DNA of 64,000 bases. Source: Thauera sp. GDN1 (GTDB lineage: Bacteria; Pseudomonadota; Gammaproteobacteria; Burkholderiales; Rhodocyclaceae). Made by a program: the position numbers and the translations under genes. Of this stretch, positions 1 to 64,000 are shown piece by piece (position 1 is the first letter of the stretch; the number at the start of each line of letters is the position of its first letter). Location: NCBI RefSeq assembly GCF_029223545.1, contig NZ_CP097870.1:1674001-1738000 (forward strand). The letters run 5' to 3'. A model generated the notes under the pieces. That model saw only the letters and a list, made by a program, of their open reading frames with translations, had not been told where the DNA came from and searched no databases.

Positions 1-125
1 AAGGCGAGATCACGCTTCAGGGTCGCCCAGGAGATCTCCAGTTCATCGAGCAAAGCCTGTCGGGTGACCACCTTCCGGGCGGATAGCAACTGATCGATCT
101 TGTAGAAGCGTTCGCTTCGGTTCAT
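1..125 (-). CDS. WYL/DeoR-like transcriptional regulator, N-terminal part
   Basis: This is a partial gene that runs off the left edge. Reading leftward from an ATG at 123-125 gives 41 codons beginning MNRSERFYKIDQLL. They continue through a helix-turn-helix (RQALLDELEISWATLKRDLA) typical of the HTH_11 domain at the start of WYL-domain (YafY/CapW-like) regulators. Only the DNA-binding part is visible, so a C-terminal WYL ligand-sensing domain is inferred from the family. The gene diverges from the Nudix-containing protein at 248 across about 120 bp, so it may control that gene. WYL regulators often sit beside defence or stress cassettes. No clear ribosome binding site was seen. Confidence 0.7.
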   Translation of the reverse strand, partial: MNRSERFYKIDQLLSARKVVTRQALLDELEISWATLKRDLA

Positions 126-247
126 GGCGCATGGGGTAAGGGTAAAGAAGCGGGGCATGCCAAGCGGGCGCAATGCCTTAGCCTCGCGTCGGGCAAGATG
201 AGCCTGGATGCATGAAGAAAGTAAGCTTACGTCAATGGAGGCGTATC

Positions 248-2242
248 ATGTGGCTCATCACGCCGATTGGTTTTTTCAGTATCGTCCAGAAGCCTGGCGA
301 CAAGCGGAATGGCACCCTGACCGTGCGTTCCCGGGTGCGCAACGACCTGGCCGCCCTCAAGCAACGCTACCTTCCCGGCCTCGGGCCGATCCAGGAAGGT
401 CACGATACCGACTACCGCTTCCGGGCGATCGCACCCCGCGCCGAGGTGTCTGCCGCGATGGCCCGGATGGCCGACAAGCTGGACTACGGCAATTTCAAGT
501 CGGAGGTCGCCAAAAAGCAGGGGACGAAGCGCGCCAGCCTGTATCACCAGGTCTGGGAGCTCTTGTACCGACTCCAGACAGACCCGAGCTTTTCTGAGAA
601 TGAGCCCACGGCGGACAGCTATGGCGGCGTGGTCGTCAGTGGCGGGCAGAGAGTCCTGTTGCGCGAGCCGACCAAGCACCACGGTGGATATGCGTGGACC
701 TTTGCCAAGACCGAAGCCAGGCCTGGCGAGTCGGCGCGCGATGCCGCCATTCGCGCAGTGCGCGAGAAGGCCGGCTACGAGGCCGAAATCCGCATCGGCA
801 TTCCTGGCGTGTTCAAGGGTTCGTCCTCGAGCACCTGCTACTACGTGATGGATGCCAGGCATCCCCCGGCGAAGCCGAACTGGCAGACGGCTGGTTTGCG
901 TTGGGTGAGGTTCGACGAGGCGCGAGATCTGATTCGTGAGTCACCGAACGTCGACGGTCGAGATCGGGACCTGGCCATTCTGGACGCGGCTGAGCAGGCG
1001 GCCGGGATGATCGCCTGCAAGGAGCACCCGAACGTCCAGCCGGAAGACTGGAAGGACCTCAAGGCCATGCCCGAACGCCACACCGTGCTCTACCCGAAAC
1101 TGTGGTTCGACCCGGACGAAATGGCGAGGATCCGGCGCGGATTCTTCCCTACGGTCATGGAGGAGAAGTGGTTCCTCTACTTCACCGGCGACCGGCTGCG
1201 CATGCACCGGAGCTGGACCGGCATCCTGATCTACGACGTGGGATTTGCCTTCGATCACAAGGGCGGCGCCTATGTGACCGACGTGGTCGTGAACCGGGAG
1301 CCGAGGGAGTACAACAACACCGATGACGATGAAGACGTGAAAGCACTGGAGGAGATGATCCGGTACTACCTGCTCGAGCCCTTGGATGAGCCTGAGGTGG
1401 ATGGGTTCGTCAAGGCGATGACCCTGGCAATGCAGCCGAAATATCTCGGGTCGCCGGAGGTCGTGACTGCACTGGTCAAGGAAGTGTTCGATGTCGCCAT
1501 TCGCGCCATCGCCGATGAGGCGACGGAGGACGACTTTGTCCACGTGGTGGGAAAGGTCGTCTCAGCACTCACGGATGATGATGCCGGCTACACCCGCATG
1601 CCGGGATGGCACAGCACCGAGCAGATGGGCCGCTACATCAAGAAGTACCTGACCGGCAGCGACGAGGGTGATGACCTGGCCGAGATCATCAGCGATGGCA
1701 TGTATGCCTTGCTTGGCAAGCTGTTGGCAATGCTGCACGCCTTCCTGCAGGACCCTGCCGCCAACTGGGAGAAGGATGCGCTGGTTCAACTCAACGCGCT
1801 CCACCAGTTCGTGGTGACGGTCCTGCTGGGCACCAATACGGTGTTGTCTGGTGCAAAGACCTTGAGCGACTTCGATTGGGTACCGGTTGCCACCGGAACG
1901 CAGGGCAAGGAGGTCATCGTCGAGGTGGGGTCCGAAGGCGGTTCGCTGACGCTGTACGGCATTCAGTCGGCCGGCGGCTGGCAGTTCCGAGCAGAAACCA
2001 ATGAAGCGGCGTTGCTCGACGACGAGGATATGCCCGATTCGCCCGAACGCCCCTGGGCGGAAACGTGGCGCAGCGCCCTCAAGCAGCTCGATGCATACCC
2101 ATGGACGCAGCTACGCGCCGTGACGGTGCATCCCGAGTTTTGCGATCGGGTCTTCAAGGCGTTGAAGACCCGCGAGAAAAAAGGCCTCGCGGTCGATTGG
2201 GGGCAGTGGGGCAATGTGTTGAACGTGCTTGTTGGCAACTGA
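248..2242 (+). CDS. Four-module protein with degenerate Nudix domain
   Basis: The protein has 664 residues. The ATG at 248 is chosen because GGAGG lies at 237-241; a start at 212 has no such site. Four parts can be made out. Residues 1-115 form a small domain opening MWLITPIGFFSIVQKPGD. Residues 122-250 form a Nudix fold. Residues 275-375 carry the block EEKWFLYFTGD..HRSWTG. Residues 541-664 form a beta-rich end with EGGSLTLYG and YPWTQL..VHPEF. In the Nudix box, E161, R169, E173 and G176 are kept. The expected G is T155, the E after R169 is A170, and the second E of the EE pair is K174. Hydrolase activity is therefore doubtful and a nucleotide-binding or sensing role is possible. I recognise blocks 1, 3 and 4 only as conserved-looking modules seen in hypothetical proteins. 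The neighbour on the left is a divergent WYL regulator. The function is unknown. Confidence 0.8.
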   Translation: MWLITPIGFFSIVQKPGDKRNGTLTVRSRVRNDLAALKQRYLPGLGPIQEGHDTDYRFRAIAPRAEVSAAMARMADKLDYGNFKSEVAKKQGTKRASLYHQVWELLYRLQTDPSFSENEPTADSYGGVVVSGGQRVLLREPTKHHGGYAWTFAKTEARPGESARDAAIRAVREKAGYEAEIRIGIPGVFKGSSSSTCYYVMDARHPPAKPNWQTAGLRWVRFDEARDLIRESPNVDGRDRDLAILDAAEQAAGMIACKEHPNVQPEDWKDLKAMPERHTVLYPKLWFDPDEMARIRRGFFPTVMEEKWFLYFTGDRLRMHRSWTGILIYDVGFAFDHKGGAYVTDVVVNREPREYNNTDDDEDVKALEEMIRYYLLEPLDEPEVDGFVKAMTLAMQPKYLGSPEVVTALVKEVFDVAIRAIADEATEDDFVHVVGKVVSALTDDDAGYTRMPGWHSTEQMGRYIKKYLTGSDEGDDLAEIISDGMYALLGKLLAMLHAFLQDPAANWEKDALVQLNALHQFVVTVLLGTNTVLSGAKTLSDFDWVPVATGTQGKEVIVEVGSEGGSLTLYGIQSAGGWQFRAETNEAALLDDEDMPDSPERPWAETWRSALKQLDAYPWTQLRAVTVHPEFCDRVFKALKTREKKGLAVDWGQWGNVLNVLVGN

Positions 2243-2322
2243 TGATGCAAGGGAGCATGCGGGCAAAAACGCGCATCGAGGATTCGAAGCTATCCGTCTT
2301 CGCCGGTAGAAGGTAAGCCCCC

Positions 2323-2350
2323 GGGGGAAAAGAGCTTCTTCTTTTTCCCC
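2323..2350. terminator. Hairpin between convergent genes
   Basis: GGGGGAAAA at 2323-2331 can pair with TTTTTCCCC at 2342-2350 around a 10-base loop. The site lies between the multi-module gene (plus) and codA (minus), which converge here. The A and T tracts in the arms make it a plausible bidirectional terminator. Confidence 0.5.
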
Positions 2351-2382
2351 GCCGCTTTCTGTGGAGGACGACGGGGCGCCGC

Positions 2383-3642
2383 TCAGGCGCCATCCTGCTC
2401 CCACGTCACCTCGCTCGTGCTCCTGCGCATGACGACCCGGCCATGGCGGATCGAGAGCTCCGCATGCGCCTGCGTGCGCAACACCTCGTAGTCGCTCTCG
2501 GCCGACAGCAGCACCAGGTTGGCCGGGCGTCCGACCTCGATGCCGTAGCCCTCGCCGAGACTCATTGCCCTCGCGCTGTGATCGGTGACGAAGTCCAGCG
2601 CGTGCTGGAGGTCCTCGTAGCCGAGCATGTGGCAGATGTGGAGTCCGGCGTCGAGCACGCGCAGGATGTTGCCGTTGCCGAGCGGATACCAGGGGTCGAC
2701 GATCGAGTCCTGTGCGAAGCACACGTTCAGGCCGGCGCGGTCGAGCTCCGGCACGCGCGTCAGGCCGCGGCGTTTGGGGTAGGTGTCGAAGCGCCCCTGC
2801 AGGTGGATGCTTTCGGTCGGGCAGCTTACGAAGCTCAGCGCGGCCTGCTTGAGCACCCGGAAGAGCTTGGAGCAGTAGGCGTTGTCGTACGAGCCCATGG
2901 CCGTGGTGTGGCTGGCGGTGACGCGCGGACCCAAGCCCTTCACCCGGGTGATCTCGGCCAGAACCTCGAGAAAGCGGGACTGGGGGTCGTCGGTTTCGTC
3001 GCAGTGCACATCGACGAGGCGGTCGTGGCGTTCGGCCAGATCCATCAGGAAGTGCAGGGACGACACGCCCTGGTCGCGCGTGTTCTCGAAGTGCGGAATG
3101 CCGCCCACCACGTCCGCGCCCATCGCCACCGCCTCCGTCATCAGTGCGCGCCCGTTGGCGAAGGACTCGATCCCCTCCTGCGGGAAGGCGACGATCTGCA
3201 GGTCCACCAGCGCGCGCGCCTCGTCGCGCACTTCCAGCATGGCCTGGAGCGTGCCGAGGCCGGGCTCGGTGACGTCGACATGGGTGCGTACGTGCTGGAT
3301 GCCGTGCGCGGCCAGCATGCGAATGGTGCGATGCGCACGCGACTTGGTGTCGTCCCGGGTGACCAGTGCCTTGCGTTCGGTCCAGTGTTCGATGCCTTCG
3401 AACAGGGTGCCGCTCAGGTTCCAGTGTGGCTCGCCGGCCGTGAGGGCGGCGTCGAGGTGAATGTGCGGCTCGACCAGCGGAGGGATGAGCAGCTTGCCGT
3501 GGGCGTCGAGCGCCTCGCTGTCTGGCAGGGGCGGCGGGACGAGAGCGGCCTGGGGTTCGATCGCGCTGAAGGCGTCGTCGGCCCAGCGCACCGTGAAGAG
3601 TCCGTCGCGTCCCCGCAGGCGAGCATTGACGATGTGGTCCAT
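2383..3642 (-). CDS. codA: Cytosine deaminase-type amidohydrolase
   Basis: The protein has 419 residues and matches the E. coli CodA family along its length. Family landmarks include HIHLD, GTLFEGIE, THVDV, IVAFPQEG, VDVHCDE and HLQGRFDTYPKRRG. CodA converts cytosine to uracil and ammonia in the cytoplasm. Metal and catalytic residues by family comparison are H60, H62, Q155, H213, E216, H245 and D312. At the substrate-side loop the E. coli sequence reads GHDDVFDPW, but here it reads AQDSIVDPW (Q311, D312, S313). The pyrimidine preference could therefore differ, and a related aminopyrimidine may be the real substrate. The start is supported by GAGGA just upstream. The gene lies 40 bp downstream of the phenol activator on the same strand and may be cotranscribed with it, an unusual partnership. 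Confidence 0.9.
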   Translation of the reverse strand: MDHIVNARLRGRDGLFTVRWADDAFSAIEPQAALVPPPLPDSEALDAHGKLLIPPLVEPHIHLDAALTAGEPHWNLSGTLFEGIEHWTERKALVTRDDTKSRAHRTIRMLAAHGIQHVRTHVDVTEPGLGTLQAMLEVRDEARALVDLQIVAFPQEGIESFANGRALMTEAVAMGADVVGGIPHFENTRDQGVSSLHFLMDLAERHDRLVDVHCDETDDPQSRFLEVLAEITRVKGLGPRVTASHTTAMGSYDNAYCSKLFRVLKQAALSFVSCPTESIHLQGRFDTYPKRRGLTRVPELDRAGLNVCFAQDSIVDPWYPLGNGNILRVLDAGLHICHMLGYEDLQHALDFVTDHSARAMSLGEGYGIEVGRPANLVLLSAESDYEVLRTQAHAELSIRHGRVVMRRSTSEVTWEQDGA

Positions 3643-3682
3643 TCAGGTTCCTCGCGCTCGCGTCGATGGTGAGTGATGCGGC

Positions 3683-5350
<1,668 letters not shown>

Positions 5351-5466
5351 GGGGCTCCTCCAGATTCATTTCGCGTCCGCTCTGCGGCGGGTCGTTTCCC
5401 AGCTCGAGCGCCAAGCTTAGCCGAGCAGGCTGCGCTTTTGGGGGGTGGGGCAGGGCGATCATAGAG

Positions 5467-5482
5467 AAAATCTCGAGAAAAA
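5467..5482. promoter_or_regulatory. TCTCGAGA palindrome, copy 1
   Basis: AAAATCTCGAGAAAAA carries the 8-bp perfect palindrome TCTCGAGA at 5471-5478, flanked by A tracts. It sits 12 bp upstream of the first sigma-54 promoter. The same A-flanked palindrome recurs at 5854, 10691, 12609 and 16727, always between genes. It is inferred to be an operator, possibly for the FCD-type GntR regulator at 11812-12540. Confidence 0.55.
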
Positions 5483-5490
5483 TAAACGAT

Positions 5491-5506
5491 TGGCACAATT
5501 CTTGTA
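5491..5506 (+). promoter_or_regulatory. Sigma-54 promoter ahead of ferredoxin stub
   Basis: TGGCAC at 5491-5496, five bases, then TTGTA at 5502-5506 match the -24/-12 consensus TGGCAC-N5-TTGCA with correct GG to GY spacing. The promoter points right, toward the 33-codon ferredoxin-like open frame at 5584. It lies in the gap controlled by the divergent sigma-54 activator. Confidence 0.75.
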
Positions 5507-5583
5507 CTGAATCCAGGAAATCGTCGGCAAGGCGCATCAAATGCTGATCGAGGACAACCATATCGATGGAGGAGCGTGTACGG

Positions 5584-5685
5584 ATGGGACAGAAATTTGC
5601 GGTGACGATCGAGGACAGCGGCGAGCGGATCGCATGCGCCGACAGCGACAACGTGCTGCGCGCAGAGCACGATCCCGGGCGCTGA
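5584..5685 (+). pseudogene. Truncated XylT/DmpQ-type ferredoxin N-terminus
   Basis: This 33-codon frame reads MGQKFAVTIEDSGERIACAD, then SDNVLRAEHDPGR and stop. It resembles the first 35 residues of chloroplast-type ferredoxins of catechol pathways; compare VTIAETGEVYRCREDETLLA in the intact ferredoxin at 27620. It stops before any of the four cluster cysteines, so it cannot bind a [2Fe-2S] centre. A good ribosome site (GGAGGAG, 5568-5574) precedes the ATG, and an in-frame ATG at 5566 is the alternative start. It has its own sigma-54 promoter upstream and a hairpin downstream. It is most simply a remnant of dmpQ left by a deletion. A short regulatory leader peptide is the alternative. Confidence 0.6.
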
Positions 5686-5708
5686 GCGCTCGGTCCGACC
5701 GGGCATGA

Positions 5709-5741
5709 AACGGGCCGGAGGATGTAGATCCCCGGCCCGTT
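5709..5741 (+). terminator. Hairpin after ferredoxin stub
   Basis: AACGGGCCGG at 5709-5718 pairs perfectly with CCGGCCCGTT at 5732-5741 around a 13-base loop. There is no T run, so it may attenuate or need Rho. It separates the stub from the phenol hydroxylase promoter region. Confidence 0.5.
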
Positions 5742-5784
5742 CCACATTCGGCGGCCGTTTGCTGCAGGGCAATAAATGGAATGA

Positions 5785-5823
5785 ATCAAATGATCATCAG
5801 AATGCATCGGTTGATCATTTGGT
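5785..5823. promoter_or_regulatory. Candidate activator binding sites (UAS) for the phenol operon
   Basis: CAAATGATCA at 5787-5796 and its exact reverse complement TGATCATTTG at 5812-5821 form a symmetric pair about 85-120 bp upstream of the sigma-54 promoter at 5905. DmpR-family upstream activating sequences are TTGATCA-rich inverted repeats at this kind of distance. Assignment to the activator at 3683-5350 is inferred. Confidence 0.55.
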
Positions 5824-5853
5824 GAAGTGGCGGATGCCATCCCGTCCCGGGTC

Positions 5854-5864
5854 AAATCTCGAGA
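5854..5864. promoter_or_regulatory. TCTCGAGA palindrome, copy 2
   Basis: AAATCTCGAGA is the second copy of the recurring intergenic palindrome. It lies between the candidate activator sites and the -24 element of the phenol hydroxylase promoter, where a bound repressor could block activator looping. Confidence 0.5.
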
Positions 5865-5904
5865 CCGCGCGGAAATACTGGAGGTGAAGGCCGTTCTGCG
5901 AGAT

Positions 5905-5920
5905 TGGCACGGAATTTGTT
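5905..5920 (+). promoter_or_regulatory. Sigma-54 promoter of the phenol hydroxylase operon
   Basis: TGGCAC at 5905-5910, five bases, then TTGTT at 5916-5920 match the -24/-12 consensus. The promoter is about 50 bp upstream of the dmpK start and faces it. It fits control by the divergent DmpR-like activator. Confidence 0.8.
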
Positions 5921-5972
5921 ATTAGCTCCTCGACGGCTAGACCGTGTTGATCAAACCGAAGGAGGGTAGGAC

Positions 5973-6239
5973 ATGAAGCATGCAGCGCCTGCGATCGACC
6001 TCAGTCGAAAGTTCGTGCGCCTGACCGAGCGCAGGCCCGACGGATTCGTGGAGTTCGAGTTCGCCATCGGCGACCCCGAGCTCTACGCCGAGATGCTGCT
6101 TCCGGCGGCGGCCTACGAGTCGTTTTGTCAGGTCAACGACGTCACTTTCCTCGGACCCCGGGAGGAGGGGCCGGTGGAGGAAGGCGCCGAGGACTTCAAC
6201 TGGAACCTGCATCAAGCCACGCACCAGCGCTTCCGCTGA
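5973..6239 (+). CDS. dmpK: Phenol hydroxylase assembly/activation protein
   Basis: The protein has 88 residues and matches the DmpK/PhlA/MopK family by size, by position first in the operon and by sequence (FVRLTERRPDGFVEFEFA, then NDVTFLGP). DmpK-type proteins are not needed for catalysis itself. They help form active iron-loaded oxygenase. AAGGAGGGT precedes the ATG at 5973. It is the first gene behind the sigma-54 promoter at 5905 and 32 bp ahead of dmpL. Confidence 0.9.
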   Translation: MKHAAPAIDLSRKFVRLTERRPDGFVEFEFAIGDPELYAEMLLPAAAYESFCQVNDVTFLGPREEGPVEEGAEDFNWNLHQATHQRFR

Positions 6240-6271
6240 GCGTGACCACATAACCAAGAGGAGGAGCGTCC

Positions 6272-7267
6272 ATGCAGATCGATCTGCGCACCGTCACCAT
6301 CAAGCCCTTGCGGCACACCTTCGACAACATCGCCCGCCGCATCGGGGCGGACAAGCCTGCGTCCCGCTACCAGGAAGGCACGCTGGACATGCAGCAGACG
6401 GCGAACTTCCACTACCGGCCGACCTGGGATCCCGAGCACGACATCTACGACGCCTCGCGCACCGCGATCAAGATGGCCGACTGGTACGCGTTCAAGGATC
6501 CGCGCCAGTTCTACTACGGGGCCTACACCCTGGCGCGCGCCAAGCAGCAGGACACCGCTGAGGCCAACTTCGACTTCGTCGAGAACCGCGGCCTGGCGGC
6601 GACGCTGCCGGAGTCGGTGCGCGACACCGTGCTCCAGCTGCTGCTGCCGCTGCGTCACGTGGCCTGGGGTTCGAACATGAACAACGCCAGCGTCTGTGCC
6701 TACAGCTACGGCACCGGCTTCTCGCAGCCGCACATCTACCAGGCGATGGACCAGCTCGGCATCGCCCAGTACCTCACCCGTGTCGGCCTGCTGCTCGGTG
6801 ACGTCGAGTCGCTGGACGAGGCCAAGCGCGCGTGGATGGAAGACGACACCTGGCAGGGCCTGCGCCGCTACGTCGAGGATTCCTTCGTGATCAAGGATCC
6901 GGTCGAGCTCTTCGTGGCGCAGAACGTCGCCCTCGATGGCCTGCTCTATCCGCTGGTGTATGAAACCATCATCGACGACGTGCTGTCGTCGAAGGGCGGC
7001 ACCGCGGTGGCGATGCTCACCCAGTTCATGACCGACTGGTTCGCCGAGACCAGGAAGTGGGTCGACGCCACGGTCAAGATCGCGGCCGCCGAATCGGCCG
7101 AGAACAAGGAGGTCATGGCCGGCTGGCTGAGCCAGTGGCGCGATCGTTCGGCCGCGGCCCTGCTCCCGGTGGCGCGCATCGCCCTGGGTGATCGTACCGA
7201 CGAGGTGATGGCCGAAGTCGTCCAGCAATTCAACGCGCGCATGGCCAAGGCCGGCGTCGCCATCTGA
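6272..7267 (+). CDS. dmpL: Phenol hydroxylase oxygenase beta subunit (P1)
   Basis: The protein has 331 residues, the usual length for DmpL. It is the structural partner of the alpha subunit in the (alpha-beta-gamma)2 di-iron oxygenase that hydroxylates phenol to catechol. It has the ferritin-like helical fold of the family but lacks the paired DExRH iron motifs found in DmpN. The sequence TANFHYRPTWDPEHDIYD near the N-terminus is characteristic. A GGAGGAG ribosome site precedes it. The next gene, dmpM, starts 12 bp later. Confidence 0.93.
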   Translation: MQIDLRTVTIKPLRHTFDNIARRIGADKPASRYQEGTLDMQQTANFHYRPTWDPEHDIYDASRTAIKMADWYAFKDPRQFYYGAYTLARAKQQDTAEANFDFVENRGLAATLPESVRDTVLQLLLPLRHVAWGSNMNNASVCAYSYGTGFSQPHIYQAMDQLGIAQYLTRVGLLLGDVESLDEAKRAWMEDDTWQGLRRYVEDSFVIKDPVELFVAQNVALDGLLYPLVYETIIDDVLSSKGGTAVAMLTQFMTDWFAETRKWVDATVKIAAAESAENKEVMAGWLSQWRDRSAAALLPVARIALGDRTDEVMAEVVQQFNARMAKAGVAI

Positions 7268-7279
7268 GGAGGCTTCCAC

Positions 7280-7549
7280 ATGTCGACCGTATTCCTTGCG
7301 TTGCAGACCAACGAAGACACCCGCCCGATCATCGAGGCGATCCTGCAGGACAACCCTTCGGCGGTGGTGGATGAGCAGCCCGCGATGGTGAAGATCAACG
7401 CCGACGGCCGCCTGGTCGTCCGCCGCGAAACCATCGAGGAGCTCATCGGCCGCGACTACGACCTGCAGGAGCTGCAGGTCAACATGATCACGATGTCGGG
7501 CAACCTCGATCAGACCGACGACGAAATCACCCTGTTCTGGAAATCCTGA
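7280..7549 (+). CDS. dmpM: Phenol hydroxylase effector (regulatory) protein P2
   Basis: The protein has 89 residues and belongs to the MmoB/DmpM family of cofactor-free coupling proteins. These bind the oxygenase and tune oxygen activation and substrate access. It opens STVFLALQTNEDTRPIIEAI and ends DDEITLFWKS, as in DmpM. It sits between the beta and alpha oxygenase genes, the normal order. Confidence 0.92.
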   Translation: MSTVFLALQTNEDTRPIIEAILQDNPSAVVDEQPAMVKINADGRLVVRRETIEELIGRDYDLQELQVNMITMSGNLDQTDDEITLFWKS

Positions 7550-7569
7550 GACCCCGAGGAGACAACACA

Positions 7570-9123
7570 ATGGACATGCAAGTAGCCAAGAAGAAGCTCG
7601 GCCTCAAAGAGCGCTATGCGGTGATGACCCGTGGCCTGGACTGGACCCCGTCCTACCAGAAGATGGAGGACATCTATCCGTACATCGCCTACGAAGGGAT
7701 CAAGATCCACGACTGGGACAAGTGGGAGGATCCCTTCCGCCTGACCATGGACGCCTACTGGAAATACCAGGCCGAGAAGGAGCGCAAGCTGTACGCGATC
7801 ATCGACGCCTTCAACCAGAACAACGGCCACCTCAACGTCACCGACGCGCGCTACGTCAACACGGTCAAGCTCTTCATCAGCGGCATCAGCCCGCTCGAGT
7901 ACGTCGCCCACCGCGGCTTCGCCCACGCCGGCCGTGCCTTCCCCGGCCCGGGCCCGCGCGTCGCCTGCCTGATGCAGTCGCTCGACGAGATCCGCCATGC
8001 CCAGACCCAGGTGCACGCGATCTCGAACTACAACAAGTACTACAACGGCATGCACGACTTCCACCACATGCACGACCGCGTGTGGTTCCTGTCGGTGCCG
8101 AAGTCCTTCTTCGACGACGCCATCACCGCCGGCCCCTTCGAGTTCATGGTCTCGATCGGCTTCTCGTTCGAGTACGTGCTGACCAACCTGCTGTTCGTGC
8201 CCTTCGTCTCGGGCGCGGCCTACAACGGCGACATGGGCACGATGACCTTCGGCTTCTCGGCGCAGTCCGACGAGGCCCGCCACATGACGCTGGGCCTGGA
8301 GGTGATCAAGTTCATCCTCGAGCAGGACCCGGCCAACGTGCCGATCGTGCAGCGCTGGATCGACAAGTGGACCTGGCGCGGCTATCGCGTGCTGACCCTG
8401 GTGGCGATGATGATGGACTACATGCTGCCCAAGCGCACGATGAGCTGGAAGGAGGCCTGGGAGGTGTACTTCGAGGAGAACGGCGGTGCGCTGTTCAAGG
8501 ACCTCGCCCGCTACGGCATCACCATGCCCAAGTGCGCCGAGCAGATCGCCCTCGAGAAGGACCACCTGTCGCACCAGGCCTGGAGCACCTTCTACAACTA
8601 CGCCGCCGCCGCCAACTTCCACACCTGGATGCCGGACGAGGACGAGATGGCGTGGCTGTCGAGCAAGTACCCCGAGAGCTTCGACAAGCACTACCGTCCG
8701 CGCTACGAGTTCTGGCGCGAGCAGGCCGCCAAGGGCAACCGCTTCTACAACAAGACGCTGCCCATGCTGTGCCAGACCTGCCAGATCCCGATGCTGTTCA
8801 CCGAGCCGGGCGATCCGACCAAGATCTGCTACCGCGAGGTCGACTACAAGGGCGACAAGTACCACTTCTGCTCGGATCACTGCAAAGAGATCTTCGAGCA
8901 CGAGCCGGAGAAGTACGTCCAGGCCTGGCTGCCGGTGCACCAGATCTACCAGGGCAACTGCTTCCCCGAGGGCACCGACCCGACGGTGGAGGGCTTCGAC
9001 CCGCTGGCCGCCGTGCTGAAGTACTACAACCTCGAGCACGGTCGCGACAACCTCGACTTCGACATTTCCGAGGACAAGAAGAACTTCGCCGAATGGCGCG
9101 GCCAGGCGACGAAGAACATCTGA
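7570..9123 (+). CDS. dmpN: Phenol hydroxylase oxygenase alpha subunit (P3), di-iron
   Basis: The protein has 517 residues and is the catalytic subunit. It converts phenol, and usually methylphenols, to catechols with O2. All di-iron ligands are visible: E110, E140 and H143 in DEIRH, E201 in FEYV, and E235 and H238 in DEARH. The C-terminal third carries a YHS domain (about 405-445, with CYREV and YHFCSDHC), normal for this family. GAGGAG precedes the ATG. It lies between dmpM and dmpO. Confidence 0.96.
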   Translation: MDMQVAKKKLGLKERYAVMTRGLDWTPSYQKMEDIYPYIAYEGIKIHDWDKWEDPFRLTMDAYWKYQAEKERKLYAIIDAFNQNNGHLNVTDARYVNTVKLFISGISPLEYVAHRGFAHAGRAFPGPGPRVACLMQSLDEIRHAQTQVHAISNYNKYYNGMHDFHHMHDRVWFLSVPKSFFDDAITAGPFEFMVSIGFSFEYVLTNLLFVPFVSGAAYNGDMGTMTFGFSAQSDEARHMTLGLEVIKFILEQDPANVPIVQRWIDKWTWRGYRVLTLVAMMMDYMLPKRTMSWKEAWEVYFEENGGALFKDLARYGITMPKCAEQIALEKDHLSHQAWSTFYNYAAAANFHTWMPDEDEMAWLSSKYPESFDKHYRPRYEFWREQAAKGNRFYNKTLPMLCQTCQIPMLFTEPGDPTKICYREVDYKGDKYHFCSDHCKEIFEHEPEKYVQAWLPVHQIYQGNCFPEGTDPTVEGFDPLAAVLKYYNLEHGRDNLDFDISEDKKNFAEWRGQATKNI

Positions 9124-9185
9124 GCCAGCGGTGCCGCGGGCCGGCCCCGGCCCGCGGCCGACGACAAGACACCAGGAGACACGAC

Positions 9186-9545
9186 ATGGCTGTAGCCGCC
9201 ATTTCCAAGTACGAATTCGCCCCCGCCGACACCCAGGACAAGTTCCACGGCGCTCGACTGCTCTACATCGGCTGGGAAGATCATCTGCTGTTCTGCGCGC
9301 CCTTCGCCTTCCCGTTCCCGCCGACGATGCGCTTCGGCGACGTGGTCGCCGGGCCGATGCAGGCCGCCTTCGGCTACCACCCCGACTTCGCGCAGATCGA
9401 CTGGGCGAAGGCCGAGTGGTTCAAGTCGGGCAAGCCCTTCGCGCCCGACTTCGACAAGTCGCTGGCCGAGAACGGACTGAAGCACAAGGACGTGATCCGC
9501 TTCCGCACCCCCGGCCTCGACGGCATCAAGGGCTCGTGCAGCTGA
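9186..9545 (+). CDS. dmpO: Phenol hydroxylase gamma subunit (P4)
   Basis: The protein has 119 residues, with the ATG at 9186 after AGGAG. It begins MAVAAISKYEFAPADTQDKF and ends GIKGSCS, matching DmpO-type small oxygenase subunits. The small subunit packs on the alpha/beta core and is required for full activity. A longer frame through this region in the same phase is only an upstream extension over dmpN and is not used. Confidence 0.9.
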   Translation: MAVAAISKYEFAPADTQDKFHGARLLYIGWEDHLLFCAPFAFPFPPTMRFGDVVAGPMQAAFGYHPDFAQIDWAKAEWFKSGKPFAPDFDKSLAENGLKHKDVIRFRTPGLDGIKGSCS

Positions 9546-9623
9546 TCCAGTGCAAGGGTGGCGGTCCGCGCCTGCGGCCCGCCACCTCCGCACGACGGAC
9601 AACGGACAGAACGGAAACGCATC

Positions 9624-10679
9624 ATGACTTATGAACTGACGATTGAACCGATCGGCCAGACCATCGAGGTCGAGGACGGCCAGACCATCCTCGATGCCGC
9701 CCTGCGCGCCGGGGTGTGGCTGCCCCACGCCTGCTGCCACGGCCTGTGTGCGACCTGCAAGGTGCAGGTGGTGGACGGCGAGGTGGATCACGGCGAGGCC
9801 TCGAGCTTCGCGCTGATGGATTTCGAGCGCGACGAGGGCAAGACCCTGGCGTGCTGTGCGCGGCTGGAGTCGGACGTGACGATCGAGGCCGAGATCGAGG
9901 AGGAGCCCGATGCCGAGTCGATTCCGGTGCGCGACTTCCCCGGCACCGTGACCCGCATCGAGGCGCTGACGCCGACGATCAAGGCGGTCTTCATCGAGAC
10001 CGACGAGCCGATGCACTTCCAGGCCGGGCAGTACGTCAATTTCTTCCTCGAGGGCGGCGAGTACAGCCGGGCCTTCTCGCTGGCCAATCCGCCCTCGACC
10101 GGGCGCGAAGTGGAACTCAACATCCGCATCGTCCCCGGCGGGCGCGGCACCACCTGGATCCACGAGCAGCTCGAGGTCGGCGAGCGCGTGCGCCTGTCCG
10201 GTCCCTACGGCCGCTTCTTCGTGCGCAAGTCGGCGCCCGAGGCCCTGCTGTTCATGGCCGGTGGCTCGGGGCTGTCGAGTCCGCGCTCGATGATCCTCGA
10301 CCTGCTCGAGGCGGGAGACACGCGGCCGATGACCCTGGTGTACGGCCAGCGCCACCGTGGCGAGCTGTACTACCACGACGAGTTCCTGGCGCTGGCCGAG
10401 CGTTACCCCAACTTCACCTATGTGCCGGCGCTGTCCGACGAGCCGGCGGATTCGGGCTGGACGGGGTTCCGCGGCTACGTGCATGACGCGGCAGCGGCGC
10501 ACTTCAACGGCGATTTCCGCGGCCACAAGGCCTACCTGTGCGGCCCGCCGCTGATGATCGATGCCTGCATCACCACGCTCATGCAGGGGCGCCTCTTCGA
10601 GCGCGACATCTACATGGAGAAGTTCTTCTCCGCGGCCGATGTCCAGCAGGTCCGCAGTCCGCTGTTCAAGAGAATTTGA
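9624..10679 (+). CDS. dmpP: Phenol hydroxylase reductase (P5), FAD and [2Fe-2S]
   Basis: The protein has 351 residues. The ATG at 9624 is chosen because the protein then starts MTYELTIEPIGQTIEVEDGQ as DmpP does. An N-terminal chloroplast-type ferredoxin domain holds C37, C42, C45 and C77. A FAD domain has RAFSLANPP. An NAD domain has GGSGLSSP and CGPP. It moves electrons from NADH to the oxygenase. It is the last gene of the hydroxylase set. Its stop lies 12 bp before palindrome copy 3. Confidence 0.95.
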   Translation: MTYELTIEPIGQTIEVEDGQTILDAALRAGVWLPHACCHGLCATCKVQVVDGEVDHGEASSFALMDFERDEGKTLACCARLESDVTIEAEIEEEPDAESIPVRDFPGTVTRIEALTPTIKAVFIETDEPMHFQAGQYVNFFLEGGEYSRAFSLANPPSTGREVELNIRIVPGGRGTTWIHEQLEVGERVRLSGPYGRFFVRKSAPEALLFMAGGSGLSSPRSMILDLLEAGDTRPMTLVYGQRHRGELYYHDEFLALAERYPNFTYVPALSDEPADSGWTGFRGYVHDAAAAHFNGDFRGHKAYLCGPPLMIDACITTLMQGRLFERDIYMEKFFSAADVQQVRSPLFKRI

Positions 10680-10690
10680 CTTATATCAAC

Positions 10691-10703
10691 AAATCTCGAG
10701 ATT
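10691..10703. promoter_or_regulatory. TCTCGAGA palindrome, copy 3
   Basis: AATCTCGAGATT (10692-10703) is a 12-bp perfect palindrome in the 135-bp gap between dmpP and the first catechol 2,3-dioxygenase gene. TTGACT at 10676-10681 could serve as a -35 element just upstream, but no good -10 is seen. This suggests that the dioxygenase gene has a controlled promoter of its own. Confidence 0.5.
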
Positions 10704-10814
10704 GCGGCATTGAAGGGCCGGGATCCCGATAGAGTTCGATCGCTTTACCGTTTCATTTTTCCAACCTACCCGAACCGGAAGATACCGACCGGGTTCTGCA
10801 GGAGGAGCATTCAC

Positions 10815-11744
10815 ATGGCTATGACTGGCGTACTGCGTCCGGGACACATCTCGATGCGTGTCCTTGACCTCGAAGAGGGCATCAACTTCTACAAGAACGT
10901 TCTGGGTCTGGTCGAGACCGGCCGTGACGGCCAGGGCCGGGTCTATTTCAAGGCCTGGGACGAGCGCGAGCACAACAGCGTGCTGATCCGCCAGGCGGAC
11001 ACCGCGGGCGTCGATTTCTTCGCGTTCAAGGTGGCCGACAAGGCCACGCTCGACAAACTGGACGGCGACCTGCAGGCCTTCGGCGTCAAGACCGAGCGCA
11101 TCCCCGCCGGCGAGATGCTCGAGACCGGCGAGCGCGTGCGTTTCGAAGTGCCCTCGGGCCACCTGATCGAGCTCTACGCCGAGAAGACCGACGTCGGCAA
11201 CGGGCAGTCCTACGTCAACCCGGATCCCTGGGTCCCGGACGCCGAGCGCGGCATCGCGCCGACGCGCATGGACCACTGCCTGCTGTACGGCCCGGACATC
11301 GAGAAGGTGCAGGAGATCTTCGAGAAGGTGCTCGGCTTCTACCTCGTCGAGCACGTAGTCATGGAAGACGGCAAGACCGACCTGGCGATCTGGCTGTCGT
11401 GCTCCACCAAGGCCCACGACATCGCCTTCGTGCGCCATCCCGAGCCGGGCAAGCTGCACCACATCTCGTTCAAGCTCGACAGCTGGGAAAAGGTGCTGCG
11501 TGCGGCCGACATCATGTCGATGAACCGCATCTCGATCGACATCGGCCCCACCCGCCACGGCATCACCCGCGGCACGACCATCTACGCCTTCGATCCGTCG
11601 GGCAACCGCTTCGAGACCTTCTGCGGCGGCTACGACACCTATCCGGATTACAAGGCGGTCAAGTGGACCTGGGACGAGGTCGGCGCCGGCATCTTCTACC
11701 ACGACCGCAAGCTCAACGAGCGCTTCCTGAGCGTGGTGTCCTGA
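10815..11744 (+). CDS. dmpB: Catechol 2,3-dioxygenase (phenol cluster copy)
   Basis: The protein has 309 residues and is an extradiol dioxygenase of the XylE/DmpB type. It opens catechol to 2-hydroxymuconic semialdehyde. Two vicinal-oxygen-chelate repeats are present. The Fe(II) ligands are H154 (MDHCL), H215 (KLHHISF) and E267 (NRFETF). The start at 10815 follows GGAGGAG at 10801-10807. An in-frame extension to 10710 would run through the palindrome and is rejected. A close paralogue lies at 28071. The usual companion ferredoxin (DmpQ) does not precede it here. Confidence 0.95.
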   Translation: MAMTGVLRPGHISMRVLDLEEGINFYKNVLGLVETGRDGQGRVYFKAWDEREHNSVLIRQADTAGVDFFAFKVADKATLDKLDGDLQAFGVKTERIPAGEMLETGERVRFEVPSGHLIELYAEKTDVGNGQSYVNPDPWVPDAERGIAPTRMDHCLLYGPDIEKVQEIFEKVLGFYLVEHVVMEDGKTDLAIWLSCSTKAHDIAFVRHPEPGKLHHISFKLDSWEKVLRAADIMSMNRISIDIGPTRHGITRGTTIYAFDPSGNRFETFCGGYDTYPDYKAVKWTWDEVGAGIFYHDRKLNERFLSVVS

Positions 11745-11755
11745 GTGGCTGACCC

Positions 11756-11780
11756 GTCGCGGCCGCATCCCGGCCGCGAC
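11756..11780 (+). terminator. Hairpin after first catechol dioxygenase
   Basis: GTCGCGGCCG at 11756-11765 pairs perfectly with CGGCCGCGAC at 11771-11780 with a 5-base loop. It lies between the dioxygenase stop and the stop of the convergent GntR gene. There is no T run. Confidence 0.6.
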
Positions 11781-11811
11781 GGTGGCTGCCCGGAAAGGCC
11801 CGGGCGCGCGG

Positions 11812-12540
11812 TCAGCGCCTGGCCTGGGCGGCGAAGAAGTCCGTCGGCATGTGGCGGACCGATTCGAGCGTGCGCAGGATGTGTTCGGCGAGGATAGCGG
11901 TGGCGCGATCGGCGTCGCGGGCCATGGTCGCGTCGAACAGGGCCTCGTGCTCGGCATGAACGTCGCGCGGGATCGGCCGGCGGAACAGGCTGATGCGACG
12001 GTAGCGCTCGGACTGCTGGTACAGGATGTTCTGGAAGTGACGGATCCAGCGCGACGGACTGGCGGCGATCAGCGCATCGTGGAAGGCGCGGTTGCGTTTC
12101 TCCCAGTCTTCCGCAGCGGTGTGGGCGTAATCCTCCTGGTCGCCGAGCTTCTGTTCGGCGCGCGACAGGCGGTGGAAGGCGGCGACGATGCCGGCTTCCC
12201 AGTCCTCGCCGCCGAGGGCGATCGACTGCCGCAGGGCTTCGGTCTCGAGCAGGATGCGGGTGCGGGTGATGTCCTCGAAGTCCTCGATCGAGATCGGGGC
12301 GACGCGAAACCCGCGCTGGCCCTGCGCGACGACGAGCGCATCGGTGACCAGCAGCAGCAGCGCCTCGCGCAGGGTGCCGGCGCCGACGTCGTACTGGTCC
12401 TTGAGGTGCTCCACGCGCAGCTTCTCGCCGGGCGGGTGAACGCCCTCGATGATGTCGCGGCGCAGGCGCTGATAGGCGCCCTCCACGAGCGTCTTGGGCT
12501 CGACGGTTTCGCGGGGCGGGGCAAGGACGGTTTCGCTCAT
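11812..12540 (-). CDS. GntR-family regulator with FCD domain
   Basis: The protein has 242 residues. The winged helix (about 18-85) includes GAYQRLRRDIIEGVHPPGEK and VGAGTLREALLLL. A C-terminal helical FCD ligand domain follows (about 95-230), with FHDALIAAS and AEHEALFDA, regions that usually carry the metal-binding histidines. The family includes AphS, a repressor of phenol genes in Comamonas. The gene is divergent from the GlcG-like gene at 12702, and their shared gap holds palindrome copy 4. It is therefore the best candidate to bind the five palindromes. That link is inferred, and the effector is unknown. Confidence 0.85.
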   Translation of the reverse strand: MSETVLAPPRETVEPKTLVEGAYQRLRRDIIEGVHPPGEKLRVEHLKDQYDVGAGTLREALLLLVTDALVVAQGQRGFRVAPISIEDFEDITRTRILLETEALRQSIALGGEDWEAGIVAAFHRLSRAEQKLGDQEDYAHTAAEDWEKRNRAFHDALIAASPSRWIRHFQNILYQQSERYRRISLFRRPIPRDVHAEHEALFDATMARDADRATAILAEHILRTLESVRHMPTDFFAAQARR

Positions 12541-12608
12541 GATGGCGTGCGGATAACTTTGGTGGTGATGAGGAATTCTAGCTGAGCGGCGAATAAAACG
12601 CTTTAGAT

Positions 12609-12624
12609 AAAAATCTCGAGAAAA
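12609..12624. promoter_or_regulatory. TCTCGAGA palindrome, copy 4
   Basis: AAAAATCTCGAGAAAA, with the core at 12614-12621, lies in the divergent gap between the GntR regulator and the GlcG/HbpS-like gene. It ends about 5 bp before a candidate -35. This position suits autoregulation by the GntR protein. Confidence 0.55.
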
Positions 12625-12628
12625 CGTA

Positions 12629-12657
12629 TTGACGTCGATAAAGAGCTGATTTACCTT
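12629..12657 (+). promoter_or_regulatory. Candidate sigma-70 promoter for dmpF/dmpG operon
   Basis: TTGACG at 12629-12634, a 17-bp spacer, then TACCTT at 12652-12657. The -35 is good and the -10 is weak. It begins just right of palindrome copy 4 and faces the gene at 12702. Confidence 0.4.
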
Positions 12658-12701
12658 CGTCTTGTTGCCGCTAGCGGCGCCGTATTACAGGAGTTCGTGA
12701 C

Positions 12702-13139
12702 ATGAAAGTTGCCGTGCCCCAATCCACCGTCGCCTGGGAAGCCGCCCACGCCGCCGTCGAGGCAGCGGTCAGGCAGGCCGAGTCCCTGGGCGTCCGCATC
12801 AACGTGGCGGTGGCCGATGCGGCCGGCAACCTGGTCGCCTTCCTGCGCATGCCCGGCGCGTTCCCGCAGTCGATCTCGATCGCGATCGACAAGGCTTACA
12901 CCGCGGGTGGCTTCGGCTTTCCGACCGGCAAGTGGATGGATGTGTGCGCCGGCAACGAGGGCATGAAGCTGGGGTTTTCGGCCCAGCCGCGCCTGATCGT
13001 GTTCGGTGGCGGCCTGCCGATCCGCGTCGGTGGCGAGCTCGTGGGTGGCATCGGCGTCTCGGGCGCCTCTGAAGAACAGGACGGCATCTGTGCGCGAGCA
13101 GGCCTGCTCGCGATCGGAGCCGATGACGTCGAGGGCTGA
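12702..13139 (+). CDS. GlcG/HbpS family (DUF336) protein
   Basis: The protein has 145 residues with the GlcG/HbpS signature: NVAVADAAGNLVAFLRM, IDKAYTA, GGLPIRVGGELVGGIGVSG. Members bind haem or small effectors. Versions such as NahX occur in aromatic degradation operons, where they are thought to help protect or mature iron-dependent dioxygenases. It has no signal peptide, so it is cytoplasmic. It is the first gene of a plus-strand set leading to dmpF and dmpG and is divergent from the GntR regulator. The exact role here is unknown. Confidence 0.85.
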   Translation: MKVAVPQSTVAWEAAHAAVEAAVRQAESLGVRINVAVADAAGNLVAFLRMPGAFPQSISIAIDKAYTAGGFGFPTGKWMDVCAGNEGMKLGFSAQPRLIVFGGGLPIRVGGELVGGIGVSGASEEQDGICARAGLLAIGADDVEG

Positions 13140-13264
13140 GCCCCTCGCACAGCTGAAACCTGTCGATTGCAGTCGTGCGGCGGTCCGCCCCTCTCCCTCT
13201 CCCCGGACCGCCGCGCGACCTGCATTCACCGGAATGATTCAAGACCAAAGGAAGGAAGTCAGGC

Positions 13265-14188
13265 ATGAACAAGATCAAATGCGCGCTGATCGGCCCCGGC
13301 AACATCGGCACCGACCTGCTGTACAAGTTGAAGCGTAGCCCGGTGCTCGAGCCGGTGTGGATGGTCGGCATCGACGCCAGCTCGGAAGGCCTGGCGCGTG
13401 CCCGCGAGCTGGGCCTCAAGACCACCGCCGAGGGCGTCGACGGCCTGCTGCCGCATGTCAAGGCCGACGGCGTGCAGATCGCCTTCGATGCCACCTCGGC
13501 CTACGTCCATGCCGAGAACAGCCGCAAGCTCAATGAACTGGGCGTGCTGATGATCGACCTCACCCCCGCGGCCATCGGCCCCTTCTGCGTGCCGCCGGTG
13601 AACCTCGTCGAGCACGTCGGCAAGGGCGAGATGAACGTCAACATGGTCACCTGCGGCGGCCAGGCCACGATCCCGATGGTCGCTGCGGTCTCGCGCGTGC
13701 AGCCGGTGGCCTACGGCGAGATCGTCGCCACCGTGTCCTCCAAGAGTGCCGGCCCGGGCACGCGCAAGAACATCGACGAATTCACCCGCACCACCGCCGG
13801 CGCGGTCGAGAAGGTGGGCGGTGCGAAGAAGGGCAAGGCCATCATCATCCTCAACCCGGCCGAGCCCCCGCTGATCATGCGCGACACGGTGCACTGCCTC
13901 ACCGAGACCGAGCCCGACCAGGCGGCGATCACCGAATCGATCCACGCCATGATCAAGGAAGTGCAGAAGTACGTGCCCGGCTATCGGCTCGTGAACGGTC
14001 CCGTGTTCGACGGCAACCGCGTCTCGGTCTTCCTGGAAGTCGAAGGCCTGGGCGATTACCTGCCCAAGTACGCCGGCAACCTCGACATCATGACCGCGGC
14101 CGGTGCGCGCACCGCCGAGATGTTCGCCGAGGAGATCCTCGCCGGGCGCCTGAAACTCGAATCCAACCGCGCCACGATGGTGGCCTGA
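13265..14188 (+). CDS. dmpF: Acetaldehyde dehydrogenase (acylating)
   Basis: The protein has 307 residues and belongs to the DmpF/MhpF/BphJ family. It turns acetaldehyde, CoA and NAD+ into acetyl-CoA. The Rossmann motif GPGNIGTD is at 10-17, and the catalytic cysteine is C130 in MVTCGGQAT. It normally forms a channelling complex with the aldolase encoded next. AAGGAAG precedes the ATG. It completes the lower meta pathway together with dmpG. Confidence 0.95.
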
Positions 14189-14214
14189 GCGGCGACCAGA
14201 CGAAGGAGATGAAC

Positions 14215-15246
14215 ATGGAACTTCGCGGCAAGAAGATCACCGTCCACGACATGACCCTGCGGGACGGCATGCACCCCAAGCGCCACCTGATGACGCTCGA
14301 GCAGATGAAGACCATCGCCTGCGGCCTGGACGAGGCGGGCGTGCCGCTGATCGAGGTCACCCACGGCGACGGGCTGGGCGGCAGCTCGGTGAACTACGGC
14401 TTCCCGGCGCACAGCGACGAGGAATACCTCGGCACCGTGATCCCGCTGATGAAGCAGGCCAAGGTCTCGGCGCTGCTGCTGCCGGGCATCGGCACCGTCG
14501 ATCACCTGAAGATGGCGCACGAGCTGGGCGTGTCCACCATCCGTGTGGCCACCCACTGCACCGAGGCGGACGTCTCCGAGCAGCACATCGGCATGGCGCG
14601 CAAGCTCGGCATGGACACCGTGGGCTTCCTGATGATGGCGCACATGAACAGCCCCGAAGGCCTGGTCAAGCAGGCCAGGCTGATGGAGAGCTACGGCGCC
14701 AACTGCATCTACGTCACCGACTCGGCCGGCCACCTGCTGCCCGACACCGTCAAGGCGCGCCTGGCGGCGGTGCGCGAGGCCCTGAAACCCGAGACCGAGC
14801 TCGGCTTCCACGGCCACCACAACCTGGCGATGGGCGTGGCCAACAGCCTCGCCGCGCTCGAAGTCGGTGCCACCCGCATCGACGCGGCGGCCGCGGGCCT
14901 CGGCGCCGGCGCGGGCAACACGCCGCTGGAAGTCTTCATCGCGGTGTGCGACCTGATGGGCATCGAGACCGGCGTGGATGTGTTCAAGATCCAGGACGTG
15001 GCCGAAGACCTGGTCGTGCCGATCATGGACTTCCCGATCCGCATCGACCGCGACGCGCTCACGCTGGGCTACGCCGGCGTGTATGGCTCCTTCCTGCTGT
15101 TCGCCAAGCGTGCCGAGAAGAAGTACGGCGTGCCCGCGCGCGAGATCCTGGTCGAGATGGGCCGCCGCGGCATGGTCGGCGGCCAGGAAGACATGATCGA
15201 GGATACGGCGCTCAATCTGGCCCGCGCGAAGGGGCTGGCCGCCTGA
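14215..15246 (+). CDS. dmpG: 4-hydroxy-2-oxovalerate aldolase
   Basis: The protein has 343 residues in the DmpG/BphI family and cleaves 4-hydroxy-2-oxovalerate to pyruvate and acetaldehyde. It has an N-terminal TIM barrel with metal and catalytic residues R16, D17 and H20 (TLRDGMH) and the HGHHN motif near 198-202. A C-terminal DmpG communication domain follows. The ATG at 14215 is preferred over that at 14209 because AAGGAG ends at 14208, directly against the earlier ATG. It follows dmpF by 26 bp. Confidence 0.95.
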
Positions 15247-15256
15247 TTGTGATCCG

Positions 15257-15285
15257 CGCCCCCGCTGGCCGATGCCGCGGGGGCG
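15257..15285 (+). terminator. Hairpin between dmpG and tautomerase gene
   Basis: CGCCCCCGC at 15257-15265 pairs with GCGGGGGCG at 15277-15285 with an 11-base loop and no T run. It may reduce read-through into the tautomerase gene. Confidence 0.45.
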
Positions 15286-15369
15286 TGGCACATCTGGGCC
15301 GTGAACAACACAGCGGCGTCGTGCGATCGGGCAGGGCGCCAACTTATCGATGACAGGGAGGAGCAGAAC

Positions 15370-15561
15370 ATGCCGCTGGCAGAAATCACCATGATCGAGG
15401 GCCGTACCGAAGACCAGAAGCGCGCCGTGATCGAGAAGGTCACCCAGGCGCTGGTCGAGGCCGTGGGCGCGCCGGTCCAGACCGTGCGGGTCGTCATCCG
15501 CGAGGTGCCGAGTACCAACTGGGGCATCGGCGGCGTGCCGGCCAAGGACCTGGGGCGCTGA
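15370..15561 (+). CDS. dmpI: 4-oxalocrotonate tautomerase
   Basis: The protein has 63 residues. After loss of the initiator Met it starts with the catalytic proline (PLAEITMIEGR), and it contains the conserved EVPSTNWGIGG region. It isomerises the enol and keto forms of 2-hydroxymuconate/4-oxalocrotonate. The ATG at 15370 follows GGGAGGAG; the longer frame starting at 15301 lacks Pro-1 and is rejected. The decarboxylase (DmpH) and dehydrogenase (DmpC) it normally works with are absent from the window. Confidence 0.93.
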   Translation: MPLAEITMIEGRTEDQKRAVIEKVTQALVEAVGAPVQTVRVVIREVPSTNWGIGGVPAKDLGR

Positions 15562-15656
15562 GGCGCCTGCGGTCGACAGTCGTATCGAGCGGCCCGCCAG
15601 AGGCCGCCGACGGAAGAACAGCAGCCGCTTCAAAACACGATCAACGAGGAGGAGTC

Positions 15657-16589
15657 ATGAGCTTGGAAATTCGCAAACTCGCAGGCGCGGTCGCGCTTGC
15701 AGCACTGAGCATCGGCAGCGCGCAGGCCAAGGAAGGCGGCGACCAGTACCCCAACGGCGCCGAGACCTGGCTGGGCGGCGCCGTGCCGCCCCCGGGCAAC
15801 TACTTCATCAACTATTTCGGCTATTACGGGGGCGACCTCGTCGATGGCAATGGCAAGAAGGCTCCGGCCGGCGAGGTCGACGCCTGGTTCAACGCCTTCC
15901 GCTTCGTGCAGACCACTGAGCACAAGATCCTCGGCGGCAACTGGGGCTGGCACGTGATCGTGCCGGTGGTGCACCAGAAGGTCGATCTGGGCGGCGCGAA
16001 GTCGGTCAATGGCCTCGGTGACATCACCGTCAACCCCTTCATCGTCTCCTGGCATCAGAAGAACTGGCACTGGGCGATCGGTCTCGACGTCAACCTGCCG
16101 ACCGGGCGCTACAAGGAAGGCGATGCGCGGCAGAGCATCGGCGCCAACTACTGGAGCTTCGAGCCGCTGTTCGCCTTCACCTACATGGGCGACACCGGCT
16201 GGGAGGTCTCGGCCAAGTTCATGTACAACATCAAGACCGAGAACAGCGATTTTCGGCAGGTCCCTGGCGGGCCCAAGATGGATTACCAGTCCGGTGACGA
16301 GTTCCACTTCGACTATCTCGTCGGCAAGCGCTTCGGCCCCTGGGGTGTCGGCCTGTCCGGCTACTACCTGAAGCAGACGACGGACGACGAGATCGACGGT
16401 CGGACCGTCGAAGCTTTCGACGGCTTCTGGTCCGAGGGGCGCAAGGGTCAGGTGTTCGCGGTCGGCCCGACGGTCAGCTATACGACCAAGTCGGGCGTGC
16501 ACTTCACCGCCCAGTGGAACCACGAGACCAAGGCCGAGAACCGCTTCGAAGGCGACAAGTTCATCCTCAAGCTGATCATGCCGCTGTAA
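15657..16589 (+). CDS. Outer-membrane channel of the phenol meta-pathway family
   Basis: The protein has 310 residues. It has a cleavable signal peptide (LAGAVALAALSIGSAQA, cut near residue 24). It then shows alternating aromatic beta strands and a C-terminal strand ending KFILKLIMPL, typical of outer-membrane barrels. It fits the Phenol_MetA_deg family of putative aromatic uptake channels, with GAETWLGGAVPPPGNYFINY at the N-terminus. It probably lets phenol or related aromatics cross the outer membrane. GAGGAG precedes the start. It ends the operon before a strong terminator. Confidence 0.85.
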   Translation: MSLEIRKLAGAVALAALSIGSAQAKEGGDQYPNGAETWLGGAVPPPGNYFINYFGYYGGDLVDGNGKKAPAGEVDAWFNAFRFVQTTEHKILGGNWGWHVIVPVVHQKVDLGGAKSVNGLGDITVNPFIVSWHQKNWHWAIGLDVNLPTGRYKEGDARQSIGANYWSFEPLFAFTYMGDTGWEVSAKFMYNIKTENSDFRQVPGGPKMDYQSGDEFHFDYLVGKRFGPWGVGLSGYYLKQTTDDEIDGRTVEAFDGFWSEGRKGQVFAVGPTVSYTTKSGVHFTAQWNHETKAENRFEGDKFILKLIMPL

Positions 16590-16626
16590 GGCTTGGCGCC
16601 GTCAGGCGTACTCAGGCCATGCTCGG

Positions 16627-16668
16627 GACCCCGGTTCGACGCATCAGGCGGCCGGGGTCTTCGTTTTT
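16627..16668 (+). terminator. Rho-independent terminator after the channel gene
   Basis: GACCCCGG at 16627-16634 pairs with CCGGGGTC at 16652-16659, followed by TTCGTTTTT. It closes the dmpF-dmpG-tautomerase-channel transcription unit. Confidence 0.75.
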
Positions 16669-16726
16669 CCGGGCAGGCATGCGTTTCCGGATAAACGCAG
16701 CGAACCCGGCGCTGCAAATAATTGAT

Positions 16727-16744
16727 AAAAATCTCGAGATTTTT
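16727..16744. promoter_or_regulatory. TCTCGAGA palindrome, copy 5 (18-bp perfect)
   Basis: AAAAATCTCGAGATTTTT is perfectly palindromic over 18 bp and is the best of the five copies. It follows TTGATA (16722-16727), a possible -35. A protein bound here would occupy the core promoter of the gene at 16818. Confidence 0.6.
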
Positions 16745-16817
16745 AGGTTAGAGTGTCGGTCATGCGTGATGGAGCTCAACTTGGCTTCGTCGACGTGTTC
16801 CCACAGGAGACCCACCG

Positions 16818-17387
16818 ATGAATGCACCCACCGCATCAAGCCCCGCCCGCATCACCCGCATCGCCCGCCGCCGCGCGCGCCCCGGGCGCGAGGCCGAGTA
16901 CGAAGTCATGCTGCGCGAGATGCTCGCCAGCATGCGCAAGCACAAGGGCTTCCAGGGCGGCGACATGATTCCGCCCGAGACGCCGGGTGAGGAGTATCAG
17001 CTGGTGGTGCGCTTCGCCTCCGAGGCCGAGCTGCAGGCCTGGGACATGAGCGAGGACCGCCTCGAACTGCTCGAGCGCATGAAGGAAGTGGCCGAAGGCG
17101 AGCCCGAGTTCCGCAAGCTGAGCGGGCTCGAGGCCTGGTTCGAGCCGGCGGTGGTGCCTGCCAGCATGCATCCGCCGCGCGCGCGGATGGCGCTGGTGAC
17201 CTGGCTGGGGATCTTCCCGACGGTGTCCTTCTTCCTGTGGTTCGTCGCGCCCTGGCTGCAGCCCATCCCCTTCCTGCCGCGCACGGCGCTGCTGACCGCG
17301 CTGATCGTGATCACGATGACCTGGGTGGTGATGCCGCGCCTGACGCGCTTGCTGCGCGGTTTCCTGAACCCGGGCCACAAGCACTGA
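16818..17387 (+). CDS. ABM-domain protein with C-terminal membrane anchor
   Basis: The protein has 189 residues. An antibiotic-biosynthesis-monooxygenase fold covers about 10-105 (RIARRRARPGREAEYEVMLR, HKGFQGGDMI). Two hydrophobic helices follow at about 125-145 and 152-172, then a basic tail. ABM domains are cofactor-independent monooxygenase-like or binding modules. Fused membrane versions are known, but their job is not. The gene has its own promoter region with palindrome copy 5, so it probably belongs to the aromatic regulon. It converges with benE. Confidence 0.75.
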   Translation: MNAPTASSPARITRIARRRARPGREAEYEVMLREMLASMRKHKGFQGGDMIPPETPGEEYQLVVRFASEAELQAWDMSEDRLELLERMKEVAEGEPEFRKLSGLEAWFEPAVVPASMHPPRARMALVTWLGIFPTVSFFLWFVAPWLQPIPFLPRTALLTALIVITMTWVVMPRLTRLLRGFLNPGHKH

Positions 17388-17441
17388 GTTGCCGCGATAC
17401 GCGTCGCAGCGCCCCGCGTGGCGGGGTCTGCGACGTCGAGA

Positions 17442-18671
17442 TCACTTCGCGGCAGCGACGAAGTCGCCCTTTTCCATCAGCCAGGACACCAGGAAGCCGG
17501 CCAGCAGGCCCCAGAATGCCGCGCCGATGTTGAGCAGGCTGATGTCGGCCACGGTGACCAGCATGCTGATCAGCGCGCCGAGCGAGAACCTGCCGCCGAA
17601 GGACGACAGGAAGGCGCCCTGCAGCACGCGCAGCATCGCCAGTCCGCCCAGCACCATGATGAACTCGGGCGGGGCGGCCAGCATCAGGCCGGTGAAGGTG
17701 GGCGCCATCAGGCCGAACAGCACGCCGAAGGTGCCGAAGCACAGGGCGCCGATGTAGTGGCGTTCGCGCTCGCCCGAGGAGGTCAGCAATGCATTGGTCG
17801 GGCCGGTCAGGCAGGTGCTCACCGCGCCCACCGCCGCGCTGAAGGCGGCGCCGATACCGCATACCGCAGCGATGGTGTTCACCGGCGGCTCGTGCCCGGC
17901 CGCCTTCAGCACCGCTACGCCCTGGCCGTTCTGCACCACCAGCACGGTGATCGCCAGCGGCACCACCAGTTCCACCAGCGCCGCCACCGACCACACCGGG
18001 GCCTGCACCAGCGGCTGGGCGAAGGCGAAGCTGCCCAGGGTGCCGGCGTCGATGCGCCCGAGCACCGCGATCGCCAGCGCGCCGGCGAGCAGCGCGCCGA
18101 TCACCGGGGGGAGGCGTCGCCCCATGGCGGGGGAGGCCGACAGCAGCAGGAAGGCAAGCACCATCGGCCCGGCGATGGCCACGTCGGCGTGCAGCGCGCG
18201 CACCAAGTCGAGCCCGAAGCGCAGGAACACGCCCGCCACCATGCCCATCACGATCGGCATCGGCAGGGCCTGCATGAAGCGCTTGACCCAGCCGCTCAGG
18301 CCCATCAGCAGCACCAGGACGCTGGTGGCGTAGAAGGCGCCGATGACCTCGGCGAAGCTCAGGTGCTGCAGCGCAGGGCCCACCAGCACGGTGCCCGGAA
18401 TGGTCCATGCGAAGCCGAGCGGCATGCGGTAGCGCCAGCTCATCGCCAGGGTCAGCAGGCCGTTCACGAAGAACACGCCGAACACCCAGGACGCCAGTTC
18501 CGCCTGCGACAGGCCGCCGCGCGAACCCACCGCGAGGATGATCGCGACCGGGCCGGTGGCGGAGAAGATGAAACCGATCAGGCCGTTGGCGAGATAACCG
18601 GGGCCGATGTCGGCAAGCACGCGGCGCCAGCCGGGCGCCGACGCGGGGGGGCGTTCTAGGTGGGCGATCAT
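17442..18671 (-). CDS. benE: Benzoate/H+ symporter, BenE family
   Basis: The protein has 410 residues from the start at MIAHLERPP and carries about 12 hydrophobic segments. BenE hallmarks include ADIGPGYLANGLIGFIFSATGP, GFAWTIPGT and LTGPTNALLTSSG. It is predicted to import benzoate across the inner membrane. A longer start at 18728 adds 19 residues with no better ribosome site. It lies downstream of benR on the same strand, separated by about 125 bp. Confidence 0.9.
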   Translation of the reverse strand: MIAHLERPPASAPGWRRVLADIGPGYLANGLIGFIFSATGPVAIILAVGSRGGLSQAELASWVFGVFFVNGLLTLAMSWRYRMPLGFAWTIPGTVLVGPALQHLSFAEVIGAFYATSVLVLLMGLSGWVKRFMQALPMPIVMGMVAGVFLRFGLDLVRALHADVAIAGPMVLAFLLLSASPAMGRRLPPVIGALLAGALAIAVLGRIDAGTLGSFAFAQPLVQAPVWSVAALVELVVPLAITVLVVQNGQGVAVLKAAGHEPPVNTIAAVCGIGAAFSAAVGAVSTCLTGPTNALLTSSGERERHYIGALCFGTFGVLFGLMAPTFTGLMLAAPPEFIMVLGGLAMLRVLQGAFLSSFGGRFSLGALISMLVTVADISLLNIGAAFWGLLAGFLVSWLMEKGDFVAAAK

Positions 18672-18797
18672 CGGGAAAGGTGGAACGTGGGGAAAGAATC
18701 TGGCCGGGCGCAGTCCGTGCCACGGCATCCGCAGTCATCGCTGCGGTTTCTGCGTTCTCGTCGGTTCGGGGGCGAAAACCTTCGTGGGCCGCGTCCT

Positions 18798-19772
18798 TCA
18801 GCGTCCAGCCTGGGCCTGACGGCAGCGCATCGACTGCGAGGGCAGGACGCCATAGGCGGATTTGTACAGCTCGGAGAAGCGCCCGAGGTGGGTGAAGCCG
18901 TATTCGAGCGCCACCGCGGTGACGTTCGGACAGGGCTGGCAGGGGTCGTTCAGGACCGCGTGCACCTTCTCGAGCTTCTTCTGGCGCACGAAGTTCTTCG
19001 GCGTCGTCCGTACGTTCTTCTCGAACAGCATGTAGAGCGAACGCAGGCTCAGGCCGGCGTACTGGGCAAGCTGGTCGGCGCCGAGCTCGAGCTTGATGTT
19101 GCGCTCGATGTAATTGACCAGGCGCTCGAAGTTCGGGGCATGCTGGGTCGGCGTGACCATGCTGGCGTTGTGCTTGAGCAGCACCATCAGCTTGGTCGTC
19201 ACCACACGGTTGTAGTGCTGCAGCAGCTGCGGCGTGGCCATGCTCGACTCGGCCTCCGCGCACAGCAGGCGCAACAGCAGCAGCAGGCTGTCGATGTCCT
19301 CGAACTTGTGCGGCTCGGGGCTGAACTTGATGCGCTCGTTGGGCTTGAACCAGCGGTGCTCGGCACAGGTGTCGTCGAGCATCGAGGACGGGATGCGGAG
19401 GATGAACTTCTCGCAGTCGTCCGAGTAGGTGAGGTCGAGCGGGTCGTCCGGGTTGATCACCAGCACGTGGCCTGCGGGCAGGTCGAGCGTGGTGTGGGCG
19501 AGCCGGTAGCTGCAATGCCCCTGGAGGATGAACTGGGCGTGGTAGATGTCGCCGAGACCCTCCGAGACGATGCGCGCCTGGGCGCCGTAGCGCAGGCGGC
19601 ACAGATCTAGGGTGCCGGCGCGGCGGTGGCTGAGCGAGGCGGTGGCAGCGCCGCCGTTGGACAGGCGCAGGCTGTGGGTGCCCACGTTCTCGCGTACGTA
19701 TTCGGACACCTGGAAGGGGTTGGCGGCGGCGAAGACCTTGCTGGAACCGTCGAGGAACTGGAAGGCCATCAT
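18798..19772 (-). CDS. benR: AraC/XylS-family activator of benzoate genes
   Basis: The protein has 324 residues. The N-terminal domain resembles the BenR/XylS effector domain (YVRENVGTHSLRLS, NPDDPLDLTYSDDCEKFI). The C-terminal double helix-turn-helix includes LGADQLAQYAGLSLRSLYML and ALEYGFTHLGRFSELYKSAYG. It is predicted to activate the benA promoter on sensing benzoate. Sites of the XylS type (TGCA-N6-GGATA) occur upstream of benA. The ATG at 19772 is chosen because GGAGG lies 5 bases upstream; the GTG at 19784 would overlap that site. Confidence 0.9.
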   Translation of the reverse strand: MMAFQFLDGSSKVFAAANPFQVSEYVRENVGTHSLRLSNGGAATASLSHRRAGTLDLCRLRYGAQARIVSEGLGDIYHAQFILQGHCSYRLAHTTLDLPAGHVLVINPDDPLDLTYSDDCEKFILRIPSSMLDDTCAEHRWFKPNERIKFSPEPHKFEDIDSLLLLLRLLCAEAESSMATPQLLQHYNRVVTTKLMVLLKHNASMVTPTQHAPNFERLVNYIERNIKLELGADQLAQYAGLSLRSLYMLFEKNVRTTPKNFVRQKKLEKVHAVLNDPCQPCPNVTAVALEYGFTHLGRFSELYKSAYGVLPSQSMRCRQAQAGR

Positions 19773-19900
19773 GCGGTCCTCCACAGGGCTGCGGTGGCGT
19801 GCGTTTGAATCCGACGTACCTTGCTCATGGGCTTCTCCTCTCCGCCAGGGGTGCAGGCTGGCATTTTTTGCTCGATGTCGGCTTCTTTTCTGGCGCGATC

Positions 19901-19924
19901 ATCGAGATAAATTGGAATCTCGAT
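19901..19924. promoter_or_regulatory. Spaced inverted repeat upstream of benR
   Basis: ATCGAGAT at 19901-19908 and its exact reverse complement ATCTCGAT at 19917-19924 flank an 8-bp spacer, about 130 bp upstream of benR. The half-site ATCTCGA also occurs in the five TCTCGAGA palindromes, but here the halves are moved apart. It could be an operator for benR; no protein is assigned. Confidence 0.4.
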
Positions 19925-20005
19925 TTTATGGCTTGGGAAAAGGGAAGTCTATACACGCATGAAGAAATTATTTTTATAGTCGACCGGCGCCTGTGTGCCA
20001 AGGAC

Positions 20006-20040
20006 GAAAAAAAGCCGCACTGCATCGCTGCAGTGCGGCC
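20006..20040 (-). terminator. Terminator of the benABCD operon
   Basis: GCCGCACTGCA and TGCAGTGCGGC form an 11-bp perfect stem with loop TCGC. An A run on the left reads as a U run on the minus strand. It sits about 35 bp after the benD stop, between benD and benR. Confidence 0.85.
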
Positions 20041-20073
20041 AGAGCGTCCGAGGAGAGGGAGAGGACGCGGGGA

Positions 20074-20850
20074 TCAGCCCAGGTCGCCGCCGCCGACCGG
20101 CACGATCGTACCGGTGATGTAGGCGGCGTCGTCGGAGGCGAGGAACAGGATCGGATCGGCCTGCTCGTCGAGCGTGCCGTAGCGCTTCATCAGGCTGCTG
20201 TCGATCGACTGGGTGTAGATCTGCTTGTACCAGAGCTTTTCCTGCTCGCTCTGCTCCTGCGTGTTGCGCGGCACCAGGCGGGGCGGGGCCTCGGTGGCAC
20301 CGGGCGCGGTGGCATTGACGCGGATGCCGCGCTCGGCGGTCTCGAAGGCGAGGCAGGCGGTGAGCGCATTGACGCCGCCCTTGGCCGCGCCATAGGGCAC
20401 GCGGTTGACGCCGCGGGTGGCGATCGAGGACACGTTGACGATCGAGCCCTTGCCGTTCGCCAGCATGTGGGGCAGGGCCGCACGGCAGCACCACAGGGTC
20501 GGGAAAAGCGAGCGCCGCACCTCGGCCTCGATCTCGTTCTCCTGGTAGTGCTCGTAGGGCTTGGTCCAGATCGTGCCGCCGACGTTGTTGATCAGGATGT
20601 CGATGCGGCCGAACTTCTCGACTGCGGCATCCATGACGCGCTGGCACTCGGCGAACTGCTCGAGGTCGGCCGTGAGGCTCAGCACCTCGACCTTCGCCGA
20701 CAGCTCCTTGGCCACTTCGTGAACGAGCTCCGAGCGGTCGACCAGCACCAGGGTGCCCTTTTCCTTGGCCATCTTCTCGGCGACGCGCTTGCCGATGCCC
20801 TGTGCGGCACCGGTGATCACGGCCACTTTCTTCTTGAAACGGTTTGCCAT
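20074..20850 (-). CDS. benD: Benzoate cis-diol dehydrogenase (BenD)
   Basis: The protein has 258 residues and is a short-chain dehydrogenase. It oxidises 1,6-dihydroxycyclohexa-2,4-diene-1-carboxylate with NAD+, releasing CO2 and giving catechol. It has the cofactor motif TGAAQGIG, NNVGG, and the catalytic S..YxxxK in VSSIATRGVNRVPYGAAKGG. AGGAG precedes the ATG. It is the last gene of benABCD, 27 bp after benC. Confidence 0.94.
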   Translation of the reverse strand: MANRFKKKVAVITGAAQGIGKRVAEKMAKEKGTLVLVDRSELVHEVAKELSAKVEVLSLTADLEQFAECQRVMDAAVEKFGRIDILINNVGGTIWTKPYEHYQENEIEAEVRRSLFPTLWCCRAALPHMLANGKGSIVNVSSIATRGVNRVPYGAAKGGVNALTACLAFETAERGIRVNATAPGATEAPPRLVPRNTQEQSEQEKLWYKQIYTQSIDSSLMKRYGTLDEQADPILFLASDDAAYITGTIVPVGGGDLG

Positions 20851-20877
20851 TGTCGCTCCTGACGGGATGGGCAGCGC

Positions 20878-21888
20878 TCAGACGCTGGCGGCGAACTTCT
20901 CGTAGTGGAAGCTGTTCGGTTCGACCTTGCGCTCGCGCAGGTCGTGGGCCACGGCCTCGACCATCGGCGGGGGGCCGCACAGGTAGATGTCCACGTTGCC
21001 TTCGTTGAGGTGCGTGGGCTCGATGTGGGCGGTGACGTAGCCCTTCTTCGGCCAGCTGCTGTCGTCGGCGACCACGCACACGTCGTAGCTGAAGTTCGGC
21101 AGCGCGGCCTTGAAGGCATCCAGGCGCTCGAGCTCGACCACGTCGGCGTCGGTGTTGACGCCGTAGATGAGGTGGATCGGGTGCGCGCTGCCACCGCCGG
21201 CGACGACCTTGTCGAGCATGGCGAGGAAGGGCGCGAGGCCGGTGCCGCCGGCGAGCATCAGCACCGGGCGGGCGACGTCGCGCAGGTAGAAGCTGCCGAT
21301 CGGGCCGGCCAGCTTGATGGTGTCGCCAGCCTTCGCGGCGCCGGTGAGGTAGCCGCTCATCAGGCCGTTGGGCACGTTGCGGATCAGGAAGCTGACCTTG
21401 CCCGCGGCCGGCATCGAGCTGAACGAGTAGGCGCGCGTCTGTTCGGTGCCGGGCACGGTGAGGTTGGCGTACTGGCCGGGCAGGAAGGCGAGCTTGGCGA
21501 TGCCTTCGCCCTCGATCACCAGGGAGAGCGTGCTCGGCGACAGCTGGCGCACTTCGGCCACGGTGGCGGTGAGGGTGGCGTGCTTGATCTTGCACACTTC
21601 GGACGAGGCGGGGATGTTCACCACGCAGTCGCTCTTGGGGTGCATCTGGCAGGTGAGGACGTAGCCGAGCTTGGCCTCTTCCTCGCTCATCGCGTCGTCG
21701 ATGTAGAAGCCGAGCTCGTACTGGCCGGATTCGGCCTTGCACTTGCACGCGCCACAGGCGCCGTCGCGGCAGTCGATGGGCACGTTGACGCCCTGGCGAT
21801 AGGCCGCATCGGCCACGGTCTCGGTGGCGTTGCAGTCGATGAAGCGGGTTACGCCGTCCTCGAAGTTCAGCGCGATCTTGAATGTCAT
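20878..21888 (-). CDS. benC: Benzoate 1,2-dioxygenase reductase
   Basis: The protein has 336 residues. An N-terminal chloroplast-type ferredoxin has cluster cysteines C40, C45, C48 and C80. A FAD domain (RAYSFSSMP) and an NAD domain (GGTGLAPF, CGPPPM) follow. It passes NADH electrons to the BenAB oxygenase. GGAGAGA precedes the ATG. It lies between benB and benD. Confidence 0.95.
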   Translation of the reverse strand: MTFKIALNFEDGVTRFIDCNATETVADAAYRQGVNVPIDCRDGACGACKCKAESGQYELGFYIDDAMSEEEAKLGYVLTCQMHPKSDCVVNIPASSEVCKIKHATLTATVAEVRQLSPSTLSLVIEGEGIAKLAFLPGQYANLTVPGTEQTRAYSFSSMPAAGKVSFLIRNVPNGLMSGYLTGAAKAGDTIKLAGPIGSFYLRDVARPVLMLAGGTGLAPFLAMLDKVVAGGGSAHPIHLIYGVNTDADVVELERLDAFKAALPNFSYDVCVVADDSSWPKKGYVTAHIEPTHLNEGNVDIYLCGPPPMVEAVAHDLRERKVEPNSFHYEKFAASV

Positions 21889-21952
21889 GGTTGTCTCTCC
21901 GGGTGGGGCGGGGTCGCCGGGGGCCGCGGTGGGCGGCGCCCCGCCCTCGTTG

Positions 21953-22441
21953 TCAGATGTGATAAACGTCGATGACGTGGCGGATGTAGTCGGTCTTCAG
22001 GACGACCTTCTTGTCCTTGATGATCGGGCTCGCACCGGACACGTCCAGGGTGTAGAAGCTGGTGCCGCAGAAGTGGTCGGTGTGGTTGTAGCGCACGCTC
22101 ATGGTGTGCCAGTTGAAACGCAGCTTGACCGTCTTGTCGTCCTGCTCGAGCACCTCGATGTTGCTCAGGTGGTGGTTCGTGCGGGTGTCGGGGATGGTCG
22201 CGCTCGAGCGCTCGGTGCGGATGCGGAACACGCGGTCTTCCAGGCCGGCACGACGGCCGTACCAGATCAGCGAGATCTCGGACTGCGGGTCTTCGGTCAG
22301 CTCGCCGTCATCGTCCCAGGCCGGCATCCAGAAGGTGCAGTTCTCGTCGTACATCGCCAGCCAGCTGTCCCAGTCGCGCTCGTCCAGGTAACGGGCTTCG
22401 CGGTACAGGAAGGCGCACAGGTTCTCGTAGGAAATGCTCAT
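21953..22441 (-). CDS. benB: Benzoate 1,2-dioxygenase small subunit
   Basis: The protein has 162 residues with the SnoaL/NTF2-like fold of ring-hydroxylating dioxygenase beta subunits (AFLYREARYLDERDWDSWLA, DDDGELTEDPQSEISLIWY). It is the structural partner of BenA in the alpha3-beta3 oxygenase. It starts 15 bp after the benA stop. Confidence 0.95.
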   Translation of the reverse strand: MSISYENLCAFLYREARYLDERDWDSWLAMYDENCTFWMPAWDDDGELTEDPQSEISLIWYGRRAGLEDRVFRIRTERSSATIPDTRTNHHLSNIEVLEQDDKTVKLRFNWHTMSVRYNHTDHFCGTSFYTLDVSGASPIIKDKKVVLKTDYIRHVIDVYHI

Positions 22442-22456
22442 GTCGTGGGTCTCCGT

Positions 22457-23797
22457 TCAGGCGTTCTGTTCTTTGGCCGCGACGGCCTTGCGAATCTCTT
22501 CCAGCCAGTAGGTGTGCTGGGCGACGTACAGGCCTTCGTCCTCGGTCTTGATGCCCGACAGGATGGGCTTGAGATCGATCTTGTCGGCTTCCTCGTCCGG
22601 GCCTTCGACCCAGTGCTCGGCGCCGCGCGACATGTCGTTCCATTCCAGGTACTTGCCGGCGAAGCCTTCCTGGCAGGCGCGGAATTCTTCGAGATCGTCC
22701 GGCGTGGCCATGCCCGAGGCGTTGAAGAAGTCCTCGTACTGGCGGATGCGGCGCGCACGCGCTTCGGCAGACTCGCCCTTGGGGGCGATGCAGTAGATGG
22801 TGACTTCGGTGCGATTGACGTCGAGCGGGCGGAACACGCGGATCTGCGAGCTGAACTGGTCCATCAGGTACACGTTCGGGTACAGGCACAGGTTGCGCGA
22901 GTTGCCGATCATCCAGTCGGCCTTGGCTTCGCCGAACTCGGCCACCAGGCGGTCGCGCTGTTCCATCAGCGGACGGTCTTCCGGGTTGTCCCAGCGCGTC
23001 CACAGCAGCAGGTGGCCGTTCTCGAACGAGTACGAGCCGCCGCCCTTCTTGGCCCAGCCGCCGGCGCTCATCGCCTTGATGTCGTCGCCCGCGTCACGGC
23101 TCTTGCGCTGCGCCTGGGTGGCGGCGTAGTTCCAGTGCGTGGCGGTGACGTGGTAGCCGTCGGCGCCGTTCTCGGCCTGCAGCTTCCAGTTGCCTTCATA
23201 CACGTAGGTCGAGGCGCCGCGCAGCACTTCCAGGCCCTCGGGCGACTGGTCCACGACCATGTCGATGATCTTCTTCGATTCGCCCAGGTAGTCCTCGAGC
23301 GACTGCACGTCCGGGTTCAGGCTGCCGAACAGGAAACCGCGGTAGGACTCGAAGCGCGCGATCTTCTTCAGGTCGTGCGAGCCGTCGCAGTTGAAGCTGG
23401 CCGGATAGCCGGTCTCGCCCGGGTCCTTGATCTTCAGGAGCTTGCCCGAGTTGTTGAAGGTCCAGCCGTGGAACGGGCAGGTGTAGGTGGCCTTGTTGCC
23501 GTGCTTGAAGCGGGCCAGCGTCGCGCCGCGGTGAGCGCAGGCGTTGATGAAGCAGTTGAGCTGGTTGTCCTTGTTGCGGGTGATGAACACCGGCTGACGA
23601 CCGATCTTGGTCGTGTAGTAGTCGTTGATCTTGGGCAGCTGGCTCTCGTGGGCGAGGTAAATCCAGTTGCCTTCGAAGATGTGCTCCATCTCGAGCTCGA
23701 ACAGCTCCTTGTTGGTGAACATCTCCCGCTTGCAGCGGAACAGGCCCTGTTCCTTGTCCTTTTGAATCAGTGAGTCCAGATATTCCGAGGTGATCAT
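22457..23797 (-). CDS. benA: Benzoate 1,2-dioxygenase large subunit
   Basis: The protein has 446 residues and is a Rieske non-haem iron oxygenase. The Rieske ligands are C87 and H89 (CAHRG) and C107 and H110 (CPFHGW). The catalytic iron site has H216 and H221 ([10 protein letters not shown]), with the bridging D213. It converts benzoate to the 1,2-cis-dihydrodiol. It is the first gene of benABCD, with CAGGAG before the ATG. The divergent gap to the right holds XylS-type boxes. Confidence 0.96.
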
Positions 23798-23863
23798 CGC
23801 CAGAGTCTCCTGTGTTGTCTGATGCGCGGAACCCGCATCGTAGGGAGGACGAAGGGCGCGAAA

Positions 23864-23900
23864 TATCCACTTCTTGCACGACTGCTATCCACTCTCTGCA
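23864..23900 (-). promoter_or_regulatory. Double BenR/XylS box for benA
   Basis: Read on the minus strand there are two TGCA-N6-GGATA boxes, at 23886-23900 and 23864-23878, 22 bp apart. This is the tandem layout of XylS/BenR-activated promoters. TACGAT at 23837-23842 is a fair -10, spaced 17 bp from a -35 position overlapping the proximal box. The gene served is benA at 23797. Confidence 0.7.
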
Positions 23901-23913
23901 GTGCGGTCTTTGC

Positions 23914-23950
23914 TGCACAAAGCGGATAGTGGTCGTGCACGAAGTGGATA
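23914..23950 (+). promoter_or_regulatory. Double BenR/XylS box for the oxidoreductase operon
   Basis: TGCA-N6-GGATA occurs on the plus strand at 23914-23928 and again at 23936-23950, also 22 bp apart. It mirrors the pair that serves benA. TAATCT at 23972-23977 lies where a -10 would be expected by the same geometry. The gene served is the oxidoreductase at 24076. Confidence 0.7.
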
Positions 23951-24075
23951 TTGCCGCCTGTCTGCTGCCCCTAATCTGCGATCCAGATCATTCCGGTGCG
24001 CCGCCTTGCGCGGCCGGGGTAGAAACCAACAAGGACCCCGTTTCGGGGCAGAGAGATAAAAGGGGAAGGGCAGAC

Positions 24076-27000
24076 ATGTCATCCGGCAAGAACGTGGTCA
24101 CTCCATTCAGCCAGGAAGAGGGCGAAATCCACCTGGGCGGTATCGATGCGATCGTCCGCCTGACGCTCGACCAGGTGCGCACCGACGCCCGTCGCGGGCT
24201 CAAGACCGGCATGTTCGTGTCCGGCTACCGCGGCTCCCCCGTCGGCATGCTCGACGCCGCGCTGATCAAGCAGCAGAAGCTGCTGCTGCAGCATCACATC
24301 CACTTCGTCGACGGCATCAACGAGGACCTCGCCGCCACCGCGGTGTGGGGCACGCAGATGCTGCACACCGTCGGCAAGCAGAAGTTCGACGGCGTCACCG
24401 GCATATGGTACGGCAAGGCGCCGGGCGTGGACCGCTCCGGCGACGCGCTCAAGCACGCCAACTACACCGGCATCGCCAAGAATGGCGGCGTGCTGGCGAT
24501 CGCCGGCGACGACCCGAGCTGCAAGAGCTCCTCGCTGTGCTCGCAGTCCGAACCCATGCTCTACCACGTCGGCATCCCCTCGCTGTACCCGGGCAACGTC
24601 CAGGAGATCCTCGACTACGGCCTGCACGGCTACCAGATGTCGCGCCTGGCCGGCCTGTGGGCGGGCATGAAGATCGTCACCAACGTCGCCGACGGCACCG
24701 GCACCGCCAATGTGTCGCCCGATCGCCTGAACTTCGTCACCCCCGACCTCGAGTTCGACGGCAAGCTGTTCACGCCCAACATGAACCTGGGCATGAACGT
24801 GCGCGTCGAGGCGCTGGAGATGGAGCAGTCGCTGTACACCCGCCGTCTCGAGGTGGCCAAGCGCTACGCCCGCGCCAACAACCTGAACAACGTCGTCTTC
24901 CCCAACCCCGACGCCTGGATCGGCATCATCACCGCCGGCAAGACCTACAACGACCTCAACCAGGCCTTCCTCGAGATGGGCCTGGACGAGGCGGCGCTGC
25001 GTCGCTACGGCATCCGCATCCTGAAGATGGGCATGCTGTTCCCGATGGAACCGACCATCGTGCGCGAGTTCGCACAGGGTCTGGAAGAGATCTTCGTCAT
25101 CGAGGAAAAGCGTCCCTTCCTCGAGATGTTCGCCAAGCAGATCCTCTACGGCATGGCCAACGCGCCGCGCATCGTCGGCAAGTTCGACGAGGAAGAGAAG
25201 GAGCTGCTGCCGCACTACGGCGAGTTCGAGTCCGACACCATCGTGCGCGCGCTTCTGAAGCGCCTGTCGCGCAAGACCCGCATCGAATCGGCCGAGAACT
25301 GGCTCAAGCGCCTGGACGAGATCCACTCGCGCAACAAGCTGCCGACCGCGGTGCGTACCGCCTGGTTCTGCTCGGGCTGTCCGCACAACTCCTCCACCCA
25401 GGCGCCGGACGGCAGCATCGTGTCGGCGGGCATCGGCTGCCACACGATGGCGATGTGGATGGGCCGCAACGTGGTCATGGGCACCCACATGGGCGCCGAG
25501 GGCACGCAGTGGATCGGCATGGCGCCCTTCACCGAGGCGGAGCACATCTTCCAGAACATGGGTGACGGCACCTACGCCCACTCGGGCAGCCTGGCGATCC
25601 GCTACGCGGCCTCGACCGGTGTGAACATCACCTTCAAGCTGCTGCGCAACGCCCACACCTCGATGACCGGCGGCCAGGCCATCCAGGGCGAGGTGCCGGT
25701 GACCAACATGGTCTCCGACCTGCTCGCCAACGGCGTCAAGAAGATCATCGTCACCACCGACGACCCCTCGCGCTTCAACGGCGTGCAGCTGCCCGGCGGC
25801 ACCGAGGTCTGGCATCGCGACCGCCTCGACGAGGCGCAGAAGGTCCTCGCCGCCACTCCGGGCTGTACCGTGCTGCTGCACGACCAGGAGTGCGCCGCCG
25901 AACTGCGCCGTGCGCGCAGCCGCGGCAAGGCCGACGAGCCGGCCGAGGTCACCGTCATCAACGAGCGCGTGTGCGAAGGCTGCGGCGACTGCGGCGAGAA
26001 GTCGAACTGCATGTCGGTCGAGCCGGTGCAGACCGAGTTCGGCCGCAAGACCCGCATCCACCAGTCCTCGTGCAACAAGGACTTCAGCTGCGTGAAGGGC
26101 TTCTGCCCGTCCTTCCTGACCATCACCCCGAACCCGGCGCCGGCCAGCGAGGGCGCGCCCAAGAAGAAAAAGGGCCGCATCCCGGCGCTCGAGCGCGAGC
26201 TGCCGACGCCGGTCAAGAAGGTGGACGACAGCCTGGGCTTCGGCATCCACGTCATGGGCATCGGCGGCACCGGCTCGGTGACCGTGGTGGCGACGCTGGC
26301 GCGTGCTGCCCGCCTCGAAGGCAAGCACGTGATCGGCCTCGACCAGACCGGTCTGGCGCAGAAGGGCGGCGCGGTGATCTCCGACATCAAGATCACCCAC
26401 GCCCCGTTCAAGGGTTCGAACAAGATCTCGGACGGCCGTGCCGACCTCTATCTGGGCTTCGACATCCTCAACGCCACCGATCCGAAGAACCTCGACAAGT
26501 GCAATCCGGAACGCACCATCGCGGTCGTGTCCACCACCCAGACCCCGACCGGGCAGATGGTGACCAACCGCAAGGCGCTGTTCCCGGCGACCAACGGCCT
26601 CACCGCCGGCATCGACCGCGTCACCCGCCAGGAGCACAACGTCTTCCTCGACGGCGAGGCGCTGGCCGCGGGCCTGTTCGGCGACGCGATGGCGACCAAC
26701 AACTTCATGGTCGGCGTGGCCTTCCAGGCCGGCACCATCCCGCTCAAGGCGGAGTCGATCGAAGAGGCCATCCGCCTGTCGGGCGTGGCGGTCGACATGA
26801 GCCTGGCGGCCTTCCGCTGGGGCCGCATGGCGGTGGTCGATCGCGCCTTCGTCGAAGCCGAGGTCGGTCGCCAGAAGACCGGCGGTGCCGTGGTCACGCT
26901 GCACAAGAAGCCGCAACTGTCGGCGGCCGCGAAGGCGATCGTCGATTCGATCGGCGCCGACGGCGAAGTCCGCCGCCTGGTCGAGATCCGTGTGCCCGAG

Positions 27001-27618
27001 CTGATCGCATACCAGGACGAGGCCTACGCCAAGCGCTACGCGGAAGTCATCAAGCGCGTGGTCGCAGGCGAGCAGAAGGCGGTGTCGTCGTCCAGGCTCG
27101 CCGAGGCGGCCGCCCGCTACCTGTACAAGCTCATGGCCTACAAGGACGAGTTCGAGGTCGCCCGCCTGCACACCGACCCGGCCTTCCTCGCCGAACTGGA
27201 TGCCCAGTTCCCGCACGGCTATTCGGTCAAGTACAACCTCGCGCCGCCGCTGCTGGCCAAGACCGACCCGGTCACCGGCCACCCGCAGAAGAAGCAGTAC
27301 GGCGAGTGGATGTTCAAGGCCTTCAAGCGCCTGGCCGGCCTGAAGCGTTTCCGCGGCAGCGCGCTCGATGTGTTCGCCAAGACCGCCGAGCGTCAGACCG
27401 AGCGCCAGCTGATCGAGGAATACGTCCAGCTCCTCGACCAGATCCTCGCCAAGCTCAACCCGGTGAACCACGCCGCGGCGGTGGCCCTGGCGAGCGTGCC
27501 TGACGAGATCCGCGGCTACGGCCACGTCAAGGAGAAGAACCTCGCCGCCGCCCGCGAGCTGCAGGCTGCGCGCCTGAAGGCTTTCCTCGAGGCGGAGCAG
27601 GAACGGCAGGTGGCCTGA
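24076..27618 (+). CDS. Indolepyruvate:ferredoxin oxidoreductase-like 2-oxoacid oxidoreductase (fused)
   Basis: The protein has 1180 residues and is a fusion of the alpha (TPP) and gamma parts of an IorAB-type enzyme. The first half has the pyrimidine-binding and TPP regions, with GIGCHTMAMWMG and GDGTYAHSG. A cysteine-rich segment at about 633-685 (CEGCGDCGEKSNC, then SSCNKDFSCVKGFC) should hold Fe-S. The last third has the gamma domain with GIGGTGSVTV and QTGLAQKGGAV. The family oxidatively decarboxylates aryl or other 2-oxoacids to acyl-CoA with ferredoxin as acceptor. Start 24076 follows AGGGGAAGG, and upstream extensions are shadows over the promoter. It is divergent from benA and is followed 1 bp later by a ferredoxin gene. 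The real substrate is unknown; pyruvate from meta cleavage is one speculation. Confidence 0.88.
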   Translation: MSSGKNVVTPFSQEEGEIHLGGIDAIVRLTLDQVRTDARRGLKTGMFVSGYRGSPVGMLDAALIKQQKLLLQHHIHFVDGINEDLAATAVWGTQMLHTVGKQKFDGVTGIWYGKAPGVDRSGDALKHANYTGIAKNGGVLAIAGDDPSCKSSSLCSQSEPMLYHVGIPSLYPGNVQEILDYGLHGYQMSRLAGLWAGMKIVTNVADGTGTANVSPDRLNFVTPDLEFDGKLFTPNMNLGMNVRVEALEMEQSLYTRRLEVAKRYARANNLNNVVFPNPDAWIGIITAGKTYNDLNQAFLEMGLDEAALRRYGIRILKMGMLFPMEPTIVREFAQGLEEIFVIEEKRPFLEMFAKQILYGMANAPRIVGKFDEEEKELLPHYGEFESDTIVRALLKRLSRKTRIESAENWLKRLDEIHSRNKLPTAVRTAWFCSGCPHNSSTQAPDGSIVSAGIGCHTMAMWMGRNVVMGTHMGAEGTQWIGMAPFTEAEHIFQNMGDGTYAHSGSLAIRYAASTGVNITFKLLRNAHTSMTGGQAIQGEVPVTNMVSDLLANGVKKIIVTTDDPSRFNGVQLPGGTEVWHRDRLDEAQKVLAATPGCTVLLHDQECAAELRRARSRGKADEPAEVTVINERVCEGCGDCGEKSNCMSVEPVQTEFGRKTRIHQSSCNKDFSCVKGFCPSFLTITPNPAPASEGAPKKKKGRIPALERELPTPVKKVDDSLGFGIHVMGIGGTGSVTVVATLARAARLEGKHVIGLDQTGLAQKGGAVISDIKITHAPFKGSNKISDGRADLYLGFDILNATDPKNLDKCNPERTIAVVSTTQTPTGQMVTNRKALFPATNGLTAGIDRVTRQEHNVFLDGEALAAGLFGDAMATNNFMVGVAFQAGTIPLKAESIEEAIRLSGVAVDMSLAAFRWGRMAVVDRAFVEAEVGRQKTGGAVVTLHKKPQLSAAAKAIVDSIGADGEVRRLVEIRVPELIAYQDEAYAKRYAEVIKRVVAGEQKAVSSSRLAEAAARYLYKLMAYKDEFEVARLHTDPAFLAELDAQFPHGYSVKYNLAPPLLAKTDPVTGHPQKKQYGEWMFKAFKRLAGLKRFRGSALDVFAKTAERQTERQLIEEYVQLLDQILAKLNPVNHAAAVALASVPDEIRGYGHVKEKNLAAARELQAARLKAFLEAEQERQVA

Positions 27619-27619
27619 C

Positions 27620-27943
27620 ATGAACAGCCCCGCGCCGAAGGTGTTCCATGAGGTGACCATCGCCGAGACGGGTGAGGTGTACCGCTGCCGCGAGGACGAA
27701 ACCCTGCTCGCCGGCATGGAGCGGCTCGGCAAGCGCGGCATCCCGGTGGGGTGCCGCGGCGGGGGCTGCGGCGTGTGCAAGGTGCACGTCGAGGCCGGCG
27801 AATACAGCAAGCGCGTGATGAGCCGGGCCTACGTCAGCGCCGAGGAGGAAGCCGCCGGCATCGTGCTCGCCTGCCGGGTGAAGCCGCTGTCGGACATCCG
27901 CCTCGCGGTGCTCGGCAAGATGAAGAAGAACGTCTGCGCCTGA
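27620..27943 (+). CDS. xylT: XylT/DmpQ-type [2Fe-2S] ferredoxin
   Basis: The protein has 107 residues and is a chloroplast-type ferredoxin with C45, C50, C53 and C85. The region VGCRGGGCGVCKV is diagnostic for the XylT/DmpQ/NahT group. These ferredoxins reduce Fe(III) in inactivated catechol 2,3-dioxygenase and so rescue it. It starts 1 bp after the oxidoreductase stop, so translation is probably coupled, and it precedes the second dioxygenase gene. That order makes a plausible electron path from oxidoreductase to ferredoxin to dioxygenase (inference). Confidence 0.93.
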   Translation: MNSPAPKVFHEVTIAETGEVYRCREDETLLAGMERLGKRGIPVGCRGGGCGVCKVHVEAGEYSKRVMSRAYVSAEEEAAGIVLACRVKPLSDIRLAVLGKMKKNVCA

Positions 27944-27977
27944 GGCCGGACCAGCAGCGAAGGCAGTTGAAGCAAGA

Positions 27978-27995
27978 GGCGGGAGCATTCCCGCC
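27978..27995 (+). other. Small hairpin ahead of second dioxygenase gene
   Basis: GGCGGGA at 27978-27984 pairs with TCCCGCC at 27989-27995 around GCAT. A second hairpin, GGCGTG with CACGCC, follows near 28020-28033. They could protect or segment the mRNA between ferredoxin and dioxygenase. Confidence 0.35.
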
Positions 27996-28070
27996 GCATA
28001 AGCAACCCCGGGGATCGCGGGGCGTGAGCACGCCCGGGTCCCCGTTCATGACCCGAAGAGGAGATAGAAG

Positions 28071-29000
28071 ATGGCAACCACCGGAGTGATGCGCCCCGGC
28101 CACATCCAGCTGCGCGTGCTGGATCTGGACGAGAGCGTGGAGTTTTACAAGAACGTGCTGGGTCTGGTCGAGACCGGCCGCGACGCCCAGGGCCGGGTTT
28201 ACTTCAAGGCCTGGGACGAGCGCGATCACAACAGCGTGGTGCTGCGCCAGGCCGACCGTGCCGGCATGGACCTGATCGGCTTCAAGGTCAAGGACAAGGC
28301 CACCCTCGAGAAACTCGACAAGGACCTGCAGGCCTACGGCGTCGCCACCGAGCGCATCCCCGCCGGCGAGCTGCTGGAGACCGGCGAGCGCGTGCGCTTC
28401 ACCATCCCGACCGGCCACGTCATGGAGCTGTACGCCGACAAGACCGACGTCGGCAATGGCCAGCCCTACACCAACCCGGATCCGTGGATTCCCGCGGCCG
28501 AGCACGGCATCGCCCCGCACCGCTTCGACCACTGCCTGCTCTACGGCCCGAACCTCGAGGAAAACCTGAAGCTGTTCACCGAGGTGCTCGGCTTCCACCT
28601 CGTCGAGCGCGTGCTGATGGAAGACGGCAAGTCGCTGCTGGCGACGTTCATCTCGTGCTCGCACAAGGCCCACGACCTGGCCTTCGTCTGTCATCCGGAG
28701 CCGGGCAAGCTGCACCACCTGTCCTTCCTGCTCGGCAGCTGGGAGCAGGTGCTGCGCGCGGCCGACCTCATGTCGATGAACCGCGTGTCGATCGACATCG
28801 GCCCGACCCGCCACGGCATCACCCGCGGCACCACGATCTACGCCTTCGACCCCTCGGGCAACCGCTTCGAGACCTTCGCCGGCGGCTACGAGAGCTATCC
28901 GGACCATGCCCCGATCACCTGGACCTTCGAGGAAGTCGGCCCGGCGATCTTCTACCACGACCGCAAGCTCAACGAGCGTTTCCTGAGCGTCGTGACCTGA
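28071..29000 (+). CDS. xylE: Catechol 2,3-dioxygenase (benzoate cluster copy)
   Basis: The protein has 309 residues, the same length as the copy at 10815 and highly similar. Almost identical C-terminal blocks include SIDIGPTRHGITRGTTIYAF and FYHDRKLNERFLSVV. Iron ligands are present in FDHCLLYGP, KLHHLSF and NRFETF. It cleaves catechol, here probably catechol made by BenABCD. AAGAGGAGA precedes the ATG. It is preceded by its ferredoxin and followed by an ABC transporter set, so it appears to be the benzoate-induced isoenzyme. Confidence 0.95.
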   Translation: MATTGVMRPGHIQLRVLDLDESVEFYKNVLGLVETGRDAQGRVYFKAWDERDHNSVVLRQADRAGMDLIGFKVKDKATLEKLDKDLQAYGVATERIPAGELLETGERVRFTIPTGHVMELYADKTDVGNGQPYTNPDPWIPAAEHGIAPHRFDHCLLYGPNLEENLKLFTEVLGFHLVERVLMEDGKSLLATFISCSHKAHDLAFVCHPEPGKLHHLSFLLGSWEQVLRAADLMSMNRVSIDIGPTRHGITRGTTIYAFDPSGNRFETFAGGYESYPDHAPITWTFEEVGPAIFYHDRKLNERFLSVVT

Positions 29001-29011
29001 TCCTCCCCGAC

Positions 29012-29034
29012 GCCCGGCGCCTTGTGCGCCGGGC
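29012..29034 (+). terminator. Hairpin after second dioxygenase gene
   Basis: GCCCGGCGC at 29012-29020 pairs perfectly with GCGCCGGGC at 29026-29034 with a 5-base loop and no T run. Partial read-through into the transporter genes is possible. Confidence 0.5.
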
Positions 29035-29122
29035 GCGGACGAGGGTCTCCAGCGTCCTGCCCAGGCGGGACGCCAGCAGATAAAAAAGATTCGACCCACT
29101 CCACCACTTAGGAAGAGACAAC

Positions 29123-30295
29123 ATGAAGCAGACGTTCAAATTCGCCGGCAATCTCGCGCTCACCCTCGCGCTCGTCACCGCCGGCATCGGCGGTGCCCAG
29201 GCCGAGGACAAGGTCAAGGTCGGCCTGATGCTGCCCTACACCGGCACCTACGCCGCGCTCGGCAACGCCATCACCAACGGTTTCAAGCAGTACGTCGCCG
29301 AGAACGGCGGCAAGCTGGGCGGCCGCGAAGTCGAATACGCGGTGGTCGACGACGAGTCCAACCCCGCCAAGGCCACCGAGAACGCCAAGAAGCTGGTGTC
29401 GCGCGACAAGGTCGACGTGCTCGTCGGCACCGTGCACTCCGGTGTCGCGCTGGCGATGGCCAAGGTCGCGCGCGACAGCAAGACGCTGATGATCGTCCCC
29501 AACGCCGGCGCCAACGACCTCACCGGTCCGCTGTGCTCGCCCTACGTGTTCCGCTCCTCCTTCTCGGCCTGGCAGCCGTCCTACGCGATGGGCGAGGCGC
29601 TGGCGAAGAAGGGCGTGAAGAACATCGCCACCGTGACCTGGAAGTACTCCTTCGGCGAGGAGTCGGTCGCCGGCTTCAAGGAGGCCTTCGAGAAGGGCGG
29701 CGGCAAGGTCGTCAAGGAAATGACCCTGCCGTTCCCGAACGTCGAGTTCCAGCCCTTCCTGACCGAGATCGCCTCGCTCAAGCCCGATGCGGTGTTCGTG
29801 TTCTTCGCCGGTGCGGGCGCGGCCAAGTTCGTCAGCGATTACGCTGCCGCCGGTCTCAAGAGCAGCATCCCGCTGTACGGCCCGGGCTTCCTCACCGACG
29901 GCAATCTCGCCGCCATGGGCGGTGCCGGCGAAGGCCTGATGACCACGCTGCACTACGCCGACGGCCTCGCGACCGACAAGGACAAGGCCTTCCGTACCAA
30001 GTACGCCGAGATGTTCAAGATCCAGCCCGACGTCTATGCGGTGCAGGGCTACGACGCGGCGCAGATGTACGAGGCCGGCCTGAAGGCCGCCGGTGGCGAT
30101 CCGTCCAAGCAGGCGGAAGTCATCAAGGGCATCGAGGCGGCGAAGATCGACAGCCCGCGTGGCGCCTTCACCCTGTCGAAGGCGCACAACCCGGTCCAGG
30201 ACATCTACCTGCGCGAGGTCAAGGGCGACCAGAACGTGGTGATCGAGGTCGTCTCCAAGGGCCTCGAGGACCCGGCTCGCGGCTGCAAGCTCTAA
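29123..30295 (+). CDS. ABC transporter periplasmic binding protein, branched-chain/aromatic type
   Basis: The protein has 390 residues. A signal peptide (LALTLALVTAGIGGAQA, cut near residue 26) precedes a Peripla_BP_6 fold. Its landmarks are VKVGLMLPYTGTYAALG and VGTVHSGVALAMAKVA. The family binds branched-chain amino acids, but many relatives in aromatic clusters bind benzoate-like or phenylpropenoid acids. Its place after the benzoate dioxygenase genes suggests an aromatic acid ligand (inference). The permease and ATPase genes follow directly. Confidence 0.88.
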   Translation: MKQTFKFAGNLALTLALVTAGIGGAQAEDKVKVGLMLPYTGTYAALGNAITNGFKQYVAENGGKLGGREVEYAVVDDESNPAKATENAKKLVSRDKVDVLVGTVHSGVALAMAKVARDSKTLMIVPNAGANDLTGPLCSPYVFRSSFSAWQPSYAMGEALAKKGVKNIATVTWKYSFGEESVAGFKEAFEKGGGKVVKEMTLPFPNVEFQPFLTEIASLKPDAVFVFFAGAGAAKFVSDYAAAGLKSSIPLYGPGFLTDGNLAAMGGAGEGLMTTLHYADGLATDKDKAFRTKYAEMFKIQPDVYAVQGYDAAQMYEAGLKAAGGDPSKQAEVIKGIEAAKIDSPRGAFTLSKAHNPVQDIYLREVKGDQNVVIEVVSKGLEDPARGCKL

Positions 30296-30299
30296 GCCG

Positions 30300-30318
30300 A
30301 CCGCCCCGCAGGGGCGGC
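30300..30318 (+). other. Intercistronic hairpin after binding-protein gene
   Basis: CCGCCCC and GGGGCGG form a short stem directly after the binding-protein stop. Such structures often keep the binding-protein mRNA more abundant than the permease mRNA. Confidence 0.4.
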
Positions 30319-30402
30319 CGGCCCGGTCGCCCCTGCCTCCCGTCTCTTCTCGCACCCGCATTCATCCCGGCAGGCGCGCGCCTGCCAGGGAGGGGGAACG
30401 TC

Positions 30403-31269
30403 ATGGATTTCGCAAGCTTCCTGATCCAGACGCTGAACTCGCTGCAGTACGGTTTGCTCCTGTTCCTGGTGGCAAGCGGTCTGACGCTGGTGTTCGGCAT
30501 CATGGGCATCATCAACCTGGCGCACGGCAGTTTCTACATGATCGGCGCCTATCTGGCCTTCGTGCTGACCAGCGCCACCGGCAGCCTGGTGCTGGCGATC
30601 GCGCTCGGCATTCCGCTCGCGCTGGCCTTCGGCGCCTTCCTGGAGTGGGCGCTGTTTTCCCATCTGTACAAGCGCGACCACCTCGAGCAGGTGCTGCTGA
30701 CCTACGGCCTGATCCTGATCTTCGAGCAGCTGCGCAGCCTGCTGGTCGGCGACGACGTGCATGGCGTGGCCATCCCCGCCTTCCTCGACGCCTCGATCCA
30801 GCTCACCGACGTCATGAGCTACCCGGTCTACCGGCTGGCGATCTCGGTGGTGTGCGTCGTGCTCGCGGTCGCGCTCTACTACGTCATCCAGCGCACCCGC
30901 CTGGGCATGATGATCCGCGCCGGCAACGACGACCGCGGCATGGTCGAGTCGCTCGGCATCAACATCAACATGATCTACCGCGTGGTGTTCGCACTCGGCG
31001 TGGCGCTGGCCGCCCTGGCCGGCATGCTGGCCGCGCCGATCTCCTCGGTGTTCCCGAACATGGGCAGCCACGTGCTGATCATCTCCTTCGTGATCGTCGT
31101 CATCGGCGGCATCGGCTCGGTGTGGGGCGCGCTGGTCGCGGCGCTGATCGTGGGCTTCGCCGACACCTTCGGCAAGGTCCTGATCCCCGAGCTGTCCGGC
31201 ATCGTCGTCTACGTGGTGATGGCCGTGGTCCTGCTGTGGCGCCCCGAAGGCATCCTGAAGAAAGGCTGA
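30403..31269 (+). CDS. livH: ABC transporter permease, LivH type
   Basis: The protein has 288 residues and is strongly hydrophobic with about eight membrane segments. LivH-family motifs include GLTLVFGIMGIINLAHGSFY and IGGIGSVWGALVAALIVG. The start at 30403 follows GGGAGGGGG. A long frame from 29533 in the same phase is an antisense-free shadow over the binding-protein gene and is not used. It forms the inner-membrane channel with LivM. Confidence 0.92.
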   Translation: MDFASFLIQTLNSLQYGLLLFLVASGLTLVFGIMGIINLAHGSFYMIGAYLAFVLTSATGSLVLAIALGIPLALAFGAFLEWALFSHLYKRDHLEQVLLTYGLILIFEQLRSLLVGDDVHGVAIPAFLDASIQLTDVMSYPVYRLAISVVCVVLAVALYYVIQRTRLGMMIRAGNDDRGMVESLGININMIYRVVFALGVALAALAGMLAAPISSVFPNMGSHVLIISFVIVVIGGIGSVWGALVAALIVGFADTFGKVLIPELSGIVVYVVMAVVLLWRPEGILKKG

Positions 31270-31273
31270 GACC

Positions 31274-32235
31274 ATGAACGCACACGCTTCCCTCATTCCC
31301 AAGCTCGTGGCGCTCGCGATCATCGCCTGCGTGCCGCTGTCGGGCGAGTCCTTCTACATCGAGATCGTCGGCAAGGTGCTGGTGATGGCGATCTTCGCCA
31401 TGAGCCTGGACCTGCTGGTGGGCTTCACCGGACTGGTCAGCTTCGGCCACGCGGCCTACTTCGGGATCGCCGCCTATGCGGTGGCGATCCTGAGCCCCGA
31501 GTACGAAGCCGCCAACCTGTGGCTGGTGCTGCCGGCCTCTATCGGGCTGTCGGCGCTGGCCGCCTTCGTGATCGGGCTCTTCGTGCTGCGCACCAAGGGC
31601 ATCTATTTCATCATGGTGACGCTGGCCTTCGCCCAGATGGCCTACTTCATCTTCCACGACACCCCGCTGGGCGGCGGCTCGGACGGCATGTACCTCAACA
31701 ACAAGCCCTCGGCCGCGATCTTCGGCTGGGAGCCGTTCGACCTGACGAACGAAGCGCACATGTTCTATTTCATCCTCGTGATGATGGTGCTGGTGTACCT
31801 CTTTCTGGCGCGCGTGCTGCAGTCGCCCTTCGGCCGCGTGCTGGTGGGCATCAAGAGCAACGAGCACCGCATGCAGTCGCTCGGCTACTTCACCTTCCGC
31901 TACAAGCTCGGCGCGTTCACGCTGGCCGGCGCGCTCGGCGGGCTGGCGGGTTTCCTGTACGCCGTGCTGTTCGGTTTCGTGACCCCGGAACTGTTGTCCT
32001 GGCACGAGTCGGGCAACGTGCTGCTGATGGTCATCCTCGGCGGCATGGGCAACCTGGTGGGCGCGATCGCCGGTGCCTTCGCCTTCGAGGCGATGCGCGA
32101 GGTGTTCGCCGACATCACCAAGTACTGGCAGCTGCTGATGGGCGGCGTGATCGTCGCGGTGGTGCTGTTCCTGCCGGGCGGCCTGGCCGGTGTTCCGGGC
32201 CGCATCAAGCGCGCCCTGCAGGGAGGTGAGGCCAA

Positions 32236-32239
<4 letters not shown>
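31274..32239 (+). CDS. livM: ABC transporter permease, LivM type
   Basis: The protein has 321 residues and many hydrophobic helices. LivM landmarks include MSLDLLVGFTGLVSFGHAAYFG and MGNLVGAIAGAFAFEAMREV. It pairs with the LivH-type permease 4 bp upstream. Its stop overlaps the ATPase start (ATGA). Confidence 0.92.
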
Positions 32240-33004
<765 letters not shown>

Positions 33005-33012
<8 letters not shown>

Positions 33013-33718
33013 CATGCTGCTCGAAGCCAAGGAGATCCACACCTACTACGGCGCGAGCCACATCCTGCACGGCATCGACTTCAACATCCGCGAAGGCGAG
33101 GGCATCGCCCTCATGGGCCGCAACGGCATGGGCAAGTCGACGCTGATCAAGAGCATGCTCGGCATCGTGCGTCCGAAGCATGGCCGTGTGCTGGTGCGCG
33201 GTGACGACTACAGCAAGGCGCGCACCTACCAGACCGCGCAGCAGGGCATCGCCTACGTGCCCGAGGGCCGCGGCATCTTCAAGAGCCTGACCGTGCGCGA
33301 GAACCTGCTCATGTCGGCGCGTGCCGGCATCGACGGCCGCCGCGAATGGACCTTCGATCGCGTGATGGCGACCTTCCCGCGTCTGGGCGAGCGCATCAAC
33401 AACGGCGGCTGGCAGCTGTCGGGCGGCGAGCAGCAGATGCTCACCATCGGCCGCGCGCTGATGACCAACCCCGACCTGCTGATCCTCGACGAGGCCACCG
33501 AGGGCCTGGCGCCGCTGATCGCGATGGAGATCTGGCGCATCGTCAAGGAGATCCGCAAGACCGGGATCGCCACCGTGATCGTCGACAAGAACCACGGCGC
33601 GGTCACCAGCATCTGCGACCGCGCGATGATCCTGGTGAAGGGGCAGGTGGTGTTCGACGGCAGCAGCGACGAGATCCGCGCCCGGCCCGAACTGATCCAG
33701 AAGCATCTGGGCGTCTGA
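33005..33718 (+). CDS. livF: ABC transporter ATPase, LivF type
   Basis: The protein has 237 residues. Walker A is GRNGMGKST, the signature is LSGGEQQMLTIGRALM, and Walker B is LLILDEATEGL. It overlaps the end of livG and completes the five-gene transporter. The hemerythrin gene starts 31 bp later and may be cotranscribed. Confidence 0.92.
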
Positions 33719-33749
33719 GTCCCGATCCGCTTTCGCAAGGAATCCAAGC

Positions 33750-34322
33750 ATGAGCAACAAATCCCTGGACATCATCCGCGACGAGCATCGCGCCCTGGCG
33801 GCGATGCTGAGCGGCCTGCGCGCACTCGCGAGCGGGATCGAGGCCGGCAGGCTGAAGCCCGATTTCGAGCTGATGGCGTCGATGATCGAGTACATCGACA
33901 AGGTGCCCGAGAAGGTGCACCACCCGAAGGAGAACGCCTGCCTGTTCGCCAGGCTGCGCCTGCGCAGCGACGAGGCGCTGCCGCTGATCGAAAGCCTGGA
34001 GGAAGAACACCGCCAGGGCGACGCCCGCATCGCGGCCCTGCGCGCGGCGCTGGACACCTATCGTCGCGAGGGCGATGCCGGCTTCGCGGCCTACCAGGCC
34101 GCGCTCAAGGCCTACATCGAGTTCGAGTGGCAGCACATGAACACGGAAGAACACCTGATCTTCCCGCTCGCCAAGGCGCACCTGACGGCGGAGGACTGGG
34201 CCGAGATCGACGCCGCCTTCCTCGCCAACGACAACCCGTGGCAGGGGGCGGCAGGCGAGTATTCGGCGCTGTTCACCCGCATCGTGAACATGGCACCCGC
34301 CCCGGTGGGGCTGGGTGGCTGA
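33750..34322 (+). CDS. Hemerythrin HHE domain protein
   Basis: The protein has 190 residues. A hemerythrin-like four-helix bundle spans about 5-150, with candidate di-iron ligands H13 (DEHR), H54/H55 and E58 (VHHPKEN), H85 (EEEHR), and H and E residues in WQHMNTEEHLIFP. Such proteins bind O2, NO or iron. It follows livF by 31 bp, so it probably belongs to the benzoate-linked unit. An oxygen-buffering role for the dioxygenases is speculation. Confidence 0.85.
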   Translation: MSNKSLDIIRDEHRALAAMLSGLRALASGIEAGRLKPDFELMASMIEYIDKVPEKVHHPKENACLFARLRLRSDEALPLIESLEEEHRQGDARIAALRAALDTYRREGDAGFAAYQAALKAYIEFEWQHMNTEEHLIFPLAKAHLTAEDWAEIDAAFLANDNPWQGAAGEYSALFTRIVNMAPAPVGLGG

Positions 34323-34361
34323 CACCCCCGGGCCCAGGCCCGGGTTTCACCCGAACAGGAC

Positions 34362-34811
34362 ATGACTGAAATGCAGGCAGGATTCGACTGGGACGACCGG
34401 TATCTGCTGGGCCACGCGGCGATGGACGACACCCATCGCGAGTTCGTGACCCTGGTCGATACCTTGCTGACGGCCCCGGATGCCGCGCTCGAACAGGCGC
34501 TGGCGGCCTTTGCCGCGCACGCGGTGGCGCACTTCGAGCAGGAGGACCGCTGGATGAAGGGCACCGATTTTCCCGCGGCCGACTGCCACATCGACGAGCA
34601 CACCAAGGTGCTCGCCTCGGTGCGCGAGGTGCAGCGGGAACTCGCCGGGGGCAATGTCGACCTGGTGCGCGAACTGGCACAGGCGCTGATGGACTGGTTT
34701 CCCGGTCATGCCGACTACATGGATTCGGCGCTGGCGACGTGGATGGTGAAGCGCTCGCACGGCGGTGCGCCGCTGGTGTTCCGGCGCGATACGGCGAAGG
34801 CCTGCGCCTGA
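34362..34811 (+). CDS. Bacteriohemerythrin
   Basis: The protein has 149 residues and is a canonical single-domain hemerythrin. All seven expected ligands are visible: H25, H57, E61, H76, H80, H116 and D121. It should bind O2 reversibly at a di-iron centre in the cytoplasm. A GC-rich hairpin (34327-34344) precedes the gene, and a strong terminator follows it. It is the second hemerythrin in tandem. Confidence 0.9.
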   Translation: MTEMQAGFDWDDRYLLGHAAMDDTHREFVTLVDTLLTAPDAALEQALAAFAAHAVAHFEQEDRWMKGTDFPAADCHIDEHTKVLASVREVQRELAGGNVDLVRELAQALMDWFPGHADYMDSALATWMVKRSHGGAPLVFRRDTAKACA

Positions 34812-34902
34812 TCGAGCTTCCTGCCGGCAAGATCTCCCTCCCCGAAATCAAGAGGTGCGTCGTGGTTGCCCCCCGCGTATCGCGCGGGGGTGATTTCGGG
34901 TT

Positions 34903-34929
34903 TGGCCCGCTTCGGCGGGCCATTTTTTT
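34903..34929 (+). terminator. Strong Rho-independent terminator
   Basis: TGGCCCGC (34903-34910), TTCG, GCGGGCCA (34915-34922), then seven T. It ends the long unit that starts with the oxidoreductase at 24076. Confidence 0.92.
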
Positions 34930-35080
34930 GCGCACTGCCGTGCCGCCCTCCGGCGGGAATCGCCGCGGCACCGGCGGCGCGACGGTGATCGCGGCCGGAC
35001 CGGGCCGGCGCCGATGACGTGGTGCCGGGGGAGGGGGCTCGGGTAGACTGTGCGCCCCGTTCCGCTCCGCCGCGCCTCCC

Positions 35081-36340
35081 ATGTCCCATCTCCCCCGTGC
35101 CTGCGGCATCGACTTCGGCACCTCGAACTCCACCGTCGGCTGGTTGCGCCCCAACGCTTCGGCCCTGCTTGCGCTCGAGGACGGCCGTCCGACGCTGCCC
35201 TCGGCGGTGTTCTTCAATGCCGACGAGAACTCGGTCAGTTTCGGCCGTGCGGCGATGGCGGAATACCTCGACGGCTACGAGGGGCGGCTGATGCGGGCGC
35301 TGAAGAGCCTGCTCGGCACCAGCCTGATCGACGGCCATACCGAGGTCCATGGCCGCGCGCTCCGCTTCCGCGACCTGCTCGCGGACTTCATCGCCGAACT
35401 CAAGCGCCGCGCCGAGCACGAGGCGGGGCGCACGTTCGATCAGGCGGTGTTCGGTCGCCCGGTGCATTTCGTCGATGACGATGCGGTTGCCGACCGGCGC
35501 GCGCAGGACACGCTGGAGGCGATCGCGCGTCAGGTGGGCTTCCGCGAGGTGAGCTTCCAGTTCGAGCCGATCGGCGCGGCGCTGCATTACGAGCGCACGC
35601 TCGCGCGCGAGGAACTGGTGCTGATCGCCGACATCGGTGGCGGCACCGCGGACTTCTCGATCGTGCGCCTGTCGCCCGAGCGCACGCGCCACGACGATCG
35701 CCGCGAGGACGTGCTCGGCAACGCCGGCATCCACATCGGCGGCACGGATTTCGACCGCGCGCTGAGCCTCGAATGCGTGATGCCCCTGCTGGGCTATCGC
35801 AGCCGCATGCGCAATGGCGCGGAGGTGCCGTCGAGCATCTACTTCCAGCTCGCTTCCTGGCACACGATCAACTTCGCCTACAGCCGCCAGGCCTGGGCGG
35901 ACCTGCAGCACATCTATCGCGACGCCAGCGCGCGCGAGGCGCTCGACCATCTGTGCCGTCTCGTCAGTCGGCGCGAGGGACACTGGCTGGCACTGCAGGT
36001 GGAGGAGGCCAAGGTCGCGCTGTCGGCCGCACCCCTCACGCGCATGGTGCTGGATCGCCTGGCCGACGGCCTGGGACTGGATCTGTCGCGCGATGCCTTC
36101 GCCGCGGCCACCCAGGGCCTGGTCGAGCGTGTGGGCGCCTGCGTCGCCGGCCTGCTGCAGGAGGCCGGCGTGGCGCGCGGACGCATCGACAGCATCTACT
36201 TCACCGGCGGCGCGAGCGGCGTGCCGCAGTTGCGCGCCCGCATCGCCGCGGAGCTGCCGGGCGCGCGCGCCGTGGAGGGTGACCTCTACGGCAGCATCGG
36301 CGCCGGCCTCGCGGTGGAGGCGGCGCGGCGTTACGGCTGA
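35081..36340 (+). CDS. yegD: Hsp70-like protein, YegD family
   Basis: The protein has 419 residues, shorter than DnaK and close to YegD. It has an actin/Hsp70 ATPase fold with phosphate 1 motif GIDFGTSNST, a second motif ADIGGGTADFSIV and the adenosine motif FTGGASGVPQLR. There is no substrate-binding domain of DnaK type. Its role is unknown in the family; a chaperone-like function is assumed. It stands alone after the terminator at 34903. Confidence 0.88.
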   Translation: MSHLPRACGIDFGTSNSTVGWLRPNASALLALEDGRPTLPSAVFFNADENSVSFGRAAMAEYLDGYEGRLMRALKSLLGTSLIDGHTEVHGRALRFRDLLADFIAELKRRAEHEAGRTFDQAVFGRPVHFVDDDAVADRRAQDTLEAIARQVGFREVSFQFEPIGAALHYERTLAREELVLIADIGGGTADFSIVRLSPERTRHDDRREDVLGNAGIHIGGTDFDRALSLECVMPLLGYRSRMRNGAEVPSSIYFQLASWHTINFAYSRQAWADLQHIYRDASAREALDHLCRLVSRREGHWLALQVEEAKVALSAAPLTRMVLDRLADGLGLDLSRDAFAAATQGLVERVGACVAGLLQEAGVARGRIDSIYFTGGASGVPQLRARIAAELPGARAVEGDLYGSIGAGLAVEAARRYG

Positions 36341-36357
36341 GTGCCGGGGGGTATCGC

Positions 36358-37566
36358 TCAGGCCGCCCGCGTGCCGGCAGCGCTGGCGGGGGCGCGACGC
36401 TCGGCGAGCACCAGCAGGTTGCGCGGCGTCAGCGCGCGCGCGCAGAAGCGCCCGATCTCGACCGCGAAGCCGCGCTCCTCGAGCCCGAGGGCGATGTCCA
36501 GCACCAGCCAGAGCTCGAGCGGCCGGCGGAAGGCGTGGCGCACCAGCTCGAAGCGCCGCACCGCGGCGCGGCGTTGCCAGCCGAGCGTCTCCCAGTGCGG
36601 CCACGCGACGTCCGCGGGCAGCACCACCTGCTCGCGGGCGGCGAGGCGGCGGCAGAAGGTCTCGAAGCTTTCCGTCAGCCAGGACGCCGGCACCGGACGG
36701 AACGGGCGCTGCGCCTCGCCCTCCAGGGCGTTGCGCAGTGCGATGAAACCGAGCTTCCAGGCCTGGTCGCGGGCGAGGCGGAGGCGGTCGTGGCGCGGTG
36801 CGGTCACGGTTTCGGTCACCGCCAGGCGCAGCGCCGACGCATCGAGTTCGAGCCGGGCGTCGCGGCTCAGCGGCCGATAGACGCCGTCGGTGCCCAGGTG
36901 GTAGCAGCAGGGCGCGATGCGGTAGGCCTGGGCGCCGTCCCGATCGGCGCGGCGCACCAGGCTGCGGTGGAGTTCGCCGCAGGCGTGCAGCGCGAGCACC
37001 GCGCGTCCGCGCACGTGGCTGCGGGCGGATTCGTCCAGCACGTCCGCGCACACGACGTGCTGATCCACGCCCTGACGCGAGGCCAGGCGGACGGCGTCGG
37101 CACACAGCGCGGGGTCGATCTCGAGCGAGCTCACCGGGACGCGATCGGCGAGTGCCATGCGCCGCCCGAGGTGGCCCTTGCCGGCGCACCATTCCAGCAC
37201 CGCCGTGGTGGCGGCCGGGATGTGGCGGGCGAAGGCCTCGATCTGCATGCGCTTGCGGCCCGGTATGCCGTCGTCGAAGCGTGCGTCGCAGGCCGGCAGT
37301 TCGCGCGTGGGCAGGTCCGCCACCCTGCACGCCGCAGCCAGGTCGGCGAGTTCGGGCAGCTGGGTGGCGAGCCAGGCGCTGCAGGCCTCCGCGTCATCGC
37401 CGAAGTGCTCCACCGTGGCGTCGTCGAGCGCCTCGAGTGCCGCGGCGAGCGCCGGCCGCTCGGCGCACCACGGCGGACGCCCGAGGTGAAACGGCGACGG
37501 CCGCCACAGGGCGGCGTGCGCGGTCAGCAGCGACTGCAGGTCGTGGAAGCGGGCGCGGAGGTTCAT
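36358..37566 (-). CDS. SAM-dependent methyltransferase
   Basis: The protein has 402 residues. The central domain has a class I methyltransferase motif I (VLEWCAGKGHLGRRMA) and later ALHACGELH, IAPCCYHLG. These features fit Methyltransf_32-like proteins that may modify RNA. The substrate is unknown. It converges with the YegD-like gene 18 bp away and is codirectional with the AEC transporter gene. Confidence 0.8.
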   Translation of the reverse strand: MNLRARFHDLQSLLTAHAALWRPSPFHLGRPPWCAERPALAAALEALDDATVEHFGDDAEACSAWLATQLPELADLAAACRVADLPTRELPACDARFDDGIPGRKRMQIEAFARHIPAATTAVLEWCAGKGHLGRRMALADRVPVSSLEIDPALCADAVRLASRQGVDQHVVCADVLDESARSHVRGRAVLALHACGELHRSLVRRADRDGAQAYRIAPCCYHLGTDGVYRPLSRDARLELDASALRLAVTETVTAPRHDRLRLARDQAWKLGFIALRNALEGEAQRPFRPVPASWLTESFETFCRRLAAREQVVLPADVAWPHWETLGWQRRAAVRRFELVRHAFRRPLELWLVLDIALGLEERGFAVEIGRFCARALTPRNLLVLAERRAPASAAGTRAA

Positions 37567-37596
37567 CGCCGCGATGGTACCCGCTGCGCTTCGCGC

Positions 37597-38538
37597 TTAC
37601 CTCATCGCCTGCGTGGCGATCAGGTGCAGGCAGGCCGAGACCGTGATCACCGATCCCACCGTGGTGAGCAGGATCACGCGCGAGACCAGGGCCGCGTCGC
37701 GACCGTAGAGGCTCGCCAACATGAAGGGGCCGGTGCCGGTCGGCAGCGCGCTCAACAGCAGGGCCGAGCCCGCCCACAGCGGCGGCAGCTCGAACACGAC
37801 GAAGGCGAAGAAGGCGGTGATCAGGGGCTGCACCAGCAGCTTGGCGGCCACCAGGCCGCTCGCGCCCTCGGGCCGGCCCTCGTGGCGCTGGGCGAGGAAC
37901 AGGCCGAGCGAGACCAGCGCGCACGGCGTGGCGGCGGCGCCGAGCAGCGCCAGGAACTGCCCGGCCGGCGCCGGCAGGGATGCGCCGCTCGCCGCCCAGC
38001 ACGCACCGAGCACCGGCGCGATCAGCAGCGGATTGCCGGCCAGGGCGCGCCCCACCTCGAGCACCGCGCGCAGCGGATGCTTCTCCTGCTGCAGGCCGAT
38101 CTCCACCAGCACGATCCCGACCGCGAACAGCAGGCAGGCGACGATCAGGGTGGCGACGATCGCCGGCATCAGCCCGGCCTCGCCGAACACCAGCGCGCAC
38201 AGCGGGATGCCGAGGAAGCCGGTGTTGGCGTAGGCGGCGCTCAGGCCGTCGATGCTGGCGTCGACCAGGCGGCGCGATTTCCGCAGCCGGTGGACGACCG
38301 TGGCCGCGAACACCAGCACGCAGCCCGCGCATACCGAGGCGATGAACCCGGGCTGCCAGACCTGCTCCCAGCTCGCCGTGGCGGTGACCTTGAACAGCAG
38401 CGCGGGCAGCGCCAGCCAGACCACGAAGCGATTGATCTCGGCCGATGCGGTCTCGCCCAGGCGCCCGCTGCGGCGGCAGACGTAGCCGGCCAGGATGAGG
38501 GCGAACACGGGCAGGACGACATTGATGATGGAGGACAT
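37597..38538 (-). CDS. AEC-family transporter
   Basis: The protein has 313 residues with about ten hydrophobic segments and the two-half layout of auxin-efflux-carrier/malonate transporters. Landmarks include LPVFALILAGYVCRRSGRLG, AYANTGFLGIPL and LPTGTGPFMLASLYG. The start at 38538 has GGAG upstream; a longer frame to 39633 is a shadow over the lysR gene. It is divergent from a LysR regulator that probably controls it. The substrate is unknown and is often a carboxylate in this family. Confidence 0.87.
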   Translation of the reverse strand: MSSIINVVLPVFALILAGYVCRRSGRLGETASAEINRFVVWLALPALLFKVTATASWEQVWQPGFIASVCAGCVLVFAATVVHRLRKSRRLVDASIDGLSAAYANTGFLGIPLCALVFGEAGLMPAIVATLIVACLLFAVGIVLVEIGLQQEKHPLRAVLEVGRALAGNPLLIAPVLGACWAASGASLPAPAGQFLALLGAAATPCALVSLGLFLAQRHEGRPEGASGLVAAKLLVQPLITAFFAFVVFELPPLWAGSALLLSALPTGTGPFMLASLYGRDAALVSRVILLTTVGSVITVSACLHLIATQAMR

Positions 38539-38614
38539 GCGCGGCTCCGGATACGGTCGGTGCAGCGTATGAACGTTGATCGATGCTGTCCAATTCCATA
38601 TTCTGCTTCGATCG

Positions 38615-38629
38615 ATACGGATGGGGTAT
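38615..38629. promoter_or_regulatory. LysR-type box at the regulator start
   Basis: ATAC-N7-GTAT at 38615-38629 is a T-N11-A LysR motif lying just 3 bp before the lysR ATG, in the divergent gap with the AEC gene. It may serve autorepression. Confidence 0.5.
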
Positions 38630-38631
38630 GA

Positions 38632-39549
38632 ATGATGATCGAGCTGCGCCAGTTGCGTTACTTCGTGGCGCTGGCCGAAACGCTGCATTTCGGACGCGCG
38701 GCCGAGCAGCTGTACATCACCCAGCCGCCGCTCAGCCGGCAGATCGCGGCACTCGAGGACGCGCTCGGCGTGGTCCTGTTCGCGCGCAGCTCGCGCCAGG
38801 TCGAGCTGACCGCCGCCGGGAGACATTTCCACGAGCAGGCGGTGCGTGTGCTCGACGGGCTGGATGCGGCGGTGCGCACCACCCAGGCCACCGCGCGCGG
38901 CGAGCGCGGGGTGCTGCGCGTCGGGTTCACGATGAGTGCGGCGTGGAACGTTCTGCCCGCGCTGATCAAGCGCTACGGCGACGCCTACCCGGACGCGGAG
39001 ATCCAGCTCAGCGAAGTGCTGCCGCGCGAACTGAACGAGGCGCTGCTCTCCGGGCGTGCCGACCTCGGCATCGCCTTTCCGTGGCAGCGCCCCGAGGGCC
39101 TCGAGTACCTCAGCATCCATGCGGAACCGCTGTGCGCGGTGCTGCCGGCGGACCACCGCCTGGCGCCGGCGGCGCTGATCGACGTCGGCGAACTCGCCGG
39201 CGAGCCCTTCATCACCTTCCCGGCGACCACCGCCCCTGCGCTGCACGCCCTGGTGGCGGGATGCTGCCGCGAGCACGGCTTCGAGCCCTGCATCCGGCTG
39301 GAAACGCACCTGCAGCAGACGATCGTCAACCTGGTGGCGGAAGGCCTGGGGGTCTCGCTGGTGCCGCAGTCGATGAGCCGGATGCGCCTGCCGGGCGCGG
39401 TGTTCCGCCCGATCTCCACGCCGCGCATCGTCGAGCAGGGCGTCATCTGGGCCGCGAGCAACGCCAATCCCTGTCTCGCGCGATTCCTGGACTGCGCGCG
39501 CGCGTTCGCGGCGCGAGGCTTCGGCCAACCCGCCCGAGCCGAACCGTGA
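38632..39549 (+). CDS. LysR-family transcriptional regulator
   Basis: The protein has 305 residues. The N-terminal winged helix (MMIELRQLRYFVALAETLHF, then LYITQPPLSRQIAALEDALG) is followed by a periplasmic-binding-like effector domain. The helix resembles the CatR/BenM subgroup. It is divergent from the AEC transporter gene and probably controls it. An ATG at 38635 is an equal alternative start. Confidence 0.88.
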   Translation: MMIELRQLRYFVALAETLHFGRAAEQLYITQPPLSRQIAALEDALGVVLFARSSRQVELTAAGRHFHEQAVRVLDGLDAAVRTTQATARGERGVLRVGFTMSAAWNVLPALIKRYGDAYPDAEIQLSEVLPRELNEALLSGRADLGIAFPWQRPEGLEYLSIHAEPLCAVLPADHRLAPAALIDVGELAGEPFITFPATTAPALHALVAGCCREHGFEPCIRLETHLQQTIVNLVAEGLGVSLVPQSMSRMRLPGAVFRPISTPRIVEQGVIWAASNANPCLARFLDCARAFAARGFGQPARAEP

Positions 39550-39565
39550 GCGCGGAGGCAGGCGC

Positions 39566-39772
39566 TCAGTCTTCCGCGTCTTCCTCTTCGTCATCGTCCC
39601 CGACGACCGCATCCACGCCGGCGGCGGCGACATCGACGGTGGTCTCGACCACGGTGGCCGTCACGCTGACCGCGGTCGCGGCGACCGTCACCGCGGCGCC
39701 GGCCACGGCGACCACCGCGCAGCCGTGCAGGCCGAGTACCGTGAGGAGGACGAGCAAGAGGGGGCGGGACAT
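39566..39772 (-). CDS. Small putative lipoprotein
   Basis: The protein has 68 residues from the ATG at 39772. A hydrophobic leader ends in the lipobox LHGC (VLLTVLGLHGCAVV). The rest is an alanine/valine/threonine-rich stretch (AVTVAATAVSVTATVV) and an acidic tail GDDDEEEDAED. It is probably attached to a membrane by lipid. The function is unknown. A start at 39829 would hide the signal. Confidence 0.55.
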   Translation of the reverse strand: MSRPLLLVLLTVLGLHGCAVVAVAGAAVTVAATAVSVTATVVETTVDVAAAGVDAVVGDDDEEEDAED

Positions 39773-39909
39773 GAGGGCAGGGGCAAAAGGGCTGAAGCGA
39801 CTTGTAGCACAGGATGCCTGCCCGCGCACCCGGTGGCGGCGCGGCGGCTCGCGACCGCGGGGGTGTGCCGCTTGTCCCCAGCGGCTGGGGAAAGAGCTGT
39901 GGGTCAGGG

Positions 39910-40064
39910 TGTGGATAAGTGGCGCAAGGCCGGAACTGCGAAGCCCTGTGGCCGGTTGCTCAAGGATGAGGCAGGTGCCGTGCCGGCGGCCTTCGCGGCG
40001 CAGTCAGCAGGTGGCGATCCAGGGCGATTGCACAAACAAAAAGGGCTGTGGATAAATATCCACA
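39910..40064. other. DnaA-box-like sequences near tRNA genes
   Basis: TGTGGATAA, the complement of the perfect DnaA box TTATCCACA, occurs at 39910-39918 and 40047-40055. A one-mismatch copy lies at 40056-40064. The last two form the arms of the tRNA terminator, so chance is likely for them. Confidence 0.25.
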
Positions 40065-40070
40065 GCCCTT
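40030..40070 (-). terminator. Terminator of the tRNA operon
   Basis: A perfect stem spans 40041-40053 and 40058-40070 (AAGGGCTGTGGAT with its complement) around AAAT. A-rich sequence on the left reads as a U run on the minus strand, just after tRNA-His. Confidence 0.85.
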
Positions 40071-40078
40071 GCTGTTTT

Positions 40079-40155
40079 TGGGGCGACATACCGGTTTCGA
40101 ACCGGTGACCTTTGGAGCCACAATCCAACGCTCTACCAACTGAGCTAATGCCGCC
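40079..40155 (-). tRNA. tRNA-His (GTG)
   Basis: This is a 77-nt cloverleaf on the minus strand with the CCA end encoded. The anticodon loop reads TTGTGGC, giving GTG. The extra G at -1, opposite C73, marks it as a histidine tRNA. Confidence 0.95.
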
Positions 40156-40197
40156 ACTACAGGACCCCGGCAAAACCGAAGCCCTCGAAACCTGTCC

Positions 40198-40274
40198 TGG
40201 CCTGCCCGGCAGGGATCGAACCTGCAACCCCCGGCTTAGAAGGCCGGTGCTCTATCCAATTGAGCTACGGGCAG
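40198..40274 (-). tRNA. tRNA-Arg (TCT)
   Basis: This is a 77-nt cloverleaf on the minus strand with encoded CCA. The anticodon loop is CTTCTAA, giving TCT. The acceptor CTGCCCG pairs with CGGGCAG. Confidence 0.95.
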
Positions 40275-40301
40275 ATTCCCGCGGGCAATCGGGGTGTGAG
40301 C

Positions 40302-40378
40302 TGGTCGGGGTGGAGGGATTCGAACCCCCGACATCTTGCTCCCAAAGCAAGCGCGCTACCGGACTGCGCTACACCCCG
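40302..40378 (-). tRNA. tRNA-Pro (TGG)
   Basis: This is a 77-nt cloverleaf on the minus strand with encoded CCA. The anticodon loop is TTTGGGA, giving TGG. The acceptor CGGGGTG pairs with CACCCCG. It is first in the Pro-Arg-His transcription order. Confidence 0.95.
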
Positions 40379-40447
40379 AGAGCCGCGAACTATACAGGGT
40401 CCTTTTTGTCGCGTCAAACGTATTTCGCGCGTTTGTTCATGCGCCTT

Positions 40448-41719
40448 TCAGGCGTTGGCCGCCTGATGCCATGCACGTACCGCGCGCAGCAGGTTGGCGA
40501 GCAGCCAGCCGAATTCCACCGCGACCAGCAGGCCGGCGAGCGGGGTGATGGCCGGCAGCAGGACGGCCAGGATCAGCGCGCCGAGGGCGGCGGCGTGCAG
40601 CCGCAACTGCTTGCGGATCGGGCCGTCCGGGAGCAGCTTCTTCATGTTCGGGGCACGGACCCGGGCCTGGGTCAGGTTGAGCCAGGTCAGGAAGGGCACG
40701 ATCTTGTACAGCATCGCGCTGATGGCGCCGGCAAATGTGCCGTGCAGCACCAGCACGCCGGCCAGGATCGGCCATTGCGACGCGTCGTGGACCAGCGACA
40801 CGAGCAGCGCGACGAGGCTGCCGAGGAGGGCGATCATCGACAGGCGGAAGGCGCGGAAGGGCGCGTCCGGGGTGCTGCGCCGCGAATTGCGCTGCAGCTT
40901 GACGGTCTGCAGCGCGAAGCCGCCGGCGAGCGCGAGCAGCAGCGCGGAGAGCCCGAGCTTGAGCCAGCCGATGTCGGCGATGAGGCTCGCCGACCACAGC
41001 ACCAGCACGACCAGCGTCGCCGGAGCCCAGGAGCGGGTGAAACCGGCCGGGTAGGCCGGGGTGATCTGGAACATCGGCACCACCACCCAGCTGGTCGCCG
41101 CGAGCAGGAGCCCCCCCCAGCCCATCCAGGCCCAGATGGCGTGCAGGTCGACCAGGGTCGGCAGTGCGATCGGCAGCGCCAGGCCCTGGCCGAGTGCGAC
41201 AGCGAGCACGACGCCGAGCACGGTGGTGAGCGCGAGCGCGCCGAGGGCGAGGCGCAGGTCGCGGGGTGTCCGGCTGGCGCCCTGTGCGGGGGCCGCGCGC
41301 GCCAGCCCCAGCAGGCTGGCGGCGAGGAAGAGGCCCAGGCCGGCGGCGAGCAGGACCGCGCCGGCGATGATCGCGAACGGCGTGCCGCTGCCCAGCCCGA
41401 AGGCCAGGCCCGCGGCGCCGAGGCCGAGCAGCACGTGGGTCACCCCGGCGATGCGCAGCGGGGCAGGGAAGGCGGCGCCGGCCACCACCGGCAGGATCTG
41501 CAGCAGGGCGCCGAGCATCACGTGCAGCATGAAGCCGGCGGCGAACAGGTGGACGACCGCGAGTGCGCCCGGCGTCCACCGGGAGGCGAGCAGGTCGCCG
41601 TCGAACAGCAGCACCAGACCGGCGACCAGGCCGAACAGCGGCGCGGTCAGGAAGAAACGCAGCGGTGCGGAGAGCGGAGGCGTGTCCTCGTATGCCAGGC
41701 CCGGATTCGCACTGCTCAT
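40448..41719 (-). CDS. NnrS-like / haem-copper-oxidase-subunit-I-like membrane protein
   Basis: The protein has 423 residues and about twelve hydrophobic segments. Regions such as VVHLFAAGFMLHVMLGALLQ, LHAIWAWMGWGGLLLAATSW and MLYKIVPFLTWLNL carry histidines within helices. They resemble membrane proteins related to NnrS and oxidase subunit I that are common in denitrifiers. A role in NO or nitrosative stress response is possible but unproven. It overlaps the DUF2249 gene by 3 bp. Confidence 0.7.
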   Translation of the reverse strand: MSSANPGLAYEDTPPLSAPLRFFLTAPLFGLVAGLVLLFDGDLLASRWTPGALAVVHLFAAGFMLHVMLGALLQILPVVAGAAFPAPLRIAGVTHVLLGLGAAGLAFGLGSGTPFAIIAGAVLLAAGLGLFLAASLLGLARAAPAQGASRTPRDLRLALGALALTTVLGVVLAVALGQGLALPIALPTLVDLHAIWAWMGWGGLLLAATSWVVVPMFQITPAYPAGFTRSWAPATLVVLVLWSASLIADIGWLKLGLSALLLALAGGFALQTVKLQRNSRRSTPDAPFRAFRLSMIALLGSLVALLVSLVHDASQWPILAGVLVLHGTFAGAISAMLYKIVPFLTWLNLTQARVRAPNMKKLLPDGPIRKQLRLHAAALGALILAVLLPAITPLAGLLVAVEFGWLLANLLRAVRAWHQAANA

Positions 41720-41934
41720 GGTCTGCCGATGAGGATCGCGACCGTGCCGTCGTCGCGGAAGCTGGCTTCGTGACGGTAGCCGTCGCGATCGAGCATGCGC
41801 AGCAGCGGGTGCGGCATGCGGTCGATCAGCAAGGTGAACTCCTCGCCGGCCTGCAGGTCGGCGAGCGCCTCCATGGCGCGCTCGAAGGGTTCCGGCGGCT
41901 CGAGGCCGCGTGCATCGACGGTCCTGGTATTCAT
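41716..41934 (-). CDS. DUF2249 domain protein
   Basis: The protein has 72 residues (MNTRTVDARGLEPPEPFERA). It is a TusA-like small fold named DUF2249 and often sits next to hemerythrin or NO-related genes. The start at 41934 overlaps the hemerythrin stop; the longer frame to 42012 is within that gene. Its function is unknown, though electron or sulfur handling has been suggested for relatives. Confidence 0.8.
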   Translation of the reverse strand: MNTRTVDARGLEPPEPFERAMEALADLQAGEEFTLLIDRMPHPLLRMLDRDGYRHEASFRDDGTVAILIGRP

Positions 41935-42386
41935 GCTGCGTGCTCCGGAGCGAGGCGGGTGGCGAGCGTATTCACCAGGGCGTCGCGTTCGCCGCCAAGG
42001 CGCATGTCGCACATCGGATAGAGGATGTTCTCTTCCTTCATGTTGTGCTGCTGCATCATGATCAGCAGGGTCTCGGCCTCGCCCGCGAACTCGTCGAGGT
42101 CGCGGTTGGCCAGCGCCGCGCGCAGCTGCATCAGCGATGCGCGCATCTCGACGTGTTCGCCGCGCATGACCTGGGTCGGCCCCTGGGTCATGCCGGTCAC
42201 TGCCTCGAAGCGCGGGAAGAGGTCCTCTTCCTCGGCCCGGAAATGGGCCTCAAGGCCGTTGGCGAAGGCCTCGAACGCAAGCGCCGCGCCCTCCCAGTCC
42301 TTCTTGTTCGCCAGGGTTTCGGCACGTGCGAAATCGTGGTCGCAACTGCGGTGGTCGTGCGTCATCAGTTCGGCGATAGAGGCCAT
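41931..42386 (-). CDS. Hemerythrin domain protein
   Basis: The protein has 151 residues with an HHE bundle. Candidate ligands are H10/H12 (LMTHDH), H48 and E52 (AHFRAEEEDLFP), an H in RGEHVEM, and H and E in QQHNMKEENILYP. GGAG precedes the ATG at 42386. It is the first gene of an operon with DUF2249 and an NnrS-like gene, and an FNR-type box lies upstream, pointing to low-oxygen or NO control. Confidence 0.85.
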   Translation of the reverse strand: MASIAELMTHDHRSCDHDFARAETLANKKDWEGAALAFEAFANGLEAHFRAEEEDLFPRFEAVTGMTQGPTQVMRGEHVEMRASLMQLRAALANRDLDEFAGEAETLLIMMQQHNMKEENILYPMCDMRLGGERDALVNTLATRLAPEHAA

Positions 42387-42443
42387 GCTTCGCTCCGGGG
42401 GGAATTCGTCGGACGCATTCTCCGCGCGCCCGACCGGACGGCA

Positions 42444-42457
42444 TTGATACGAGTCAA
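42444..42457 (-). promoter_or_regulatory. FNR/Dnr-type box
   Basis: TTGAT-ACGA-GTCAA is one base from the consensus TTGAT-N4-ATCAA. It lies 58 bp upstream of the hemerythrin gene at 42386, a common place for activation by FNR or Dnr. Confidence 0.6.
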
Positions 42458-42551
42458 GTCGACAATCTGCGCGATCGGACGGATGACGTACGGCAGGCGG
42501 TGCGCGCTCGCCGCGGCGGCGCCCGGCAGGCACAATGCGCATTTGTTCGCC

Positions 42552-43794
42552 ATGGGATACGCGCGGATGCATTCGAGCGAAGCGCCCGGCCGGTGGGGAC
42601 GGATCTTCCTTCCTTTCGCGCTCGGCTATTACCTTTCCTACCTGCTGCGCACGGTCAATGCGGTGATCTCGCCCGCGCTGACGGCCGAGCTCGACCTTTC
42701 CGCTGCGCACCTGGGCCTGCTCACCAGCACCTACTTCCTCGCCTTCGGCCTGGCGCAGATACCGGTGGGAATGGCGCTCGACCGCTTCGGGCCGCGGCGG
42801 GTCGAGGCGCTGCTGCTGCTGCTGACCGCGATCGGCGCGGTGATGTTCGCGCTCGGCGACGGGCTGCAGGCGCTCGGGTTCGGGCGCGCGCTGATCGGCC
42901 TCGGCGTGTCGGCCTGCCTGATGGCGGCCTTGAAGGGCTTCGCGCTGTGGTACCCGCGCGAGCGCCAGAGTTCGATGACCGGCTTCATCATGGCCGCCGG
43001 TGCGCTCGGCGCGCTGACCGCGAGCACGCCGCTGGAGGCGGCGCTGCCCGTCCTCGGCTGGCGCGGCGCATTCTGGCTCATCGCCGGGGTGGCGCTGCTC
43101 GCCTGCATTCACCATCTTCCGCAGTCTGCCCGATACGCCGGTCGACCCGCCGCGCGGCACCCTGCGCGAGGCCTTGCGCGTCGTCGGCGGCATCTATGCT
43201 TCACCCGTCTTCCTGCGTTACGCCGCGTCGTCGGCCACCTTCGTCGGCGGCTTCATGGCGCTGCAGAGCCTGTGGGCGGTGCCCTGGCTGATGAACGTGA
43301 ACGGGTTCGACCTTCCGCAGGCCGCGGGCATGCTGGTGGTGCTGAACCTGGGCACGCTGGTCGGGCAGCTTTCGATCGGGATGCTCGGCGTGCGCCTGGC
43401 GCGGCGCGGAGTGGAGCCGGTGTCCCTGCTGCGCGGCGGATACGTCTGCCTGATCCTGATCCAGCTCGCGATCCTGTTCGCGCTCGGCCCGGTGATGGTC
43501 GTCTGGTTCCTCTTCGGCCTGTTCTCCGCAGTCAATTCGCAGAGCTACCTGGCGGCCTCGCGCGCCTTTTCGCCGGCGCTGTTCGGGCGGGTCAGCACGG
43601 CACTGAACCTGATGGCCTTCGCCGGTGCATTCGCGGTGCAGTGGGGGCTCGGCCACGCGCTCGATGCCCTGTGCGCCCACGGCCACGACATGGTCGGCGC
43701 GCTGCAGTACGCCTTCGGCGGCCTGATCCTGCTCCAGGTGGCCGGTCTGCTGCCGCTGCTGTGGCGGCGCCGCGACCCCGACGCGCCGGCCTGA
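42552..43794 (+). pseudogene. MFS transporter interrupted by a frameshift
   Basis: The first part, from 42552, reads as an MFS protein (FLPFALGYYLSYLLRTVNAV, LDRFGPRRVEALLLL). It runs to WLIAGVALLACI near 43108. The homologous continuation is then in another phase, starting FTIFRSLPDTPVDPPRG and running to 43794 with about six more membrane helices. One extra base near 43106-43108 explains it. Together the parts would give about 413 residues, normal for the family. It is either an inactive gene or a sequencing error. Start codons at 42552 and 42567 are both possible. Confidence 0.75.
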
Positions 43795-43833
43795 GGGCTG
43801 CGCGGGCGAGATACGCGAGGGCGGTTGCCGCGC

Positions 43834-45087
43834 TCAGGCCGCCAGGCCGCAGGCGACGCCCGACGACCACGCCCACTGGAAGTTGTAGCCGCCCAGATGC
43901 CCGGTGACGTCCATGACCTCGCCGACGAAATGCAGGCCGGGCACGCCGCGCGCTTCCATGGTCTTAGACGACAGCGCCCGCGTATCGACTCCGCCGAGAG
44001 TGACCTCGGCCTTCGCATAGCCCTGGGTGCCGGACGGGGTCAGCGCCCAGTCGGCCAGGCTGGCGGCGATGGCGCGCAGTTCGGCGTGGCGGAACTGGTT
44101 CACCGGCTTCGTCCACCCGTGGAGTTCGCACCAGGCATGGGCGAAGCGGCGCGGCAGGCGCTCGGCGAGCAGGTTGGGTAGCAAGGCCTTGTCGTGCGCA
44201 TGTTCGAGCAGCCAGGATTCGGCATCGATGCCGGGCAGCAGGTCGAGGTGCACCGGCTCCCAGTCCTTTTCCTCTTCCTTGTCGCGGTAGGCCTGCGCCT
44301 GCCAGTAGCTCGACACCTGCAGGATCGCCGGTCCGGAGAGGCCGCGGTGGGTGACCAGCGCCGCCTCGCGGAACACCGGCCCGCGGCAGTGCGCTTCCAC
44401 TTCCAGCGAGATGCCGGCGAGCGGAGCGAGGCGCGCCAGCGTCTCCGGCGGCAGCGTGAGCGGGACCAGCGCCGGCCGCGGCGCGACGACCGGGATGCCG
44501 AACTGCTCGGCGATGCGGTAGCCGAAGGGTGTGGCGCCGATCTTCGGGATCGCCAGGCCGCCGCTGGCGATCACCAGGCTCGATGCGGCGAAGTGCCCGC
44601 GGTCGGTCTCGATGGCGAAGCGCTCGCCCTCACCGTCGCCGGGGCGATGGCGGACCTGATGCACGGTCGCCGGCATCGCCCACTGCACGCCGCCGTCCTC
44701 GCATTCGGCGCGCAGCATGTCGATGATCCGTTGCGCGGAATCGTCGCAGAACAGCTGCCCCCAATCCCTTTCGTGGAAATCGATGCCGTGGCGCTGCACG
44801 AGCTCGATAAAATCGCGCGCCGTGTACCGCGACAGCGCCGAGCGCACGAAATGGGGATTGAGGCCGAGGTAGTTCTCGGGTCCGACGCGCCGGTTGGTGA
44901 AGTTGCAGCGCCCGCCGCCCGAGATGCGGATCTTCTCGGCCAGGCGGGTGGCGTGGTCCACCAGCAGCACGCTGCGTCCGCGCTGGCCGGCGGTGGCGGC
45001 GCACATCATCCCGGCGGCGCCGGCGCCGATGATGACGACATCGAAACGACGGCCGCCCGTCGGCGCGGCAGGCGCGAAGGCGTGCAT
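43834..45087 (-). CDS. FAD/NAD(P)-dependent oxidoreductase, BaiN/HI0933 family
   Basis: The protein has 417 residues. The N-terminal FAD motif VVIIGAGAAGMMCA is followed by KIRISGGGRCNFTN, diagnostic of this flavoprotein family. The C-terminus has GEVMDVTGHLGGYNFQWAWSSG. The reaction is unknown in most members. The ATG at 45087 is chosen; the long frame upstream to 48306 is antisense to the DUF748 gene. The latter diverges from it. Confidence 0.9.
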   Translation of the reverse strand: MHAFAPAAPTGGRRFDVVIIGAGAAGMMCAATAGQRGRSVLLVDHATRLAEKIRISGGGRCNFTNRRVGPENYLGLNPHFVRSALSRYTARDFIELVQRHGIDFHERDWGQLFCDDSAQRIIDMLRAECEDGGVQWAMPATVHQVRHRPGDGEGERFAIETDRGHFAASSLVIASGGLAIPKIGATPFGYRIAEQFGIPVVAPRPALVPLTLPPETLARLAPLAGISLEVEAHCRGPVFREAALVTHRGLSGPAILQVSSYWQAQAYRDKEEEKDWEPVHLDLLPGIDAESWLLEHAHDKALLPNLLAERLPRRFAHAWCELHGWTKPVNQFRHAELRAIAASLADWALTPSGTQGYAKAEVTLGGVDTRALSSKTMEARGVPGLHFVGEVMDVTGHLGGYNFQWAWSSGVACGLAA

Positions 45088-45225
45088 CACGTGCTTACCT
45101 GTACGGGGAAAGCGGCGCAGAATACGCCCTATGCCGCAACGCGGCAATCCACGAGCCCGTGCGCATGCGGATGCGCCCGTGCTCGGACGGGATAATAAGA
45201 ATGAATCTTCTCCTTGGAGTTTCCT

Positions 45226-48200
45226 ATGTCTGATACCACGACCGACTCGACCACAGTGCCGCCGCGGCGCAAGGGGGTCCGTCGGGCACTGTGGACCGCG
45301 GGAACGCTGCTGGCGCTGTCGGCAGTGGGCTACCTCGCGACGCCGCCTGTGGCGCGGCACTATGCACAGAAGTATCTCGGCGAGATCCTCGGTCGCGAAG
45401 TCAGCATCGAGCGCGTTCTCATCAACCCGTTCCGGCTGACCGCCGAGGTCGGCGGCCTGCGGGTCATGGCGGCGGACGGCAGCGGCGAGGCGCTGTCCTT
45501 CGACGCGCTGCGTGCCAACCTCGAGATCGAGTCGGTCGTGCGCAAGGGCATCGTGCTCCACGAGCTCGCGCTGGAAGCGCCGCGCGTCAAGCTGGCGCTC
45601 GAGGAGGGCGGCCGGCACAACTGGAGCGACGTGGTCGAGCGCATCAAGGCGCTCGGTGGCGACGCACCGGCCGAGGAATCGGCCCCGCTGCAGTTCTCGG
45701 TGGGGAACATCCGCATCAGCGGCGGCCAAATCGAGGTCGAGGACAAGCCGCGCGGCCTGCGCCACGAGCTCAGCGAGATCGGCCTCGGTGTGCCCTTCGT
45801 CTCCAACCTGCCGGTCAAGGTCGATGTCTTCGTGCAGCCCTCGCTGAGCGCGAAGCTCAATGGCGACCCGCTGCTGCTCAATGCCCGCACCAAGCCCTTC
45901 GCCGAGACGCACGAGACCATTCTCGACGTCGCCCTCAAGCAGTTCGACCTCGCGCCCTGGGTGGCCTACCTGCCGATCGAGCCGCGCTTCAAGCTGCCCT
46001 CGGCGCTGCTGACCACCAATCTCGAGCTGTCCTTCAGCCAGCCGGCCGATGCGCCGCCGGTGGTCGCGCTGCGCGGCCCGCTGCAGATCGACCAGCTCGA
46101 GCTGCAGGATCGGGCGGGTGCGCCGGTCGCGAAGGTCGCCGAGCTCGAACTCGAGTTCGCCGACGTGCAGCCGCTGATCGGGCGCTGGCATTTCACCCGC
46201 CTGCGCCTGGCGAAGCCGGAAGTGGACCTGGTGATGCTGAAGGACGGCGGTCTGAACCTCATGGACCTGCTGCTGCCGCCGGACAAGGCCGCCGCCGCGA
46301 AGGCGCCCGCGAAGCCGGCACCGGCCGCGGCCGCGCCGAAGACCGGGGGCGCAGCGACAGAACCCGAAGCGCCGGCGGCCGGCACGGAGGCTGCAGCCGC
46401 TGCGGCGCCCGCGTCCAGCTCCGCTCAGCCCGACTTCCTGCTGGCGCTGGCGCGCATCCGCGACGGCGTGATCCGCCTCGAGGATCGCACCCTCGCCGAA
46501 CCCTTCCGCGCCCGCATCGAGGCGATCAACCTCGACATGCGCGACCTCGCCAACGTCGGCGAGCTCCCGGCCGAGATCCGGCTCGACTACGTCAGCGACG
46601 CCGGCGAGAAGTTCGTCCATGAGGACGTGCTGCGCCTGTCGCCCTTCCAGTTCTCGGGCAACCTGCAGTTCGAGGCCATCAAGCTCGCGCGCTACGCGCC
46701 CTACCTGAGCCAGGCCCTGCCGGGCGGCGCGATCAGCGATGGCGCGCTGACCGGGGCGCTGCAGTACCGCGTCACGCTCGGCGACAAGGGTGAGCCGAAG
46801 ATCGAGCTCAACGCCGAGGCCCTCGCGCTGCGCGATTTCGCGCTGATGCTCAAGGGCGCCAAGGCGCCGGCGATCAAGGTGCCGGCGCTCGACCTGCGCT
46901 CGGCGACGGTCGATATCGCCGGCCGCAACGTCCGCGTCGGCGGGCTGGATCTCAGGGGCGCCGAGGTTTCCGCGGTGCGCCTCAAGGATGGCAGCTTCGA
47001 CCTGGTGAAGGCACTGGTGCCGTCCCCGACCCCCGCGGCCAAGGGCGCGCGCGGCGCCAAGGCGGCGAAGGAGGGCGGCGACTGGGTGATCGCAGTCGAC
47101 AAGCTGGCGCTGAAGGCCGCGTCGGTGCGTCTGGAGGACCGCGGTGTCAGGCGTCCGGTGGTCACGACCGTGGACAACATCGACTTCGAGCTCGATGGCT
47201 TCTCCACCGCCAAGGGCGCCCCGCTGCAGTTCAAGCTCGATTCGCGCTTCAACAAGCGCGGGAAGATCGCGGCCACCGGGCCGCTGACGCTGGAGCCGCT
47301 GAAGGCCGACCTGCGCCTCGACCTGCGCAACGTCGACCTGCTGCCGCTGCAGCCCTATGTGCTCGAACAGACGAAGATCGCGATCTCGCGCGGCAACGTC
47401 ACCACCCAGGGCCGGCTGAACCTGCAGACCGGGCGTCGCGGCCAGGTGCTCGCGCGCTTCAACGGCGACGTCGGCGTGGCCAACTTCGCCTCGGTCGACC
47501 GCCTCAACGCCACCGATTTCCTGCGCTGGCGCACCCTGCGCGTGGGCGGCATCGATGCTCGCCTGGAGCCGTTCGCGCTCGCCATCAAGCGCGTCGCGCT
47601 CGATGATTTCTATACGCGGCTGATCCTCGACGACCAGGGCCGGCTGAACCTGCGCGAGATCGGCGGCCTCAGCGGCGAGGAGCCGCCTGCGCCGCCGCCG
47701 AAGGCGGCCGCGCCGGTGGCGCTCGGCGGCGAAGCCAGCCCGATGGGCGAGCCGGCTCCTGCCGCGGAGGGCAAGCGCACGGTCGAGGTCGCGCCGCCGA
47801 CCACGCCGCCGCCGCCGATCCGCATCGACCGTGTCGAGATCAAGCGCGGCAACGTCGCCTTCAGCGACCGCTTCATCCGTCCGAATTACGACGCCAACCT
47901 CACCGACCTGGCGGGTACGCTCACCGGCTTCTCGACCTCGCCGGACACGATCGCCAAGCTCGACCTTGTCGGCAAGGTGGACAAGGCGGCGCCGCTCAGC
48001 ATCGTCGGCGAGTTCAACCCCTTCCGTCAGGACGCCCACCTCGACATCGTCGCCAAGGTCACCGACTTCGAGCTTACCGGCCTGTCGAGCTATTCCGGCA
48101 AGTACGTCGGCTATGGCATCGCCAAGGGCAAGCTGTCGGCCGAACTGAACTACAAGATCGAGGACCGCAAGCTCACCGCGACCAACCAGATCTTCCTCGA

Positions 48201-48993
48201 CCAGCTCACCTTCGGCGACAAGGTCGATAGTCCGGACGCGGTGAACCTGCCGGTGCAACTCGCGGTGTCGCTGCTGAAGAACCGCCGCGGTGAGATCGAC
48301 CTGCACCTGCCGGTCAGCGGCACGCTCGACGACCCCGAGTTCAGCATCTTCGGCCTGGTGCTGAAGATGTTCTTCAACCTCATCGGCAAGGCCATCACCT
48401 CGCCCTTCGCGCTGCTCGGCTCCGCGCTCGGCGGCAGCGGTGAGGAACTGTCGCAGCTCGAGCTCGCCGCGGGCAGCGCGCGACCGGGCGAGGCGCAGCA
48501 GGGGAAGCTGAAGACGCTCGCCGAGGCGCTGATCGACCGTCCGACGCTCAAGCTCGACATCACCGGCCGCGCCGATCCCGCGACCGACCTCGACGGCCTG
48601 CGCCAGGCCGCACTCGACAACGCGGTGCGCGCGCAGAAGCTGAAGGCGATGATCGCCCGCGGCGAGGACGCGCCCTCGCTCGAGGAGATCGAGGTCGGGG
48701 CCGAGGAGTATCCCGCGCTGCTCGAGAAGGCCTACAAGGCCGCCGACTTCAAGAAGCCGCGCAACCTGATCGGCCTCGCCAAGGACATCCCGGGGCCGGA
48801 GATGGAGGCGTTGATGCGCGCCAACGTCAAGGTCGGCGACGCCGAACTGCGCGCGCTCGCCCAGCAGCGCGCGCAGGCGGTGCGCGAGTGGCTGGCGGGC
48901 GAGGGCGGCGTGCCCGGCGAGCGCATCTTCGTGCTCGAGCCCAAGGTCGAAGCGCTCGGCGAAGGCGGACAGGTGCAGTTCTCGCTGCGCTGA
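45226..48993 (+). CDS. DUF748 / AsmA-like large envelope protein
   Basis: The protein has 1255 residues. One N-terminal membrane helix (LWTAGTLLALSAVGYLA) leads into a long repeat-like beta-rich body typical of DUF748/AsmA proteins. Alanine/proline-rich linkers lie at about 350-400 and 825-865. The C-terminal 170 residues (RPTLKLDITGRADPATD, ALAQQRAQAVREWLAGEGG) resemble an OmpA-like peptidoglycan-binding region. Such proteins span the periplasm and may handle lipid transport or envelope integrity. TTGGAG precedes the ATG at 45226. Confidence 0.85.
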   Translation: MSDTTTDSTTVPPRRKGVRRALWTAGTLLALSAVGYLATPPVARHYAQKYLGEILGREVSIERVLINPFRLTAEVGGLRVMAADGSGEALSFDALRANLEIESVVRKGIVLHELALEAPRVKLALEEGGRHNWSDVVERIKALGGDAPAEESAPLQFSVGNIRISGGQIEVEDKPRGLRHELSEIGLGVPFVSNLPVKVDVFVQPSLSAKLNGDPLLLNARTKPFAETHETILDVALKQFDLAPWVAYLPIEPRFKLPSALLTTNLELSFSQPADAPPVVALRGPLQIDQLELQDRAGAPVAKVAELELEFADVQPLIGRWHFTRLRLAKPEVDLVMLKDGGLNLMDLLLPPDKAAAAKAPAKPAPAAAAPKTGGAATEPEAPAAGTEAAAAAAPASSSAQPDFLLALARIRDGVIRLEDRTLAEPFRARIEAINLDMRDLANVGELPAEIRLDYVSDAGEKFVHEDVLRLSPFQFSGNLQFEAIKLARYAPYLSQALPGGAISDGALTGALQYRVTLGDKGEPKIELNAEALALRDFALMLKGAKAPAIKVPALDLRSATVDIAGRNVRVGGLDLRGAEVSAVRLKDGSFDLVKALVPSPTPAAKGARGAKAAKEGGDWVIAVDKLALKAASVRLEDRGVRRPVVTTVDNIDFELDGFSTAKGAPLQFKLDSRFNKRGKIAATGPLTLEPLKADLRLDLRNVDLLPLQPYVLEQTKIAISRGNVTTQGRLNLQTGRRGQVLARFNGDVGVANFASVDRLNATDFLRWRTLRVGGIDARLEPFALAIKRVALDDFYTRLILDDQGRLNLREIGGLSGEEPPAPPPKAAAPVALGGEASPMGEPAPAAEGKRTVEVAPPTTPPPPIRIDRVEIKRGNVAFSDRFIRPNYDANLTDLAGTLTGFSTSPDTIAKLDLVGKVDKAAPLSIVGEFNPFRQDAHLDIVAKVTDFELTGLSSYSGKYVGYGIAKGKLSAELNYKIEDRKLTATNQIFLDQLTFGDKVDSPDAVNLPVQLAVSLLKNRRGEIDLHLPVSGTLDDPEFSIFGLVLKMFFNLIGKAITSPFALLGSALGGSGEELSQLELAAGSARPGEAQQGKLKTLAEALIDRPTLKLDITGRADPATDLDGLRQAALDNAVRAQKLKAMIARGEDAPSLEEIEVGAEEYPALLEKAYKAADFKKPRNLIGLAKDIPGPEMEALMRANVKVGDAELRALAQQRAQAVREWLAGEGGVPGERIFVLEPKVEALGEGGQVQFSLR

Positions 48994-49016
48994 GTGCTTC
49001 CGGCACGCACTGGATC

Positions 49017-49038
49017 GACGGGGGCTGCGGCCCCCGTC
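49017..49038 (+). terminator. Terminator after the DUF748 gene
   Basis: GACGGGGGC (49017-49025) pairs with GCCCCCGTC (49030-49038) around TGCG, then GCGCTTTCT. It ends the DUF748 transcript. Confidence 0.7.
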
Positions 49039-49048
49039 GCGCTTTCTA

Positions 49049-49233
49049 CGATGAGCCGACCGAGCGCTTCGGCCGCGTGCGCGTGTTCATGGACGTCGCG
49101 CGATCGAGCCCGGGCTGCGCTTCGACGACGCGATCCGCAACGCGCTCGGCCAGTACGGGGTGCCGCTGGTGCTGCTCGACGGCACGTCGATGCCGCAGGA
49201 AGCCGAGCTTCCCGAGGCGGTGCGTGAGCAGGC
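49049..49233 (+). pseudogene. Possible decayed coding fragment
   Basis: One phase reads YDEPTERFGRVRVFMDVA. After a one-base shift near 49097 another phase continues IEPGLRFDDAIRNALG and YGVPLVLLDGTSMPQ. The two look like consecutive parts of one protein, but no family is recognised and there is no start signal. It could be chance in GC-rich DNA. Confidence 0.25.
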
Positions 49234-49743
49234 TCACTGGCGGATCGGTTCGCCCAGGTTCAGGTTGCCGACGCCGTCCTTCCCCTTGATCAGGAACTTG
49301 CCCTCGGGCAGGCCGCCGCGGCAGGGCGCGAGGCGGCGCCCGTCGATCTCGGCCTTCGCCTGCGTGACGCCATCGACTGCGGGTGCGTAGGTCGTCGCGA
49401 CTTCGCCGTGGAAGTTGTACTTGAAGTCGCCGGTGAACCGGGCCTCGACGGTTGCGGTGCTGCCCTTGGCGTCGCACACCGCCCGGTAGTAGGTGTAGTA
49501 GGCGTCCTTGCTCCACTGCTGGTCGCGGCAGTTCGACAAGGTGCTGTCCGGATGGGCGAGCACGTCGTCGCTGGCCACCTTGCCGATGCACATGTGGAAG
49601 CTGGCGGTGTTCGCCGCGTTGCCGCCGGGCCCCGTGTTCATCAGCCACAGGCCGGGCATGCGGATCGGTGCATCGGCCGGGGTAGTCGTGGCGTGGGCGG
49701 TGGCAGTGGCGGCGATGAGAAGGACGGGAAGGAGGGCACGCAT
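49234..49743 (-). CDS. DUF3617 family secreted protein
   Basis: The protein has 169 residues. A signal peptide (LLPVLLIAATATAHA, cut near 18) precedes a DUF3617-like domain (MPGLWLMNTGPGG, CIGK, GEVATTYAP). Several cysteines could form disulfides in the periplasm. The function of the family is unknown. It is convergent with the DUF748 gene. Confidence 0.75.
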   Translation of the reverse strand: MRALLPVLLIAATATAHATTTPADAPIRMPGLWLMNTGPGGNAANTASFHMCIGKVASDDVLAHPDSTLSNCRDQQWSKDAYYTYYRAVCDAKGSTATVEARFTGDFKYNFHGEVATTYAPAVDGVTQAKAEIDGRRLAPCRGGLPEGKFLIKGKDGVGNLNLGEPIRQ

Positions 49744-49895
49744 GGACGTTTCCGGCAGAAGTTGGGAGTGGGACGTCTCACCATGGGCCGGCAGCGCCGG
49801 GTGCCATGTTGCGATCGTACTTCCGCGAGCTTACCGATGCGACAAGTTGTCGCACCTTGAGCAAGCGCAAAAAAGCGCCTGGCTGCATGTCGTCC

Positions 49896-50465
49896 TCAGA
49901 GCATCCCCATTTCCAGCCGTGCCGCCTCGCTCATCATCTCGCGGCTCCAGGGCGGATCCCACACCAGATTCACCTCGGCTTCGGCGACGCCGGGGATGGT
50001 CAGCAGCTTCTCGCGCGCCTCGTCGGCGATCAGCGTCCCCATGCCGCAGCCGGGGGCGGTGAGGGTCATGCTGACTGCGAGGCGGAAGCGCCCATCCGCC
50101 TGCGCTTCGGCGGTGCAGGCGTAGATCAGGCCGAGATTGACGATGTCGATCGGGATCTCCGGGTCGTAGCAGGTGGCCAGCTGCTCCCAGGCCGCCTGCT
50201 CGACACGCTCGGCGGTCTGCTCGCCGACCAGCGCCGCCGGCGGCGCGGCGGCGAGCTGCGGCTCGAGGCCGAGCGCGTCGGCATTGCGCTCGTCGATGCG
50301 GTACAGGTTGCCCCCGCTCATCACGGTGATCGAGCCGCCGAGGCGCTGGGTGACGAGGGCGTAGCTGCCTTCCTCCAGCGTCTCCGGCCGGCCCCAGGGC
50401 ACGCTCACCGCCGCGCAGTCGCGCTGCAGCACGCGGGATTCGGTTTCGCCGTAGTGGTCGCCCAT
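49896..50465 (-). CDS. sufT: Fe-S maturation protein SufT
   Basis: The protein has 189 residues. The C-terminal MIP18/DUF59 domain has CYDPEIPIDIVNLGLIY and the conserved TAPGCGMG, with ligand-type cysteines. It helps mature Fe-S proteins in systems that use SufU. It is the last gene of the SUF operon, 25 bp after sufU. Confidence 0.9.
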   Translation of the reverse strand: MGDHYGETESRVLQRDCAAVSVPWGRPETLEEGSYALVTQRLGGSITVMSGGNLYRIDERNADALGLEPQLAAAPPAALVGEQTAERVEQAAWEQLATCYDPEIPIDIVNLGLIYACTAEAQADGRFRLAVSMTLTAPGCGMGTLIADEAREKLLTIPGVAEAEVNLVWDPPWSREMMSEAARLEMGML

Positions 50466-50490
50466 GGTGGTGTTCTCCTCGATGGCTGTG

Positions 50491-50955
50491 CTATTCGGTG
50501 TGGGCGGTCTCGTGCTCGCCGCTCAGTGCGTTGTGCAGCGTGTGCCAGGCGAGCGTCGCGCACTTCACCCGCACCGGGAATTCCTTCACCCCGGCGAGCA
50601 CCTGCAGCTTGCCGAAGTCGCGCGCCGGCGCTGCGGCGTCCTGGGTGCCGGTGAGCAGCGCGTGCACGTCGCGGAACAGGGCCTCGACCTCCTCGACCGG
50701 CTTGCCCCTGACCGCCTCGGTCATCAGCGAGGCCGAGGCGGTGGAGATCGCGCAGCCGTGGCCGACGAAGCTCGCCTCGCGCACGATGCCGTCCTCGACC
50801 TGCAGATACACGGTGAGCTGGTCGCCGCACAATGGGTTGTGGCCGTCGGCGTGGTGGCTGGCGGCGGGCAGCGGGCGGTAGTTCCGCGGGTTGCGGTTGT
50901 GATCGAAGATCACTTCCTGGTACAGCTCGCGCAGCGAATCCTGCATGTCGTTCAT
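50491..50955 (-). CDS. sufU: Fe-S scaffold/sulfur-transfer protein SufU
   Basis: The protein has 154 residues. Three conserved cysteines lie in NPLCGDQ, GHGCAIST and VKCATLAW. In SUF systems it accepts sulfur from SufS and passes it to the SufBCD complex. The ATG at 50955 overlaps the sufS stop by 4 bp, so translation is coupled. A longer upstream frame lies within sufS. Confidence 0.93.
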   Translation of the reverse strand: MNDMQDSLRELYQEVIFDHNRNPRNYRPLPAASHHADGHNPLCGDQLTVYLQVEDGIVREASFVGHGCAISTASASLMTEAVRGKPVEEVEALFRDVHALLTGTQDAAAPARDFGKLQVLAGVKEFPVRVKCATLAWHTLHNALSGEHETAHTE

Positions 50956-52223
50956 GCGCCTCTCCCTGTGCCGCGGCGGGTGCCGAACAGGTCCTGGGCC
51001 TTGTGGATGGCCGCGACCAGCGCGTCGATGTCGGCCTCGCAGTTGTACAGCGCGAGCGAGGCGCGCGCCGTGCCCGGGATGCCGAAGCGCGTCATCAGCG
51101 GCATCGCGCAGTGGTGGCCGGCGCGGATCGCCACGCCTTCGGCGTCGAGGATGGTGCCGAGGTCGTGCGGGTGGATGCCGTCGACCAGGAAGGACAGGAT
51201 GCCGGCCTTGTCGCGCGCGGTGCCGACCAGGCGTACGCCGGGGATGGCCTGCAGCGCGCGGGTGCCGTATTCGAGCAGTGCGTGCTCGTGGGCCTGGATG
51301 CGGTCCATGCCCACGCCCTGCACGTAGTCGATCGCCGCCGCCAGGCCGATCGCGCCGGCGATGTTGGGCGTGCCGGCTTCGAAGCGCTGCGGCGGCGGGG
51401 CGAAGGTGGTCTTGTCGAAGGCCACGGTGCGGATCATGTCGCCGCCGCCCTGCCAGGGCGGCATGTGGCGCAGCAGCTCGGCGCGGCCGTAGAGTGCGCC
51501 GATGCCGGTCGGGGCATAGAGCTTGTGGCCGGAGAAGGCGTAGAAGTCGCAGCCGATCGCCTGCACGTCGACCGCCTGGTGGGCGACCGCCTGCGCGCCG
51601 TCGACCAGCACCACCGCGCCGACCTCGTGCGCGCGCCGGGTCATCTCGGCCACCGGATTCACCGTGCCGAGCGCGTTGGAGACGTGGGTGATCGCCAGCA
51701 GCCGGGTGCGCTCGCCGAGCAGGCCTTCGAAGGCTTCCATGTCGAGCTCGCCCTCGTCGCTCACCGGGATCACCTTGAGCACCGCGCCGGTCTGCTCGCA
51801 CACCAGCTGCCAGGGCACGATGTTGGAGTGGTGTTCCATCGTGCTCAGCAGGATCTCGTCGCCGGCGCTGAGCCGCGGCCGGCCCCAGCTCTGCGCCACC
51901 AGGTTGATCGCCTCGGTGGTGCCGCGGGTGAACACGATCTCGTCGACGCTCGCGGCATTGAGGAAGCGCTGCACGGTGGCGCGCGCGTCGTCGTAGAGCG
52001 CGGTGGCGTGTTGCGACAGCCAGTGCACGCCGCGGTGGATGTTGGCGTTGGACTCGCGGTAGAAGCGCGCCTCGGCCTCGATCACCGCCGCCGGCTTCTG
52101 CGTGGTGGCGCCGTTGTCGAGATAGGCCAGGCGGCGGCCGTTCACCGGCCGCGCCAGGATCGGAAAGTCGGCCGCGAGGTCCAGGAGCGGTGCATCCATG
52201 GCGGGTTCGCGCGGTGCGTTCAC
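50952..52223 (-). CDS. sufS: Cysteine desulfurase SufS
   Basis: The protein has 423 residues and is a fold-type I PLP enzyme. The PLP lysine lies in FSGHKLYAPTG and the sulfur-carrying cysteine in RAGHHCAMPL. It releases sulfur from cysteine as a persulfide for SufU. The start is GTG at 52223, coupled to the sufD stop, with GGAGG 7 bases upstream; the ATG at 52199 is the alternative. Confidence 0.95.
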   Translation of the reverse strand: MNAPREPAMDAPLLDLAADFPILARPVNGRRLAYLDNGATTQKPAAVIEAEARFYRESNANIHRGVHWLSQHATALYDDARATVQRFLNAASVDEIVFTRGTTEAINLVAQSWGRPRLSAGDEILLSTMEHHSNIVPWQLVCEQTGAVLKVIPVSDEGELDMEAFEGLLGERTRLLAITHVSNALGTVNPVAEMTRRAHEVGAVVLVDGAQAVAHQAVDVQAIGCDFYAFSGHKLYAPTGIGALYGRAELLRHMPPWQGGGDMIRTVAFDKTTFAPPPQRFEAGTPNIAGAIGLAAAIDYVQGVGMDRIQAHEHALLEYGTRALQAIPGVRLVGTARDKAGILSFLVDGIHPHDLGTILDAEGVAIRAGHHCAMPLMTRFGIPGTARASLALYNCEADIDALVAAIHKAQDLFGTRRGTGRGA

Positions 52224-53604
52224 AGCAGTTCCTCCAGTCGGGTGCCGCCGGGCAGGCGTTCGAGCAGGGCGGCGCGGCCGAGCGCACGCAGCGGGGTGTG
52301 GGCGATGCGCTCGAGCACCTCGGCGGCGAAGGCGTAGGTCAGCAGCTGGCGCGCGTGCGCGCTGTCGATGCCGCGGCTGCGCAGGTAGAAGAGGGCGTCC
52401 TCGTCGAGCTGGCCCACGGTGGCGCCGTGCGCGCACTTGACGTCGTCGGCGTAGATCTCCAGCTCGGGGCGGGCGTCCGCTTCGGCCAGCCTGGACAGCA
52501 GCAGGTTGTCGCAGCGCTGCATGGCGTCGGTGCGCTGGGCGTCCTGGGCGACCAGGATGCGGCCGGTGAATACGCCGCGCGCGCTGCCGTCGAGCAGGCC
52601 GCGGTAGAACTCGCGGCTGGTACCCTGCGGGCGGGCGTGGTCGATGCGGGTGTGGTGGTCGACATGGCGGCGGCCGTCGGCGTGATAAAGACCGTTCAAC
52701 AGCGCCTCGGCGCCTTCGCCGTCGAGCCGGGTGCGGATGTCGTTGCGCGCCAGGCGCGCGCCGAAGGACAGCGAGTGCGAGGCGAACACGGCGCCGCGCG
52801 CCTGCTCGGCCGAGAGGGCGGCGAGATGGATGGCCTCGGGCGCTTCCTCCTGCAGCTTCAGGTGCACGAGGTGGCTGTCCTGTGCGGCGAGGATGCGGGT
52901 GACCGCGGTGGTCAGCGTGCTGCCCGCGGCGCCGGCCGGGTAGTGCTCGACGATGGTCGCCTGTGCGCCGGCCTCGGACACGATCAGGTTGCGCAGGTGC
53001 TGGTCGGCAGCGCGCGCCGCGATGAAGACGAGATGGATCGGCGCCTCGACCACGCTGCCGCGCGCCAGGCGGATCCAGGCGCCGTCCGCGGCGAAGGCGG
53101 TGTTGAGCGCCTGGGGGGCTTCGCCGTCCGCAGCCGTGCCGAAGGCCGCCTCGACCGCATCGGGGGTCTCGGCGAGGGCGTCGGCGAGGCTGCCGACCCG
53201 CACGCCGGAAGGCAGGCTGCCAATTGCCGAGAGCGCCGGGGCAAAGCGGCCGTCGACGAAGACGAGCCAGTGGCCGTCGGCGGGACGGGCGTCGTCGTTG
53301 GCGGGCAAGCGCGCTACCACGGTGTCCTCCGCCCGAGTGTTCTCCGGTGATTGCGCCGCCCGGTAGCGCGCACGCAGGTCGGCCACGATTGCCTCGGGCG
53401 CTGCCGCCTCGCGTACCCCCAGTGCCTGCTGCTCCATGAAGGCGAGCGAGGTGTGGCGCCAGTTCTCGCGCCGCATCGTGGGCCAGCCTTCGTCGGCGAA
53501 GCGGGCGATCGCGTCCGCGCGCAGGCGGGCGAGCCAGGGAAGCTGCGCGCCGGGCAGGCCGGCGGCGGTGTCGCGCTGGCGGGCGAGCCAGAAGTCGGTT
53601 GCGC

Positions 53605-53608
<4 letters not shown>
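52220..53608 (-). CDS. sufD: SUF complex protein SufD
   Basis: The protein has 462 residues. The beta-helix core and C-terminal region match SufD, with YADDVKCAHGATVGQLDEDA and LFYLRSRGIDSAHARQLL. It partners SufB and SufC in Fe-S cluster assembly. It overlaps sufC by 4 bp upstream and sufS downstream. Confidence 0.94.
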
Positions 53609-54393
<785 letters not shown>

Positions 54394-54413
54394 ATTGATT
54401 CTCCAGTGGGTCC

Positions 54414-55888
<1,475 letters not shown>

Positions 55889-55892
<4 letters not shown>

Positions 55893-56449
55893 CGGATCTC
55901 CTGGTCGTCCGCGCGCGGGGCGGGGATGCAGGCGGCGGCCATGCGGCTGCCAAGGGTTGCGGGGCCGTGCAGGCGGTGGGCAGCGGGCTCGCCACCGGGG
56001 TCGGGGCCGCTGGGGGGGCGCAGCGCTCCAAAGGGCGAGCCGCTTGTCGGATGTACCATGTCGGCCACGGTGACCGACTGCAGAGCCTGGCGCACCACGC
56101 CGTTGATGCGCAGCCAGTTGTCGCGGATGCGGCATTCGCCTTCCATGCCGCACACGCCTGTGCTGGCGCTGCATTCGGTGAGGCCGAAGGGCTGGTCCTC
56201 GAGCGCGTCGATCACGTCGGCGACGCTGATCTGCGTCGGCGGGCGGCTGAGCAGATAGCCGCCGTGCGCGCCGCGCTGGCTGTTGACCAGGGCATGGCGG
56301 CCGAGCGTCTTGAGCACCTTGCTGACCGTCGGCAGCCCGAGGCCGAGCGCATCGGCCAGGCCGGCGGCGCTGTGCATGCGCTCCGGCGATCCCGCCATGT
56401 GGGCGAGGATCAGGGTGCCGTAGTCGGTGAGTTTGCTGATCCGCAACAT
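55889..56449 (-). CDS. sufR: Rrf2-family SUF regulator
   Basis: The protein has 186 residues. The Rrf2 winged helix ([39 protein letters not shown]) is followed by the likely cluster cysteines in [14 protein letters not shown]. It senses Fe-S status and controls the operon it heads. The last 45 residues are poorly conserved and proline-rich. The stop overlaps sufB. Confidence 0.9.
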
Positions 56450-56482
56450 GTCTGTCTGCCTGTCGGCTGTCGATGTGTATTA

Positions 56483-56511
56483 AAAGTACTAAAATGGTCC
56501 TGTATAGTCAA
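56483..56511 (-). promoter_or_regulatory. SUF operon promoter
   Basis: On the minus strand TTGACT (56511-56506), a 17-bp spacer and TACTTT (56488-56483) form a good sigma-70 promoter about 35 bp upstream of the regulator start. The AT-rich core resembles IscR/Rrf2 target sites, so autoregulation is likely. Confidence 0.6.
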
Positions 56512-56644
56512 GCGGTGCTGTCGAGGCCCGCCTCGTGGCCCCACAGGCAGGCAGACACCGTGCCCGATGGCAGCGGCTATCATGAACACGAGGCCCGACG
56601 GCGCATCGAACGCGCCGCCCGGAAAGGACAGGAGAGACGGGACA

Positions 56645-56857
56645 ATGCAGGTGCGTGCCGGTCACAGCTACACCATCCGCCTGTGCAGCGGCGAACTGCG
56701 CTGCTGGCGCTTCGAGGGCGCGGACGCGCGCGGCCTGGGCTGGTGGCGGGACGCGGAAACCGGGCTGAGCTTCTCTGAGGCCAGCCTGATGTATGCGTGG
56801 CAGATCGAGGGCGAGGCATGCACAGGCGCGGCGCCCGCGGGAGACGGCAGTGGCTGA
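56645..56857 (+). CDS. Small uncharacterised protein upstream of hydroxylase-like gene
   Basis: The protein has 70 residues: MQVRAGHSYTIRLCSGELRC, then WRFEGADARGLGWWRDAETG. The ATG at 56645 follows AGGAGAGACGGG; one at 56582 would add 21 residues. The stop overlaps the GTG start of the next gene, which suggests coupling. No family is recognised. Confidence 0.5.
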   Translation: MQVRAGHSYTIRLCSGELRCWRFEGADARGLGWWRDAETGLSFSEASLMYAWQIEGEACTGAAPAGDGSG

Positions 56858-57398
56858 CGGGGATCCGGGCCGCGTGGCCTTGGGCTATCCGGCCTCGCTG
56901 ACGGTGGCGGGTGCGGGCATCGCAGTCGCCGTCCATGTGCTCGCGGAGACCGGCCTGCCGGCGTGGCTGGCGCTCGTGCTGATGGCCGGCGGCTTCGCGC
57001 TGTGGACCCTGCTCGAGTACCTGCTGCACCGCTTCGTGCTGCACGGGCTGGAGCCGTTCAGGGCCTGGCACGAGCACCACCATCGCCTGCCCGACGAACC
57101 GATCCGCATCCCACTCGCATTCAGCGTGCCCCTGGCGCTGGTGCTGCTGGTCGCACCCGCACTGCTGTTACGCAATGTCGCGTTCGGTGCGTCGCTGTCC
57201 GTGGGCCTGCTGGCGGGCGAGCTGGTGCAGGAGCTGGTCCATGATCGCCTCCATCGCGGGCGCAGCGGGGGCTGGCTTGGCGTGCGTCGTGCGCACCACG
57301 GTTTCCATCACGTGCAGGACGCGCAGCGGGCCTTCGGGACGCTGAGCGGCTTCTGGGATCGCCTGCTCGGCACCGCACCACCTCGCATCCGCGGATGA
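56850..57398 (+). CDS. Fatty-acid-hydroxylase/sterol-desaturase-like membrane protein
   Basis: The protein has 182 residues from the GTG at 56850. Several membrane helices are joined by histidine motifs HRFVLH, HEHHH, HDRLH and HHGFHH. These are the di-iron ligands of the fatty acid hydroxylase superfamily. It may hydroxylate or desaturate a lipid or carotenoid. The start overlaps the preceding small gene. Confidence 0.78.
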   Translation: MADGDPGRVALGYPASLTVAGAGIAVAVHVLAETGLPAWLALVLMAGGFALWTLLEYLLHRFVLHGLEPFRAWHEHHHRLPDEPIRIPLAFSVPLALVLLVAPALLLRNVAFGASLSVGLLAGELVQELVHDRLHRGRSGGWLGVRRAHHGFHHVQDAQRAFGTLSGFWDRLLGTAPPRIRG

Positions 57399-57651
57399 AC
57401 GCAGGCACACGGCCCGTGGGCCCAACGGCTTGTGGGTGTTCGGTGAAATCAGCGTGTGCGTGACCGCCGTTCTCGCGGCCGCGGGCCGCTCCCACAGCAC
57501 GTCGCGCCAAGCTTCGGGGTGGGGGAGCGGCGGCAGCCGCGAACAATGCTTCGGCCGGAGCAGGACGCCGAGTAGGCTTGACCATTCATGGCCACCGCAC
57601 CGCACCGCGGCGCGTGCGGCTCGCCGCGGGCGGGGGGTGAGGCGTCGCGTA

Positions 57652-58257
57652 TCAGGCCAGCTTTTCGGCCTTCAGCGCGGCCTGCACTGCCGGACGCGCG
57701 GCCACGCGGTCGACGAAGGCGGCGAGATTGGGCCACTGCGCCAGATCGATCTCGATGAACTTCATCCAGCCCAGCACGGTGAACAGGTAGGCGTCGGCGA
57801 CGCTGAAGTCCTCGCCGAGCAGGAAGGAGCGGCCTTCCAGCTCGCCATTCACAAGGCCGAGGCGGCGCTCGAGGTTGGCAGCGGCGGCCTTCTTCCAGTC
57901 CCCGCCTGCGGCCGGGTTGAAGAAGGGGCTGCACGACTTGTGCAGTTCGGTGGCGATGAAGTTGAGCCAGGACTGCAGGCGGTAGCGCTCGATCGTGCCG
58001 TTGGCGGGGGCGAGCTTTTTCGCCGGCACCTGGTCGGCGATGTACTGCACGATGGCCGGGCCTTCGGTCAGTAGCTCGCCGTTGTCGAGCAGCAGGGCGG
58101 GCACGTAGCCCTTGGGGTTGATCCGGCTGTAATCCTCGCCGGCGCCGGTGCGCTTGGTCTTCAGGTCGACGGTTTCGGTCTCGTAGTCGAGGCCGGACTC
58201 CTCGAGCGCGATGTGGGGCGACAGCGAGCACGCGCCGGGCTTGAGATAGAGCTTCAT
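57652..58257 (-). CDS. Glutathione S-transferase
   Basis: The protein has 201 residues. The thioredoxin-like N-domain (MKLYLKPGACSLSPHIALEE, YVPALLLDNGELLTEGPAI) and helical C-domain fit GstA/beta-class enzymes. The Cys10-equivalent lies in GACS. It conjugates glutathione or acts in oxidative stress. GGAG precedes the ATG at 58257; a longer frame upstream lacks similarity. Confidence 0.9.
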   Translation of the reverse strand: MKLYLKPGACSLSPHIALEESGLDYETETVDLKTKRTGAGEDYSRINPKGYVPALLLDNGELLTEGPAIVQYIADQVPAKKLAPANGTIERYRLQSWLNFIATELHKSCSPFFNPAAGGDWKKAAAANLERRLGLVNGELEGRSFLLGEDFSVADAYLFTVLGWMKFIEIDLAQWPNLAAFVDRVAARPAVQAALKAEKLA

Positions 58258-58601
58258 CGGAGTTCTCCTGTGGTCTGATGGTGGAGGGGGATGCCATACC
58301 GGCTGCATTGCGGCCGTGCGTGGGGTGCAGCTTGTCGTCGATGCGTCGCGACCAGAAGCCCGAGAGGTCTTACTTCGGGGTTCGGGTTTGCCCATGCCTT
58401 CGACGGGGTGACGCAGGCCGTCCTTGACCGGGGTGTCGAAGCGTTCGAGGGGCTTGCGGTCCTGAATTTGCCAGTACTCTTAGTCCTTGCGGGCGGCCAA
58501 GGTCCGGTTGGGCTCGAGGAGTTTATCCTCAATCGACATCGGCCAGATCCCGCTTCATGACCTGGCCCTGAACGAGCCCACCGGCAAGGAGACCCTTCGC
58601 G
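58258..58601. other. Gene-poor divergent intergenic region
   Basis: This 344-bp gap separates the divergent glutathione S-transferase and methyltransferase genes. I see no tRNA, strong terminator or clear promoter match. Short open frames on both strands show no recognisable protein. Confidence 0.5.
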
Positions 58602-59354
58602 ATGGACATCCCGCGGATATTCAACATCACCGAAAGCGCCCACCGCATCCACAACCCGATCACACCCGAAAAGCTCGCCACGCTCGGCGCGGCGCTGCGT
58701 CTGGAGGCGGGGGAGCGAGTGCTCGACCTCGGTAGCGGTTCGGGGGAGATGCTGTGCACCTGGGCGCGCGATCACGGCATCGTCGGCACCGGCATCGACA
58801 TGAGCCGGCTATTCACCGCGCACGCGAAACGCCGCGCCGCAGAGCTCGGTGTCGCCGATCAGCTCAGCTTCATCCATGGCGATGCCGCGGGCCATGTCGC
58901 CGACGAGAAGGCCGATGTGGCCGCCTGTGTCGGCGCCACCTGGATCGGCGGGGGTGTGGCCGGCACGATCGCGCTTCTGGCGCGCAGCCTGCGCCCCGGC
59001 GGGATCATCCTGATCGGCGAACCCTACTGGCGGCAGTTGCCGCCGACGGAAGAGGTCGCCAAGGGGTGCCTCGCCGGCTCGATTTCCGACTTTCTCACGC
59101 TGCCGAAGCTGCTCGCGTCTTTCGGCCGCCTCGGCTACGACGTCGTTGAGATGGTGCTCGCCGATCAGGACGGATGGGACAGATACGAGGCCGCCAAATG
59201 GCTCACCATGCGCAGATGGCTTGAAGCCAACGCCGACGACGAATTGGCGAACGAGGTTCGCGCCCAGCTGCGCTCGGAGCCCGAGCGCTATGCGGCCTAC
59301 ACGCGCGAATATCTGGGCTGGGGCGTGTTCGCGCTGATGCCGCGGGCCGAGTGA
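58602..59354 (+). CDS. SAM-dependent methyltransferase, class I
   Basis: The protein has 250 residues. Motif I is VLDLGSGSGEMLCTWA, followed by GIDMSRLFTAHAKRRA and RSLRPGGIILIGEPYW. The small-molecule or protein substrate is unknown. AAGGAGA precedes the ATG. It converges with the dtd gene. Confidence 0.85.
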   Translation: MDIPRIFNITESAHRIHNPITPEKLATLGAALRLEAGERVLDLGSGSGEMLCTWARDHGIVGTGIDMSRLFTAHAKRRAAELGVADQLSFIHGDAAGHVADEKADVAACVGATWIGGGVAGTIALLARSLRPGGIILIGEPYWRQLPPTEEVAKGCLAGSISDFLTLPKLLASFGRLGYDVVEMVLADQDGWDRYEAAKWLTMRRWLEANADDELANEVRAQLRSEPERYAAYTREYLGWGVFALMPRAE

Positions 59355-59804
59355 TCAGGTGGGCGGCACGATCCGCAACGGAATCGTCACCGGTCCGTCG
59401 TTGACCAGCTGCACCTTCATGTCGGCGGCGAAGCGCCCGCTCTCGACCACGGGATGCGCGGCCCGCGCCCGGGCGATGAAGTGCTCGTAAAGCGCCTGGC
59501 CGGTCTGCGGGTTGGCAGCATCGGTGAAGCTCGGCCGGTTGCCGCCGGAGGTGTCGGCGGCGAGGGTGAATTGGCTGACGATGAGCAGGCCGCCTCCCAC
59601 CTCCTGCACCGAGCGGTTCATCTTGCCGGCATCGTCGGGAAAGATGCGCAGCTTCAGCATCTTGGCGAGCAGCTTGTCGGCCTCCGCCGTTGTGTCGCCG
59701 CGCTCGGCGCACACCAGCGCGAGCAGGCCGTGGCCGATCTCGCCGACGGTTTCGCCGTCGACGATCACGCGCGCTTCGGAGACGCGTTGCAGCACTGCGA
59801 GCAT
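59355..59804 (-). CDS. dtd: D-aminoacyl-tRNA deacylase
   Basis: The protein has 149 residues. DTD motifs [19 protein letters not shown] and the cross-subunit NDGPVTIPL are present. It hydrolyses D-aminoacyl-tRNA and Gly-tRNA-Ala to protect translation. The ATG at 59804 follows GGAGC. Confidence 0.94.
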
Positions 59805-59812
59805 TCGGGCTC

Positions 59813-59846
59813 CTTCACAAGAAAGACGCCACCCGCAGGTGGCGTC
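59813..59846 (-). terminator. Terminator between metY and dtd
   Basis: GACGCCACC (59825-59833) pairs with GGTGGCGTC (59838-59846) around CGCA. On the minus strand it is followed by TTTCTT. It closes metY. Confidence 0.75.
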
Positions 59847-59887
59847 GACAGCGATTGCGGCCGTCGCGCGGGCGACGGCGGCTTGCA

Positions 59888-61159
59888 TCAGACCGCGGCC
59901 AGCGCCTGCTCGAGGTCGGCGATGATGTCGTCGATGTGCTCGATGCCGATCGACAGGCGCACCATGTCGGGCGACACGCCGGCCTTGGCCAGTTCCGCCG
60001 GCGACAGCTGGCGGTGGGTGGTCGAGGCCGGGTGGCAGGCGAGCGACTTGGCGTCGCCGATGTTGACCAGGCGGGTGATCAGCTTCAACGCGTCCTGGAA
60101 GCGGCCGCCCGCTTCGAGCCCGCCCTTCACGCCGAACGACAGGATGCCCGAGGCGCGCCCGCCCATGTACTTCTGCACCAGGCCGTGGTCGGCGTGGTCG
60201 GGCAGGCCGGCGTAGTTCACCCATTCGACCTTGGCGTGCTTCTTCAGGTATTCGGCGACCTTGATCGTGTTGGTGCAGATGCGGTCCATGCGCAGCGCCA
60301 GGGTTTCGATGCCCTGCAGGATCAGGAAGCTGTTGAAGGGCGAGATCGCCGCGCCGGTGTTGCGCAGCGGCACCACGCGGGCGCGGCCGATGAAGGCGGC
60401 GGCACCCAGCGCTTCGGTGTAGACCACGCCGTGGTAGGACACGTCCGGCTCGTTCAGGCGCTTGAAGCGCGCCTTGTGCTCGGCCCAGGGGAACTTGCCC
60501 GAATCGACGATCACGCCGCCGATCGAGTTGCCGTGGCCGCCAAGATACTTGGTGAGCGCGTGCACCACGATGTCGGCACCGTGCTCGAAGGGGCGGCACA
60601 GGTAGGGCGAGGGCACGGTGTTGTCCACGATCAGCGGCACGCCGGCCTTGTGCGCGATCTCGGCCAGGCGGCCGATGTCGGTGACGTTGCCGAGCGGGTT
60701 GCCGACCGACTCGCAGAAGATCGCCTTGGTGCGCTCGTCGATCAGCGCGGCGAAGCTGTCCGGGTCGCGGTAGTCGGCGAAGCGCACCTGGATGCCGAAC
60801 TGCGGCAGGGTGTGGGCGAACAGGTTGTAGGTGCCGCCGTACAGCGTCGACGCCGAGACGATGTTGTCGCCGGCTTCGGCGATGGTCTGGATGGCGTAGG
60901 TGATCGCCGACATGCCCGAGGCCACGGCGAGCGCGCCGATGCCGCCCTCGAGTTCGGCCACGCGCTGCTCGAGCACCGCGGTGGTCGGGTTCATGATGCG
61001 GGTGTAGATGTTGCCCTGCACCTTGAGGTCGAAGAGGTCCGCGCCGTGCTGGGTGTCGTCGAAGGCGTAGGAGGTGGTCTGGTAGATCGGCACCGCGACG
61101 GCCTTGGTGGTGGGATCGGGCGAATAGCCGCCGTGCACGGCGATGGTTTCGAGCTTCAT
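59888..61159 (-). CDS. metY: O-acetylhomoserine aminocarboxypropyltransferase
   Basis: The protein has 423 residues and is a Cys/Met metabolism PLP enzyme. The PLP lysine lies in [14 protein letters not shown], with [20 protein letters not shown] at the N-terminus. It makes homocysteine from O-acetylhomoserine and sulfide. GGGGAG precedes the ATG at 61159. A longer frame upstream is not supported. Confidence 0.93.
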
Positions 61160-61413
61160 GGGTGAGGTCTCCCCTTCGTTGAAAGTGCGGGGGAGTATAG
61201 CCAGCGCGGGCGGGATACGGGCAGCCCGGTCCGCGGATCGCTGGCGGCGAGCCCCGCAAGCACGCGCTCGGGATCTGTAATGACGCGAGTCCGGCGACTT
61301 GCGAGGAAATCCGAGCGGACGATTGTTGCGGGGCACGACGGCTTCCCCCGCGCCGGATCGCCGCGCCTCAGGCATCATGGCGCGCTTCACAACCCGAGAG
61401 GCAGGCAAAACCC

Positions 61414-61914
61414 ATGTATCCCATCCACGACACCGACGCGCAGTTGCTGCTGGCGACCCTGATCGCCGCGAAGAGGCGACCCGCCGCGCTGGCCGATATC
61501 GTCGCGGCCGCCGAGTTCATGGGCTTTCCGGTCACCGCGCCCGCCGCGTGGGCGACCGCCTTCGAGCGCTTCGTCACCCACGGCCTGTTGACCGCGGTGG
61601 GCGAGGGGTACGCGCTGACGCCGGCCGCCGTGCAGCTGGTCGAGGGCCTGCCGAAGAAGGCCGAGGCCGACGAGCGCGTGTTCCTGGTGCGCGAGCGCCT
61701 GTCGGCGTACAAGCCGGCCGCCGAGCACGCGGGAATCGGCATCGGCGCCGAGCAGTTCGAGGCCGCGCTGCGAGATCACGCCAGGCTGGCCCAGCAGGGC
61801 GGCAAGAACCTGCTGATGCCCAAGCCCAAGCGCGACGACGAGGACGAGCGCAGGCGCCCCTACCGTGGCCGCCCCGGCGGCGGTCGCGTCGGCAACACCC
61901 GGCGGCGTCCGTGA
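61414..61914 (+). CDS. Uncharacterised protein with basic Arg/Gly tail
   Basis: The protein has 166 residues. The first 90 residues look helical and may form a winged-helix fold (LADIVAAAEFMGFPV, FERFVTHGLLTAVGEGYAL). The C-terminus is highly basic (RRRPYRGRPGGGRVGNTRRR), suggesting nucleic acid binding. No family is recognised. It converges with the flavin-binding gene. Confidence 0.6.
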   Translation: MYPIHDTDAQLLLATLIAAKRRPAALADIVAAAEFMGFPVTAPAAWATAFERFVTHGLLTAVGEGYALTPAAVQLVEGLPKKAEADERVFLVRERLSAYKPAAEHAGIGIGAEQFEAALRDHARLAQQGGKNLLMPKPKRDDEDERRRPYRGRPGGGRVGNTRRRP

Positions 61915-61953
61915 TGGCCTAGCTCGCAAGCCGCTCGCCGTCGGGTTCTCCCC

Positions 61954-62598
61954 TTATCCGAAACGGGTCGGCGGCACCGCCTGGCCCACGCTGTCGTGCT
62001 CGATCTCCGCTGCGCCCGTCACCGTGCGCAGCGGGATCACCCCCGCCCACACCGGCCACTCCAGGTCTTCCTCGTCGTCCTTCACGCCCCAGTCGCGCAC
62101 CTTGGCCGAGGCCTCGTCGAGCGCGATCCGCAGCACGGTGGTGGCGTTGAGCTCCTTGTCGCTGATCGGGCGCAGCGTGTCCCAGCGCCCGGGGTAGAGC
62201 CCGTCGATGAAGGCGCGCAGGCTGGCGAGCTTGTACGCTGGCTCGCCCACCGCCTCGAAGCGGCCGTAGATCACCACCGAGCGATAGTTCATCGAGTGAT
62301 GCATCGCCGAGCGCGCCAGCACCAGGCCGTCGGCGAGCGCGATGGTCACGCAGGCCTCGCCAGCGGTCAGCGCCTTCAGCATGCGCGAGGCCCTGGCGCC
62401 GTGGATGTAGAGGTGATCGCCCTCTCGCCAGTGAATGGTCGGGATGGCGTGCACCACGCCGTCGATCTGGCAGGCGACGGTGCAGATCATCGCCGCGTCG
62501 ACGATGGCGGCGATGGTTTCGGCGTCGTAGTGTGCGCGCTCGGGCAGGCGGCGGACGCGGGTGCGCGGGGAGGGGGCGGGGGGGGCGGGGTGGGGCAT
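61954..62598 (-). CDS. Pyridoxamine-phosphate-oxidase-like flavin-binding protein
   Basis: The protein has 214 residues with a split-barrel Pyridox_ox_2 fold (RRLPERAHYDAETIAAIVDA, GVVHAIPTIHWREGDHLYIH). It probably binds FMN or a related flavin; the reaction is unknown. It is divergent from a MocR-type regulator at 62692, a typical pairing in which the regulator controls this gene. Confidence 0.85.
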   Translation of the reverse strand: MPHPAPPAPSPRTRVRRLPERAHYDAETIAAIVDAAMICTVACQIDGVVHAIPTIHWREGDHLYIHGARASRMLKALTAGEACVTIALADGLVLARSAMHHSMNYRSVVIYGRFEAVGEPAYKLASLRAFIDGLYPGRWDTLRPISDKELNATTVLRIALDEASAKVRDWGVKDDEEDLEWPVWAGVIPLRTVTGAAEIEHDSVGQAVPPTRFG

Positions 62599-62691
62599 GG
62601 CCTGGTGGCTCCGAGGGTTTCGACCGCGCCATCCTAGGTTCGTGGTGGTACCTTGCGTAGTGCCACTGCAACCCGCCCAAATGGAGCCACG

Positions 62692-64000
62692 ATGGAGCTC
62701 GACTGGCTGCTCGCCCCGCCCCTGCCCGCGGCCGTGCCGCGCCAGCGCGTGCTGTACCTGCGCCTGCGCGAGGCCATCCTGTCCGGTCGGCTGCCGGCCG
62801 ACACGCGTCTGCCCGCCAGCCGCAGCCTCGCAGCGACGCTCGGCATCGCGCGCAACACGGTGCTGTTCGCCTACGAGCAGCTCGTCGCCGAAGGCTGCCT
62901 GGTCGCGGATCGCCAGGGGACGCGGGTGGCGCCGCTACCCGCCGCAGTGCGCGCTGCGCAGCCCGCGTCCCCTGCACGGGAGGCCTCTCCGACCCTGTCC
63001 GCGCGTGCGGTTGCGGTGCTGCAGCGCGAGCCGGCGCGCGATGCCGAAGCCTTGCCCTTCTCGCCCGGCGTGCCCGATTTCGGCGCCTTTCCCTTCCGCA
63101 CCTGGCGTGCCTGCCTCGAACGCGCGTGGCGCGACGCCGGCTGGCGTCAGCTCGGCTATGCGGTGCACGGTGGCGATCCGGGCCTGCGCGCGGCGATTGC
63201 AGCCCACCTGACGAGTGTGCGCGGCCTGGCCGTGGACGCCGCGCAGATCCTGATCACGAGCGGCACGCAGGCGGGACTCGACCTGTGCGCCCGCCTGCTG
63301 GCCGATCACGGCGACACCGTGTGGGCCGAAAATCCGGGCTACCTCGCGGCCCGCGTCGCCTTCGGCCTCGCCGGTCTGCAGATGCACGACGTCGCGATCG
63401 ATTGCGAGGGGATGGCCCCCACCGCTGAGGACTGGCGGCGCCACCGGCCGCGGCTGATCATGGTCACGCCCTCGCACCAGTACCCCACCGGGCGGGTGAT
63501 GTCGCTGGCGCGTCGGCTCGCGCTCATCGAGCGCGCCCGCGCGGCCGGCGCCTGGATCCTCGAGGACGACTACGACAGCGAGTTCCGCCGCGCTGGCCCG
63601 GCGCCGCCCGCGCTGTTCGGCCTGCACGCGGATGCCCCGGTGGTCTATGCCGGCACCTTCAGCAAGACCCTGTATCCGGGCCTGCGCCTGGGCTACCTGG
63701 TGCTGCCCCGCGAGATCGCGGACGCCTTCATCCACGCCGCGGCGCGCGCCACCCGCGCCGGGCAGGGCATCGAGCAGCGCGCGCTCGCCGACTTCATCGC
63801 GCGCGGGCACTACACCACCCACATCCGGCGCATGCGCGCCCGCTACAACGCTCGCCAGGCCGCGCTGCGCGGCGCCCTGCTGCAGTCCTTCGGTCCCGGT
63901 CTGGTGCTGTCGGGCGGCGAGGCCGGACTCCATCTGGTGATGTGGCTGCCGGATGAACTCGATGATACGGCCGTGGTCGAGCGCGCCGCGCAGCTCGGGC
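62692..64000 (+). CDS. MocR/PdxR-type regulator, partial at right edge
   Basis: At least 436 residues are visible, and the gene runs past the right edge. An N-terminal GntR winged helix (RLREAILSGRLPADTRLPAS, IARNTVLFAYEQLVAEG) is fused to an aminotransferase-like domain with the PLP lysine in AGTFSKTLYPGLRLGY. MocR proteins sense PLP or PLP-amino acid adducts. It is divergent from a PNP-oxidase-like gene, which it probably controls. The ATG at 62692 starts the conserved part. Confidence 0.92.
   Translation, partial: MELDWLLAPPLPAAVPRQRVLYLRLREAILSGRLPADTRLPASRSLAATLGIARNTVLFAYEQLVAEGCLVADRQGTRVAPLPAAVRAAQPASPAREASPTLSARAVAVLQREPARDAEALPFSPGVPDFGAFPFRTWRACLERAWRDAGWRQLGYAVHGGDPGLRAAIAAHLTSVRGLAVDAAQILITSGTQAGLDLCARLLADHGDTVWAENPGYLAARVAFGLAGLQMHDVAIDCEGMAPTAEDWRRHRPRLIMVTPSHQYPTGRVMSLARRLALIERARAAGAWILEDDYDSEFRRAGPAPPALFGLHADAPVVYAGTFSKTLYPGLRLGYLVLPREIADAFIHAAARATRAGQGIEQRALADFIARGHYTTHIRRMRARYNARQAALRGALLQSFGPGLVLSGGEAGLHLVMWLPDELDDTAVVERAAQLG

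Follow-up and report, generated by a model that had tools for sequence, protein, structure and literature searches.

A clade of indolepyruvate-type ferredoxin oxidoreductases in catechol meta-cleavage clusters of Thauera and related bacteria, with a proposed role at the exit of the lower pathway

The meta-cleavage pathway of catechol is textbook biochemistry, with pyruvate and acetyl-CoA as end products. The route via 4-hydroxy-2-oxovalerate aldolase and acetylating acetaldehyde dehydrogenase yields pyruvate, acetyl-CoA and NADH through acetaldehyde, and XylT-type ferredoxins reactivate catechol 2,3-dioxygenase.

EdcC of Novosphingobium tardaugens, a member of the indolepyruvate:ferredoxin oxidoreductase (IOR) family, is described in the available sections of its report as acting in vivo on the estrogen meta-cleavage product of the 4,5-seco pathway (PMC7793797). 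A BenR divergon was catalogued in 2019 in Dechloromonas aromatica RCB and Thauera sp. MZ1T, and is listed with benABCD, a 2-ketoacid ferredoxin oxidoreductase, aphQ (in Thauera), aphBCEH, an ABC transporter and a hemerythrin protein; the sections available give neither a substrate or role for the oxidoreductase nor an alternation with aldolase and dehydrogenase (PMC6449761). The initial annotation of the locus presented here had regarded the link between oxidoreductase, ferredoxin and dioxygenase as undescribed; this is partly incorrect, since those sections already list the gene set, albeit with no role for the oxidoreductase. In the available text on a published metabolic model of Thauera MZ1T, the meta pathway leads to pyruvate and/or acetyl-CoA, and ferredoxin is nowhere mentioned by that word in the main text (PMC11741664). 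Among the titles and abstract openings listed from the open-licence part of PubMed Central, a scope outside which most subscription journals lie, none assigns an IOR-family enzyme to the 4-hydroxy-2-oxovalerate step.

Organization and putative regulation of the benzoate locus

The locus was analysed in a 64 kb stretch of Thauera sp. GDN1 DNA (64,000 nucleotides; NZ_CP097870.1, positions 1,674,001 to 1,738,000), here called the window, and its features are listed in Table 1. The oxidoreductase matched the NCBIfam model NF009589/PRK13030 (indolepyruvate ferredoxin oxidoreductase family protein) over residues 10-1177 with 1630 bits (cut-off 816). Its Pfam domains POR and DUF6537 scored above cut-off and TPP_enzyme_C slightly under (21.2 vs 21.9), and a GDG-X26-N stretch at residues 496-525 resembles the TPP motif, which we take it to be. 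A single base separates the IOR stop codon from the ATG of the ferredoxin, which carries cysteines 45, 50, 53 and 85 in the plant-type [2Fe-2S] pattern. The ferredoxin shares 44% identity with XylT of pWW0 (over 98 residues) and 56% with the ferredoxin from the phenol operon of B. vietnamiensis G4. The IOR-ferredoxin-dioxygenase unit is divergent from benABCD, and probably extends through the ABC transporter and the two hemerythrin genes to the terminator-like site. The IOR operon of this genome is without a hydratase gene, and a block of semialdehyde dehydrogenase, hydratase and decarboxylase genes is found at a separate site, G000:C1:3588356-3591475, where it diverges from a gene for an MFS transporter.

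Table 1. Features of the benzoate locus and of the neighbouring phenol-type cluster, in window coordinates
Feature	Position	Strand	Basis
Acetylating acetaldehyde dehydrogenase (phenol-type cluster)	13265-14188	+	TIGR03215, above cut-off
4-Hydroxy-2-oxovalerate aldolase (phenol-type cluster)	14209-15246	+	TIGR03217, above cut-off
AraC-family regulator, presumed BenR	18798-19784	-	45% identity to XylS
benD	20074-20850	-	NF040811
benC, reductase component	20878-21888	-	NF040810
benB	21953-22441	-	TIGR03232
benA, benzoate 1,2-dioxygenase large subunit	22457-23797	-	TIGR03229
Tandem XylS/BenR-type boxes facing benA	23864-23878, 23886-23900	-	Pattern search
Tandem XylS/BenR-type boxes facing the IOR operon	23914-23928, 23936-23950	+	Pattern search
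Fused 2-oxoacid:ferredoxin oxidoreductase (IOR), indolepyruvate family, 1180 aa	24076-27618	+	Family profiles
XylT/AphQ-type [2Fe-2S] ferredoxin	27620-27943	+	Fer2 match and homology to XylT
Catechol 2,3-dioxygenase	28071-29000	+	TIGR03211, 457.5 bits (cut-off 320.2)
ABC transporter substrate-binding protein	29123-30295	+	PF13458
ABC transporter permease (LivH-like), putative	30403-31269	+	Open frame; name from sequence reading
ABC transporter permease, putative	31274-32239	+	Open frame; name from sequence reading and position
Two ABC transporter ATPases, putative	32236-33012, 33005-33718	+	Open frames; names from sequence reading and position
Two hemerythrin-domain genes	33750-34322, 34362-34811	+	PF01814
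Terminator-like hairpin with T tail	34903-34922	+	Pattern match only

The pattern TGCA-N6-GGNTA, which we take to be the consensus of the XylS/BenR box, occurs exactly four times in the 64 kb window, where 0.61 occurrences are expected and where 0 of 100 shuffles attained four. All four lie between benA and IOR, two in each direction and with 22 bp spacing within each pair. The phenol-type cluster of the window, which holds the aldolase and dehydrogenase genes, has no exact box (64 kb search), and no sigma-70-type promoter pattern was found across 23700-35100. Profile scores and box search agree with the initial annotation of a fused IOR, a XylT-type ferredoxin one base on and a catechol 2,3-dioxygenase behind benzoate-type boxes, and BenR-type control of the boxes is the reading we infer from the sequence.

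The same four-box arrangement is found in loci L009, L013, L019, L024 and L015. The MFS transporter gene beside the hydratase block has two BenR-type boxes, so that both halves of the pathway look benzoate-linked in this genome. In type-2 loci having exact boxes these face benA only, and in many loci the pattern search found no exact box, so that benzoate control of IOR is no more than a possibility there.

An IOR clade associated with the 2-oxopent-4-enoate hydratase

The IOR tree was built from 82 distinct sequences of 136 found, matches shorter than about 1000 residues or with stops having been dropped (e.g. L190, G019, G027 and G674). Forty rows form one clade with an SH-aLRT value of 100 and a long stem. 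It is separate from the paralogues (40-49% identity), with near-strict swaps between the two groups at 43 positions. Cysteines 432, 435, 455, 606, 633, 636, 639, 645, 666, 672 and 677, presumably the cluster cysteines, are kept in 40/40 clade rows and in 38/38 paralogues, and the TPP-like motif is conserved as well. A search of the PDB sequences with IOR returned 0 matches.

When members of the clade were sought outside the family at order level (399 genomes drawn), only genome G052, the single genome of its family, had a match at E <= 1e-300 and more than 50% identity, and at class level (321 genomes drawn) none was found except in the window's own genome. A relative occurs in 152 plasmid records, always below 60% identity, and in the stretches shown of the three records examined no catechol meta-pathway genes are annotated.

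The clade is mostly found in ring-cleavage clusters together with 2-oxopent-4-enoate hydratase, and the aldolase and acetylating acetaldehyde dehydrogenase are missing from nearly all of these clusters. IOR and hydratase share a cluster in 30 of the 40 rows; in 21 rows IOR lies downstream of the hydratase and apart from any ferredoxin gene, and 19 of these 21 also have the decarboxylase. Seven rows are without recognised meta-pathway genes, six of them (one genus) adjoining a MaoC hydratase gene. Around paralogues and distant relatives (35 loci, flanks up to 1.5 kb) no hydratase, decarboxylase or aldolase was found, and only one XylE-like match of 22%. Since the first-pass gene finder missed genes of other codon usage, plain open frames were added.

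The partners were then counted from the side of the hydratase. Among 81 hydratase genes from 43 of 50 genomes, 40 had only aldolase/dehydrogenase genes within 8 kb, 29 only IOR, one had both and 11 neither, i.e. exactly one partner type for 69 genes (Fisher p 7e-12, relatedness not corrected for). Aldolases in this count were the matches above cut-off plus close partial copies, taken from a list that ended among weak matches; weaker isopropylmalate-synthase-like aldolase matches, the fragments G680:C88 and G667:C10:636826, the weak dehydrogenase match G012:C44 and IOR matches below 65% identity were left out. On the hydratase tree the partner labels require at least four changes, three of which are forced by well-supported branches. 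Among the loci of the ferredoxin search, those with a hydratase and without IOR all have aldolase and/or dehydrogenase (14/14; both in 13, the remaining locus, L030, being cut by a contig end), and of the seven with hydratase and IOR only L014 has an aldolase in the examined stretch. An aldolase lies 1.6-8.8 kb from IOR in six type-1 loci, including those on the contigs of L009, L010, L011, L013 and L014.

In G052 (locus L087) the gene order is phenol hydroxylase, ferredoxin, catechol 2,3-dioxygenase, dehydrogenase, hydrolase, hydratase, decarboxylase, tautomerase and IOR; this genome, rated 99% complete, has 0 matches to TIGR03215 and a best TIGR03217 score of 64.9 (cut-off 286 bits), and its sole clear dioxygenase gene is frameshifted. 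L188 and L190 hold ben genes, the genes from dioxygenase to tautomerase, IOR and a transporter, without aldolase or dehydrogenase in the stretch. The recognised pathway genes of L096 and L097 are hydrolase, hydratase and IOR only, which makes the hydratase the common upstream step.

The alternation is less marked when counted from the side of the aldolase. Only the 62 aldolases above cut-off were taken for this count; 34 of them lack a hydratase at E <= 1e-90 within 8 kb, and 31 of these 34 come from IOR genomes. There are 15 IOR genomes in which all hydratases (E <= 1e-90) adjoin IOR, and 14 of the 15 have one aldolase elsewhere.

Proposed reaction and alternative readings

We propose with moderate confidence, the substrate being read from the neighbouring genes, that IOR turns 4-hydroxy-2-oxovalerate into 3-hydroxybutyryl-CoA, CO2 and reduced ferredoxin. 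Ring cleavage would be followed by semialdehyde dehydrogenase and 4-oxalocrotonate decarboxylase (or by the hydrolase), and the hydratase would then form 4-hydroxy-2-oxovalerate. IOR would decarboxylate this acid oxidatively with TPP and CoA, handing two electrons to a ferredoxin. From there 3-hydroxybutyryl-CoA would go on to beta-oxidation or polyhydroxybutyrate, with neither acetaldehyde nor pyruvate being formed. Since the classical aldolase and dehydrogenase are also present in most of the genomes, IOR would offer an additional way out of the pathway, employed within the benzoate regulon. This reading draws on the alternation seen from the hydratase, on the clusters of G052, L188/L190 and L096/L097 and on the separate clade with its conserved cofactor sites, with EdcC as a precedent in the family. 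Against it stand the weaker alternation at the aldolase, the six type-1 loci with an aldolase near IOR, the frameshift in G052, the 11 hydratases that have neither partner, the seven rows without recognised meta-pathway genes and the lack of a hydratase in the window's IOR operon.

Apart from G052, nearly all IOR genomes encode an aldolase at another locus, in many cases with no hydratase beside it, which makes a split classical pathway possible: in the 15 genomes where all hydratases are IOR-linked, these may instead serve an aldolase at a second locus. IOR would then be a co-regulated oxidoreductase of pyruvate (from the aldolase elsewhere, to acetyl-CoA) or of phenylpyruvate or phenylglyoxylate (to their CoA esters), a reading that we consider unlikely. 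It agrees with the 14 of 15 genomes whose aldolase stands without a hydratase nearby, and with the family name and the distant homology to arylpyruvate enzymes mentioned in the available sections of PMC6449761. However, G052 has no aldolase above cut-off, the long stem and the 43 swapped positions set the clade apart from its paralogues, and this reading gives no reason why IOR should accompany the hydratase and not the aldolase. Pyruvate, suggested as a substrate in the initial annotation, is less likely, as the aldolase is missing from most IOR clusters and below cut-off in G052, albeit present elsewhere in most genomes.

It is quite unlikely that IOR acts on an earlier 2-oxoacid, i.e. on 2-oxopent-4-enoate (giving vinylacetyl-CoA), 4-oxalocrotonate or the ring-cleavage product, although all three are 2-oxoacids or their tautomers. 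A precedent exists in EdcC, for which the available sections name the ring-cleavage product as substrate (PMC7793797). On the other hand, a hydratase kept beside IOR in three quarters of the rows (30/40) would have nothing to do unless an aldolase at another locus used its product, and 19 of the 21 hydratase-IOR rows keep the decarboxylase too.

The ferredoxin next to IOR had initially been connected with rescue of the dioxygenase. On this reading, the main purpose of 2-oxoacid oxidation by IOR would be to supply the XylT-type ferredoxin with electrons for reactivating oxidised catechol 2,3-dioxygenase. The one-base spacing, the promoter boxes in common, the lack of any other recognised ferredoxin gene within the window's operon and a family named after ferredoxin as acceptor speak for such a coupling, and the trio, retained in 9 of the 40 clade rows, is no peculiarity of the window genome; its carriers are Thauera, an Azoarcus MAG and Dechloromonas hankyongensis. 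IOR-ferredoxin adjacency is, however, confined to 10 of the 40 rows, and in a lax search of 34 IOR loci, several of them cut by contig ends, 19 were without a XylT-type ferredoxin; the window, L009-L011, L183, L186 and L189 were left out of this search, and the window and L009-L011 do have one. The available sections on D. aromatica RCB report this operon without aphQ (PMC6449761). The associations also come apart in other ways: IOR and ferredoxin are retained at L106/L014 with the dioxygenase not adjoining, and ferredoxin-dioxygenase pairs without IOR occur in phenol operons and in the Thauera divergon L015, which has the same four boxes (the 44 ferredoxin loci were found by peptide patterns and are no census). 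Finally, the link to the hydratase is left unexplained.

IOR-ferredoxin coupling as a general rule is rejected by the 19 of 34 loci, and feeding a rescue ferredoxin as the purpose of IOR is improbable, given also the 21 rows in which IOR is apart from a ferredoxin gene and the pairs that do without IOR. The adjacent ferredoxin is probably of secondary importance; its role would lie with the dioxygenase, and it may in addition be among the electron acceptors of IOR, electron flow between the two neighbouring products being possible. A rather unlikely combination of both ideas is an acetaldehyde-free lower meta pathway via IOR in which, in Thauera and Dechloromonas, part of the low-potential electrons would re-reduce the dioxygenase via the XylT-type ferredoxin, so that carbon flow through the pathway would repair its own entry enzyme at low oxygen.

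A chance neighbourhood, in which IOR has no part in the pathway and regulation accounts for the separate location of aldolase and dehydrogenase, is highly improbable, even with these two genes in another cluster of most IOR genomes, since the partner changes repeatedly on the hydratase tree and the same partners recur across clades despite differing positions and orders.

Implications and comparison with known systems

If 4-hydroxy-2-oxovalerate is the substrate, there would be an alternative exit from the meta pathway in Thauera, in Azoarcus-like bacteria and in Dechloromonas, groups familiar from wastewater plants and contaminated sites. The intermediates would be altered, with a C4 CoA ester formed directly, ready for polyhydroxybutyrate, and acetaldehyde avoided. 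The electron accounting would also change, with ferredoxin-level electrons arising inside an oxygen-dependent pathway, and one more branch of the large IOR enzyme family would gain a substrate.

Going by its description in the available sections, EdcC is one of the nearest counterparts of the IOR as proposed here, an IOR-family enzyme downstream of an extradiol dioxygenase that performs CoA-dependent oxidative decarboxylation of a ring-cleavage-derived 2-oxoacid in an aerobe. EdcC acts on the steroid ring-cleavage product itself, whereas the IOR of the clade partners the hydratase of the catechol pathway, in the place usual for aldolase and dehydrogenase. The RCB/MZ1T divergon, as far as its published listing is available, shares the kind of gene set and the regulator with the window but includes aphCEH, which the window's operon lacks. 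A [2Fe-2S] ferredoxin beside catechol 2,3-dioxygenase is also known as XylT, DmpQ or AphQ, e.g. from TOL plasmid pWW0 (L083) and the B. vietnamiensis G4 plasmid (L085); in contrast to the window, no IOR is annotated in those two stretches and the aldolase and dehydrogenase genes follow in the operon. These enzymes, DmpG-DmpF and XylK-XylQ, act at the step proposed here for IOR and after the same hydratase, but the product of IOR would be 3-hydroxybutyryl-CoA, together with CO2 and reduced ferredoxin.

The oxidoreductase operon and its ferredoxin

Family profiles and a box scan of the window bore out the gene layout of the initial annotation, with a fused indolepyruvate-family 2-oxoacid:ferredoxin oxidoreductase (IOR), a XylT-type ferredoxin and a catechol 2,3-dioxygenase encoded in succession behind promoter boxes. 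The gap of 278 bases between IOR and the divergent benABCD genes upstream contains the only four XylS/BenR-type boxes (TGCA-N6-GGNTA) of the window, two in each direction. The gap between the ferredoxin and dioxygenase genes contains a structured stretch (z -2.4), and a pattern search of its + strand found no T-tailed hairpin. Genes for an ABC transporter and two hemerythrins lie 3' of the dioxygenase, followed by a terminator-like site.

Features of the window, with positions in the window
Feature	Position	Remarks
Phenol hydroxylase cluster (KLMNOP)	5982-15558	also acetaldehyde dehydrogenase, aldolase and tautomerase
Second catechol 2,3-dioxygenase	10815-11741	in the phenol hydroxylase cluster; 76% identity to the first
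Regulator	18798-19784	45% identity to XylS
IOR	24076-27618 (+)	1180 aa; score twice the curated cut-off of the fused indolepyruvate ferredoxin oxidoreductase family
XylT-type ferredoxin	27620-27943	1 base after IOR
Catechol 2,3-dioxygenase	28071-29000	127 bases after the ferredoxin
Two hemerythrin-domain genes in tandem	33750-34811	end of the benzoate operon
Terminator-like site	34903	
HSP70-like protein	35081-36340	directly past the terminator-like site; score below the named chaperone family cut-off

It had been proposed that IOR passes electrons from a 2-oxoacid to the ferredoxin, which would then reactivate the dioxygenase. The trio does exist, and a subclade has kept it: among the 40 tree rows of the IOR clade, IOR is followed by the ferredoxin in 10 and the dioxygenase comes next in 9 of these, so that electron transfer from IOR to the adjoining ferredoxin would be possible. 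A general tie between the two did not hold, since a lax search of 34 IOR loci gave no XylT-type ferredoxin at 19, of which some are cut by contig ends and five are without any meta genes; the only match at locus L091 had 28% identity. The ferredoxin-dioxygenase pair also occurs without IOR, for example in the Thauera divergon L015, which carries these four boxes too, and we read the IOR-ferredoxin adjacency as a probable later rearrangement.

Distribution and gene neighbours of the IOR clade

IOR matches in 61 genomes (the window genome and 60 relatives) fell into two groups with 65-100% and 40-48% identity. In a tree of 82 different sequences, built by a quick method with a program warning that long branches meet, 40 were grouped (SH-aLRT 100, stem 0.66) into a clade separate from 38 paralogues, two of which are from the window genome; four more distant rows stood next to it. 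The clade has intact cysteines and a TPP-like motif. Within the window's family, of which 297 genomes were searched, its members occur in seven genera, and a single member, in genome G052, was found outside the family among 399 genomes of the order and 321 of the class, drawn from larger groups. At 35 loci of paralogues or distant relatives, flanks of 1.5 kb or less gave neither hydratase nor decarboxylase nor aldolase, and the sole match was a weak one beside L120 (22% to XylE). A distant relative on a Rhodococcus opacus plasmid (L133) lies near fumarylacetoacetate-hydrolase-family, cupin and benzoylformate decarboxylase genes, and perhaps catalyses a further IOR-type step of aromatic breakdown.

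IOR lies downstream of the hydratase in 21 of the 40 clade rows, with 4-oxalocrotonate decarboxylase between them in 19, and there it often closes the series of pathway genes in a benzoate (ben) or phenol cluster. The hydratase is in the same unit in eight of the ten IOR-ferredoxin rows, the window and L101 being the exceptions. One row (L177) has IOR followed by dehydrogenase, hydratase and decarboxylase, and another breaks off where its contig ends. In seven rows no gene of the meta pathway was recognised near IOR; six of them (L182-L187) come from one small-genome genus of the window's family, whose genomes show several dioxygenase-like matches. These six share a similar small gene downstream of IOR, which in L182, the sole one tested, encodes a MaoC-domain hydratase and would suit a CoA-ester product.

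The G052 locus (L087) encodes, in order, phenol hydroxylase, ferredoxin, dioxygenase, semialdehyde dehydrogenase, hydrolase, hydratase, decarboxylase, tautomerase and IOR; in the whole genome, rated 99% complete, acetaldehyde dehydrogenase had no match and no aldolase reached the cut-off. Its only clear catechol 2,3-dioxygenase gene (L087 4969-5891) is divided between two reading frames, whether by mutation or through an error in the sequence. In L188 and L190, ben genes and the genes from dioxygenase to tautomerase precede IOR (matching as two pieces in L190), transporter and hemerythrin; neither stretch has an aldolase or dehydrogenase, which both genomes carry elsewhere. In L096/L097 only hydrolase, hydratase and IOR were recognised as pathway genes. 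Equivalog models confirmed the hydratase in L087, L188 and L097, and in the first two also the decarboxylase and the semialdehyde dehydrogenase.

Partners of the hydratase

Counted per hydratase, IOR alternates with the aldolase and ACETALDEHYDE dehydrogenase. Across 50 genomes, of which 40 have IOR, hydratases (matches at E <= 1e-90; 81 in 43 genomes) were scored for IOR, aldolase (TIGR03217) or dehydrogenase (TIGR03215) within 8 kb on the contig: 40 had aldolase/dehydrogenase only, 29 IOR only, 11 neither and one both (Fisher p 7e-12, with genomes related to one another). The exception, in G012, has IOR at 2.0 kb and the aldolase at 7.2 kb. A hydratase tree (50 sequences, 49 labelled) requires at least four partner changes, three of them forced by well-supported branches; a single gain with two losses would account for three changes. 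As a control, all 14 hydratase-bearing IOR-free loci of the ferredoxin search had aldolase and/or dehydrogenase (both in 13). Among 12 further stretches and two more, chosen for aldolase/dehydrogenase matches there or adjoining, seven (L191-193, L198, L199, L202 and L204) had the hydratase alongside aldolase/dehydrogenase without IOR, five (L194, L195, L197, L200 and L201) had an aldolase and no hydratase within the stretch, no pathway gene was recognised in L196, and L203 is the hydratase block of the window genome.

The window genome is a single contig of 3.87 Mb. Its IOR operon is without dehydrogenase, hydratase and decarboxylase; a semialdehyde dehydrogenase-hydratase-decarboxylase block (L203, 3.588-3.591 Mb) is transcribed away from an MFS transporter gene (L203 6042-7910) toward which two tandem XylS/BenR-type boxes in the gap are oriented. 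The L203 hydratase groups with Thauera hydratases that adjoin an IOR. The aldolase and dehydrogenase of the window lie 9-10 kb from IOR in the phenol-type cluster, where neither an exact box nor a gene for semialdehyde dehydrogenase, hydratase or decarboxylase was found; a second aldolase/dehydrogenase cluster, at 2.6 Mb (L191), includes a hydratase.

Counted per aldolase, the alternation is less clean, which lowered our confidence in the IOR reaction proposed below. In the 50 genomes a hydratase (E <= 1e-90) lies within 8 kb of 28 of the 62 aldolases over the cut-off and of none of the other 34; many phenol-type clusters thus have an aldolase and no close DmpE-type hydratase at that distance, so that the meta pathway seems often divided over two loci in Rhodocyclaceae-type bacteria. 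Of these 34, 31 belong to IOR genomes. There are 15 IOR genomes in which all hydratases of this kind adjoin IOR; 14 have one aldolase elsewhere and only G052 has none. In many Thauera and relatives the IOR-linked hydratase may therefore supply, in trans, an aldolase of a phenol-type cluster. IOR would in that case give the shared intermediate a second exit, or would act on another substrate, pyruvate included.

Proposed reaction and relation to known systems

We lean, with moderate confidence, towards IOR converting 4-hydroxy-2-oxovalerate into 3-hydroxybutyryl-CoA as an alternative to the aldolase and acetylating acetaldehyde dehydrogenase. Cluster make-up, alternation on the hydratase side, clade and intact motifs suggest that IOR takes the hydratase product, 4-hydroxy-2-oxovalerate, which is itself a 2-oxoacid; oxidative decarboxylation with CoA would yield 3-hydroxybutyryl-CoA, and the electrons would pass to a ferredoxin. 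The hydratase makes the S configuration, which in the product would fit beta-oxidation. Enzymes of this kind are often oxygen-labile, and oxygen sensitivity is therefore a fair objection, though the IOR-family enzyme EdcC functions in an aerobe (PMC7793797). The hemerythrins, which may buffer oxygen near an oxygen-sensitive enzyme, could be relevant here; the first hemerythrin gene has relatives in L097, in L188-L190 and at a large number of the Thauera loci.

The initial annotation knew of no description of the oxidoreductase-ferredoxin link. A paper that already catalogues the BenR divergon with this oxidoreductase in both D. aromatica and Thauera MZ1T, the ferredoxin being present in the Thauera one only, gives the oxidoreductase no role in its accessible parts (PMC6449761). 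As far as open-licence PubMed Central shows, the tie of IOR to the hydratase, its alternation with aldolase/dehydrogenase and the pathway proposed from these are new. The nearest known case, in the accessible parts of the sources, is EdcC, which shows that an IOR-family enzyme can act after extradiol cleavage (PMC7793797; also PMC12507874).
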